Below are positions 1 through 64,000 of a DNA stretch of 64,000 nt, in pieces. Numbering within the stretch: the first letter of the stretch is position 1; each line of letters starts with the position of its first letter. This DNA is from Spisula solida. Its lineage: Eukaryota > Mollusca > Bivalvia > Venerida > Mactridae. The position numbers were made by a program, and so were the translations under genes. The notes under the pieces were generated by a model, which was not told the DNA's origin, did no database searches, and worked only from the letters and a program-made list of their open reading frames with translations. The stretch is taken from assembly GCA_947247005.1 (NCBI GenBank), contig OX365948.1, positions 10,839,455 through 10,903,454 of the forward strand. Direction: 5' to 3'.

Positions 1-504
1 TGGTCAAGAGCTTGGATGTGTGGTAATTAAATCACCAGTGCGTAGGATAGAATACAGATACATATTTATTATTCCAATTCTAATATAGCCAATGTTCTGT
101 ATTTGACAGTTCAGCAAGATACTACTTTCTTACCTTAGAAGGTTACTACATTGTTTGGCTAAGCTGAGTTTTCTTTCTGGATTGTGATAGAATGTTGACT
201 AAATGATTTTGTGCCATGTGTTCAACTGAGTCATTATTAAAACTGACGAGCGAGTGTGTAAAAATGATTGTAACTCAACTTTTTGTTTGTTTCACATTAT
301 TTTGTGACCATCAAGCATCTGTATATATTGATTCATTCAGTGAAAATGTGGCATGTATGTTTGTTAAGCTTGTGAATAAATGAACTTCAATATTGTTTTG
401 TTTATTATCAGTATCCCCTTGTGGTCGGAGGTCATTGCCCATTCTGGCAGGGAAAAAAACGAATGACCTGGCAAGTATGACTGTCTCAGTCGATCCCAAA
501 CAAA
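1..504. other. Intergenic sequence, no gene seen
   Basis: AT-rich sequence before the tandem array. Only short open frames without recognisable similarity occur on either strand, and I see no splice-bounded exon or RNA gene. Confidence 0.5.
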
Positions 505-1335
505 CACAACATTTACAGTATGACAAACGTGGTTAGACAGGTTATGTACCACATACATTAACAATATGACAAACGCTGTAAGACAGGTTATGTACTACAC
601 ACATTTACAGTATGACAAACGTGGTTAGACAGGTTATGTACTACACACATTAACAGTATGACAAACGTGGTAAGACAGGTTATGTACCACACAACATTAA
701 CAGTATGACAAACGTGGTTAGGCAGGATATGTACCACATACATTAACAGTATGACAACCGTGGACAGACAGGTTATGTACCACACTCATTAACAGTATGA
801 CAAACGTGGTTAGACAGGTTATGTACTACACACATTAACAGTATGACAACCGTGGTTAGACAGGTTATGTACCCCACACATTAACAGTATGACAACCGTG
901 GTTAGACAGGTTATGTACCACACACATTAACAGTATGACAAACGTGGTTAGGCAGGTTATGTACCACATACATTAACAGTATGACAAACGTGGTTAGACA
1001 GGTTATGTACCACACACATTAACAGTATGACAACCGTGGTTAGACAGGTTATGTACCACACACATTAACAGTATGACAAACGTGGTTAGGCAGGTTATGT
1101 ACCACATACATTAACAGTATGACAAACGTGGTTAGGCAGGTTATGTACTACACACATTAACAGTATGACAACCGTGGTTAGACAGGTTATGTACCAAATA
1201 CATTAACAGTATGACAAACGTGGTTAGACAGGTTATGTACCACACTCATTAACAGTATGACAAACGTGGTTAGGCAGGTTATGTACCACACACATTGACA
1301 GTATGACAGACGTGGTTAGGCAGGTTATGTGCCAC
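505..1335. repeat. 46-bp minisatellite, about 18 copies
   Basis: The core ACAGTATGACAAACGTGG followed by a TTAGACAGGTTATGTACC block recurs every 46 bp. Copies differ at a few positions, such as AAACGTGG/AACCGTGG, TTAGACAGG/TTAGGCAGG and CACACA/CATACA. Units abut with no unique spacers, so this is a tandem satellite and not a CRISPR array. Short open frames on the minus strand here are by-products of the repeat. Confidence 0.93.
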
Positions 1336-2004
1336 ACTCCACAGACGTGTCAAGAAGTTGTTTCCAGAAGAACAATGAATATATCTAGTGTATACCCTAG
1401 CTGTTCCTGAATAGATCTTTTGTATAATACCCTAGCTGTTCCTGAATTGACTCCTTGGTTCTTTTATGTGTCTGATGTACAGCGCTGTTACACACAATAC
1501 TGCATCTGGGTTACCAACCTGATTCAGAAACAATGAGAAATGTCCTGGCCGAAGATCTTTCTAGGAACCTCTCGATCAGTAGTCATGAAAATCTCATATC
1601 TACCACTGTACCACTCAGAATGATTAATAAAGGTTGTAGAATGTTCCCTAAATCAAACAAAAATAATTCGCATATGCGGATCAGGTATGGATTTCATACT
1701 GGCATAAATCAGATAACATGAGCAAAAACTTTTTTATTTAACACAAGACAACAGTAAGAAACACAACAGTTTACAAATAGAACAAGAATACTACGATAAC
1801 AATGAATGTCAATAACAACAATATGATATGTTCCCTTCATGCAATACACATGTATGATATTTGGCTTTGGTCAAACAATTGACAGGTCTTTTTTCCTATA
1901 AGTTATTATAGTAGAAACTTTAACTGACATAAAAATTGGCATACATTGTAGATACAGTGGAAACTATAATTAGCCTACATGTTTACTCTCCTTAACACTG
2001 AATA
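1336..2004. other. Intergenic sequence, no gene seen
   Basis: No convincing exon. A short direct repeat (CCCTAGCTGTTCCTGAAT) occurs twice, near 1394 and 1428. A 62-residue open frame at 1533-1721 has no recognisable features. Confidence 0.45.
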
Positions 2005-2006
2005 TA

Positions 2007-3045
2007 CAGGGTGATCATTAATATATGGTAACATAAATAACTTTAATAACTTTGTCAGTTGTTCAGATAATATATATTGTTATATACCTTTGATTAACAT
2101 AAATATGTAAGTTTTATTCTATACATAAATCATTTTCAAATGTCGCATACTTCACAGCATACGTTTGAAGCGTGTCCCTTTATTCTGCAAAACCATCCCC
2201 AAAATACGTCGAAAATAACCAATTGAAACCTTGCATGTTACACCACTGAAGAAGATCCTAACAAAGTATGGGCTCCCAGACATAAGGATACTATTCAATA
2301 ATCCGCCCAGTAAACAAATATGGAAGCGTACTCTCCAGAAGGCGATGAACGATTACTGGCGACAGAAATGCAGAGATGACCAAAAGACAAAGACAACAGT
2401 GAAATATCTCCAGATACAAGACAGGCCGATCAAGGACTTGCATAATATATGGAACTCTGTAACACCAAAAGCACATGAAGTGATACGTGCTGAAGTGAAG
2501 GCACGGCTAGTTACGGACACATACACATTCCAAACGTCATCTGCAAAATTTAATAGTACGCCGACATTAGCCACTTGTCAACTATGCAAGAACGGAGATG
2601 AGGATATTGGCCATTTTTTACTACAGTGTAGAGCCCTTGAAAAAGTTAGACATATACGTCTAGCGGGGGACCATACCAGGAAAGAGGAAAGAGGAAAGAT
2701 GCTACAAATTTCACACTGTTTTGAAGTTTTCAAACAAATATTGTTTCTGGTCTTGGGGTATTCATTCCTTCCTCTAGGCATCCACATTAAAAGTCTAGTG
2801 AGTGTAGAGGCCAAGTAAATATATGATCTTAGGCGAAATGATACAGTGGCCAAATTTCTTGAAATCACTGAAAATGTATTGCAGCATCAAGGACGGTATG
2901 GACGTCCCCTTTTTATCACAAGAATTTATTAGTCATATCCAGAACAAAACTTGGGCTCATTACCTTAATAACAAGGGTCAAACAAACTCTTTATCATAAA
3001 ATCTGACAAAGTTATTAATGTTACCATATATTAATGATCACCCTG
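2007..3045. mobile_element. TIR element with TA target duplication and LINE cargo
   Basis: The ends CAGGGTGATCATTAATATAT (from 2007) and its inverse ending CACCCTG at 3045 form terminal inverted repeats. They extend about 30 bp almost perfectly and to about 50 bp with one small indel. TA dinucleotides flank both ends (2005-2006 and 3046-3047), as for Tc1/mariner-type insertion. No transposase is present. The interior holds the 3' coding end of a LINE, so the element is non-autonomous: either it was hit by a LINE or it captured LINE sequence. Confidence 0.8.
2231..2818 (+). pseudogene. LINE ORF2 C-terminal fragment
   Basis: An open frame of about 195 residues matches the C-terminal end of invertebrate non-LTR retrotransposon polyproteins. 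It has a basic, Trp-rich stretch (IWKRTLQKAMNDYWRQK) followed by a C-x2-C-x8-H-x4-C zinc-knuckle-like motif (CQLCKNGDEDIGHFLLQC). Reverse transcriptase and endonuclease domains are absent, so this is a dead 3' fragment. It lies wholly inside the TIR element at 2007-3045. The true upstream boundary of LINE sequence is not visible, and the frame lacks a meaningful start codon. Confidence 0.72.
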
Positions 3046-3047
3046 TA

Positions 3048-3702
3048 TTTTAATCACACTGTACATGACTCATCCTTAAGTGGCCCTCTTACAAGGTTAT
3101 ACATATGGTACGAGGCTATTGCGATAGTAGGAGAGCACACCAATTTTAAACATGGACATATTGAGACCACTCCTGTCAAACACCATAAGGTTTAGATACA
3201 AGTAATTGACATGGGCCATGGTAGAAGTATCATCTATCAGGTAGTTCAACTATTCTCTGGATCAAAGCCTAGATACCGGTACTCAGGTGAGCGATTTATG
3301 GCCAGTAATAAAAACATTCTTGTCAAAGAAATCGATGACGCTCAATTACAAACAAATGACATTGATTATTTGATGTTGGGACAAACTTATTATTGGAAGT
3401 GCAAAAGAGTAATTTCACTAATACATGTACATGTAGGACATGCCGCTCGTGTGGTCGGACATTTAACATTCTCTAAACTTTCTCTGTCTTTGGGTTTGTT
3501 CCCACAGTGCCAAAATATGCATAACCCATAGTCGTATCTATCACCTGTGTATATTCAATATCATTATTTACACACTTGACACAAAATTGTTCTAGTTGGT
3601 AAAACATTTCTTTTGGAGTATTGCTTTTCATAGCCATTATATTGCCGATTTCCATGCAGATACATGTATAGCTTTGTCAGAGGCCTCATAATTATTGTGT
3701 AC
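3048..3702. other. 3' flank of gene A, nothing recognised
   Basis: Non-coding sequence downstream of the minus-strand stop codon at 3703. It presumably includes the 3' UTR of gene A. I could not place a canonical polyadenylation signal with confidence. Confidence 0.4.
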
Positions 3703-6700
3703 TTAATATGTAGCCGCATTGGGTACAGGAGCGGCTGTATATGCACATGGAGCTGGAACACCGCCAATTGGAGGCAACGTTGGCACGGTATAATCCATCC
3801 ATAAATTATTTAACTGTGGTTGTTGTGGTGGCGATTGTAATGGACTCAACTGATTGGGCAAACTTCCATCTGGCATGTTTATCCTCGATTTAGTGTTAGA
3901 TGGTCCATCTCTTCCTTGGTGTCCTCGATTGCTGTTTCCATTGTTTTGTTGTTCAGGTGAGACTTTGGACTTTGAATTAGGTGGACCGTCGTTGCCGCCG
4001 CGAAGTCCTTTGTTTCCAGTATTTCCTTGGTTACTTTGGCTCGGAGAGTTGTACGATGCGGCATCTGGTGTTTTTGGTGCGTTATAAGATGCAGCCCCAG
4101 GGACGGCCGACATTGCAGCCTTTATTTTAAATATGATAAAAGCTGTAACCAAGGCAGCCACTACCACGCCCGCTATTGCACCTCCAATTATCGCTGGCAT
4201 AATGCTATTATCTTCCGCTGTAAAATATAACAACAACTTTGAAATACATTTTAATTCGACTTTTCGTAGAAGAAAGAGCTATTGTCGTTGCATGGGCGTC
4301 ATGGGAGTTATTCCCCTGTATTCAGTTAGGTAACTCTATCAATATATTTGATGGCGTTATTTCCCAGTTTTAATTTAGATATTTTCTTTAGGTAACTATT
4401 TCCCATTATGTATCTAACGTATTGACTCATGTTGATAACCGTGATGACCCCATTCGGTAGACAAGAGGAGGTAACTATCAAGATTTTTGAAGGAGTCATT
4501 TGCCCTTTTTACACTCTTCTCTCTCAAATATGAGCATTGGTACTATCAAGTACGGGAAAGTCAAGCGTCTAGCACTCGATAAGCGGTGCTTTTGATAAGT
4601 CATATTGTAAGATCCTTATCTGGTGGACAGGACTCGAACCCATATGATCTAACATGACGACAGCTCCTACAGGAAGACAAATACATTATATATACGGAAT
4701 ATCACTGCAGTGTGTTGATCCGTTAGGCCGTATTACCTAGAGTTGCTTGTGTAATTCCGTATCGAGATGCGGTATGGCGCAAACAACGAAAGGTAATACG
4801 GCTTAACGGATCAACACAACTGCAGTAATATTCCTATTATCATATAACCTGCGGTCCAGGAGTGCCGTAAAGCCGTGCCGTACATATCGTTCGGCACTCT
4901 CAGATGATAAATATCCCAATAAATATTTAAATTAGCTTGACGTGACGTTAGCAAATCCACGCATTGATCCGTCAAAGACGTCATGATAATATCAACGTCA
5001 CCATGACGTCGCGCTCATTGAGCCGCTGAATTTCGGCTGAAACATATGCAGCGTGCATCATCCTTTTGACCAATAGTGAGCGTTTCCTTAGGTTATGTGA
5101 AAAATAGAATCTTGCATTCGTGCTCATAACATACGAGTTTTATTAAACTCGTCGACAAAAACAATATGCCACTCGGCTCGACAAAAACAATATGCCACTC
5201 GGCTCGACAAAAACAATATGGCACTGCAAAGCCTCGTGTCATATCATTTTGTCCACTCGTTTAATAAAACTCGTTATTAATGAGCACTCAAGCAAGATCC
5301 TCTATTGATTATATACCTACACAAATTTTAAAAAGCGCTTTTACGCGCGAAAATGCGTTTAATGTGTATGTAGGGTTAACGCATGCTTTTTCGGGCTATA
5401 ACATCTGCAGAGTCCCGAGGGACAGTTGGTGCCCAAGCCCGCCAGGGCGAGGGCACCAACGCTCCCGAGGGACTATGCATATGTTATAAAGCGAAAAAAA
5501 CATGCGTAAACGCTATTATAGCATACAAAATATCAATTAATGCGTTTGTATTTCAAAATAATGATATTTTGGCGGGAGATTTTGTGACGACGTCGCGAAA
5601 ACAAACGTCATACCAGTTATTGTTATGCACGTCGACCTCCGGTATCGACAAATACCAAGAAAACATGGATACTGCGGGTTTGTTTAAATGTATAAGTTAA
5701 CTATTATAGAAAACTAATTAGTACTTATTAGTACTTAGAAATAAAATGGGAATAATTAAGAAATAGTTCACATCACTGAGGGCCCTATGGCATTATATTA
5801 TGGACTGGCTAGTCAGCCCAAGTTGTGTCGAGAGTGATTGATATTTGTCAATCGACCTAGAATAAATTAGTATTAACCATAGGGACTTCATTCACGGAAA
5901 GACACATCTACATAGTACAAAACAACAGGACATACCAGCATCATCGGTTTGTTTTTCTGTACTTCCTACAATTCTAGGTGTAGCATTACTTGTTGGTGTG
6001 CCTGATGTCGGACTGCTTCTACTTGTTGGCGTGCCTGATGTCGGACTACTTCCACTTGTTGGTGTGCCTGATGTCGGACTACTTCCACTTGTTGGTGTGC
6101 CTGATGTCGGACTGCTTCTACTTGTTGGCGTGCCTGATGTCGGACTACTTCCACTTGTTGGGGTGCCTGATGTCGGACTACTGTCACTTGTTGGTGTGCC
6201 TGATGTCGGACTACTGTCACTTGTTGGCGTGCCTGATGTCGGACTACTGTCACTTGTTGGCGTGCCTGATGTCGGACTACTGTCACTTGTTGGTGTGCCT
6301 GATGTCGGACTACTGTCACTTGTTGGTGTGCCTGATGTCGGACTACTGTCACCTGTTGGTGTGCCTGATGTCGGACTGCTGTCACTTGTTGGTGTGCCTG
6401 ATGTCGGACTGCTTCCACTTGTTGGTGTGCCTGATGTCGGACTACTGTCACTTGTTGGTGTGCCTGATGTCGGACTACTGTCACTTGTTGGTGTGCCTGA
6501 TGTCGGACTACTGTCACTTGTTGGTGTGCCTGATGTCGGACTACTGTCACTTGTTGGTGTGCCTGATGTCGGACTGCTGTCACTTGTTGGTGTGCCTGAT
6601 GTCGGACTACTGTCACTTGTTGGTGTGCCTGATGTCGGACTACTGTCACTTGTTGGTGTGCCTGATGTCGGACTGCTGTCACTTGTTGGCGTGCCTGATG

Positions 6701-9700
6701 TCGGACTACTGTCACTTGTTGGTGTGCCTGTTGTCGGACTACTGTCACTTGTTGGTGTGCCTGATGTTGGACTACTGTCACTTGTTGGTGTGCCTGATGT
6801 CGGACTACTGTCACTTGTTGGTGTGCCTGATGTCGGACTACTGTCACTTGTTGGTGTGCCTGATGTCGGACTGCGGTCACTTGTTGGTGTGCCTGATGTC
6901 GGACTACTGTCACTTGTTGGTGTGCCTGATGTCGGACTACTGTCACTTGTTGGTGTGCCTGATGTCGGACTGCTTTCACTTGTTGGTGTGCCTGATGTCG
7001 GACTACTGTCACTTGTTGGTGTGCCTGATGTCGGACTACTGTCACTTGTTGGTGTACCTGATGTCGGACTACTGTCACTTGTTGGTGTGCCTGATGTCGG
7101 ACTACTGTCACTTGTTGGTGTGCCTGATGTCGGACTACTGTCACTTGTTGGTGTGCCTGATGTCGGACTGCTGTCACTTGTTGGTGTGCCTGATGTCGGA
7201 CTACTGTCACTTGTTGGTGTACCTGATGTCGGACTACTGTCACTTGTCGGTGTGCCTGATGTCGGACTACTGTCACTTGTTGGTGTGCCTGATGTCGGAC
7301 TACTGTCACTTGTTGGTGTGCCTGATGTCGGACTGCTTTCACTTGTTGGTGTGCTTGTTGTTGGATCGCTTAAACTGGTTGATTCGCTGGATGTTGACCA
7401 CGATATGCTGGACGATAATCTATCAACACTTGTCGACAATGATAGACTGGGCATCGAACTGGCAACACTTGTTGACAATGGTAGACTGGGCATCGAACTG
7501 GTAACACTTGTTGACCATGATAGACTGGGCATCGAATTGGCAACACTTGTTGACCATGGTAGACTTGGCATCGAACTGGCAACACTCATTGACCAGGATA
7601 TGCTGTATGATGAACTTATTGGCGGGATGGATTTTGAAGGTGAAATCGACAAACTTATATCATACGGACGGAACCAATTTTTGATGTACTTCGGTCTCTT
7701 TAAGTAAAATCGTTCGTAGAAAGCTTTCCATCCAAAAGGTGCATACCGATCTGGCGGGTCAATTTCCAGATCGTCTGGAAACTGGTAAGCTGAAGAAATG
7801 AATTCATTTTCATTCATTGCATACGAAGGCATGATGGTATGGCAACCAGCCTCTTTGCACTTGTGCTTCGAGATGCTTCCTGAATAGGAAAACTCTTTAA
7901 ACCAGTCCTGATTTATTCCTGACGCATGCATCTGTTCACTTTTCGTGTCTTGGTCGTACGGAAACTCTGGTAAGGAGATTGTAGCATATTGCCACTGTTG
8001 TGTATCGTATTCAATGTACTGAGAGAACCAACCGAAGTACCAATTGGAGGAAGATGACATGGTGTAGTCCTCGAAGTCAGGTTCTGACGTAATTGGAGAT
8101 TCTAGAAAAGGAAAGATATTTAGTTATCACAACCAGTGACTATAGATCCAAATTACCTATATTGTCTGATAAGACATGAGATTCTTAGTATTTTTAGATT
8201 TTGGTGTTTCATATTGAAGTTTTCAAGAAAAATATTTTAATTTCATTATAAGTTTGTTATAATACTACATTTTTTTTGTATATTGCTACACATACTCTGT
8301 AAAATAATTTCAGCAACACGTAATGTATTTTTAATATGAAACTCATTTGAAACGAATAACATAATAAGGTATTTTGATGTTTAAAACAAAAAGTCGATAT
8401 TGTATAACGTCTGTTTCTGAAATTTTCAAACGTTATCGACGTTTTCAACTAAATGGCCAGCATGTCGACACGTTCTAAGTGATACCCTTTTACCTTGGAT
8501 TCTCGAAAGTGCAACGCATGTCGATTTGCCCTTAATAAATAATATCATCACATCAAAAATTTGTGAATAAATCTCTAAATTCATTTATGAAACATTTGTT
8601 ATGTACTAGTATTGCGTTATTTTTGTGAGTCATGCCTTCCATGTCCGAGTAGTAGATCTTACTCTCTTTCTATCTTTCTGATTAGACATATTAACGACCT
8701 TGTGTTATGGTGTTCAGAAGAGCTACAACTGCCATTTACAGAATGCAACAAGCTGCAGACAGGTTATCCGCACGGACAGAATACAGATATGTATGTTGGT
8801 AAATGCAGGTGTTATTATGCCCCATTCTTTGATGAGGGGGTATATTGCTTTGCTCATGTCGGTCGGTCAGTCAGTAGACCAAATGCTTTCCGTTCAATAA
8901 CTCAAGCTCGCCTAACCTTAAGATCTTCAAACTTTACATGGGGGTTGGTTATTAAAACTAGATGACCCCTATTGATACTTAGGTCAGTAGGTCAAAGGCC
9001 AACGTCTTTGTGACCTGTACCATTTCAGACTATTGGGCTACCATTGGGGCATACGTGTTTTACAAACATGTCTTGTTAAAACTAATTCTTTGTGAGAATA
9101 GAGCCTGAATCCCTACCGTGTGCTACGTGTTTAGGTAACTTACCATTGATCCCATCGTTCCCAACATCTACAACAGAAAACAACACTCATAATTATATAC
9201 ACGTACGTCACGTGTATGTGCATTATTCATATATCGCTGGCTAAGAATGAGAAGGTCGTAAATGTTACTTACGAACTTATAATACTCATGCATATTTAAA
9301 ACAAGCATCACAAGGCGTTTATTATGAGTCTATTTTCATGAAAATCTGATCAGGATATGTTGACCAAACTGAAGTTGAAAACGCTTGTTTTACCATAAGG
9401 ACTAGTTTTTAGACAGGTTTTTCTTGTTTTCTCAATACTTACGACCTTCACATTCCAAGACAGCGATATACATGTATTGTTTAACCTTTAAAAGTGCACG
9501 AACGTTTAAAACCACTTCAATAATAAGACCACAAAAATAATATCCACTCGATAATAAGACTCTCTCAATAATAAGCAAATCTCAATAATAAAATTTTTCT
9601 CAAAATTATGACCACACTTGTTTGAGGCCTTTGTTTTGCTCTATATCTATCTTTTATATTAAGAGCTTGGTCTTACTTTTGAGGTTTTATTGTACTGCAG

Positions 9701-10625
9701 CTTATAATTTAACCATTTATAACGTCCCCTAAATGACAATCTTTTATTTCGTTACATCGACTATTGAATCGATATATCGGAATATAGATTTTCACTAGGG
9801 TGTAAAACTTTTTTGGTATAATTCTAACACGATCTGCGGATTAATCCATTAAACATAGAGCAGACCTGGCCATGTATTATTACCGCAATAAAACATGGTA
9901 TCAAATTGGCTGTTACTATTTACGCCCTGTATCACGTGACCTATTTATGAAGGAATGAACGTAAACTTTATAGTAAAAACTTCCACGCGTCGTGAGTTGC
10001 ACGAGAATCCAGTCTTACAGCTATGGCGCATCTATTTTTAGAAACTCCAATATAATCTCGAAACTAAGTTATAAAAACTTCTGATAATCAATTCATTTAT
10101 ATTTTTCATTTCATGAAATAGATACATTATACTCGTGTTATTAAAATTGTTTCAATGTTTAAAATGTGGTATTTCCTTCAGAAAATTACGAATGTCGTTT
10201 TCATTAAAGAGGTAGGTAATTGTACCAGCTAATAAGCCAGTCAATTTCAGCGTGGAATTATGTTCAATGTCAAATGGATAAAAAATGGAATGCGCGCAGT
10301 TAAATAGTACAGGATATTATCGTATTTAGAATCGAAATAAAAACTCGTGATTTAATTTTTCCGCATCCGAACTCCTGCCCGTGTATTATTCACCGAGAAA
10401 ATACGCGAACAGATTTTTAGAAAATCACGATCCAACTTAATAAAATACACATATGCTGAAAACGGCCACATTCAATTCCTTTTTCTAGATGTATTTTATC
10501 TACATTTATTTTTGTTGGCTAAACTGTATGCTTTGCATGAACTTACCCCGACGGTTGCGTACAATCGACGCGCGGCATACCACCACAGTGAACAACACAA
10601 ATATAGTTCTGTAAAATGTACTCAT
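3703..10625 (-). CDS. Gene A: mucin-like single-pass membrane protein, four coding exons
   Basis: Coding exons are 10625-10547, 9167-9144, 8101-5936 and 4217-3703. All are bounded by good GT donors and pyrimidine-rich AG acceptors, all junctions are phase 1, and they predict 927 residues. The N-terminus (MSTFYRTIFVLFTVVVCRA) is a signal peptide. A 24-bp micro-exon adds VGNDGIN. The large exon encodes a Trp/Tyr-rich region of about 140 residues containing KCKEAGC, then four Ser-rich MPSL repeats, then about 41 copies of an 11-residue TSDSSPTSGTP-type repeat that should be heavily O-glycosylated. The last exon encodes an acidic linker, a Gly/Ala/Val transmembrane helix (about 764-788), a KIK stop-transfer and a Pro/Asn-rich tail of about 139 residues ending in Tyr. 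An acceptor just before the ATG (10634-10632) implies a further 5' non-coding exon. The family is not recognised. A surface mucin is inferred from composition, and genes B and C share its design. Confidence 0.85.
4696..4834. repeat. Inverted repeat (hairpin) in gene A intron 3
   Basis: Arms of about 43 bp (4696-4738 and 4791-4834) share the core TTGATCCGTTAGGCCGTATT and its inverse with few mismatches, around a 52-bp loop. It resembles a small MITE. No clear target duplication was found. Confidence 0.75.
5133..5274. repeat. MITE-like hairpin with internal 26-bp direct repeats
   Basis: ACGAGTTTTATTAAACTCGT at the left is inverted at the right (ending ATAAAACTCGT). The middle holds three copies of a unit containing CTCGACAAAAACAATATG. 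It lies inside gene A intron 3. Confidence 0.7.
5378..5511. repeat. Imperfect palindrome with GC-rich core
   Basis: The arms contain ACGCATG, TTTTTCG, TATAACAT and AGTCCC in inverted order. They surround an inner GGTGCC/GGCACC stem flanking GCCCGCCAGGGCG. It is probably another foldback repeat in the same intron, because no coding frame is maintained. Confidence 0.6.
5753..5828. repeat. Dispersed repeat, inverted copy at 52597-52672
   Basis: About 75 bp, including TTCACATCACTGAGGGCCCT and GACTGGCTAGTCAGCCCAAG, recurs almost unchanged in inverted orientation at 52597-52672. The two copies lie in gene A intron 3 and next to the decayed family exon, so this is an interspersed element of unknown class. 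Confidence 0.82.
5987..7355 (-). repeat. 33-bp coding minisatellite in gene A
   Basis: About 41 head-to-tail copies of a 33-bp unit encode TSDSSPTSGTP on the minus strand. The copies are almost identical, with variants only at scattered positions (D to E/G/R, S to T), which points to ongoing homogenisation or expansion. Because 33 is a multiple of three and the unit lacks stops in several frames, long spurious frames appear on the opposite strand. Confidence 0.95.
8813..9060. repeat. Bivalve-type dispersed repeat in gene A intron 2
   Basis: The sequence runs from an ATGCCCC..TTTGATGAGG block through CAATAACTCAAGC and a CTTCAAACTTTACATGG block to AGGTCAGTAGGTCAAAGGCC. A copy of the same family lies inverted at about 40385-40612. 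I recall similar sequences as very abundant in clam-like genomes. The element class is not determined. Confidence 0.7.
9168..10546 (-). other. Gene A intron 1
   Basis: This interval is bounded by the donor CGGG|GTAAGT (10546) and the acceptor TTCTGTTGTAG (9168). The sequence is AT-rich. I see no coding content or clear mobile element, only short AATAATAAG-rich stretches near 9520-9590. Confidence 0.7.
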
Positions 10626-10631
10626 AACCGG

Positions 10632-11604
10632 CTGAAAATAAAGAAGTTATATGAATAGCATAATTGTACAGAGTATGGGAAGAACACAATGACAGACGAC
10701 GAGACCTTAGTTTCGTAGTAAGGCTATTTCTTAGGGACCTATTTTAAAATTAGGTTTTTTAATTAATTAATCGTTGATGCATTGTTCTGAAAGACACGAA
10801 CATTTGCTTCCAACGAATAAAAGTACTTTCATATACTTGTACTAAAGTCAAGTTTGCGTATTTTATTTGTGAATTTGTATACAGTTGAACAGAAGCAATG
10901 GTGATAATATAAATTGATTCCATCTGAAGTTTCATTTGAATAAATTTTATCCTGACGAAAATCTTTCACATGATACGGGGTATAGTATCACAATCATGTC
11001 GATACAGGTTTTGCCATCCCTTACTAACGATTACAGCCGCACATATTCGTCTTATGCTATTACGAAGCTTCAAAATTATTTACTCCCTGAGAGGTCCAAA
11101 AAGTACTCTATCGGTGAAATATTTAAATGATGTTATTTCATCAATATTTACCACGAATTTTAGTGTTTTGTGTTCCGTGACTAGCTCAAACTTCTTTTTT
11201 TCAATTCAATAGTCACACTGGATTTTAATAATTATTTGTTACTCTGATTTTGAAACCTAATATAACTTTAGGAAAACTTGGTGCTGAATGCAATGTTAAA
11301 GCTTAGATACAACCTCATATACGTTCAAAGTTCATTTTCATATTGCTTTGTACACATTTTCACCATAATGACACCAACCCATACAATGGAGTAGGTAACT
11401 TGATCAAGCATCTTGTTTACTTATATTGATATAAGTTGGAAAACTTGTTTCACAATCGACATTAAATAAATTAGTCTAATTATACTATAAGCATATTGTT
11501 GAAATTATGCTCCCTTTTTACTTAGAATTCCATGTTAAAGTTTAGGTACCACCCGAAATACATGAAATGATGAATGGATTTGAAGAACTAAACAACAAAA
11601 GGAA
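10632..11604. other. Upstream of gene A, no gene seen
   Basis: AT-rich sequence beyond the first coding exon of gene A. The non-coding first exon and promoter should lie here or further up, but I cannot place them. Confidence 0.4.
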
Positions 11605-12120
11605 AAGACAATAAAATTAGTATTTAGCAAATCAGAGAGACTCGAGGAAATATCAAGAGGGGAATATAAAGAGAGGGACAGGCTGGTCAAAAAGGGAGTC
11701 AACGCCGATAAGAGACAATACACAGAAATGATAGCAGAAGAGGCAGAACAAACAGCTTCCAAGCAGAATATGCAACTCTGTTTATACTGACGAAACATTA
11801 ACTGGAAAGGACGAACTACAGTAACACAAATCATCTGACCAAGGACAGAGATGGCAAACTGCTATCCAAGGACGATGGAAAATAACAACGCTGGACGACG
11901 AAGAACACGACATTGAGGCGTCAATACCACCTGCTGACGAATATCTGGATATTGATGTGGAACTACTTAGAATAGACGAGGTAAGAAAATTAATTAAAGA
12001 ACAGTCAAGCACTTGAGCTGGCCAAATTCACGCTGAAATTATGAAAGAAGAAGACCAACTAACATCTACTCTGCTCACGAACATCTTTGAAAAGATTTAG
12101 ACATCTGAACTATCACCAAC
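11605..12120 (+). pseudogene. Degenerate LINE reverse-transcriptase fragment, 5' part
   Basis: Broken frames read DKRQYTEMIAEEAEQTA, then DEEHDIEASIPPADEYLDID and VELLRIDEVRKLIKEQSS, then GQIHAEIMKEEDQLTSTLL. This is the characteristic lead-in to a non-LTR reverse transcriptase (linker, proline-containing segment, PT-EEV-AI-KLK-like block, AE-LK). At least two stop codons and frame changes interrupt it. It appears to resume at about 12560 after an insertion. Confidence 0.7.
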
Positions 12121-12126
12121 ACTTGC

Positions 12127-12420
12127 TTGAAAAACCTCTCAAAAAAGGCAATCGGATTAGTTGCAATAATTAGAGATGCATCATGCTGTCTTCTCGACAA
12201 CAGTAGACCCAAAATTAAGGAAAGAACAAGCTTGTTTCAGGAAAGGGAGATACTGTTTGGTACTGTTGGTCCGAGATTGTGGAATGCATTGCCTAGCAAC
12301 ACACGGAATTCAGACACTTTAGATGTATTTAAGAAAACGCTAAAAATCTACTATTTTTGAGATTTCTATGAATTGTTTTAACGGAATGTGCTGTTTTAAT
12401 CAGGAATTAAACAAACATAC
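12127..12420 (+). pseudogene. LINE C-terminal fragment inserted in an older LINE
   Basis: The frame ends with GPRLWNALPSNTRNSDTL followed by DVFKKTLKIYYF and a stop. This is the standard C-terminal signature of CR1/L2-like ORF2 proteins (P-x-LWN-x-LP ... L-x-x-FK-x-x-LK-x-x-x-F). It sits between two pieces of a different LINE, which suggests a nested insertion. Confidence 0.72.
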
Positions 12421-12559
12421 AAGTAAGTGCCATTTGTGGTCCAATTATGCATTTTGATACATGTACCATAATGTTATTTTAATTCTTAAATTGAACATGT
12501 ATCTCTTAATGTTGTTGCTAATTGTTTGTTTTACAATGTATGTACAGTGTTTAAAACTC

Positions 12560-12900
12560 ATTCTTAATACGATACGAAACCTGTTTCACCAATTTCATTA
12601 ACATCCTCAACAGCACCCAAATAGCAGCACCTTGTTTGGGAAATCTTTACTCACTTTGAAATCCAAAACAAGCTGACTAATATCATACATGTAGGTGCTC
12701 TTCAGCAATATCAGTGCCAAAGTCATTTATGGACCAAACTTGACAGACACATTCCCTTTTCCTAATGGAGTCAAACACGACTGTTTACTATCCCCTCTCT
12801 ACCATCTCTGCTTGGACTCGGGCAGTACGTTTACCAACAGTAACTCCAGCAGGGGTCGGCATTACAACGAATATATCGTACTTACTCTTAGCACTCAAAC
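12560..12900 (+). pseudogene. Degenerate LINE reverse-transcriptase fragment, middle part
   Basis: The translation contains FPFPNGVKHDCLLSPLYHLC. This corresponds to the GV-x-QGC-x-LSP-x-LF block that precedes the catalytic YADD box of reverse transcriptase, but the Q-G pair has become H-D. Degraded sequence resembling the following block comes next. It is probably the continuation of the fragment ending near 12120. Confidence 0.65.
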
Positions 12901-14423
12901 TACTAGTATTTAAAATATGATAAATGAGCTATTATTATTCTTTTATAGGGGGGATAGTTTTATTTTCCTCGTCAATAGGTAGATTTTGTCATAGATTGGT
13001 GATGATGTATAACATTGTTACTTGAGTGTTGAAAATAATATTTAGTACATTGTCTATGCCATTGTATATAGGTGTAATTATTGAACCTGTGTGCCAGATT
13101 CTACACACAGACCGGGTAATTACAATTATAGCTTATAAAGACATTAACGATTGGACGTGGGTCCAGGTGGAACGTTGGACCCCAGACAGGAAGAATTGGC
13201 CTATTCTTTGGTGACAGTGTTAGGATCTAATCAGCCCGAAGAGAACTAGGTAGAAAAATATGTTTTTGACTTTGGTGCTACGTTTAGAGAAGCAGTTTTT
13301 GAGATACACTTTATATATTTCTTTCTAACCTATAAATGTGTTGTATAATTTGTTTATACTAAAAAAAGATTACATCGTGTAATTAAGTATGTCTTTGATA
13401 AAATCCCTGGCTTTAAACTGTATTGATTAGTTATTTATTTTGTGTTAAGAGCTTCACAAACTCTTAATTCTTATAATACGACCACTTGGTGACCATAGAC
13501 TGTAATTGTATGATTTTATTAATAAAGTACTACATATCTAAGTACATGTACTTACAATTCACATTTAAATTGTCCAATACAATTCATATTAAAATATATC
13601 CATTGTATATTTTACAAGTAAAATCACTTATAAATTTTCTTGAAATGAAGTTTCAATTCTCTCTCCCGGAAGTAAAGAGAAAATACTAATGTATTTAGTT
13701 TTTAATCAATAAGTATATTGTCTTTATTTATCGCATTATTCTAAATTCTAAATAGGATTGTGAATGTGAGCGGGTGGCAATGACGCAAATCTTTTCAAAA
13801 GCATGTTCTGTTCAGTGCGTTCTATTGTTTTATGTCATTCAGTTGTTGAACCTGTAAGTTTGACAATGAATACTCTACTATTGTAACACATTAAGACTTT
13901 GAAAAGATTCATATACTCGGAACGAGGTGTAAAAGTATCATTTCAGTTAGTAGGTATTTAAATGGTCTGCGATACCCGGTTGGTTCGTGATTCCTGGGTT
14001 AACATGCGCTTAACTATTTCTTCTATTTATAGATATATTTCATGTCATCTAGGCCGCGGTCGAGAGATAAGTGCGCTTGATTTATAGCCCGGCGATACGT
14101 ACTTCATTACCGGTGTACCATTCAATGAAAATTTGACATCGATGCCGATTTTCTTCCTCATATGAAGAAGCTACAGATACTTAGTGGAAAAGTAAGTTAG
14201 TAATAGATAGAAAACAGTCCAGGAAAACTTTCGTCCTCAATCAAAATTGATAACCTAGAGAAAATTAATACATTTTGGTTGTATTAGTATGTCTGTTTTC
14301 TTTTATGCGAGCTATGCCGAAGCAACACGCGCCTTTAGCTTTTTAAATTTTGTCGTAACAGCTTTTGCTTTTAAATGTCTGGGTTATTTGGATCTAATTT
14401 AAGGAACATAATATGTTTTTGGT
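12901..14423. other. Intergenic sequence, no gene seen
   Basis: AT-rich with only short open frames. No splice-bounded exons or clear repeats were found. Confidence 0.45.
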
Positions 14424-14427
14424 TTAA

Positions 14428-14969
14428 AGGTGCTGCCTCACAGATTGGGCAAATTTTTTTGTATATCGTGATTTTCCAACCTTACCAAGTATTGATGTAA
14501 TAGAAATCCACTGACGGTTGCTTTATGAAAAATTTGGTGCAAATAAGCAATTTTAACCACTATCGATATCACCCACTGAGTATTTCTTTCTTGAAAAAAA
14601 ACACGTTAAGTTTCATTCCAACATGCTTTGTGAATTATGTAATACACACGTGATCGAACTGTAAACTTCAACAAGCTACAGCGTAAACACCAGTAAGGTA
14701 TTTGGTTCGTTTTTTTATTCATTTTCATTAAATTCAAACAAATTTCGGGCAATTTGAGTAATAGTAGTGTTAATTCTATAGGGTATTAATACCAAATAGA
14801 TTTTTTGATGTACACATTCTAAATAACTACAAAATGCCCAAGTTTCTCAAATTATCTTAGATGTCAGTGTGGTCGTTTATGGGATATTTAGGCAACTATA
14901 CCAAAATTACGCGAATATTTGAAATTTTTATTTTATTATTGCAATACAACAATATGTGAGGCAGTCCCT
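14428..14969. mobile_element. TTAA-flanked MITE
   Basis: The left end AGGTGCTGCCTCACAGATT and the right end, inverse AGGGACTGCCTCACATATT, form imperfect terminal inverted repeats of 19-20 bp. TTAA flanks each side (14424-14427 and 14970-14973), as in piggyBac-type insertion. The interior is AT-rich and non-coding. Confidence 0.72.
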
Positions 14970-15065
14970 TTAAACAGTATTTATTTTTGTAAACTTATAA
15001 GAAACATTCATTTTCACAAATCACTGATTGAGTAGAAAACTAAACTTATTTAGAAACTCGATCCT

Positions 15066-15075
15066 TATGAATAGC
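15066..15075 (+). repeat. Left copy of 10-bp target-site duplication
   Basis: TATGAATAGC here matches 32912-32921 exactly and in the same orientation, immediately outside the inverted arms. Confidence 0.65.
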
Positions 15076-15092
15076 GGTTGCGTGAAGTTGGC

Positions 15093-18000
15093 AAGGCATT
15101 GAACATTGAACATTGAACATTGAACTTTTTTGAATGTAGTTTTAGAAAACAACATTGAACATTGAACATTGGATTTTTTTGAATGTAGTTTTGGAAAACA
15201 ACATTGAACATTGAACATTGGATTTTTTTGAATGTAGTTTTGGAAAACAACATTGAACATTGAACATTGGATTTTTTCGAATGTAGTTTTAGAAAACAAC
15301 ATTGAACATTGAACATTCGATTTTTTTGAATGTAGTTATAGAAAGCAACATTGAACATTGGATTTTTTGAATGTAGTTTTAGAAAACAACATTGAACATT
15401 GAACATTGGATTTTTTTGAATGTAGTTTTAGAAAACAACATTGAACATTGAACATTGGATTTTTTTGAATATAGTTTTGGAAAACAACATTGAACATTCG
15501 ATTTTTTTGAATGTAGTTTTAGAAAACAACATTGAACATTGAACATTCGATATTTTTGAATGTAGTTATAGAAAGCAACATTGAACATTGAACATTGGAT
15601 TTTTTTGTATGTAGTTTTGGAAAACAACATTGAACATTGAACATTGGATTTTTTTGAATGTAGTTTTGGAAAACAACATTGAACATTGGATTTTTTTGAA
15701 TGTAGTTTTGGAAAACAACATTGAACATTGAACATTGGATTTTTTTTAATGTAGTTTTGGAAAACAACATTGAACATTGAACATTGGATTTTTTTGAATG
15801 TAGTTTTGGAAAACAACATTGAACATTGAACATTCGATTTTTTTTAATGTAGTTTTAGAAAACAACATTGAACATTGGATTTTTTTGAATGTAGTTTTGG
15901 AAAACAACATTGAACATTGAACATTGGATTTTTTTGAATGTAGTTTTGGAAAACAACATTGAACATTGAACATTGGATTTTTTTGAATGTAGTTTTGGAA
16001 AACAACATTGAACATTGAACATTGGATTTTTTTGAATGTAGTTTTAGAAAACAACATTGAACATTGAACATTGGATTTTTTTTGAATGTAGTTATAGAAA
16101 GCAACATTGAACATTGAACATTGGATTTTTTTGAATGTAGTTTTGGAAAACAACATTGAACATTGAACATTGGATTTTTTTGAATGTAGTTTTGGAAAAC
16201 AACATTGAACATAGGATTTTTTTGAATGTAGTTTTAGAAAACAACATTGAACATTGAACATTGGATTTTTTTGAATGTAGTTTTGGAAAACAACATTGAA
16301 CATTGAACATTCGATTTTTTTTAATGTAGTTTTAGAAAACAACATTGAACATTGAACATTGGATTTTTTTTAATGTAGTTTTGGAAAACAACATTGAACA
16401 TTGAACATTCGATTTTTTTGAATGTAGTTTTGGAAAACAACATTGAACATTCGATTTTTTTTAATGTAGTTTTAGAAAACAACATTGAACATTCGATTTT
16501 TTTGAATGTAGTTATAGAAAGCAACATTGAACATTGAACATTGGATTTTTTGAATGTAGTTTTAGAAAACAACATTGAACATTGAACATTGGATTTTTTT
16601 GAATGTAGTTTTAGAAAACAACATTGAACATTGAACATTCGATTTTTTTGAATGTAGCTATAGAAAGCAACATTGAACATTGGATTTTTTGAATGTAGTT
16701 TTAGAAAACAACATTGAACATTGAACATTGGATTTTTTTTAATGTAGTTTTAGAAAACAACATTGAACATTGAACATTGGATTTTTTTGAATGTAGTTTT
16801 GGAAAACAACATTGAACATTCGATTTTTTTGAATGTAGTTTTAGAAAACAACATTGAACATTCGATTTTTTTGAATGTAGTTATAGAAAGCAACATTGAA
16901 CATTGAACATTGGATTTTTTTGAATGTAGTTTTGGAAAACAACATTGAACATTGAACAATCGATTTTTTTGAATGTAGTTTTGGAAAACAACATTGAACA
17001 TTGAACATTGGATTTTTTTGAATGTAGTTTTAGAAAACAACATTGAACATTGAACATTCGATTTTTTTGAATGTAGTTATAGAAAGCAACATTGAACATT
17101 GAACATTGGATTTTTTGAATGTAGTTTTAGAAAACAACATTGAACATTGAACATTGGATTTTTTTGAATGTAGTTTTAGAAAACAACATTGAACATTGAA
17201 CATTGGATTTTTTTGAATGTAGTTATAGAAAGCAACATTGAACATTGGATTTTTTGAATGTAGTTTTAGAAAACAACATTGAACATTGAACATTGGATTT
17301 TTTTGAATGTAGTTTTAGAAAACAACATTGAACATTGAACATTGGATTTTTTTGAATGTAGTTTTAGAAAACAACATTGAACATTGAACATTCGATTTTT
17401 TTGAATGTAGTTATAGAAAGCAACATTGAACATTGAACATTCGATTTTTTTGAATGTAGTTATAGAAAGCAACATTGAACATTGGATTTTTTTGAATGTA
17501 GTTTTGGAAAACAACATTGAACATTGGATTTTTTTGAATGTAGTTTTAGAAAACAACATTGAACATTGAACATTGGATTTTTTTGAATGTAGTTATAGAA
17601 AGCAACATTGAACATTGAACATTGGATTTTTTGAATGTAATTTTAGAAAACAACATTGAACATTGAACATTGAACATTGGATTATTTTGAATGTAGTTTT
17701 AGAAAACAACATTGAACATTGAACATTGGATTTTTTTGAATGTAGTTATAGAAAGCAACATTGAACATTGAACATTGGATTTTTTGAATGTAGTTTTAGA
17801 AAACAACATTGAACATTGAACATTGGATTTTTTTGAATGTAGTTTTAGAAAACAACATTGAACATTGAACATTGGATTTTTTTGAATGTAGTTTTGGAAA
17901 ACAACATTGAACATTGAACATTCGATTTTTTTGAATGTAGTTTTAGAAAACAACATTGAAATTTGAACATTCGATTTTTTTGAATGTAGTTATAGAAAGC

Positions 18001-18640
18001 AACATTGAACATTGGATTTTTTTGAATGTAGTTTTAGAAAACAACATTGAACATTGAACATTGGATTTTTTTGAATGTAGTTTTGGAAAACAACATTGAA
18101 CATTGGATTTTTTTGAATGTAGTTTTAGAAAACAACATTGAACATTGAACATTGGATTTTTTTGAATGTAGTTTTGGAAAACAAAATTGAACATTGAACA
18201 TTCGATTTTTTTGAATGTAGTTATAGAAAGCAACATTGAACATTGAACATTGGATTTTTTTGAATGTAGTTATAGAAAGCAACATTGAACATTGGATTTT
18301 TTTGAATGTAGTTATAGAAAGCAACATTGAACATTGGATTTTTTTGAATGTAGTTATGGAAAGCAACATTGAACATTGAACATTGGATTTTTTTGAATGT
18401 AGTTTTGGAAAACAACATTGAACATTGAACATTGGATTTTTTTTAATGTAGTTTTGGAAAACAACATTGAACATTGAACATTCGATTTTTTTTAATGTAG
18501 TTATAGAAAGCAACATTGAACATTCGATTTTTTCAATGTCGTTATGAAAAACAACATTGAACATTGGACATTGAACTTTTTTTAATGCTGTTATGAGAAG
18601 CAACATTGAACATTGAACATTCGATTTTTTCAATGTCGTT
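15093..18640 (+). repeat. 42/49-bp tandem array, left arm
   Basis: The units consist of one or two ATTGAAC heptamers, ATTGGATTTTTTTGAATGTAG and a TTTTGGAAAACAAC or TTATAGAAAGCAAC tail, giving 42- or 49-bp periods, roughly 75 copies. The variable heptamer number and the lack of stop codons in all three minus-strand frames create many overlapping pseudo-proteins (MFNVQCCF-type). These are not genes. Confidence 0.95.
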
Positions 18641-18760
18641 ATGGAGCCGGTTGAGTGATGAAACAAAAGAATGGGCATTAGACGAGCTTTCCAACGCGCC
18701 CTCACATGACTGGCTGTGGTCATTTTAAACAGAAGGGGCACTTCTCAACCCAAGAGAAAA

Positions 18761-19265
18761 GTCAGTCTCGAAGCACCGCCGCTAGCTTCGGCCCTACCAG
18801 CGAGCTCCCGCGACACGGGCACACAAGCGTTCTATCGCAGCACCCCTACCTATCAAAGCTCCAACCTGCCGGTAAGAAGCCGATTTGCGGCAAGCAAACG
18901 GTCTGTCTCGAAGCTCCGCCGCTAGCTTCGGCCCTACCAGCGAGCTCCCGCGACACGGGCACACAAGCGTTCTATCGCAGCACCCCTACCTATCAAAGCT
19001 CCAACCTGCCGGTAAGAAGCCGATTTGCGGCAAGCAAACGGTCTGTCTCGAAGCTCCGCCGCTAGCTTCGGCCCTACCAGCGAGCCCCCGCGACCCGGCC
19101 AAGCAAGCGTTCTTTCGCAGCATCCTACCTATCAAAGCTCCAACCTGCCGGGAAGAAGCCGATTTGCGGCAAGCAAACGGTCTGTCTCGAAGCTCCACCG
19201 CTAACTTCGGCCCTACAAGCGAGCTCCCGCGACCCGTGCAAGGAAGCGTTCTTTCGCAGCACCGC
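18761..19265 (+). repeat. 140-bp tandem repeat within the left arm module
   Basis: GTCTGTCTCGAAGCTCCGCC starts units at 18761 (variant), 18901, 19041 and 19180, giving about 3.6 copies. The units are GC-rich compared with the surrounding arrays. The mirror set lies at about 28960-29470. Open frames crossing it change content with each repeat and are unlikely to be genes. Confidence 0.9.
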
Positions 19266-19576
19266 CGTGGGTGGGCAAATCCTCTAGGGCACTTTATATG
19301 TCGAGCGGTAAGCCGAATCTGGCTTGTTTTTTATCGTGTCAGACCCCTGCCCTACCCGGCGCATTCGGTCTTGCACACTCAAATCTATCGACCAGAACAC
19401 TTCGGCAGGGTCAAACGCTTTCGAATTTGTGGGTAAGCCGAATTTCGCAACATTTCCATATTTTGAGCCTTTCTTGGATTTTGCCTCCTCCCTATAATAT
19501 CATCCGGGACTTCTACGTGGGGTGACTATTACATTCTTTTCATGGGGCGGTGCTTTTTCTTAAAATGAAGACAGCC

Positions 19577-20040
19577 AGCCATGTGAGGGCGTGTTGGAAA
19601 GTTTGCCTCCACACTAAACCGGCGTATGCAGTATATGAACGATTTTCGGCGTGTCAAATTGCCGAGCTTTCTCGTTCAGTGTTTTCCGCGCAATTTCCCT
19701 TCTATCAACGATCTATGAAAGCTTCCGAGACTGCACCCGCGCAAAACTTTTTGATCTGACCTCCGATCCGGCAAAGTGAGAGCGCGTTGGAAAGCTCGTC
19801 TCATGCCCGTTCGTTTGCATCCACACTCAACCGGCGTAGGCAGTATGTGAACGATTTTACGGCGCGTCAAATTGCCGAGCTTTCTCGTTCAGTGTTTTCC
19901 GCGCAATGTCCCTTCTATAAACGGTATATGAAAGCTTCCGAGATTGCACCCCGCGCAAAACTTTTTCATCTTATCTCCGATCCGGAAAAGTGAGGGCGCG
20001 TTGGAAAGCTTGTCTCATGCCCGTTCGTTTGCATCCTCAC
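19577..20040 (+). repeat. About 210-bp tandem duplication within the left arm module
   Basis: Units begin near GAGGGCGYGTTGGAAAG (about 19586, 19780 and 19992) and share AAATTGCCGAGCTTTCTCGT and TATGAAAGCTTCCGAGA. The same motif occurs inverted at about 18690-18715, so the module is itself bounded by a short inverted repeat. The mirror set is at 28150-28640. Confidence 0.85.
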
Positions 20041-20154
20041 TTCCCTATAATATTTTCTTGAAAAAATGACAAAGTATTGGTTCTACTGTGGGGCGGTTGA
20101 AATTGACCAGCTCTTACAAGCTTCTTAACTAGGCAGCCGAATCTCGCGACATTT

Positions 20155-20292
20155 TCATATTTTCAGCCTTTTGAATGTTGTTATGAAAAACAACATTGAA
20201 CATTGAACATTTTTGAATGTTGTTATGAGAAGCAACATTGAACATTCGATTTTTTCAATGTCGTTATGAAAAACAACATTGAACATTGAACA
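20155..20292 (+). repeat. Short inner copy of the ATTGAAC array, left arm
   Basis: Several diverged units with TTGAATGTTGTTATGARAA tails reappear at the inner end of the arm. The right-arm counterpart (27780-28035) carries more units, so this part differs in copy number between arms. Confidence 0.88.
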
Positions 20293-20459
20293 AGTTTGAA
20301 AAAAATCGAAAGGATCATAAGATTCATTACTAATTATTAGCAAGTTCGCGATATATATTGAGCATCTCGTGCATCACATTTATTTTAAAAATTGCGAATT
20401 CTTCGAGATGCTGTGGGGCGGTTGAAATTGACAGTCGGGAACTCGGTGAAACATTGTCA

Positions 20460-21340
20460 TCAAGTCGCCGAGTCCTCTACGAATTAGGAAAACCCGATCG
20501 ATGCTCCAACGAGTCTTATATATCCGTACGGACGCCGTGCGAGTTCGCCAAAATGAACTCGTACGGAGCTCGTAAGAAAAGCGTAGGGTAAATGTGACCG
20601 TATTATTAGTCTTATAATGAAGTTGGTTGTATACCGTGGTATATACCGTGGTATTTGTGGAAAACTGTGATATACCCCGATATATTTTTCTTGGTGGTAC
20701 CCAGCCCTATAGATTAGCATGAATTATACAGCCTATATGCAACACTGTATGTGCCAGATTGAGAATTGTTTCTTTGAAATTTGGCAAATTTTTTTCGGAT
20801 TAGAAGGTACCGTGCCTGTCACGAGTACCGAACATGAATGCTACGGTCACAAAGCTCGTACGATATCCGTACGAATTTACCAACTCGTACGAGTCCACAC
20901 TTTATAAAATCCTGATGGTATTTGTACATTCGTAGCGTCACAGCTCGTACGGACCTCGTACGATTGATAGAGATGCAATCGTACGATATTCGTACGGGCA
21001 TCGTAATATCCATACGGACATCGCACGGTGCTCGCAAGGAGCCCGGTCGTACATTGCACGGTGCTCGTAGATCAACCAGAGCTCGCAGATAACTCGTACG
21101 CTGTCTGTACGGTGACCGTGCGACAATAATTGATATGTTCAACTACTTTTAATTATCTATTTAAGAACCTGGTCACAATGATCGTACGAGCTCCGTGCGA
21201 GTCGAATTTTAGCAAGTGCGTACGCAGTCCGTACGGACTTCGTTAACTCGTAAGAGCATCCCGATGATTATTTTTAACTCGTAGAGGACTCGGGAGCACG
21301 GTGAAAATGTTTCACCGAGCTCCGAGTTGTCTACGAGCTC
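20460..21340. repeat. CGTACG/CTCGTACGAGC-rich block
   Basis: Dozens of short partly palindromic words (CGTACGAG, TCCGTACGGAC, CGTGCGAG, CTCGTAGA) occur at irregular spacing. A sub-block of about 165 bp, including GACGCCGTGCGAGTTCGCCA, is repeated directly at about 23455-23610. The block contrasts sharply with its AT-rich, CpG-poor surroundings. Confidence 0.8.
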
Positions 21341-22784
21341 CTAGAGATTTTTGAAGTAGAGAGCTCGCAAGGAAGCTGTCCTCAACAATGTTTTGTGTTG
21401 TTTTATTATGTAAGATGATTATATAATGATTGGTATTGCATGTTATGTTTATAAATGCAAGGACAATGCATAGATGTCCTTTGACAGACTCAGCCAATTT
21501 CGCCATGACGTTTTGAATAGAAGTTCTGTGCACGAGAATCACGGAAATAACAATTATCATACACTGATCGTGTGCGGATCCAGATGGGGTGGGCCTGGAC
21601 CCTGGAATTGTGGTCATCTTATCTAGTGGGTACCAACTTGGATAAAATATAGCTGGTCAGACCCCCACACTAGCAAAATAACCCGAACCCATTCTCATAT
21701 ATGTATTGCCGGAGCCTGGCAGAGATGGGCTTATGGTAACCATTCATGAACTAGCTGGCGTCTCACCAAACGACTCCTTCAGTTATAACCTAACTTCCCC
21801 CGGGATTCGAACTTTGCTCGCTTTGGAAATAAGGTTAATAATTCATGAGATAAAATTAAGAAAGTCTTAAGGAGTGTTTCGGCTTACATTCAAGTCCTTT
21901 CTAACAAAATTTGTTGGAGAAAAATAATTTGTCTACCAGTAATTTCTTAACTAAGTCTGCTATTTTTGAATGTATTTTATGACCATGATTATATTTTTTT
22001 GCTGTAGATTTCTTTCCGACAGAAACTGTGTATTTACGTATTTACAGAGACTACAGTCTCTGGTATTTATTGATAAATTTTATTATTGTAGGCGATTCTG
22101 TATGATATGTACATCAATCATGTTATAATAGACTGACGTTTTTATTTTCTGTAAAAACATGTATATTTATTTTTTCTATCAAATACATGTAGACATGTTC
22201 ATTGTCAGTCGGAGATACTGTATGTACATACTTTAAGTACCGTCAACGATACCAATTTATACAGTGCTATGGCTTGAACTATTTTCCCGGTAAAAACACC
22301 GGCATCTAAAAACAAATGCCTACCTACCTACCCTATTTTTCACCAATGTTTCCTGAACCACACATATTTTTTATTTAGCCTAAGTGAAAGTTATTCATTT
22401 CATGCCAATTAATTTAGGTCGGTTGTTTTACTATTTCATACAAATTATATCAACCACTCTGGATACCTCACTCCTGATGGCATCCATGATCATGAAGGTA
22501 TGAAAGACCAGCTTTCCCACTTATATAAGCGGAAATACGAAATAACGCCCTTAACGAGTGTCGATATGCGTTGTCCATAGACTGAAATATGAAAATCGCT
22601 GTAAAACGAGATTCAATAAATTAATGTGGTGATGATTTCTTTTGCTTCTCACACGGCTACACCAAACAGAAAAAAACAGTTAACGGTAATTTTGCGGGGA
22701 AAATATTGTATTGCCGTTTGAAATATTCTAAGTGTCGACATGCGATGACTAAAGTGGGATCTACGAAATATTGTATGCTAGGTC

Positions 22785-23005
22785 GCCAACTTTAAGCTGC
22801 TAGTCTAATAGACCGCTCGATCGCCAACTTCACGATGCTAGGCCGCCAACTTCACGTTGCTAGGCTGCTAATGCGCTAGGCCGCCAACTTCACGCTGCTA
22901 GGCTGCCAACTTCACGCTGCCATGCTGCTTGTGTGCTAGACTGCCAACTTCACGCTGCTAGGCTGCCAACTTCACGCTGCTAGGCCGCTAGCCTGCCAAC
23001 TTCAT
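22785..23005 (+). repeat. Eight-copy cluster of the element's end motif
   Basis: GCCAACTT(CACGCTGCTAG) begins at 22785, 22823, 22845, 22883, 22905, 22943, 22965 and 22995. The spacing alternates 38 and 22 bp, a 60-bp higher-order repeat, with a last step of 30. The same GCCAACTTCACGCTGC forms the right terminus of the element (32896-32911) and its inverse forms the left terminus. Confidence 0.9.
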
Positions 23006-23454
23006 GAACATATATTTCCCACCAATCTAGAGGTGAACTGGTTGGAAACCCAGAGGTACTAGTGGTCTCGTGTGTAGCGGAACCATTCATTATACTCGGA
23101 ATAATCTGTGGTATCGCACCCAGATACTTTGCATCACACAATCTAGCAGTGAAAATTGGATAACTACTGAAAATAACACATAGCTACATGCACTAGTAAT
23201 CTTCCGGCAATCAGGCCGACAACTCATACATTCCCACGTACCTATGCTCAGCTTCAACGTAACAACAAACGTAACTTTTCGTTACTTTTTAAATTATGAT
23301 TATTGTTTTCGATGTTGGGTATTTGCTGTTGACAGAGTCTTTCTACTGGAACTTGGATACATGATACAGTTGCAGTATCAGCAAAATAGCAGTGCATGTT
23401 ATAGTGTATATACAACAATGTCATGTGAAATAAAGATATTACAATTCTATGCTC

Positions 23455-23610
23455 GCTGAGTCTGTCAATTTTCACCGAGTCGCCGAGCCCTCTACGAGTC
23501 ACAAAAATCCGTACGATGCTCGTACGAGTTTCGATATCCGTACGCACGCCGTGCGAGTTCGCCAAAAAACAACTCGTACAGAGCTCGTAGGGCAAATGTG
23601 ACCGTAGCAT
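23455..23610. repeat. Direct copy of part of the CGTACG block
   Basis: It matches about 20450-20610, sharing GAGTCGCCGAG, TCCGTACG, GCCGTGCGAGTTCGCCA, ACTCGTACRGAGCTCGTA and GGTAAATGTGACCGTA-like segments. Confidence 0.8.
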
Positions 23611-23964
23611 TATACAATGAATAAATTTGTTTCCGTGAATATTGCAGCAATTAATTGATGACCGTATATAGACATATTTCAATGCTTATTGATCCCACCC
23701 TGTTTACATTTTTTGGATGGATAATGTTCGTAACCAAAATAAAACTAATATTTATGTTTTAATAATAATTGCTGATCCCTTGGTCCGTAGGCTTGCTGAT
23801 GTGTCTATTTTTTCTTCAAACTGCTAAACGGGTCGCTAGATTTATTTGTTTACAAATGATGCAGATGTTTTCGCGTGAAAACAATAATTAAGGTTTCATA
23901 TGAATTTACTTATTTATCAATTATAGATAACGAAAATGAATTGCTGAAATTCATACAGTATATA

Positions 23965-24375
23965 GAAAATTCGAATTGGCAGTTGGCGGCCGGTTCGCGG
24001 TTGCCAATTCGATCATCTAGTGAAATTTGAATTGGCTGCTGACTGCCAGTTCGCAGCAGTTGATGCGAATCTACAGTGAAAAATCGAATTGATAGCTGGC
24101 TTCCGATAGGCAGTTGCCAGTTCGATCCTCTAGTAAAATTTGAATTGACTGCTGGTTGCTGGTTCGCAGTTGCCGATTCGAGGTAGCTGACTGCCTGTTC
24201 GCAGTCTGCTAGGAAATTCGAATTGGCAACTGGGTGCCGGTTTGCAGTTGCAAAATCGATCCTCTAATGAAATTTGAATTGGCTGCTGGTTGCCGGTTCG
24301 CAGTTGCTGATTCGAGTCTACAGTGATAATCGAATTGGAAGCTGGCTTCCAGTTCGCAGTTGCTAATTCGATCTT
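23965..24375 (+). repeat. Tandem repeat, three copies of about 115-135 bp
   Basis: Units start at GATCMTCTARTGAAATTTG, near 24012, 24115 and 24250. Each contains two related halves with GAATTGGCNGCTGGYTKCC and GTTCGCAGTTGCCRATTCGA. No reading frame is conserved. Confidence 0.8.
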
Positions 24376-25618
24376 TGAAAAAAATGCATTATAATGCAGG
24401 ATGTACGATATATAATGTAGGTCCCAATAATATCGAGGTGGATCTACAATCTCTATAACCGGTTTAGTACATCTAGGCTACTACTTGTCTTCAGACTTAT
24501 AAGGAATTCCTTGCAAAATGAAATAACAATCCGACTATTATCCTCACATGAAAGTAAACCTAGATCTCTTATAATTGGTTCCACATAAATTACTAGTTCA
24601 GTTTCACAATGAACGTTAAAAAGTGACAAAAGTTACAAAAAACACCCATAAAGAAATGGATGACGTAAATTATGAAGGAATGAAATCTCATTGAATGATG
24701 GCGTAGATGGGATGTTGAATTTCCCACGGCCAATACACTCATACATACAGTGGTCAGGAAAGAGCTCCAAATGGAGCTCCCTTTGATATGTGCGGTCTCA
24801 GCATGATAGGTCAGTATCAACAGCACCATGTAATTGATTCCAATGACCCATTATAAATGACCACCACTTGTGTAGTCTTATCTAAACAGCCTGACCAGCT
24901 ACCTTAGTTAGCTATACACCATAATTTTTGTTACAGAATAATTAATAGAATACAGATCCCAATTAACGAACACGTGTGAATTTCCCGACGAAGCTGGTTG
25001 GGAAGTGTTTTAAAATGTTGGACATTTGTTCTTTTTGGTCTATGTAATAGTTTTTTTAAAAGCGCTAATTAGTAGATATTCTTGCGGTGATCAATGCATT
25101 CCATTTCCAAATTTTATAAAAATATAGCCTATAACGTTAGATTTAAAATGTTCGAGACAGTTATTGTAGATCATGATAATACATGTATATAGATAAAAGA
25201 TCATAAAGCCTATCGACACATTACCACTAAAAATATACATAGCAATCTTGTATCACTAAATGGCCACATATAAACTATACTGTTCCCCTTTTCTGGCGAA
25301 AACTGTAATCAAAGTAACTCGTGTGACATTGTTGACAGTAAACACGCTTTAAGCAACTATCTATATTTGCTGCTCGCAAAGGGCGTTACTCTTCAGTAGT
25401 TGTGCAGTATATTCATTTAATCGTTGACTCAAAAGAGAAATAGATATATATAAATATTCCATGTAGACTAAACTTCGAAGACATATATAGTACATACCTC
25501 ATCGTAATGAAGCCAGGAGTGCTCCGTAAACGTTTTATTATAATTAACTTCATTTATAAATAAATATAACACAGACATACTTTAACATTACATTTAATTT
25601 CCTATTTAAAAACGAATG

Positions 25619-26150
25619 CAGCGGAAAATTTTGAAGCCTTGTTGTAAGCGAAAAGAAGCCAATTTACGCAGGGTTACTCTATCGTTCCGAAGTCCCCTTG
25701 AATTTTATGCACCCAACAATCGCTTGAATGGTCGTTTCTAAAAAATGTGTGCATTTTAATAATTTGACTTCCGTAAGCTACGGAATAGCATTAAATGAAA
25801 TTTGAAATTGGTATTTAAAATGTCTAGCCCCGACATGGGACGAAACATTACTTTTTATGGGAAAAAATGCAGCGGAAAATTTTGCAGCCTTATCGTAAGC
25901 GAAATGAAGCCGACTTTCGCAGGGTAATTCTATTGATCAGAAGTACTCCTGTATTCATTTCACTCCACAATAGTATAAATGGTCGTTTCTCAAAAATATG
26001 TACATGTTAATAATTTGACTTCCGTAAACTACGGAAGTCAAATTATATGAAATTTGAAATTAGTATTTAAAATGTCTAGACCGACATGGGAAGAAACATT
26101 TCTTTTTAAGAAGAAAAATGCAGCGGAACATTTTGATGCTTTGTCGTAAC
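25619..26150 (+). repeat. 251-bp tandem repeat, two and a bit copies
   Basis: CAGCGGAAAATTTTG begins units at 25619 and 25870, and a partial third begins at 26121. Each unit carries ATGGTCGTTTCT, AATAATTTGACTTCCGTAA and ATTTAAAATGTCTAG in order, with moderate divergence. Confidence 0.9.
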
Positions 26151-27658
26151 CTTTATACGGTTCAACTGAATATTGTTTTAACTTTTTAATAAATGTCGGT
26201 TGGTCATCATTTGTGGCTAAAACGTATTTCATTGGACTAAACAATAATGCTAATTGGTGTTGTGTAACCACCAAAGGCCGCGTAAAAAAATTGGTACGTA
26301 TAGCCAAGAGTTACAGCTCAACATACTAGTAAGTACAGTCGACGCTCGTTATCACGAATTTCTCGGGACCGTCTAAGTTACTACATGTACGACATAACAG
26401 AAATTCAAGATAAGTTCCAAAACCCCTAGTTCTCTACGTCTCAGTTTGGGAAGTTCAGGGAAACTGTGTTTTACCGGGGCAACCACCCTTACTTCGTCGT
26501 GAACATCCGGGATCAACTAGCATGATCCGTGATAAACAGTGATGGACCGCTTCAGCCCCGTTCTCACAGTCACCGGTGTCTTCCTGTTTGTGATTCCGGG
26601 GGGGGGGGTGGCATGTCTAACCTGGGAGACACACGTGGCGGCACCATGAACATCCGGGATCCACCGGGACAATCCGTGATAGACCGTGATGAACCGGCTC
26701 AAGTGCCGGTTGTTTTTAAAACGTTTAATACAACCGGGAGTGATATCAAGTATCGGCATAATCCGGGTATAAACAGGACAATACAAGGGAATGTTCGTGG
26801 ATCTACCGTAGCAATACCGTGATTAACCCTAGCGCACCGGCATGGCACATGCACTACGGTCAAACAAGGTTGAGGGCCGGTGGATCTCCGGTAAAGTGGT
26901 ATAGCCCCGTTTCGTACAGGAGGCGACAGGCATAGTTGCGGTAAGTTGAATGTAAAATTGTCCACGAGGCAGACACCCAAGAGCGGTTACAGAGAGCGGC
27001 GAAAGGTGACCAAACAACATGCAGTAGTCTTGTGCTCAAGTGGGAAAAGCAAATTTCTGGAACCATTCTGGAAATTCCCTTTCTGTGTTTAAAAGGAAGT
27101 TCAACTTGTAATATCCTCAAATGCTGAGCTCAGAAGTTGGACGCTCAGGGCCCGTAATTACAACCAATACTTACAATCAGCACACAAATATCGAAATCCA
27201 CTCTATTGGTTCATTGTTATTGTGACAAATTTTGCTACAAAGAATTTGGGATAATGTTATGTCGCTAGTGAATATTAACAGTGGCTTACTTTGGAGTAAA
27301 TAATGTATTTATAGCTGTAATTGAACTAAGTCTTGTCAATTTTGAGTGCAGAGTGTCGCACTCAAGTTTAATAATTGCTTCTACACCTCATAAATAGTAC
27401 GAGTAGTTGTCCGTAGTGCACCGAAAGAAGTGATAAGCATAGTTCGGACACATTATTTTCGGTAGTTATACAATGTAGTTAAAATGATGTACAGCCAGGT
27501 TGGGTGTCAAGACACAACTGAGACGGAGATGCCACTACGGGTAACGGCAGATTACTAAGAAAATGTCCGTACAATACCGGGATTTCAATCCTGTACATAA
27601 TGACCAGGCATAATTCAGCGACAATAACCAATGCATCATACACACCTTCTGAGTGGAG

Positions 27659-30600
27659 CACAGCATCTAGAAGAATTCGCAATTTTTAAAATGAATGTGA
27701 TGCACGAGATGCTCAATATATATCGCGAACTTGCTAATAATTAGTAATGAATCTTATGATCCTTTTGATTTGTTTCAAACTTGTTCAATGTTCAATGTTG
27801 TTTTTCATAACGACATTGAAAAAATCGAATGTTCAATGTTGCTTCTCATAACAACATTCAAAAAAGTTCAATGTTCAATGTTGTTTTTCATAGCGAAATT
27901 GAAAAAATCGAATGTTCAATGTTTCTTTTCATAACAACATTCAAAAAATTTGAATGTTCAATGTTCAATGTTGCTTTCCATAACAACATTTGAAAGTTCA
28001 ATGTTCAATGTTGTTTTTCATAACAACATTCAAAAGGCTGAAAATATGAAAATGTCGCGAGATTCGGCTGCCTAGTTAAGAAGCTTGTAAGAGCTGGTCA
28101 AATTCAACCGCCCCACAGTAGAACCAATACTTTGTCCTTTTTTCAAGAAAATATTATAGGGAAGTGAGGATGCAAACGAACGGGCATGAGACAAGCTTTC
28201 CAACGCGCCCTCACTTTTCCGGATCGGAGATAAGATGAAAAAGTTTTGCGCGGGGTGCAATCTCGGAAGCTTTCATAGACCGTTTATAGAAGGGAAATTG
28301 CGCGGAAAACACTGAACGAGAAAGCTCGGCAATTTGACGCGCCGTAAAATCGTTCACATACTGCCTACGCCGGTTGAGTGTGGATGCAAACGAACGGGCA
28401 TGAGACGAGCTTTCCAACGCGCTCTCACTTTGCCGGATCGGAGGTCAGATCAAAAAGTTTTGCGCGGGTGCAGTCTCGGAAGCTTTCATAGATCGTTGAT
28501 AGAAGGGAAATTGCGCGGAAAACACTGAACGAGAAAGCTCGGCAATTTGACACGCCGAAAATCGTTCATATACTGCATACGCCGGTTTAGTGTGGAGGCA
28601 AACGAACGGGCATGAGACGAACTTTCCAACACGCCCTCACATGGCTGGCTGTCTTCATTTTAAGAAAAAGGACCGCCCCATGAAAAGAATGTAATAGTCA
28701 CCCCACGTAGAAGTCCCGGATGATATTATAGGGAGGAGGCAAAATCCAAGAAAGGCTCAAAATATGAAAATGTTGCGAAATTCGGCTTACCCACAAATTC
28801 GAAAGCGTTTGACCCTGCCGAAGTGTTCTGGCCGATAGAATTGAGTGTGCAAGACCGAATGCGCCGGGTAGGGCAGGGGTCTGACACGATAAAAAACAAG
28901 CCAGATTCGGCTTACCGCTCGACATATAAAGTGCCCTAGAGGATTTGCCCACCCACGGCGGTGCTGCGAAAGAACGCTTCCTTGCACGGGTCGCGGGAGC
29001 TCGCCTGTAGGGCCGAAGTTAGCGGTGGAGCTTCGAGACAGACCGTTTGCTTGCCGCAAATCGGCTTCTTCCCGGCAGGTTGGAGCTTTGATAGGTAGGA
29101 TGCTGCGAAAGAACGCTTGCTTGGCCGGGTCGCGGGGGCTCGCTGGTAGGGCCGAAGCTAGCGGCGGAGCTTCGAGACAGACCGTTTGCTTGCCGCAAAT
29201 CGGCTTCTTACCGGCAGGTTGAAGCTTTGATGGTAGGGGTGCTGCGATAGAACGCTTGTGTGCCCGTGTCGCGGGAGCTCGCTGGTAGGGCCGAAGCTAG
29301 CGGCGGAGCTTCGAGACAGACCGTTTGCTTGCCGCAAATCGGCTTCTTACCGACAGGTTGGAGCTTTGATAGGTAGGGGTGCTGCGATAGAACGCTTGTG
29401 TGCCCGTGTCGCGGGAGCTCACTGGTAGGGCCGAAGCTAGCGGCGGTGCTTCGAGACTGACTTTTCTCGTGGGTTGAGAAGTGCCCCTTCTGTTTAAAAT
29501 GACCACAGCCAGTCATGTGAGGGCGCGTTGGAAAGCTCGTCTAATGCCCATTCTTTTGTTTCATCACACAACCGGCTCCATAACGACATTGAAAAAATCG
29601 AATGTTCAATGTTCAATGTTGCTTCTCATAACAACATTAAAAAAAGTTCAATGTCCAATGTTCAATGTTGTTTTTAATAACGACATTGAAAAAATCGAAT
29701 GTTCAATGTTGCTTTTTATAACTACATTCAAAAAAATCGAATGTTCAATGTTGTTTTCCAAAACTACATTCAAAAAAATCCAATGTTCAATGTTCAATGT
29801 TGTTTTCCAAAACTACATTCAAAAAAATCCAATGTTCAATGTTCAATGTTGCTTTCTATAACTACATTCAAAAAAATCCAATGTTCAATGTTCAATGTTG
29901 CTTTCTATAACTACATTCAAAAAAATCCAATGTTCAATGTTCAATGTTGCTTTCTATAACTACATTCAAAAAAATCCAATGTTCAATGTTCAATGTTGCT
30001 TTCTATAACTACATTCAAAAAAATCGAATGTTCAATGTTGTTTTCTAAAACTACATTCAAAAAAATCGAATGTTCAATGTTGTTTTCCAAAACTACATTC
30101 AAAAAAATCCAATGTTCAATGTTGTTTTCTAAAACTACATTCAAAAAAATCCAATGTTCAATGTTCAATGTTGCTTTCTATAACTACATTCAAAAAAATC
30201 GAATGTTCAATGTTGTTTTCTAAAACTACATTAAAAAAAATCGAATGTTCAATGTTGTTTTCCAAAACTACATTCAAAAAAATCCAATGTTCAATGTTCA
30301 ATGTTGTTTTCTAAAACTACATTCAAAAAAATCCAATGTTCAATGTTCAATGTTGTTTTCTAAAACTACATTCAAAAAATCCAATGTTCAATGTTCAATG
30401 TTGCTTTCTATAACTACATTCAAAAAAATCGAATGTTCAATGTTCAATGTTGTTTTCTAAAACTACATTCAAAAAAATCGAATGTTCAATGTTCAATGTT
30501 GTTTTCCAAAACTACATTCAAAAAAATCCAATGTTCAATGTTCAATGTTGTTTTCTAAAACTACATTCAAAAAAATACAATGTTCAATGTTCAATGTTGT

Positions 30601-32911
30601 TTTCTAAAACTACATTCAAAAAATCCCATGTTCAATGTTCAATGTTGCTTTCTATAACTACATTCAAAAAAATCGAATGTTCAATGTTGTTTTCTAAAAC
30701 TACATTCAAAAAAATCGAATGTTCAATGTTCAATGTTGTTTTCCAAAACTACATTCAAAAAAATCGAATGTTCAATGTTCAATGTTGTTTTCCAAAACTA
30801 CATTCAAAAAAATCGAATGTTCAATGTTCAATGTTGTTTTCCAAAACTACATTCAAAAAAATCCAATGTTCAATGTTCAATGTTGCTTTCTATAACTACA
30901 TTCAAAAAAATTGAATGTTCAATGTTCAATGTTGTTTTCCAAAACTACATTCAAAAAAATCCAATGTTTAATGTTCAATGTTGTTTTCTAAAACTACATT
31001 CAAAAAAATCCAATGTTCAATGTTGTTTTCTAAAACTACATTCAAAAAATCCAATGTTCAATGTTAAATGTTGCTTTCTATAACTACATTCAAAAAAATC
31101 GAATGTTCAATGTTCAATGTTGTTTTCTAAAACTACATTCAAAAAAATCGAATGTTCAATGTTCAATGTTGTTTTCCAAAACTACATTCAAAAAAATCGA
31201 ATGTTCAATGTTGTTTTCCAAAACTACATTCAAAAAAATCCAATGTTCAATGTTGTTTTCTAAAACTACATTCAAAAAAATCGAATGTTCAATGTTCAAT
31301 GTTGTTTTCCAAAACTACATTCAAAAAAATCCAATGTTCAATGTTCAATGTTGTTTTCTTAAACTACATTCAAAAAAATCCAATGTTCAATGTTCAATGT
31401 TGTTTTCCAAAACTACATTCAAAAAAATCCAATGTTCAATGTTCAATGTTGTTTTCTGAAACTACATTCAAAAAAATCCAATGTTCAATGTTCAATGTTG
31501 TTTTCTAAAACTACATTCAAAAAATCCAATGTTCAATGTTCAATGTTGCTTTCTATAACTACATTCAAAAAGATCGAATGTTCAATGTTCAATGTTGTTT
31601 TCTAAAACTACATTCAAAAAAATCGAATGTTCAATGTTCAATGTTGTTTTCCAAAACTACATTCAAAAAAATCCAAAGTTCAATGTTCAATGTTGTTTTC
31701 CAAAACTACATTCAAAAAAATCCAATGTTCAATGTTGTTTTCTAAAACTACATTCAAAAAAATCGAATGTTCAATGTTCAATGTTGTTTTCCAAAACTAC
31801 ATTAAAAAAAATCCAATGTTCAATGTTCAATGTTGTTTTCTAAAACTACATTCAAAAAAATCGAATGTTCAATGTTCAATGTTGTTTTCTGAAACTACAT
31901 TCAAAAAAATCCAATGTTCAATGTTCAATGTTGTTTTCTAAAACTACATTCAAAAAATCCAATGTTCAATGTTCAATGTTGCTTTCTATAACTACATTCA
32001 AAAAAATCGAATGTTCAATGTTGTTTTCTAAAACTACATTCAAAAAAATCCAATGTTCAATGTTCAATGTTGTTTTCTAAAACTACATTAAAAAAATCCA
32101 ATGTTCAATGTTCAATGTTGCTTTCTATAACTACATTCAAAAAAATCGAATGTTCAATGTTCAATGTTGTTTTCTAAAACTACATTCAAAAAAATCGAAT
32201 GTTCAATGTTCAATGTTGTTTTCCAAAACTACATTAAAAAAAATCCAATGTTCAATGTTCAATGTTGTTTTCCAAAACTACATTAAAAAAAATCCAATGT
32301 TCAATGTTCAATGTTGTTTTCTAAAACTACATTAAAAAAAATCGAATGTTCAATGTTCAATGTTGTTTTCTGAAACTACATTCAAAAAAATCCAATGTTC
32401 AATGTTGTTTTCTAAAACTACATTCAAAAAATCCAATGTTCAATGTTCAATGTTGCTTTCTATAACTACATTCAAAAAAATCGAATGTTCAATGTTGTTT
32501 TCTAAAACTACATTCAAAAAAATCCAATGTTCAATGTTCAATGTTGTTTTCTAAAACTACATTAAAAAAATCCAATGTTCAATGTTCAATGTTGCTTTCT
32601 ATAACTACATTCAAAAAAATCGAATGTTCAATGTTCAATGTTGTTTTCTAAAACTACATTCAAAAAAATCGAATGTTCAATGTTCAATGTTGTTTTCCAA
32701 AACTACATTCAAAAAAATCCAATGTTCAATGTTCAATGTTGTTTTCCATAACTACATTCAAAAAGTTCAATGTCCAATGTTCAATGTTGTTCCCCATAAC
32801 GACATTGAAACAATTTGAATGTTCAATGTTCAATGTTGCTTTTCAAAACTACATTCAACAAAATTAAATGTTCAATGTTTAATGTCGTATGTAGTGCCAA
32901 CTTCACGCTGC
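27659..32911 (-). repeat. Right inverted arm of the palindromic element
   Basis: This arm is 5.25 kb and is the reverse complement of 15076-20415. It contains the inner short array (27780-28035), the mirrored 210-bp and 140-bp repeat modules (about 28150-29520), and the outer 42/49-bp array (29577-32880). Confidence 0.9.
29577..32880 (-). repeat. 42/49-bp tandem array, right arm
   Basis: This is the inverse of the left-arm array. Units read GTTCAATGTTCAATGTTG followed by a TTTTCYAAAACTACATTC and AAAAAAATCSAAT block. It has somewhat fewer copies than the left array and a different order of variants, so the arrays have diverged by gain and loss of units. Confidence 0.95.
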
Positions 32912-32921
32912 TATGAATAGC
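32912..32921 (+). repeat. Right copy of 10-bp target-site duplication
   Basis: TATGAATAGC here is identical to 15066-15075 and directly follows the terminal CACGCTGC. Confidence 0.65.
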
Positions 32922-33227
32922 AGGGAATAGTTGGGAACTTTAAGAATTTGTAAACAGTGTTAGAGTGAGAAACCTGTACATAAGTAATGTTTGGAGAGGG
33001 GCAAAGATAAAGAGTAGAGTTTGGTAGATTGATAGAATGAAGAATAGAGTTATGATCACGTATACCAATTGGACATGTAGTTGGTTCGAAAAAAATGAGC
33101 ATGTTCAAAACGTTGATCGAGATTGTTACATAGAGTGTCCAATAGTTAGAAAATTTTCCAATTACATGTATAGAGATGAATGCTATGAATCAAAACAATT
33201 GATTATGAACATGTACGAAGGTATTGT
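32922..33227. other. Intergenic sequence, no gene seen
   Basis: A short AT-rich stretch between the palindromic element and the 3' end of a LINE fragment. No feature was recognised. Confidence 0.45.
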
Positions 33228-33721
33228 TGTTCAATTCAATTCAATATCTTTATTTCCACCATATATGGTGATATGTTATATATATATACAAGTAAATATG
33301 TACAAGGTACATTACATCATTATATACATAAGACAGCAGTCAAACCTGATGTGTTATATCAACTATAGTAAATATATTGAAATTTACAACTAGTTCAAAT
33401 TTACAGGTGTGTGTTCATTATTGAATGCCCGTGTAACATAATATTTCAATGCACGACAAAATAACTAATAACCAGTCTTCAGGAATAGATAGATATATGT
33501 GAATGCACGTTTTAGAAACACATCTCGCACTGACTTATACCCTTCTGATGAGATTATCTCTGCTCCCAGGAGTGAGAGATAAACGTGTTCAGGAGTCATA
33601 TTAAACAGTTCATTGGCAAGACTGATAGTCATATCAATAACATCACAGAAGAAATAACATCGTTCCCTTTGATGTACAATACAGTCATAAACACAATGAA
33701 TATTCAAATTGTTCGTTACTA

Positions 33722-34944
33722 AGTTATAGAAAGAGAACGCAAATGCGAGGTTGTCTTACTAAGGTACATTTATATCATGGCTACGGCAATTTACATTGAT
33801 GTTAACAGAGGCGGTGTGGCTAAATCCGATGATAATTGATGGGGCGTGTCTTAACCCTTATCGTGCTAGATTCCCAGTGGGCTTATCAGCTGACCAGTGC
33901 TGAATTATATTAGCAGTCTACTTGAGATAAAAATCTCATCTGATAGTGACTCTGTTTAGTATCTAATTAATGGTGTTAATTATCAAAATACTGATATAAA
34001 CCCTATACTTTATACAAAGAAGATGAAATAAGCTACACATTGATATAATTTTGATAATTATTGGTATTTCACACGTTATGATATTCAGCAGTATGTCAAT
34101 GCAATGTGAAATAGTTCCATGCAATTCATACATTACGCTATGCTTAATGTTATAAAGTAGGCTTAATGATAAATACCAATCGCAGAATTGAATATTCCGA
34201 CTAAAACTGTCAGAATATAATGATGCATTTATTTCAATTATAAATATTTCAAATTTCATTGGAAAAAATACAGTTAATGTTAATTATCCCTATATATTCA
34301 TTCTAAAACATCTTGCGCATTCCTAGCCGATCGTCAGCCATTTTAGTTTCGGAATTTCCAATAAATGTTAGACGGTAATTTTAACGTATTTGGTAGTTGA
34401 TTGGTTGATATTATTTTTAGAAATAGTTTCGTAATTTACTACTTAATAAATTAAGGTTAAATTTCATTCATGAATACTACAAGCAAGGTGAAACGGGGCT
34501 TAAACGACAAACCCACTAGCGCAACTGTATAGCGCGACTCACAGTCGCGCTCAGCAGTGGTGGAAAGTATCGTGTAGCGCGACTCTGAGTCGCGCTAAGC
34601 ACGATAAGGGTTAATTTTCAAAGGAATGAGTGCAATTACTACAGTGCAGGATAATATTATCCTGCACTGTATACATACAACTTTATTGTTCTTTACTTCG
34701 GTCAACGTGACCTCTATAGATTTTCTTGGTCGAGTTGTATTGGAGTCCTCAACTTTAAAATCACAACACCGTGGTATTGTTTTTTATTGGACATGTTGAT
34801 CAGTCAGCATTGTAATACATTTAGACACGCCTTATGTTTACAAAGTGATAGCCAATCACTGGCCAATGCTATAAATCAGAAAGAAAACTTAACGCTCGTC
34901 GACAAAATAAGACAATCTCGCGTTTGCGTTCTCTTTCTATAACT
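33722..34944. mobile_element. TA-flanked TIR element inside the LINE fragment
   Basis: The ends AGTTATAGAAAGAGAACGCA (left) and the inverse at the right continue as AACGCGAGATTGTCTTA-like sequence, giving terminal repeats of about 36 bp. TA lies on both sides (33720-33721 and 34945-34946). No transposase is visible. The element is itself split by a TTAA-flanked insertion; without it the length is about 460 bp, typical of a MITE. Confidence 0.85.
33855..34610. mobile_element. piggyBac-like MITE with TTAA duplication
   Basis: The ends CCCTTATCGTGCT and AGCACGATAAGGG are exact inverts, flanked by TTAA (33851-33854 and 34611-34614). The right subterminal region has two hairpins of the AGCGCGACTC-x-GAGTCGCGCT type (34528-34552 and 34575-34597). 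The CCC-starting ends and TTAA sites fit the piggyBac superfamily. There is no coding sequence. Confidence 0.85.
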
Positions 34945-35806
34945 TATTGCATTGTTGACTATTGTTATTTGGAAATTTGCACCACAGCTTAGATATTAGT
35001 AACCTTATGTGTTTAAATGAGTTCTTGTCTAACACTTTGTACACAACTGATTTCGAAATAGATGGATGAATTATTCTAAAGTAAGCAAAGTCTTCATCAG
35101 ACATGATTCTGTCAGACCATAATGAAGATTCACGTGACAGTACCAGTTGTTTTACGGTAGCTTTCCATTGCGCTATGGAAGGTAGTGACTCTGGGCGTAA
35201 CAAGTAATCATTGACAAAATGTCTTAAGTCCAGAGAGCACAATATATTGCAGATATCGGAAACAAATCCCATATTGACCTTTCTATCCTGTATAAACTGA
35301 AAATATCTGCGAAGGAAAATATTTCTAGTCACACATTTTGTGTTAAGACTTAAAATTTGATGCAAAAACAGTAATTTTCTAATTATGACGTGTGAGTATA
35401 GCTTATTCAGTCCTAACATGGCTTCACACATATCGGATCTAGTGCGAACCTGTAAGCCCTGATTCTTTTTTACAATAAAGTGTTGTGTCCTGTTCACAAT
35501 ATTGATAGCAGATTTTGTCACATTATTCCACAATTCACAGGCGTATAGAATTATTGGCATAATCATCTTAACATATAGTTCACATGAAATTAAAGGGTTT
35601 AAGCCATATGGGTGAACACCTTGTGCAATCATTGCAAATAACGCATTTGCTTTCTTAAATGTTTGATTGTCCGACTCGTGTCGAAGCTTTACAATGTAGT
35701 TGCATTTAAATAACTGGTTTGTCTGAACTGCGTTGCAAACATTTCATTCAATGACTGATTTTCAAACAGCTCTGATTTGTCCGATTCGTCTTGAACATAA
35801 GATGTA

Positions 35807-36384
35807 CAGGGTGTCTCAAAATACATGGCCGCTTGTTGAAGGGCTATAACTTTGCCAAATTAATTTGTACATTGCTTATCTTAGTCTCATTTAAAATATA
35901 AATTTAAGAATTATTTAGTGAATTATATCAAGTTTCAATTCAGAAACAGTTGATGACGTCATACACGTCATGATAATGTCATTGGCAACAAACGTTCTAA
36001 ATTGCCTAAAGAGGCAGAAAACATGACTGTACGGAAACATGAGTAAATTTTATATCTTAAGTGGGAATAGTAATAGACAGTTTTAGTTTATTATGCTTAC
36101 ACTGCCTGAGAAACTTATGAGTGTTAGTGATTTTAAGTGTGGAAACTACATCAAAACTAAAAATATCAGATTGTTGAGAAATTTGATATATCACACCGAC
36201 TCCCAAGTTATGCAAACGTCATAAAAATCGCCAGACGACGTCAAAGGCTTGTTTTGACGAATTTGAATGATTGCTTAAAATGCTTACCTTACGTTTCGTA
36301 TCCATCGTTTTAGATAATTGTTTCGTAATTTGATTACGGAAATATATGTCTTCAACAAGCGGACATGTATTTTGAGACACTCTG
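35807..36384. mobile_element. Mariner-like MITE (CAGGGTGTCTCAAAA ends)
   Basis: The left end CAGGGTGTCTCAAAATACAT and its inverse at the right (ending CACTCTG) give terminal repeats of about 36 bp with two or three mismatches. TA flanks both ends (35805-35806 and 36385-36386). It is 578 bp long and lacks a transposase. It truncates the upstream part of the LINE fragment. Confidence 0.85.
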
Positions 36385-36386
36385 TA

Positions 36387-37576
36387 GATCAATGCATGCA
36401 TACTTTGCCCGACACGTGTTAAAGCAACACAGTTGTCTTTAATGGGTGATTATTCTGATAGCATTATTTGTTTAAATTGTGCCAAAACCTCTGTTGCTTT
36501 TATCTTTTTTTATTCTTGTCAAAACAACTGTTTTTATTTTATAGATCACGTATTCACTCTGTATCGATGTATTAGTATACCTGTATTTCGTGTTTTTATA
36601 ATTTCGTGGATTTTGTAAAGTTTTGTTGGGGCGTACATTTTAAACATTGCAATAGAAACCAAATTGGTGCGTATATAGGAGATGGATTGTCAGGACTTAA
36701 TTTCGTGGTAGGGTTGGCCGGTTCGTCCATGTAATCAACGAACAAAATTCAATTGATCAGTTTATAGTAAAAGTTTGTTTACTTGGTAGCCATTCAGAGT
36801 TTGTTTATGCCAATAATCTGTTCAGTTTGACAATATATACCGTACTTGGCAATAACATTAGTGCTACACGTACTAGTTATACACAACTCGGTCATAAAAC
36901 AATCATATAAATGACAGCTATACGTATTTAAAAGTTCATAATGAAATAAAATGCCACCCGTTGTCTGTCTGGAAAGCAGCCAATACCGCGTGTACTGTTG
37001 TAATCGAATGTCTCCGGCTACCATTGAAATGCTCCAGCACCTACCTTGAAATGACAATCAATTGTAACCAGACCTTAATGATTATATTCATTGAATACAC
37101 CTCGGACGAGTAAATATATATGCATACCGTGAGGGTATGTGAATTAGTATGACATAAAAGGGTTTAAAAACGTTCTAACTCTTGCCAAATCAAATATAAT
37201 ATTACACCTTACAATGGAAAAATTTGGATTCCATTGTACAGTATTTATGGTATAACACAAAGCTGCTTGAAATGAATTACCATTGTATTAGTTGTTGAGC
37301 AGGTGATTTCACACACTCTCTATATATACTAGTAGGTGCTTTAAACCATCGTGTGTGATGCCCGTACATATCGATGACCGAAGCGTAGTGTACCTATTTG
37401 CAAAACACCAAAGCGATCGTCTAATGAGAAAACCCTAAATTAGAATGTTTGTGGTAGACAATACACCAAACCTAGTGTAGATTCGGTATATTGCAGTTGA
37501 AGAAAGGTGAAATTTGGTTTTGCGGAATTGCCAAATTTCGTGGTCTGGCAATATTCTATCCAAAACTGGTATTTAG
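36387..37576. other. Intergenic sequence, no gene seen
   Basis: Short frames on both strands have no recognisable content, and no splice-bounded exon was found. Confidence 0.45.
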
Positions 37577-37750
37577 GTATCAATTCAGAACTGCTCTATC
37601 TCCTTTAACTATCAATGCAGAACTGCTCCATCTCCTTAAACTATCAATACAAAATTGCTCTATCTCCTTTAACTATCAATGCAGAACTGCTCTATCTCTC
37701 CTTTAACAATCAATACAAAACTGCCCTATCTCCTTTAAGTATGAATGCAG
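37577..37750 (+). repeat. 32-bp minisatellite, about five copies
   Basis: Units read AACTGCTCTATCTCCTTTAA followed by CTATCAATGCAG, with small differences between copies. Confidence 0.88.
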
Positions 37751-38483
37751 AACATATGCTGAAAGATAACAGATTTATCAAGGTTTAAACTCGGTTTTCT
37801 CGAAACATCATAGAACAACGCCCCACTCGACTAATTGCTTTGTAGTGCTCAACATACTCGATTATCGATTATATGTACAAGTATATTAAAACACGAGAAG
37901 AAACGAGGTTATGTAAACATAAATAATTTTAATAAAAATATAAACAATAATTACCAGGTAACATAACTTTGACACAATGTAAAAGATGATAACAATACGA
38001 ACATGGAAGTCAGCACTCAGCAGAAACAGCAGAACACGACAGGCAGACAAAACAGTGTACACATTGCCAGTGACAAATAATGAGATTTGGTGACTTAATT
38101 ATTTTAGTTTTGAAATTATGTGTTATCAAGCATCAAATAAAATGTAATTTACAGTAGAATAAGTGCATTGGTAAGACTTGTTCATAGCGACAATAAGACA
38201 ATGACGATGGCACATGAGTTCACAGAGACTTTTGTCCGACTGACGTATCAGAAAGAGTTACTTGCTAACCGTGAGCGTAGTCAAGATGCATATTTTAATC
38301 AAACCATAAATAAAAGAAGCGGTGGCAATGTCTAGCCATTCACACATGAGAACAACACAGGCAGTACCAACCGTAGCCACTAAAAAGGATAGGTTAAACA
38401 AGCCTTAATACTGACTTCCACAATGAATGACACACTGCATAAATTTAGTATGTCATTATACTATAATTATAAATGTCGCCTGT
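37751..38483. other. Intergenic sequence, no gene seen
   Basis: AT-rich with no recognisable exon or element. It ends at an ATAATAACAACAATAATAA microsatellite that belongs to the LINE tail beyond. Confidence 0.45.
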
Positions 38484-39200
38484 AAACAGATATAATAACA
38501 ACAATAATAATAATAACGACTTTATTTAAAGAGGCAATATAGTTGGGCAAGCCAAGTCTTCCCGTGAGCCTCTATGACGAATGTTTTTTACATATACATG
38601 TTTTCAGTAATCAGCGAACAAAACATAATAATAATATTCATGAAAAGAAAAAAAACCATTTCATAATAACATGTATTTAACAAACATGTGACAATATTCA
38701 CAAACAGACAAAAACAATATAATGTGACAATATTGAATATTCACGAAGCAAAATGATATTAAGTGTGACAATATTCGCATTGAAACATCGTTTTGCCCAC
38801 CAAAGTAAAACCGTGTGAGATATGTGTTTTTGAAAGTATTTAGTGAACTTGACTGACATATTTTTAGGGGTATTTTGTTCCAGATTTGTGGGCCAGAGTA
38901 TGCAAGAGATTTCTGCCGAATTCTAGTCTAGGTTTTGGAATGTTGAGAGTATTGTTTGAATGAGATCTTAAGGGTCAATACATTTATGGTATCAGGGCGT
39001 GATAAAGATATTCAAAGTATAAAGCCACACGACGTGTAAATTGTAGTTTTAGGAAAGATTTGTGGTTTGTATCCAGAAAATGTCCTAAAGTCGATATTGT
39101 AAGTAGAAGACACATGTAAAGGTAACATGATAATTATAAGGAAGCTGACTAGAATGTAGGTTTCAGTAGTGCTCATCATGACGGCATTTGGATTGTGCGA
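38484..39200 (-). pseudogene. LINE 3' fragment with C-terminal signature
   Basis: On the minus strand near 38935-38790 the frame reads SLAYSGPQIWNKIPLKICQ then SSSLNTFKNTYLTRFYFGG. This is the P-x-IWN-x-IP ... SL-x-x-FK-x-x-L motif that ends many CR1/L2-type ORF2 proteins. Downstream the sequence finishes in AATAAAG-like sequence and a TTATTATTATTGTTG simple-repeat tail, typical of a LINE 3' end. Confidence 0.7.
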
Positions 39201-39431
39201 TCATAAGTCATAGCTTCAAATTATGCTACAACCTTGCCTCATTGTTAGACAGGAATGCTTTACAAAACATGACAAGAAAAATCGGAAAATAATAGCTCAC
39301 GCCAGCGTGATATGGTTAGTGATAATCAATATAATAGAATGCAATAAATCGCAACGTTGATCCCACATGTAGTTTCGGTTCAATCAGGTACTAATATTCC
39401 AACGGTCGCTTCAAAATTTCACGAAGAACTA

Positions 39432-40321
39432 CGAGGGGTGTTCGATATGTATTGTCACTTGGGTCACAAATAAGACCATTCGTTGATATCTTTAAATCTT
39501 TATACATTTCTGGAACCATCAAGATTTCCGCGATATTTCGTGAAAAAATCAATAAAATCTAATTACTGGAATGTTGTTTCTTTTCAAAGGGCTAGTAATA
39601 GACACTGCGACTTTTTGCGAATAACTGTCGATTAAAACTTCCTTTCGGGAAATAATCTTATTCCACAACTATCATACCGTAAATAATGTAAATTCCTTCG
39701 ATAAAAACATAATTTGCTGTACTTGATTGCCATTTTTTAACAAAATAAGAGCATTTCAAAGTCGCGAAAATAGGTGTCAATACTAGTCAGCAAAGCATGC
39801 TACTTTCAATGAAAATGTTCGATTAGTTTAATTGATTGGAATTTGACACATCATACATGTATGTGAGACATTGACCATCAACATTGAATTTGCGATCAAA
39901 GTACAATTGATATGAAGTTATTGGTGCGTGAAACAACAAGCATCATTTGGTATAAATAAGAGTGATCTCCCTTGTTTTGACCGTCTTACTCGTAGACAAC
40001 AAATAATTTCATTTTGATTTAAAGTTCTAACGGAAGTATAAGGATCCAGTTATCGTATCGTATGTTGCAGTTTTAAGAATACTGACATTTACTTTTCTAA
40101 ACAACTACTTCAAAGATGACATAAATTTAGCTTAAAATGAACAGAAGGCCAGTGTACCCTCTTCTAAGTTCAATAAATTACTTACTGTTGACGAAAGGCT
40201 ATGTAATTTTCCAGATATAGAATAGAAACATGTACCTTTTAGACAGTAATCGTAGAATCCTTCTAAATATTGTCATAGAAAAATGCGAAGGACAGTGATA
40301 ATACATATCGAACACCCCTCG
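39432..40321. mobile_element. TA-flanked mariner-like element, no transposase
   Basis: The left end CGAGGGGTGTTCGATATGTA and its inverse at the right (ending AACACCCCTCG) form terminal repeats of about 28 bp. TA flanks both ends (39430-39431 and 40322-40323). It is 890 bp of AT-rich sequence with no conserved coding frame. Confidence 0.86.
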
Positions 40322-40384
40322 TACTTATCAATCATAATCCCCGTTAGTTATTTACCTCTCAAAGACGACGCAAAACACGCATGC

Positions 40385-40612
40385 TCCCATGGCAGCCCAA
40401 ATAGTCAAAAATTGTGAAGGTCACAGTGACCTTGACCTTTGACGTCAAAATAATAAGGGTCATCTACTATTGTTGGCCAACCTCCATGTAAAGTTTGAAG
40501 ATCCTAGGCAAAAGCGTTCTTGAGTTATTGAACGGAAACCATTTGGTACGACCGACCGACCTACCAACAGGTGCAATGCAATATACCACCTCATCAAAGA
40601 TGGGGGCATAAC
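40385..40612. repeat. Bivalve-type dispersed repeat, second copy
   Basis: It contains GTGACCTTGACCTTTGACGT, a CTTGAGTTATTGAACGG block and ATACCACCTCATCAAAGAT. It is an inverted relative of the repeat at 8813-9060 and lies just downstream of gene B. Confidence 0.72.
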
Positions 40613-40795
40613 TAGTATAGCATGTACCGGTATATAGGCGTTAGTGCGTTATATTAGTAATAAAATACATAATTGGTATATACAAATGTACACTCCATGT
40701 TAAGTTAAAAATCAACTCATTGACGTCTCCCCAATGTGAATACTCTAGATAAGTATCAAATAAATCATCTAAAGATAAAGTGTTATTTTAACAGA

Positions 40796-43700
40796 TTAAT
40801 ACACGAATGCTGGTGGTGCTTCATTGACCACAACATAATTAGCAGCAGCAGGAACATTTCCACTAGGAGTCGGTAAGTTGCCTGACAAACAGTCCGCTTC
40901 CGTTACGTTGATGTTTACAGATGACAGATTTGCCTGTCCCCCTGATTGTCCAGATATATCAGCTACATGATTACTGACAATAGTTGACGCCTGTGCTGCA
41001 ACAGATGCACTGACAGCGGCAGTTTTTGCAGCTACTAACTTGATGACAACGAAAACCACGACACCAACAACAACAGCACCACCAATGGCGACACCCACAC
41101 TAACAGCGATAATAAGAACAACTGTGGATTGGTCGTCTGCAAGTATTTAAAACATGTTGTTTGTACAAGTATTACACATTTTCCTAAAATGTTCACTACA
41201 CACTTGAACTCAGAGAAGCGACAGCTTTAGTACAGTTTTGTTACATTAATAATATATTCTCAATGAACATACTTAAGTTAGTAAACTCCTACAGGATATC
41301 ACTTGTGATCAGGGCTGGTATTCAATATGCATCCACTAGGAGAAAACTTAAATATTCTTGAAAACATAAAAATATATCAGCTAAACATGACAACAAAGAT
41401 TATGGGTTTTATCTTACTTGACTTAAGGATGTTGGAGCGGTTTTGATCCCGCATTAAGATTTTGTTCCAATTTTGCCAGGAAATAGAGAAATATATACTG
41501 AGTCTACTGACATAAAATATGATGAAAAACACACTAGATCACGGAACTCGTTTTCCGAATAATCAGCACTGTTTGAAGTGTGTATGAATTATTTTCATAA
41601 TAACATTGAAATTGGAAAATTGGTTGGTTTACAAATTTGTCATTTTTATTTGATGTCTGTGATCTAAATGATAAAATATGTTTCAATATAGTTTGGGTAC
41701 ACATTGTTATACATGGTCAAGATATCAAAAATGGTATACATTTGTATTTAATTTTGGTCTAATATATATTACTCTTTAACCCCACCCACTTCATATTTAA
41801 TGCAGCAAAACAGCACCAAGGTAAGATCCTTATAACTTTTTCCCCACATAAAACTTTTTTTTTAAATATTTTGTTAAATAAGTCTAGTGATATAGATCTT
41901 CAAAATAATGCAATAAAAATATATGTCACCGAGGTATCTTTTTGGCAAATTTTGTTTTTATTTCGGTTAAATGTGGCTAAAATGCGGAGAAAATCAATAA
42001 AAACGCTTAAAATAACATTTATTGAACATGTAAATATCGCAAAAACAAGCATTACCAAACGATCCTGACTCTCAAAAAAGTCATTTCGCATAAATAGCAA
42101 TATTTTTATTTTTTTACCCCCACCCACCTATTTCGTAATGTAATATTTTTTTCAGAATGTAAAACGTGATTTCGATTAGTATATTCTAATTGTATTGCAT
42201 AATACTTATCAAAGCTGTTCAATTCGATTTATTTTAGATTATTTTGACACATTTTTACATTTATAAGGCACATAACGTACGATGATCACAAATGACGCAT
42301 GCGCACTAAACCGATCCAGCAATGACCAGCATCCTTAAGGATAAGGACAACCAATCAGATCACACCATATTAAACTCTTGGTCAGTAACAGGCGATATGA
42401 TTGGCTATCCTTATTCTCTAAGTGAATAAGATAGATATTGAATATCACCCCTGATCACTATTGTAGTTCACAGTTACATATTCTCTACACTTTGGTTTGA
42501 CAACTTGACCGCTTGAATGTTGAATAATTATGTTATTTATGTATAAACCAATCACCACGCAGCACACAGTCGTTTTTACACACGAAGTCATTCAATCAAT
42601 TTGGTATCCGACCAACTCACCCCCCTACCAACTCACCCCCCTACCAACTCATCCTGGATTTGGACAACTCGCCCGATGTCAATTTCGAAATGTCCAACTC
42701 ACCCCCCCCCCATCAATTTTATATGTAGAATATTATATTTATTTTTAAACTTAGTGTTAATTCATGATAATAAAGTGTATTTATACACAAATAAATTAAC
42801 AGATCTCTGCTTTCTCGAATACTTGCGAGTTTGTTAGTTATTTACCTTCGTTATTTTCAAAACTTGATCGTTCGGAAACTATGATTTTCTATGCAAGTTA
42901 TCTAATTTTCCAATGTTTTTAAACAAGGTATTTGACTATTGACAATTGATATAATAGATCTAATTATAGTCCTAATTTTTTCAATCATAATGTTTTTTGA
43001 CAAATTGTTTTATTTTTTTCCTTCGTTTTTCGCTTTTTTTCACTGTCATTACAGCGTTTTCAAAATGGCCACTGTTTGAAAATACTGTTAATTTTACAAA
43101 AAAACGCCTCCAATATCACATAATTGAACATATTAATAATTTCATAATAAACTATTATCAATTCAAAGTGATTTTTTCCAACAAATCTATTAAATTTAAT
43201 AAAAATATCTTTAGGGGGTGAGTTGGTATGTTATTTTTTAAGGGGGGATGAGTTGGTCATTGCGTAGGGCGAGTTATCCAAATCCAGGGTGAGTTGGTCA
43301 GGGGTGAGTTGGTAGGGGGGGGGGGGGGGGTGAGTTTTGACTGTAAATCTTAATCCATTAAATCCACGGTCTAAATAAAACATAACATTATAATATGATA
43401 ACAATGCAAACTTTCCTCCATACGTTGATGATGTGCTGGTTTCTGGTGGAATAATAAGTTAGTACTGGCGAAAAACAGTCCAGGAAAAATTATTAGGGGA
43501 ATAGTCCATCGTATATAACTGAAACATCGCCGAGAAGCGGCGCCCGACATTGCTCGGCTTTCTTATAATTAGCAAACATAGCACGATAAACTTCAAACCT
43601 ATGTGTATTTATTCAGGCATTCAGCATACTCATACTGCGAAGGGTGATCAACGCATACACAGGAACGTGTTGTAGTTTCTTATTTGTCATTGTATGTCTA

Positions 43701-46700
43701 TGAAAGCGTTTTAACATGAAGACAAATTTATTTCAAATTGATTCACTGCTGATCATTAATATTGACCAAAGACGGAACGAACACGGTTTCCTATGGCAAC
43801 GTCACTCGACATCATGCGGCTCAAATTTCATATTTTCCAATGTTGCATATAACAAACAATGGCGTATCATTCGTGCGTTTGTAATATTAATTTTTCAAAG
43901 TGTGGGTTATGAATATAAAATAATATAACATCTCCTTCGTTATTTCAAAAAATGTTTGGACGTCAAAATGTCGTGTTAGACCTGTTTGCTTCGAATTTGT
44001 TGTCTGAAAATGAGTGCGATTCAGAAATCGGCGACGTAAGTGGTGTAGCGAATGAAATGTAATAAAATATCAATGATAATATTGCAAAATGCAACAAATA
44101 TGTAATAGGACATAAAACAGGTGTCTGTTTTGCATATTATCTCATACATAGTCATGTAAATTTTGGAGTGTATCTGGTTGTACAGCTATTTTTTGAGAAT
44201 CGTTCAATGTGTGTGAATTGTGCTACGAATGAGTATGTACATTGTATACTGTAATACGTAACGACGTAGCGATGATGTTTTGCCTGTTTAGTGACGTTGT
44301 GGTTTCTATATTTTTTCGACCAAATATTACCTTGAGTTTAATGGTTTTTTATAGTAATGCATTTGTAATACGCCAATCTATTATCTGACCGATTTTCTTC
44401 AATCTTAGTCATGTAACAAAGATTTCAGAGCATTATCATGCGTATTTGTTGATCACCCGTCGTATATATATTTAGTACAAGTTTCAACAATTTAAGAGCA
44501 ATACCATACTAGCATCTATATTGAGTTTAAGCAAAAACCTACCCTCTTCTTCTTCATCTGTATTTGTGTCTTCATTGTACACTGACGAAGACATATACAT
44601 GCTTTGTGATTCGTACATGTCGTCTGTATTATACTTGATTGAATAAGAGTCGGATACGTCCATATCATAACTGCTTGAATAAGAGTCGGTAATGTCAGAA
44701 TCATAACTGCTTGAATATAAGTCGGTGATGTCAGAATCATAACTGCTTGAATAAGATTCGGATATGGTAGAATCATAACTGCTTGAATAAGAGTCCGATA
44801 TGTCTATATTATAACTGCTTGAATAAGAGTCGGATATGTCCATATCATAACTGCTTGAATAAGAGTCGGATATGGTAGAATCATAACTGCTTGAATAAGA
44901 GTCGGGTATGGTAGAATCATAACTGCTTGAATAAGAGCCGGATATGGTAGAATCATAACTGCTTGAATAAGAGTCGGATATGTCCATATCATAACTGCTT
45001 GAATAAGAGTCGGATATGGTAGAATCATAACTGCTTGAATAAGAGCCGGATATGGTAGAATCATAACTGCTTGAATAAGAGTCGGATATGTCCATATCAT
45101 AACTGCTTGAATAAGAGTCGGATATGGTAGAATCATAACTGCTTGAATAAGAGTCGGATATGGTAGAATCATAACTGCTTGAATAAGAGTCAGATATGGT
45201 AGAATCATAACTGCTTGAATAAGAGTCAGATATGGTAGAATCATAACTGCTTGAATAAGAGTCGGATATGTCCATATCATAACTGCTTGAATAAGAGTCG
45301 GATATGTCCATATCATAACTGCTTGAATAGGAGAATGACCAGTCTGTATCATAACTGTTCGAATAAGAGTAGGACCAGTCTGTGTCATAACTGCTTGAAT
45401 AAGAGTATGACCAGTCTGTATCATAACTGCTTGAATAAGAGTCAGGCCAGTCTATATCATAACTAGCGGAAGACGAGTAATCCCAGTCTGTGTCATTACT
45501 GCTCGAATAAGAGTAGGACCAGTCTGTATAATGCCTGCTTGAATAAGAGTCAGGCCATTCTATATCATAACTACCGGAAGACGAGTAGTCCCAGTCTGTG
45601 TCATAACTGCTTGAGTAAGAGTAGGACCAGTCTGTATAATACCTGCTTGAATAAGAGTCAGGCCATTCTATATCATAACTAGCGGAAGACGAGTAGTCCC
45701 AGTCTGTGTCATAACTGCTCGAATAAGAGTAGGACCAGTCTGTTTCATAACTACCTGTATACGAGTAGTCCCAGTTTGTATCATAACTGCTTGAGTAAGA
45801 GTCTGGCCAATCAATATCGTAACTACCTGTATACGAGTAGTCCCAGTTTGAATAATAACTACCTGAATATGAGTCAGACCAGTCTGTATCGTAATTACCT
45901 AAATATGAGTCAGACCAGTCTGTATCTTTATTACCTGAATAAGAATCAGGCCAGTTTGTGTCATAATTGTTTGAGTAAGAGTCAGGCCCGTCTGTGTCAT
46001 AACTGCTTGAGTAAGAGTCTGGCCAATCAATATCGTAACTACCTGTATATGAGTAAGGCCAGTCTGTATCGTAATTACCTGAATAAGAATCAGGCCAGCC
46101 TGTTTCATAATGGTTTGAGTAAGAGTCAGGCCCGTCTGTGTCATAACTGCTTGAGTAAGAGTCAGGCCAGTTTATATCATAACTGTCGGAGTATGAGTAG
46201 TGCCTGTCTGTTTCATAATTGTTAGTGTCAGTGTTGTACCAGCTTGTATCGTAACTGCTTCGATAGTTGTCATCATCAATTCTTACATTGCCATCTTTCA
46301 TATACCGTAATACTTGATCGTAACTTTTTGAATACGAGTCAAGCCAGTCTTTACCATAACTACTGGAATATGAGCCATCTTGTAATCTTAAATTTCTGTT
46401 CGTATCATAACTGCTTGAATATTCATTATAGGATGACGAGGTTGTAGGATCTGTGAGTAAAATATAAATAAGGAGATACTTAAATAAACATACATTTTTG
46501 ATAATACTCAAAATACATATAATAAAGTTTTACGTGACAAATAGACGCTGTTATTACCTCGGTCATAAATATCAAACACATCAATTACGATTAACCAGTG
46601 ATATTTATAGACTCACGGTAGGATTGAGAACCCCAAACACTAGTTCGAATCCAATAAGTATAATGTTTGTTTGACAGGAACTGTTCACAGCTGGACTATG

Positions 46701-47447
46701 GAAGTTCAGTAGCTCTACCCACATACCGTATACGATAGCAATAGTGAGATATTCCTCTTTCATCATAGTTTGAAGAGACATTATATTTTTTTATACATTG
46801 TATATATAACTCCTTTTGTTGACGCGAGCTAACCATTAAACCATAAACTCCAAATGCAATTTACCGAAACTGCCAACCCTTCTTTGAAGTCGCCTAGATA
46901 GAATAGTGAAGCTTGAAAAGATCTACGTACCAGACTTGGCTTGGTTCTGCAGCAAGCACAAACATACGCATATATAAGTTAATGCCCTCTGAAAGTGATA
47001 GAAAGTACAAACATGTAAAATAAAAACATAAATATAAAAAAGACCAACTCATCCGAGATGATATCCAACATCATAAGAATAAAAGAGAAGAGTAGTCATG
47101 TTAATTGTGCGCACAAACGCTGGAGACACAGATCGTCTTTGGTATGATCTCCGATACGCTATGCGGGTCTTCTACCTCTAACATATCGATAATTAAAAAC
47201 AAACAATTAAAAAGTACGTCATGAGCGACTTGAAGTACAGATGAAGCAAAATAGTTTGACGCGCATTTTTCAATGAAATGCAGCTGAACCATTATACATG
47301 TATATCACGATTCAATGACCGTTCACTGGTAAAGCACAGTCCAGCATGGGCTGGTTCTCCAGTGAACGCCATAGATGAATTTCAAACAAAATGAATATAA
47401 GATATATGAAGACTAAAAAAGAGCGAAACAATAAAATTTCTTACCAT
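40796..47447 (-). CDS. Gene B: Ser/Tyr/Asp-repeat single-pass membrane protein, four coding exons
   Basis: Coding exons are 47447-47445 (the ATG only), 46988-46931, 46450-44543 and 41136-40796, predicting 769 residues. Introns have clear GT/AG borders. The first junction is phase 0 and the next two are phase 1. Exon 2 encodes a hydrophobic signal peptide (RALTYICVCLCLL...). Exon 3 (636 residues) is almost wholly 12-15-residue repeats: SYSSSYDTDWPD-type in the first half, then about 20 copies of SYSSSYDSTISD or SYSSSYDMDISD, ending in an acidic NTDEEEED stretch. Exon 4 encodes a Val/Gly/Ile transmembrane helix (about 662-688) and an 81-residue tail with NLSSVNINV and a C-terminal ...VPAAANY...Y motif. 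It is paralogous to gene C throughout and to gene A in architecture. The family is not recognised. An extended acidic, Ser/Tyr-rich extracellular chain on an anchored protein suggests a matrix or adhesive role, but that is speculative. Confidence 0.87.
41305..42458. mobile_element. Nested inverted-repeat elements in gene B intron 3
   Basis: The outer arms GTGATCAGGGCTGGTATTCA (41305) and the inverse TGAATATCACCCCTGATCAC (ending 42458) bound a second inverted pair, GGATGTTGG (41427) and CCAGCATCC (ending 42334). The inner pair is flanked by TTAA on both sides (41423-41426 and 42335-42338). The interior is AT-rich and non-coding. I infer a TTAA-inserting MITE within or overlapping another foldback element. 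Confidence 0.65.
42605..43335. mobile_element. Foldback element with CCAACTCACCCC arms, gene B intron 3
   Basis: The left arm (42605-42712) is built from CCAACTCACCCCC words plus a TGGATTTGGACAACTCGCCC block. The right arm (about 43210-43335) is its inverse, with GGTGAGTTGGT words and the inverse block GGGCGAGTTATCCAAATCC. The 500-bp centre is very AT-rich. Long C and G runs (42705-42713 and 43315-43332) occur at corresponding places. No coding sequence is present. Confidence 0.8.
44640..46440 (-). repeat. 36-45-bp coding repeats in gene B exon 3
   Basis: From about 45345 down to 44640, 36-bp units encode SYSSSYDSTISD or its MDISD variant with few differences. From 46440 to 45345, older and more diverse units encode DSYSSSYDTDWP-like repeats. 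The gradient from diverse (N-terminal) to uniform (C-terminal) suggests recent expansion at the C-terminal end of the exon. Confidence 0.92.
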
Positions 47448-47560
47448 TCCATCGCTATGCTAGCCGAAATGAATTGACCATACATCGGATACAATAAAGC
47501 CTGAACTAGAAATTAACTTATAAACTTTACCAAATTAATATCGTTCGATATCATATGTCA

Positions 47561-47655
47561 ACCTTTCTTCGACTCATTGTTTAAATCAATTCATGGTACA
47601 TTAACGTCTTTGAAAACGAGTGGATAGATACCCGGCTTTTAAATAAATATTGACA
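47561..47655 (-). promoter_or_regulatory. Probable core promoter of gene B
   Basis: This block resembles 59232-59353 upstream of gene C. Both contain CCTTTCTTCG, CATTGTTT, GGTWCATTAAC and TTGAAAA in order. Both also have an AT-rich TATA-like element on the minus strand (TATTTAAAAGCC-like at 47636-47650; TTTAAAAAGTAGG at 59333-59346). The TATA-like site lies about 190-200 bp upstream of the ATG in both genes. The transcription start is inferred, not seen. Confidence 0.5.
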
Positions 47656-50600
47656 ATATTACGTCAAGGCATTACTATGTCCTAATGAAGATTTTGCAAC
47701 ACTTTGCTATCTTTACAAGTAATTACTAGTAATAAGACGATGCCTGTTTTAAACCTTTTCGCAAATCATTATAGTTGCATTCAATGTACATTTCATTTTA
47801 GGTGATTCTAGACCATTAAACATTTACAGAATATAATTTAGAAAACATGGCTAGATCTAGAGTTATTAAAAGTTTTACAACAAGGCTATAAATCATTTTT
47901 GCCAATATTGTTAATGCAAGTTATAATAATATATTTTAACTATTGCAAAATAAGACCTATCCCAACGAAGGTATTCATAAGAAGACTTATAAATATTCGT
48001 CTGAAATATCACGTAATCGCGAAGGTACATTGGGCGAACGAAATAATAGCGGCTGAAGTCATCCGCTTAACATAGAACAACACAGATTGGTGATCTCATT
48101 CGACAAAAGAAAACCATTTAATTGAACTACTGGAAATTAGGAACAGTCTCAAGGCAGAGAAACTAGGCTAAAGTGTAAGTAATGCACAGGAATTTGTCAA
48201 CAAACACAAGGTCCAAATTCCATAACCCTTCGCCTTCATTTATGAAGGGGATAGGTTACGAATATTGCTAACGAATATGACAGGTGACAAAATGTGAAAG
48301 CGAAAAAAATGACGAATTGTGAGAATTTATGACATTCGTTTGATTATTTAAGTTTGAAACGTATTACAGTAGGTGGTGTTGGAGCTTAAAATCAAACCTG
48401 GCACCATTTTATAGTTATTTCAATAGAAAGACGAAACTAAAACAGAAACAGTACGGCACGAAAGGCACAGTAAGGACATAAAAACTAAAATTCACAAACA
48501 ATGGCCAACACAAAACTGCACAACAACAAAAACACGACAGCCGACTCTGAAAACATGTTGCTTCAGTCAGTCAAACAAATCCATAGCAAGAGTCAGGTGA
48601 CAAGAACATACCAAGGGACGACAATGCACCTCAAGGACAACTCACAACAAATACAGTGTACATGTAATTATGCTCGACAACGAAACACTGACACAGGGAG
48701 AAACGAAGACTTAAGTCAAAGCCAGTAAGTCATTTTAATGGCTGAGCAGAAATATTAAATAACCAATCACGTCAAATATAACGAGATATTAGCAAAAAGA
48801 AATCAGGAAGACCGACAAAAACAATATATGGAAAAACGAGCCATAGAAGCAGAGACATAGATCAAATAGTCAGAAACATAGAATTCAACCAGGAAATGTA
48901 CGAGGGATGTTGGAAAAGAAATTCACCGTACTCTCTCTAACTTTGTATTGACAGAATCATTTACGATGAAACTCACAGAAAACCTTCAATGCATTCTCCT
49001 TTACACAATGCTCATTAATTTAACTTTTAAATTCAAGATTAAAACTTGTTCGTCCGCAAGAGGTACTACACTCATGTACTGTAATATGGCTGACCACATA
49101 GGTTTCCTGCAAATGCACCTATGGTCTACTTATTGCGATTTAAGTCGAGGAACTTAAAACTAGTCGCACATGACTAGTTCTAAAGAAGAGACATAGTGAT
49201 AGAGTATTTCATGCGATTTTCGTTCAAAAACTAGAGTAGAAGCCCTGTGCGAAGAGGCATTTTCGTGTGAAAGGTACATAATTATGATCTATTTCATTGA
49301 CAATTCGACGCTTTATGAAATAGTTCTGAAGTTTTTCCTACACAAAATATATATAAAACTTCTTGTAACATTGTAGCTCATTGGTTCTCGTTTTTGAATT
49401 GCAGAATCTTTGGAAATGTATCACTTCCATCACTGGCTGTGTGTGTTTTACAATTACGGGTTTATTAGAATTTCTCGTCGCCCACATACGATATTTCTGC
49501 TTCATTCTTGGTTAATGATAGTGAGCGTGTGTTTCACCCTTTGTTATACTTCGTAAAACATCTCTTAAAAGTACCGAAGGAATAACTGTAATATTTTCTT
49601 GGCATTTAAAATAAGATGACGTTTTGTTCACCACTTATTGAACATGGCATCCAGTGGGAATAACTCTTGTTTACTTCAAGAATTGTCTTTCAAATGAATT
49701 GAACTTGGGATAAACTCGAGCGTGCAAGGGCAGCTCACAGTCAATATTGCAACTTCAAGACCAAATTTATCCTACTTTTAATCAATGTTCAGTTTGATTC
49801 TTGTTGTTTTCGGTTGACCGCTTTTGTTGTTGTCTTTCAGATGCTATTGGTCTACTTTGAAGCATGTAATAAAAGTGATACAATACTAAAAGACACCTCA
49901 CGATTCCCTTTAATCTAAATAAATTTATCAGGTATACATTTATCAATTAAATTACGTTTAGACCTTTCTTTGATTTAAGGCATAATTTGAGTCAGTTTGG
50001 CGATACGTTTTTCAAACGATTTTTAGCTTGGTACAAATTAGTAGGTGTTTATTAAACATACATTGTGACCAAACTGATAAATGGATTTCAACAAAATGTT
50101 ACCAAGGAAAAACCAATACTACTTCTAATAATACTAATAATATACTAATACTAATACCAATACTCCTACTACTACTACTAATAATAAAGACTTAGTCTAA
50201 GGGATTCACGTGTCAAGTTTGACGAACGTCTGCGTGATAAAACATTGAAACCGAACCAAACACCGTATGGTATGCATTAATTTAAGAACGCTCGCCTACA
50301 AATATCCGGTCTGTTACTTTGTTCATCAGTTCGTGCAATGCACTTAACAAATCTTATACGTGGTTTTTTCCGAATGACTATTTCAACTTTTAATATTTCT
50401 GCATAAAATTTTGTGTATATGATATTGAATTACACAAGATTGGATTAATAAAGTTTACTCTTCAACATTAAATTCAGCGGTTCGCTGAAAATCGGCAATA
50501 ATAAAACTAAATTGGGCTTTATTCTTTTTATTGTTTTCTTTATTTCTGTCTCTGTGGTAAAAACATATAGTCGGACACGAGTGTAATCAGCAAAGAGGGC

Positions 50601-51474
50601 AAATAGTTGCATCAACAACCTCAAACAAACAACAAAACACGACAAAAATGTGCGATTTTTAATGATGCCATCATTTGTACATTCAGTTTGTGAAAATTCT
50701 GATCGGATTGGATTTTAATAAAATTAAACGTTCAGCAATATCAAACACATATTAACTGAGTTATGGGTAAATAATTTTTATACACATGCACACTTATAAG
50801 ATTTGTTAAATGTAAGAAAAATACTATTGCTCACAAACGATAACTCTAGCATTGTATGCATATATAAACAAGAAGGTATTAACTCTACACGGGTGACTGG
50901 GCGCTTGTTTCAAGTATATTCTAATAAAGTGATTATATACAAGATCGAACGAAATGGACAACGGCAATGCATTTTTCATTTTTACTTGTCAACAAAGACT
51001 ATTGTTATCACGACGGACTATTGTAGAACACTTTTGAACATGCACTGATTAATCCTTGTGTGTTTTGGGACTTATTTTTACAAAAAGCAATTGTCTACTA
51101 GTTCTTATTTGCTCTTCCGCAAGCAATTGGCAACAAGAACGTGAATTAAAGGCAATCAAACCCGTGTCTTTCGGGTGACTGTCTATGAACTGCGCTAGAC
51201 TAGTCGGGCGACCTTCTTAAGATATCAGTGGTTGCCAGATAACTTTCAGACTGGAATCCTATCTTCACCAGGTTAAACCGTTCTCATTGTGCGGAGGAAC
51301 GTTCATAACATATTGTATTTCATTTTAATTTGATCGTACGTTACAATGTTCAAATATAGAACATTTAAGTGTCCATATATTATACCCGATACCTTTATAT
51401 ATATTTTCGTTTAGTTACATGCATTCAATTACAAAATAATTACCACTGCCAATATACGTATAAGTTGGTATAAA
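47656..51474. other. Intergenic sequence between gene B and the decayed exon, no gene seen
   Basis: Mostly AT-rich. A 75-residue Asn/Gln/Thr-rich frame at 48501-48728 has no domain, splice context or homologue I recognise. A short ACTAATAATACTAATA-type microsatellite lies near 50128-50190. CGAGGGATGTTGG at about 48901 resembles the end of the element at 39432, but I found no matching second end. Confidence 0.45.
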
Positions 51475-52500
51475 CTAGTGTACGTCGTAACTGTTTGAAT
51501 AAGACTCACGAAAGTGTACGTCGTAACTGTTTGAATAAGACTCAGACAAGTGTACGTCGTAACTGTTTGAATAAGACTCAGGCAAGTGTGCGTCGTAACT
51601 GTTTGAATAAGACTCGGGCAAGTGTACGTCGTAACTGTTTGAATAAGACTCAGGCAAGTGTACGTCGTTATTGGTTGAATTAGAGTTAGGCCATTGTGTA
51701 TTGTACTGTTTGAATAAGACTCAGACAAGTGTACGTCGTAACTGGTTGAATAAGACTCAGACAAGTGTACGTCGTAACTGTTTGAATAAGATTCAGGCAA
51801 ATGTACGTCGTAACTGTTTGAATAAGACTCGGGCAAGTGTACGTCGTAACTATTTGAATAAGACTCGGGCAAGTTTACGTCGTAACTGTTTGAATAAGAC
51901 TCAGGCAAGTGTGCGTCGTAACTGTTTGAATAAGACTCAGGCAAGTGTACGTCGTAACTGTTTGAATAAGACTCAGACAGGTTAACGTCGTAACTGTTTG
52001 AATAAGACTCAGACAAGTTTACGTCGTAACTGTTTGAATAAAACTCAGACAAGTTTACGTCGTAACTGTTTGAATAATAGTCGGGCAAGTTTACGTCGTA
52101 ACTGTTTGAATAAGAGTCGGGCAAGTTTACGTCGTAACTGTTTGAATAAGACTCAGGCAAATGTACGTCGTAACTGGTTGAATAAGACTCAGACAAGTTT
52201 ACGTCGTAACTGTTTGAATAAGAGTCGGGCCACTGTGTATCGTAACTGCTTGAACATGATTTAGTGCATCGTAATAGTTTAAATTAGAATATGACCAGTC
52301 TACTATATTATAACTTAATGAATAAGACCCCGGTCAGTATGTATCATAACTGTTTGAAAAAGAAACAAACCAGGCTGGCTCATATATAACTGCTTGAATA
52401 AGACCCAGGCCAGTCTATATTCTAACAACCTGAATACGAGTAATCCCATTTCATATCATAACTGCTTGAATACGAGCCAAACTATTTTGTAATATTATAC
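51475..52500 (-). pseudogene. Decayed repeat exon of the gene B/C family
   Basis: About 20 copies of a 36-bp unit encode SYSNSYDVHLPE or SYSNSYDVNLSE, matching the SYSSSYD repeats of gene B. The frame is broken by a one-base loss near 51705 and ends at a stop at 51475. Upstream of about 52210 the repeats degrade into several frames with stops. No signal-peptide, transmembrane or splice-bounded exon accompanies it, and it lies 1.3 kb downstream of gene C. I read it as the remnant of a fourth paralogue, though a misassembled or alternative repeat exon is possible. Confidence 0.72.
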
Positions 52501-52596
52501 CTCACCCTAATTTCATTCAACTGTTTCTTTGTCATTCCAATCAGTCAATATATCCAGCGATAGACTGACTGACTTGTAAATAGCTTCGCTTCGGTC

Positions 52597-52672
52597 CATA
52601 TACACAACTTGGGCTGACTAGCCAGTCCATATAATGCCATAGGGCCCTCAGTGATGTGAACTATTTCTTAAT
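52597..52672. repeat. Dispersed repeat, inverted copy of 5753-5828
   Basis: It carries CTTGGGCTGACTAGCCAGTC and AGGGCCCTCAGTGATGTGAA, the inverse of the copy in gene A intron 3. Confidence 0.82.
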
Positions 52673-53765
52673 TATGACTGCTTGAATATGAGTAGTACTA
52701 AATATAGTGTTTTTTATTTCAGTTTTTAAGTTCCACGTGCTCAAGGTTATGTACATGTACTTTTTTCCTCTGCTCTCAAGATGACGACATAATATGAAGT
52801 GGAGATACTCTGAAAGAATGTTTTAACTAGACGTTTTCAAACATGCTGTAATTTTCTTATTATTGCCTAGAATTTGTTCAAACTACAATGTAGTAAGAAA
52901 TATAAATCAGTAGCTAAATCACAATTTTTAGTAAAATGTTCATGATAGTTTTTCAAAATCAGTCATGCACGAAATACTTGTCTTTTATGACTTTGCATGT
53001 CCTTAATTTCTTATTTTTGACAGGGCAGTTATACAGTTTGTTTAGACTATGTGTAAATTAGCTTTTTAGTAAAAGCTGACGAAAATTCATTATTAAAAAT
53101 GATATGGGTTGGATCACGCACGTTTGATTAACCTTCGTGGTTGGGTTAAATATTTTGTTAAGATACAGGGTATTTTTAAGGAAATTATTGATGTGAAACC
53201 ATTTTGGTATTTTAAAACATATTTTAATGCATTTGAAGTTCATTTGGAATTTGTTTGAAATTGAATTGATACAAAGAACTTAGTGCGGGGCTTCGTAATG
53301 TTGTTTTCGTCTAACAGAATCATATGACTAAGTAACACAAAGCGCTTGTTGCTCACTAATTCAAGATTTTATAAATTCAATACAAAACATAAATTAATGC
53401 CTTTGTCAACAGATCAACCTAGTTTACTGGATAAAATGAGAAGTGTTCTCGAAAAACAAATGATTGAAAATTCAATGTTGTGCTAATTTCTATCATTTGT
53501 AAATATATACGTGCCTAGTTAGAACATTCTTTCAGTGCATTGTAATCAAAGACCTATACATTACATGTAAATGTCTGGTGATGCAATTGTCTGCACGCTG
53601 TTCAAGGTAAGAATGTTTGTATACATAAGATGAAACGTCAGATTCAACCTAGACAAGTTATTACAAATTCCTTGTGTTCGTCTCAAATGTATATATACAC
53701 TTACGTGCAAGTATCAAAAAGGCATTGATACACATTTATTATATATATAGTCTCCGTATAACTGG
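52673..53765. other. 3' flank of gene C, no gene seen
   Basis: AT-rich sequence downstream of the gene C stop codon. No repeat family or exon was recognised. Confidence 0.45.
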
Positions 53766-56700
53766 TTAATACAGAGCTTGTTGTGAGAACTGATTAGCCA
53801 TGAAATACGTTGAAGGGGCAGGAACATTCCCATTTGCAGGAGGAAAATTGCCATTCAGACAGTTTAGCTCTGGTACGTTAACATTCACTGATGAAAGGCT
53901 AGTCTGTGCAGTTGGATGTCCGGATATGGACGTTGTGGTTTGACCATTGCTAATAGTTGACACCTGGGTTGCAACTACTCCGCTGACACTGGCTGATTTT
54001 GCAGCAAAGATCTTGACAAATACGAAAACCACGACAACAGCAATAACAACACCACCAACAGCAGCACCGACAGCAATAGCGATAATAACAGTACTTGTTG
54101 TGGTTGATGTGTCATCTGAAAATAAAAGATTGACGTTTTGTGAGAATCGAAATATGTTTTTTAATTACGTCGCTTTCGGAAATGTGTGATTCGCAATTGA
54201 ATATCTGGAAAAACTTTACTTTTTAGCAAACCCTTTACGAAAAAAACCGTTAATACAATCGGTTGCATACGCTATACCACTCACACTAACGAGTGTCGTT
54301 AGCGACTGATCGCTTTTATGCTTGACATAATGACAAACACAATGCACGTTCATGTATAATATGTCAATTGAACAAAAGATGTTTTTGGCAGAAACATATA
54401 CATGTACTCCTTCAATTAAACCAAGCTTCATCCCTACATTACGCTCGAGTCAATTACAAGTACAAACAATTCACTCATAATATTATTTTCTTGAGCCGCT
54501 GTTCCGCTATAGGATACTTAACGGCACGTGGCTAATTTCAACATATTCTTTATAATTATACAGTTTATACAATAATTAAGGTATAGTCAGTTTGCGATCA
54601 GACTGAACCCCTAAACCTTAAAATCATAAGTATAATGCAGATTAGAACAAAAATGCATTTGTTAATAAAACAACCTTGCTAACATCAGTCCGTAAAATAT
54701 TAAGTAAATGCGTTTGTAAATATGTATAAATAATGTATTGGTAAAGTGACCAGAACAGCACAAATCAACAATCAACAACACTAATTTGTTGGAAAAACAA
54801 CTTTAATTAAGGATTTATGCACAAAGTTGGTAACGGTAATTCGAGATAAAAAAGCACCAATTACAATTATATTGTGTAAATTTATGGGGTTAAACCTGAT
54901 TGCTGATTGACTATGCATGTGACTTCAGTCGGTAATAATTACCTTTATCATATTTAGTTGGGAAGTAATCTGACGAGTACATGTCCTTGGAATGAGAGTC
55001 TTTCCAGTCGATATCATAACTGCTTGAATAAGAGTCGTACCAGTTTTTGTCGTAACTGCTTGAATAAGAGTCGTACCAATTTTTATCGTAACTACTTGTA
55101 TACGATGGGTACCAGTTTTTATCGGAACTGGCCATATCCTTGTACGTGCTTGAGCTCATGGAGTCTGCATCGTACCAGTATATTGGGTGACTGCTAGAGT
55201 AGGACATGTCATAACTGCCAGAATAAGACCAGGACTTGTCATAACTGCCGGAATAAGACCAGGACTTGTCAGAACTGCCGGAATAAGACCAGGACTTGTC
55301 AGAACTGCCGGGATAAGACGAAGTGATATACGTAGTCTCTACTGGATCTGCGAGTGAAAAAGATAAGTTGGCTATGGTTATACATGTATATTTAAATGAA
55401 ACATGTATTAATATTTATAATACTGCGTTAAGCATCAGCGAGAAGTATCAATTAAAATAGTTCTCCCGTTGGGTCCATAGTGACATTTATAGGCATTCAT
55501 TATATTGGAAACAATAACAGTACACAAGAGCCGTAATTACACTTTCTTTGGCTATTTATAAAGCATAGGCAATTGATAATTTTTAACACCCGAGACGAAG
55601 AAAGTGTATATGAGGACGGTAACCAGCTGCGGAAGGTTAGTGGTTATCTCTCTTGTTCACAATGCGTATAAATATAATTGGAAAACGATATGATAATGGG
55701 AATTAGCGTATGTGAGGGACAATTGGTTAACTTCAAGCAAGTATTTTATCAATACATTAATCGAGCTAGACACTGTCAATAACTAACATGAACTAACAAA
55801 ATTATGCAAATGTATTTATCAACATACCAGATTTGACTTGATTTAACAGCAAGCCCATACACACGCAGGTATACGTTAACACCCTCTGAAATGTTGAGAA
55901 AGTAGAATAAATGTAGTAATGACAATAAAAACAACACATAATGCATGATGGTATACATCACTACCAGGTTAAACAAGGTAGCACAAGTCCAATTGACATG
56001 TTTTGAAATTGTGTTCTTATATTTACACTCTAAGCTGAAGTTTGTATTTTTCAAGCACAGTTTGACGGTTTATTCTATGTAAATAGATGCTATGCTGGGT
56101 TCTGGTGCCCCTGTTTTCTCACAACCGATAGTATGAACACCTTTAAGAATTGGTCCGCACTGTCTTCCAATTACTTAGGGTTTTTGCAATCCATTTAATG
56201 TCCTCATGTAAAGCCTGCAGGGTTTCACCTCATTTTCAATGTTTCTCTACCAAGTTGTGTCAGGTCGACCTCTCTTTCTGTGTCCGTTTTTATATTTTAG
56301 TGTTTCTTCAAAAGAATGACACCAATCCATCTAAAGTGTCTCTCTTTGATTTTATGAATGATTCGTTCATGTTTACTCTTCCTCCACAACTCCTGGTTAC
56401 AAATCCTGTCGTCGTACCTGTTGTATGCTTCTAAGGCATTTGTTGATTAAACATCTTCGCACGCTCCTATGTTTCTGAACCATAGAGGGTACCACCGCCT
56501 TGACATTAGAGTTGAAGTGTCTATGTGTAGTTTATAGTATGTTCGTGTCATTCCAATAAGGTATCAAAGAGAAGAAGATATGTCTCGTTTTTTCTTACTT
56601 TAACATCCTCCTTGGCTCCACCTTTCCTACTCACTATCCAAGTAGTGTGATGATACCTTCCTTATCTTGCCCTTGCAGTGGGATAGGAGCATCTTTGATA

Positions 56701-59134
56701 AAATTTACTCGCATGCTCTATGTCTTCTTCATGATGGTTTCCAGTCATGTCACTATGCACATATTAAAGAAATTTTAATGCGTCTTCTCCGGGATATGTA
56801 CATCAGACTTGGAAAATAGTTCGATGGCATCCGAATATTCAAGCTGTTTTTGAAGGTTCATTTTAGTCCTATTGGCTGACTAGTTACCCTTTTCATAACC
56901 GAACGTATGATCCAACAACAATGATAAGACGGAGAGATTGCTGTGTAACGATTGAGAATATGTTTAATAGTAGTTTAAATAGAGGATATTTGTTGATTTT
57001 GGTGTAAGATCGTATTTTATTTCACCGAGTGATCACAGAAAATCAATATTTTCACGAGTGGCGTAGCCACGAGTGAAAATGTAAGATCACAGAAAATCAA
57101 TATTTTCACGAGTGGCGTAGCCACGAGTGAAAATGTAATTTTCTGTGATCACGAGTGAAATAAAATTGATCTTACACCAAAAATCAACAAATTTTCTGTT
57201 TATTATATGCCTCAATTCCTCTTAAATGTGTTCCGTAATTGGCTTAATTGGAAAATTAACGTCGAAATTAGAACGTCACGGCGTGAGAATTATGACGTCA
57301 TGATGACGTAACGCATATTTTAAAGCCCGGCGCCGCTGACGTTACGTTTCTTTTTCTGCATGATACTGGAACCAGCTTCTAAAACAGTGAAAATAACAAA
57401 GTGGTAATTTCACTGTTATTTTCATTGTTATTTTCACTGAAAAATGTCCATAATCCATTGAAAGCAAATAATAAAAGACATTAATTAACTTTATCTTTAT
57501 TGGTATACAGTACTATACTTCTTCTATTTTTCCATACTGCTGGACAATTAGTACGCCAAATATCTTATGGAAGTCGTTTTATCCCGAGCGCTGTTATCTG
57601 ATCCTTCTGCTTTGTAATATAATTCTGGTTTGAATTTTACTTGATATGGATATAAACTGGTTGCGTCTCCAGTTATTGCACTAGCCTAGAACTCGTTAAG
57701 TTTGGCAGTTTGACAACCGGACCGGTTTTCCAATCAGAATTTCATTGGTAATGGCATCTGGTCCTGTGAACATCTTCTTCCTCTCCAGCTTTTGCAATGC
57801 TGTCTATAGCTCTTTAAACTGAATGTCAATCAATGATTTATTTCACCTTCTCTGCGTTCTGCTTGTAAGGGTCGAGTCTCTTTTCTAACACTCTTATCCT
57901 GTCTTGTGAAAGATTGACTGTTCTGTTGTCATAAGCTTTTGCAAAGACATTTGCTGTTTTTTTCCATCTCTCTGGATCAGAAGGTTTCCCTGCTGTCGTT
58001 TGTTTCGTTCGTTTCTTTTAGCAGCTTGGTGAGTTGCAATAACATTTGTGCGTCTTCCTCAAGGTTAAGATATGCAGTTTTCTCTTACCAGCTCTTCTGT
58101 TTCTGAGCCGTCTTTTCCGTCTTTTCAGCCTCAAACTTGTCTTTCAGCAGGTCGCGATGTAGAACCAGAACGGCTTATAGTCCATTCTTTTTACCCGGGG
58201 GAATATAATTTAAGAGCTGCACATAGAATAGAACAGTTTTCTTTATTCTTTGCACAGAATATTCTCTGCATCTCTATCCTGAGATCAGATTGGATATCGA
58301 AACGGGGCTGCTCAGCCGTCATGACAGTAGCTAACTTGACTCTAACTTAACAAAGTAGTAGCTCATGGTCTGGCCTTATTTCGGCATTTAATGATGTGAT
58401 CAATGTGATTATTTTTGGTGATCGTGTCTGGATGTTTCCATATAGCTTTATGAGACATCATGTGCGGGAAAAGGTTCCTCCAATGACAAGGTCGTTGTCT
58501 CTTCACATATCTGATGAAGGTTCACTCTTTTTATCAATGCTGCCAATACATTCTTAGTTCTGGACAATATATCTATATGGTATTTTATTTACACTGACGT
58601 CGACATTTTGACATGAAATGATCATCAACAAAGACCTTGTACTAAAAACTTCTGTACCCATGTACGATTCTCAGTGTTTTCACTTCCCGCCTTCTGGTTT
58701 AAGTCTCCTGAGACAATAACGGAGTGTAATGATGTGTGGTATCATGGTTGAGTTTGAGTTTAATCACTTACCTGTCCAACCAATGTACACTGACGTTCTA
58801 GTAACCGTGGCATATTCCCTGTAAATATTCCCCTACAATGGTATTCCTACCCTTGTCAAAGAATGAAGAGAAACAAGTGTGTTTACTTATGCTTGTATTA
58901 TCTGTCATATTCCCGTAATCGGGCTACTACGTCAAAACTCGTCATTGTGGGACCAATTGGTCGATGTGGCTATAAACCGTATCGACCCGTTATTCTTCTG
59001 TTTCAAAGTTAATCCATTGTAAAATCTAAATAACCAAACAATAAATAAGTGTACAAATCAATAGTAAAAAGATTCTAAATCAGTAAACACGTACCATAAT
59101 GATAATAAATAATAAATGTTTGCATTCTTACCAT
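53766..59134 (-). CDS. Gene C: short Ser/Tyr-repeat single-pass membrane protein, four coding exons
   Basis: Coding exons are 59134-59132 (the ATG only), 55885-55828, 55347-54943 and 54115-53766, giving 271 residues. Splice borders are canonical, and phases (0, 1, 1) match gene B. Exon 2 is 58 bp in both genes and encodes a related signal peptide (RVLTYTCVCMGLL... versus RALTYICVCLCLL...). Exon 3 encodes four SYSGSYDKSW-type repeats, a central stretch with YWYDADSM, then three SYSSSYDKNWYD repeats and an acidic end. Exon 4 encodes a Thr/Ser linker, a Val/Ala/Gly transmembrane helix (about 165-189) and an 82-residue tail with SLSSVNVNV and ...VPAPSTY...LY at the C-terminus. Intron 1 (55886-59131) contains LINE debris and a palindrome. 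Function is not recognised. Its close likeness to gene B, with few repeats, suggests the repeat exon varies freely in length. Confidence 0.87.
56140..58400 (-). pseudogene. Degenerate LINE in gene C intron 1
   Basis: On the minus strand, near 58340-57700, broken frames give DLLKDKFEAEKTEKTAQKQK and then KLERKKMFTGPDAITNEIL. The latter is the KLK-x-GKA-x-GPD-x-ITNE-x-L lead-in of a non-LTR reverse transcriptase. Near 56400-56150, HERIIHKIKERHFRWIGVIL matches the C-terminal RRLRWFGHV-like segment. Many stops and frameshifts are present. The palindrome at 56990-57190 interrupts it. Confidence 0.68.
56990..57190. repeat. 200-bp palindromic MITE-like element
   Basis: The left arm starts TTGTTGATTTTGGTGTAAGA and the right arm is its inverse ending ATCAACAA. 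Arms of about 60-90 bp include TTATTTCAC..GTGATCACAGAAAAT. The centre holds a 54-bp block (CAATATTTTCACGAGTGGCG and following) duplicated in tandem, with an inner CGAGTGGCGTAGCCACGAGTG hairpin. Confidence 0.85.
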
Positions 59135-59231
59135 GGCATCTCTTTAGAAGTTACCAATAGTTTACTATAAACTCAGTACATATACTCACTACAGAAACTG
59201 TTGAAATTAGTGTATATCATATTATATTGGT

Positions 59232-59353
59232 ACCTTTCTTCGTCCCATTGTTTTAAACAATGTATGGTTCATTAACTTCATTGAAAATGAAGCGATATCG
59301 TGATAGATAAATTTGTACCCGAATGACGACCTACTTTTTAAACAAATGTTGAT
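59232..59353 (-). promoter_or_regulatory. Probable core promoter of gene C
   Basis: It shares ordered blocks with 47561-47655 upstream of gene B, including TACCTTTCTTCG, CATTGTTTTAAA, GGTTCATTAAC and TTGAAAATGA, and a TATA-like TTTAAAAAG on the minus strand near 59340. Conservation may reflect function or simply recent duplication. Confidence 0.5.
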
Positions 59354-59604
59354 AATTATATGGTTAATTTAAGGTAATTCTTTGTCCCAAAAGTTGATCT
59401 TTTTTAAATGTTGGCTCTTGTTATATGCACAGGGTTCATATTTATCTACTGGCAATGCTATACACCATAGCTGTTCGTATTTCAAGCTGCACGTCGTGTA
59501 AATTATATGCCGGACCAATGTAATTGAATACCTTGAAGTCTAACGAATAATTGCCAAACTTGTTAATAATCATACGATCATCCTTCTTTGACGTCATGAT
59601 TAAT

Positions 59605-59865
59605 TTCGGAATGGTGGTGTAACCTTTGCATAGGTGGTATAGTTGTAAGGGCTACTGACTGCTGATCTGAAGGTTGTGGGTTAGATCCCTACTCCAGTCG
59701 GATCAAAAACATAAATGCATTTTAGTGTTTCCCATCTAATATAACTAAAATTACTTAACAGTCTTTGGACGAGACATTAAGCGAGGTCCCGTGTATGATG
59801 CTTTACATCGACACGTAAACGAACCAGGGATGCCTCTGTATGGAAAGCTATAGCTGTCTTATAAG
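59605..59865 (+). mobile_element. tRNA-derived SINE
   Basis: A box A-like GGTATAGTTGTAAGGGC (about 59636) and a box B-like GGGTTAGATCC (59678-59688), about 35 bp apart, match an internal RNA polymerase III promoter. A conserved-looking body follows (GGACGAGACATTAAGCGAGG, then TCCCGTGT). It lies upstream of the gene C promoter. The exact ends were not determined. Confidence 0.65.
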
Positions 59866-59867
59866 CT

Positions 59868-60032
59868 GAAATGTCATTACATTAAGTGGATACATCTTTA
59901 TATTGAGTGGTTATGTCCTTATATGAAGTACAAACTTCTTTATATGAAGTGGTTAGGTCTTTATATGAAGTTCAAACGTCTTTATATGAAAAAGTTATGT
60001 TAATAAGTACAAACTTCTTTATATGAAGTGGT
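59868..60032 (+). repeat. About 22-bp minisatellite, left of the LINE
   Basis: Variants of CTTTATATGAAGTGGTTATG and CTTTATATGAAGTACAAACT alternate. The array continues at 63428-63650 on the other side of the LINE, so the LINE was inserted into it. Confidence 0.85.
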
Positions 60033-63000
60033 ATTATATTTATATTTCAGGTATATTTGCCTTGTACTAATCACAGTATTGATAAGTACGATGAGTGTAT
60101 AGCATTACTGTTTGACTTGTATTATTCGTATTGTAATCAAGATTACGGTTTTCTTAGGTGATTTTAATGCTCGAGTCAATACTGTGAATTTTAGTACACG
60201 TGACAAACTTTTATGTAAGTTTATGTCTGATTGTAATCTCAATGCTGTAAACTGCTCACGTATATGTCACGGTCCCAGGAACTCCTTTGTATCGTATGAT
60301 AATCAGTATGTATCTATGATTGACTATGTTTTGTTACCTGTAGAATGTATAGATTTAGTATTGCATTGTGAGATAGCTGATGATCATTGTTTGAATGTTT
60401 CTACACATAGACCTATTCTTTGTTGTATTGCATGTCATATTTCTAACAGAGAGCTTCATAATACCGAGCATTGTGTGAACTGGAAGAAATCGAATAATGA
60501 AAGTGTGTCTAACTATCAAACTCTCATTGCGGAAGATGAACAATTGAATACATTCACTCACTGTGATCTTGATGAGCAAGGTATTGACCATTTATATAAG
60601 GCATTGTGTGATAAACTAGTGTCTCATGCCCAAAATGTGTTTCCTCAAAAACGATATCGTGCTTATTTGAAACCTTACTGGACATCAGAACTCAGTGAAT
60701 TACACAATAGAATGAAGTGTCCAAGAGAAGCGTGGTGTAAAGCAGGTAGACCTCGTAATAAGGATTCGCGTGTGCTCTTACATTACAAACGTCTTAAAAC
60801 TGAGTTTAGACGTCGCCATAGACAATGCGTCAGACAGTACTTATTATCACTTGACCAGAAGTTAGAAAAAGAGGCAGAAACACACGCTATGAACTTTTGG
60901 AAAACGTTAAAATCGCGGAATAAGACGAATAAATCTAGTAATGGGGCCGGAATAGTATTTAATAACGAACTGTGTAGAGGCCGAGAAAAGTTATCTGAAC
61001 AATGGGGACTGTACTTCAAAGATCTATATTCACAGTCAGATTCGCGAGTGTTTAATGATGAATGGAGACGAGTTGTTGAGTCTACGGTGAACGAACAATT
61101 TAGTTCATTAGAACCAGACAAAAGTGCAAATGTAAGTGCAGAAACTATAGAGAAAACCATACAAACTCTACCGAACGGAAAAGCCGGCAGTGATGACCAT
61201 TTAGTCTATGAACATCTTATCTACGCACAACAAGAACTTGCACCGGTGCTGTCAAACTTGTATACATATATGTTGAGACTGAATTATATTCCGAATCGCA
61301 TGAAAAGTGGAATTATTATCACGTTACATAAAGGGGGCAGAAAACGCAAAGATGATCCGAACAATTACCGTGCCATTACGTTGTCATCTACTTTGTTAAA
61401 AGTGTTTGAAATGGTTCTTTTGGATCGATGCCAGGAGACATTATTACTGAAAATAAACAAACAACAAGGAGGATTTCAACGTGGCCTTGGATGCATGATG
61501 AGCTCGTTTGTGCTCCGGGAATGTATGTACTACGGTTATGAACAGTCGTCGAAAGTGTATACGTGTTTTCTCGACGGCAAGCAGGCATTCGATCATGTTT
61601 GGCACTCTGGTTTGTTTTACAAGTTGATGGAGTACAATGTTGATGCCACCACACTACTATCAATACGTGAAATGTACACCAATTCTATGAGACGCATTAG
61701 ATGCCAAGGTTTGGTATCTGCTGAATTTCCAATGCTACAAGGTACGCGACAAGGAGGAAAAAGCTCTCCACTTATGTATCTCGTTTTTATTAACGGACTT
61801 ATAAATGAACTAGAAGCTAGTGGGTTTGGATTCTGCATGTACAAGAACCAGCTATGTTCACCAACAGTCGCAGACGATATGGCACTGATATCTTTCTCAA
61901 AAACAGGATTGGACAATATGTTAGACATTTGCTCGAACTATTCTCGGAAATGGAGATATTTCTATAACGCTGCTAAATGTAAAGTGATTGTGTTTAATGA
62001 CCGACTATCCAAGGGAGACAATCGTGAATTCAAAATTGGGCCAGATACAATCGATGAAAGCGATAGTTATTGTCATTTAGGCATCACGTGCACTGATAAG
62101 TTCAGTACAAAGATTAACATACAGGAGGCTTGTACCAAGTTACGTGGAACATACTTTAGTATTGTAACCAATGGAGTCGATACGGCATCAGTGAATCCAA
62201 TTACAATTAGAACTATATATCAAACGGTTGTTTTGCCTAAGGCGCTGTACGGTTGCGAACTGTGGTCAACATATTCAAAAAGTGACATGAATAAACTTGA
62301 AAGGGCCCATCGCTTCTGCATTAAACACATGCAACAGTTCGTAAAGGGCACCAGTACTAATCTTGCTCTGACATGTGTGAACCTGGTTGCAATAGAGACA
62401 TTGATCGATTTCAAGAAACTTCAACTATTGGGACAATTGTGTAGGCTATCAAGTGATTACCTTGCCAGTAAAGTATTTGTGCACAGATTATGTCGATTTG
62501 TTAATGGTGACAGACAATCTATAGGATTTATTCCTGATATATACAGACTTTTGAACAGTTACAAATTAGTAGAATATATTGATACTTTTATACAAAGTGC
62601 GACTTTCCCTAGTAAAAATGCATGGAAGGGAATACTTAAACGGAACGTGATGTCTCCTAGCCACACCAGAATGTTTGAAGAGGCTATACAAGGCGAAAAC
62701 AACTGGCTGTTTCCTAGTGTCGTTGACAGTGATCGCTGCTCCCCTTTGTGGTATGTCTCAAAGAATACGCCCTCCTTATCGCGCGCATGTAGACGCATTC
62801 TTCATACAGTCATGAAGTTTATATCAAGACAACACATACAACGATGCCGGAAATGCTCATTGCTCACAGATAATTTAGTGATTCACTGGTTATGTCATTG
62901 TGTTAGTAATGACCATACTGAACTGTGGAATTCTCTGATATACTGTATTGGATATAACGAGTACAGAAAACTTATAAACATGAATGTAATAGATCAGTGT

Positions 63001-63427
63001 AAGTTAATTCTGGATCTCGCTGTTAGAAATAATGGTATTGTATTGCATAATGTACATATTGCTTTAGCTGTATGCAAGCTTGTGTAACGTGCTATATACT
63101 AGTATATGTATAGCCAGATTACAATTTTATTACGGGCAGTTGCTATACAGAGGTAGTCATATGGTGATTAGTGACTCACTTGTTTTGCCTTACATTTCGT
63201 TTCGGTAAGGTAAACCGTCAGTGAATTAAACATGATATTGAGCCGTGGGTATATTATGAATATGATGTTAATACTAATGAACACTTGCCGCAATAATTGT
63301 AGTCATATATTTGTTGATATATTTGTTGATGTATAAAATGCAAACAGTTTCAATTGTATACATGTATCTTATTTTCATGTAAATATATTATGTATATCTT
63401 CATTACTAGAGGAATAAAAGTAAAAGG
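60033..63427 (+). mobile_element. 5'-truncated LINE flanked by a 51-bp target-site duplication
   Basis: The insert of 3395 bp is bounded by identical 51-bp sequences (59982-60032 and 63428-63478) within a minisatellite. It contains most of ORF2 and a 3' UTR of about 340 bp ending AGGAATAAAAGTAAAAGG without a long poly-A. ORF1 and the start of the endonuclease are missing, typical of truncated LINE insertion. Confidence 0.85.
60051..63087 (+). pseudogene. LINE ORF2: endonuclease (partial), reverse transcriptase, C-terminal domain
   Basis: The long frame (about 60112-63087) begins inside an apurinic-type endonuclease domain, with GDFNAR, SMIDYVLLP and DHCLNVSTHRP. The preceding endonuclease residues (VYLPCTNHSIDKYDEC...) lie upstream in another frame ending near 60155, so one frameshift is present. 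The reverse transcriptase follows: NYRAITLSSTLLKVFE, a GGFQRG block, FLDGKQAFDHVW, LQGTRQGGKSSPLMYLVFI and the catalytic VADDMALIS (both Asp retained). After it come ALYGCELW and a C-terminal C-x2-C-x8-H-x3-C-like motif (CRKCSLLTDNLVIHWLCHC). No stop interrupts about 990 codons, so the copy is young. It cannot move unaided without its 5' end. Relatives in this window lie at 33.2-35.8 kb. CR1/L2-like affiliation is a guess. Confidence 0.85.
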
Positions 63428-63650
63428 TTATATGAAAAAGTTATGTTAATAAGTACAAACTTCTTTATATGAAGTGGTTATGTCCTTATATGAAGTACAA
63501 ACTTCTTTATATGAAGTGATCATGTCCTTAAACGATGTGCGAACTTCTTTATATGTAGTGCATATGTCCTTATGGGAAAAGCAAACTTATTGGTATGAAG
63601 TGCTTAAGTCATTATATTGAGTCGTTTTCTTCTTTATATAAATAGGTCCA
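63428..63650 (+). repeat. About 22-bp minisatellite, right of the LINE
   Basis: It starts with the 51-bp duplicate of 59982-60032, then further CTTTATATGAAGTGGTTATG-like units that become more diverged towards 63650. Confidence 0.85.
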
Positions 63651-64000
63651 ATTACGCGGGTTGACTTTCATCGGTTCGCCGCCATTAGAATAATCGCCGC
63701 GCGGGAAATCCTCTAGAAACTGAAATCTGAACTTGGCTGTGTTGGGGATTTCTACAATAGAAGACAGAGCAAGATTCGGACAACTTGTTCAGCAAAATTA
63801 TTAAAACATTTGTTTGTGTATTAAGTGCACAGGGGCTCGAAATCTACAGAAAAGTCTATTAAAAATACTATTAAACTTTATTTATCATTTTATTTTACAT
63901 AAACAGCAATAAGTCCTCAGCACAGCTAATTCTTCGTCCGTTTTGCTTTTATAAAATTTAATATATTCACCATATCGACATTACAGGATAAACCCGTTTT
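63651..64000. other. Window end, no gene seen
   Basis: No exon, repeat family or RNA gene was recognised before the window stops. Confidence 0.4.

Follow-up and report, generated by a model that had tools for sequence, protein, structure and literature searches.

A dispersed family of giant foldback elements in Spisula solida, with satellite arms and a conserved core lying in both orientations

Introduction

Foldback elements such as FB/NOF, TU of sea urchins and FARE of Arabidopsis have arms built of subrepeats, and FARE reaches up to 16.7 kb. Helitrons and Helentrons with tandem repeats are not known to make target duplications or to have long inverted arms; the element described here has both. 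Mutator-like elements (MULEs) make target duplications of 8-11 bp, mostly 9 bp.

We analysed a stretch of 64,000 nucleotides of Spisula solida DNA (hereafter the window) that holds one foldback element. The described systems closest to it in anatomy and in duplication are Tm1 and Tetris. Tm1, from root-knot nematodes, likewise has side-specific outermost motifs, followed by tandem units and an extra inner unit, and it makes 9-bp duplications, 45 of 53 copies having 8-10 bp (PMC3169594). It differs in its copy size of about 1-2.5 kb, in its 14-bp units and in that one autonomous copy encodes a MULE transposase of the Phantom type, and the parts of that paper available to us describe no flipping core. 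Tetris, from Drosophila virilis, shares tandem-repeat arms, a non-coding middle and 8-10-bp duplications, and the accessible part of its description reports no autonomous partner. Its arms of up to 1,735 bp, its 220-bp units, its three complete copies and its variable middle (PMC4079207) contrast with the present family, in which at least 37 copies share a single conserved core of 7.2 kb. Galileo copy 112 of D. willistoni resembles the present element in its 4.2-4.7-kb arms, its tandem repeats of about 140 bp and the lack of a transposase, and is the sole copy with tandem repeats in its arms in the available part of PMC4168063. It belongs to the P superfamily, however, with 7-8-bp duplications, a length of 9.0 kb and almost no middle. 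The Phantom and Rehavkus MULEs have 8-10-bp or 9-bp duplications, and some contain minisatellites; unlike the present element they encode a transposase, and multi-kb inverted satellite arms are not described in the sections of PMC6446971 that we used.

The foldback kind is already known from Tetris, Tm1 and Galileo; what is new is the many giant copies with one conserved core lying both ways. The large scale proposed in the initial annotation of this locus is borne out by copies of 12.0-26.1 kb, but an arm size without precedent is not, given the Galileo copy with arms of 4.2-4.7 kb (PMC4168063, available part). A search of open-licence literature listings returned no foldback element from a mollusc, and in the accessible portions of the bivalve repeat papers checked the term appeared in a citation only.

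Results

Anatomy of the window copy

The element spans 15076-32912 (17,837 bp), with arms at 15076-20415 and 27659-32912 and the core between them (Table 1). From the outside in, an arm starts with an end and an outer satellite array, continues with a GC-rich middle domain, and closes with a second, short array of satellite followed by an inner edge; the outer satellite units are built on the heptamer ATTGAAC. A self-comparison of the window (E 1e-6) detected no further arm or core sequence outside the element.

Table 1. Coordinates of the parts of the element in the window
Feature	Positions	Strand	Remarks
Left target-site duplication ATGAATAGC	15067..15075	+	T at 15066 is a chance match
L-type end, GGTT-GCGTGAAGTTGGC-AAGGCATTGAAC	15076..15101	+	From end comparison across copies
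Left outer satellite array	15102..18630	+	49-bp unit with 42-bp variants, about 75 units (TRF)
Left middle domain	18641..20168	+	52% GC; repeats of 140 bp x3.6 and 214 bp x2.1
Left inner satellite array	20169..20292	+	About 3 units
Left inner edge, variant a	20293..20415	+	Travels with the core on flipping
Core (spacer)	20416..27658	+	7.2 kb, no Pfam or Rfam match
End-motif array within core	22785..23007	-	8 sites, at most 2 mismatches
Right inner edge, variant b	27659..27786	-	
Right inner satellite array	27787..28035	-	About 6 units
Right middle domain	28036..29586	-	
Right outer satellite array	29592..32885	-	About 70 units
R-type end, outside-in AGCA-GCGTGAAGTTGGC-ACTACATACGAC	32886..32912	-	From end comparison across copies
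Right target-site duplication ATGAATAGC	32913..32921	+	

The 10-mer TATGAATAGC is found exactly at 15066-15075 and again at 32912-32921, and when pairs of window positions were drawn at random, 0.08% (slack 5) to 0.18% (slack 10) of them had a 10-mer in common. The flanking duplication is confirmed; its length, initially read as 10 bp, is 9 bp plus a tenth base that matches by chance, since over 35 copies the next base beyond the 9 bp agrees in 7/35 and 3/35, as expected by chance. A duplication of 9 bp lies within the MULE range, and on this comparison the element is likely to be a member of the Mutator superfamily.

Copies in the host genome

In the 36 contigs of the host genome, 932 Mb in all, we searched for GCGTGAAGTTGGC adjoining ATTGAAC arrays. 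The search gave 61 forward and 85 reverse matches, tallies in which one L end can count more than once, and none for a reversed-pattern control. Pairs were assigned by hand from neighbouring facing ends among the matches listed (contigs C1 to early C13). Among these matches, at least 37 dispersed copies could be paired, and 13 listed ends were left unpaired. Every one of the 37 pairs joins one L-type end (GCGTGAAGTTGGCAA...) to one R-type end (GCGTGAAGTTGGCAC...), never L/L or R/R, and the pairs occur in both genomic orientations. The outermost four bases are GGTT in 31/37 L ends and AGCA in 35/37 R ends. A 9-bp duplication flanks 27 of the 37 copies exactly and 2 with one mismatch, while 8 have none, 2 of these also having a broken L end; when the pairs were re-dealt, at most one mismatch was seen in 2.1% (35 pairs). 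Copies measure 11,975-26,121 bp between motifs (35 pairs), and two later pairs 20.6 and 17.0 kb by coordinates. Dispersed copies thus share the same ends and target duplications, and their long inverted arms are largely tandem subrepeats, with one arm lacking the middle domain in copies B, C and D (see below). The genome-wide tabulation of termini beside ATTGAAC arrays and of their flanking repeats, which the initial annotation had proposed, consequently yields consistent ends and exact 9-bp duplications in 27/37 copies, and these 37 paired copies support its reading of a non-autonomous foldback with a Mutator-sized duplication.

The two ends differ from each other. Over 26 bp, L ends agree with one another at 98.8% and R ends at 99.5%, but L with R ends at just 69.8%; over 155 bp the corresponding values are 95.7%, 98.2% and 81.7% (13 L and 14 R ends). 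Since each type is uniform and the types are dissimilar, the two ends are distinct and have been kept so.

Repeats inside the left arm could be taken to mean that the structure is a palindrome made by inverted duplication and not by transposition, or a composite of two arm elements: the 22-mer CTGTGGGGCGGTTGAAATTGAC within this arm recurs at its inner edge (20086, 20411), and the 7-mer GCGGTTG is common to the left end and the left inner edge. Such an origin is highly improbable, as the same ends recur in 37 dispersed copies, 27 of them exactly duplicated at the target, and no flanking repeat of at least 8 bp was found around either arm by itself. A composite origin and a mirrored assembly of the arms were both rejected, because no repeat of that length flanks the single arms and most paired copies carry duplications.

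The eight pairs that have no duplication, for example the one at host C5:36697093-36714035, have recognisable ends and unmatched flanks. Recombination between the foldback arms of different copies is known to produce chromosome inversions, as reported for Galileo in the available part of PMC4168063, and the duplication-less pairs are possible products of between-element recombination, i.e. rearrangement breakpoints.

Coding content and the source of the transposase

We looked for coding capacity in and around the element. Six-frame translation of the window core matched no Pfam family (best E 0.19 and 0.59), nor did the middle domain, and Rfam returned no match on the window or on 18600-27700. 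A protein search with an arm ORF gave 0/135 candidates, exact scans of viral contigs and prokaryote genome contigs gave 0 matches, and the flanks (6.9 kb to the left and 9.6 kb to the right of the element) showed no significant domain. With no recognised transposase domain in its core, the window copy is likely non-autonomous. The 26.1-kb copy carries an insertion in which an endonuclease domain was recognised (E 2.6e-9), likely a non-LTR retrotransposon, and the 20.2-kb copy has a 2.8-kb insert in which no domain was found.

The host genome does contain MULE genes, with 14 PF10551 matches over the cut-off. Element ends or arrays were absent within 1.5 kb of all 14 loci, none of the elements was found to contain or adjoin a transposase gene, and an autonomous copy is not known; these results weigh against a MULE as the source. 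It is conceivable, if unlikely, that a transposase from a different superfamily, likewise one that leaves 9-bp duplications, moves the family, since foldback arms have arisen repeatedly, Galileo belongs to the P superfamily, and no MULE gene linked to the element was found. Against this, MULEs, and the foldbacks that have been placed among them, typically make duplications of 9 bp, a length that does not fit the 7-8 bp of Galileo. Galileo insertions are further marked by a GTANTAC-like target (PMC4168063, available part), and the 27 duplications examined here, each having no more than one mismatch, show no GTANTAC-like consensus.

In addition to the end-motif array in the window core, the 16-bp right end recurs exactly four times in the core. 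The exact 14-mer GCGTGAAGTTGGCA has 1,566 occurrences in the host genome, part of which are runs at 22-38-bp spacing on C1 outside paired elements; such minisatellites lie at host C1:17550184-17551129 and C1:35706298-35707109. The end motif is therefore also a genome-wide minisatellite, and we dropped the idea that its core copies are dedicated binding sites.

Conservation and orientation of the core

In the five copies compared over their whole length (A-D and the window copy), cores are 99.1-99.7% identical pairwise, and a 1,351-bp core segment from 20 further copies is 97.9-99.9% identical to that of the window (one of them over 574 bp only). Identities of about 98-99.9% between copies indicate that the spread was recent.

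With the L end placed first, copies B, C and D have an inverted core, and the window copy and A a forward one. The other 32 copies were each sampled over 250 bp at the centre: 21 scored as forward and 9 as inverted, and 2 had no match, one of the 21 forward calls resting on 34 bp; longer stretches confirmed this 34-bp call and showed the 2 unmatched copies to be forward copies with inserts. Among the 37 paired copies, the core is therefore forward in 25 and inverted in 12 in the assembly. Exact duplications flank 8 of the 12 inverted-core copies. The two inner-edge variants (a and b) stay with their own side of the core on flipping, so the points of exchange lie further out in the arms.

Because the orientations come from the assembly, we considered that inverted cores might be assembly errors in a family that is itself real, the core having been turned between near-identical arms. 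The arms are 3-7 kb of satellite with shared inner edges, and assemblers could misorient a core between such long repeats. We regard this as rather unlikely: 12 of 37 copies have inverted cores, some with arms very unlike in length and content, for example copy B, whose arms measure 6.9 and 3.4 kb with the middle domain on one side only, and B and C, duplicates of one insertion, have the same core orientation.

The distribution of the inverted state was then examined on a core tree. Among 28 core segments located, 20 were used (all 9 inverted and 11/19 forward); the forward row of 574 bp was left out and A-D and the window copy were added, giving 24 rows. The inverted label requires 7 changes (bootstrap 6-10), compared with a mean of 8.4 for shuffled labels, and 119/500 shuffles were as low as 7. 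Frequent flipping and poor resolution would both yield values this close to shuffled labels, and the tree is almost unresolved, with 0 starred branches. A single origin of the inverted state appeared in 0/200 bootstrap trees and a single clade for inverted cores was mildly rejected (AU p 0.03). On this poorly resolved tree the inverted state does not appear to form one clade (AU p 0.03). These last two results also make it improbable that two old subfamilies with fixed opposite cores were amplified separately after flipping once, a history to which the poor resolution, with starred branches forcing just one change, lends some room.

Identity, register and turnover of the arms

The inverted arms of the window copy lie where they had been annotated, but the description of them as near-perfect holds only for the middle domain (99.1%). 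Overall, 4,914/5,054 ungapped columns are identical (97.2%), with 33 gaps (34 if one more base is included), 16 of them exactly 7 bp. Identity between left and right rises inwards, from 72% over the terminal 26 bp and 84% over the next 129 bp to 97.0% in the outer satellite and 99.1% in the middle domain. The two outer arrays are in a shared register, with an alignment score of 2,674 compared with 2,500 +/- 16 for 40 shuffled unit orders, and an identity in register of 0.970 compared with 0.954 for shuffled unit orders. Seven of the 8 longest exact arm blocks listed are out of register. A weaker unit-level control, in an analysis restricted to units of 35-60 bp, gave 4.07 compared with 3.61 +/- 0.14, the maximum of 100 shuffles being 4.08. 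Single-strand folding of the satellite was unremarkable (z 0.15).

This register is common to different elements. In a cross-element test, with 8/36 array pairs skipped for length, the score above shuffle was 179 for left and right arms of the window copy, 172 for its left arm and the right arm of A, and 285 for the right arms of these two copies. The window copy and A have the middle domain in both arms, whereas B and C have it only on the right and D only on the left; six stretches of it (A, B, C and the window copy) are 99.1-99.7% identical, and the window's own left-right pair, at 99.08%, is the lowest of 15 comparisons. Arms within one element thus resemble each other no more closely than they resemble the arms of other elements. 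Homogenisation between the arms of one element was rejected, as the window arms match those of other elements equally well or better; the likeness of the arms is explained by recent common descent of the family, and exchange within an element is not needed.

Copies B and C share one duplication, 59/60 flanking bases and cores that are 99.7% alike, and they are copies of one insertion, to be counted as one event. Their left arms nevertheless measure 6,876 bp in B and 4,238 bp in C, which indicates that the arrays change fast. This pair (L011-L014; host C1:8775120-8792677 and 8831413-8846401; 56 kb apart) represents a segmental duplication or, alternatively, two haplotypes that were kept separate, and offers a natural clock for arm change.

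A model for the family

Taken with the above, the most plausible account, which we hold with reasonable confidence, is a dispersed family of foldback DNA transposons with side-specific ends, moved by a MULE transposase from elsewhere and having its core flipped by recombination between the arms. The element would be cut and pasted by a Mutator-like transposase made elsewhere that binds the 17-bp ends. Homologous recombination between the inverted arms, the simplest cause, would flip the 7.2-kb core, and the satellite arms would grow and shrink in 7-bp and whole-unit steps. More tentatively, the copies may represent two interconverting isomers, in which arm recombination keeps flipping the conserved core while the ends stay fixed, each insertion then acting as a switch with its core kept intact. 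The conserved core records its own direction (25 vs 12), so that recombination inside an element could be read directly, and 37 insertions make the rates of arm recombination and of satellite growth measurable in a natural genome.

Other features of the window

A scan for inverted repeats directly adjoined by flanking repeats, which is blind to unequal ends, missed the foldback and gave only a 108-bp inverted-repeat element at 4711-4818, with a 7-bp flanking repeat; it is unrelated to the foldback and likely a MITE. A 33-bp tandem array of 41 copies (5988-7354) is open on both strands (613 and 743 aa). Three ORFs on the minus strand lie over related 36-bp arrays (44487-46529, 51432-52283 and 54914-55414); the first two encode repeats of 12 residues with a high content of Ser, Tyr and Asp and possibly specify a secreted structural protein. 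A long reverse-transcriptase ORF on the plus strand (60103-63084; RVT_1, E 1.9e-22) is 59% identical to its best relative, the nearest named protein being from the clam Mercenaria (54% over 64%), and it is likely a recent non-LTR retrotransposon.
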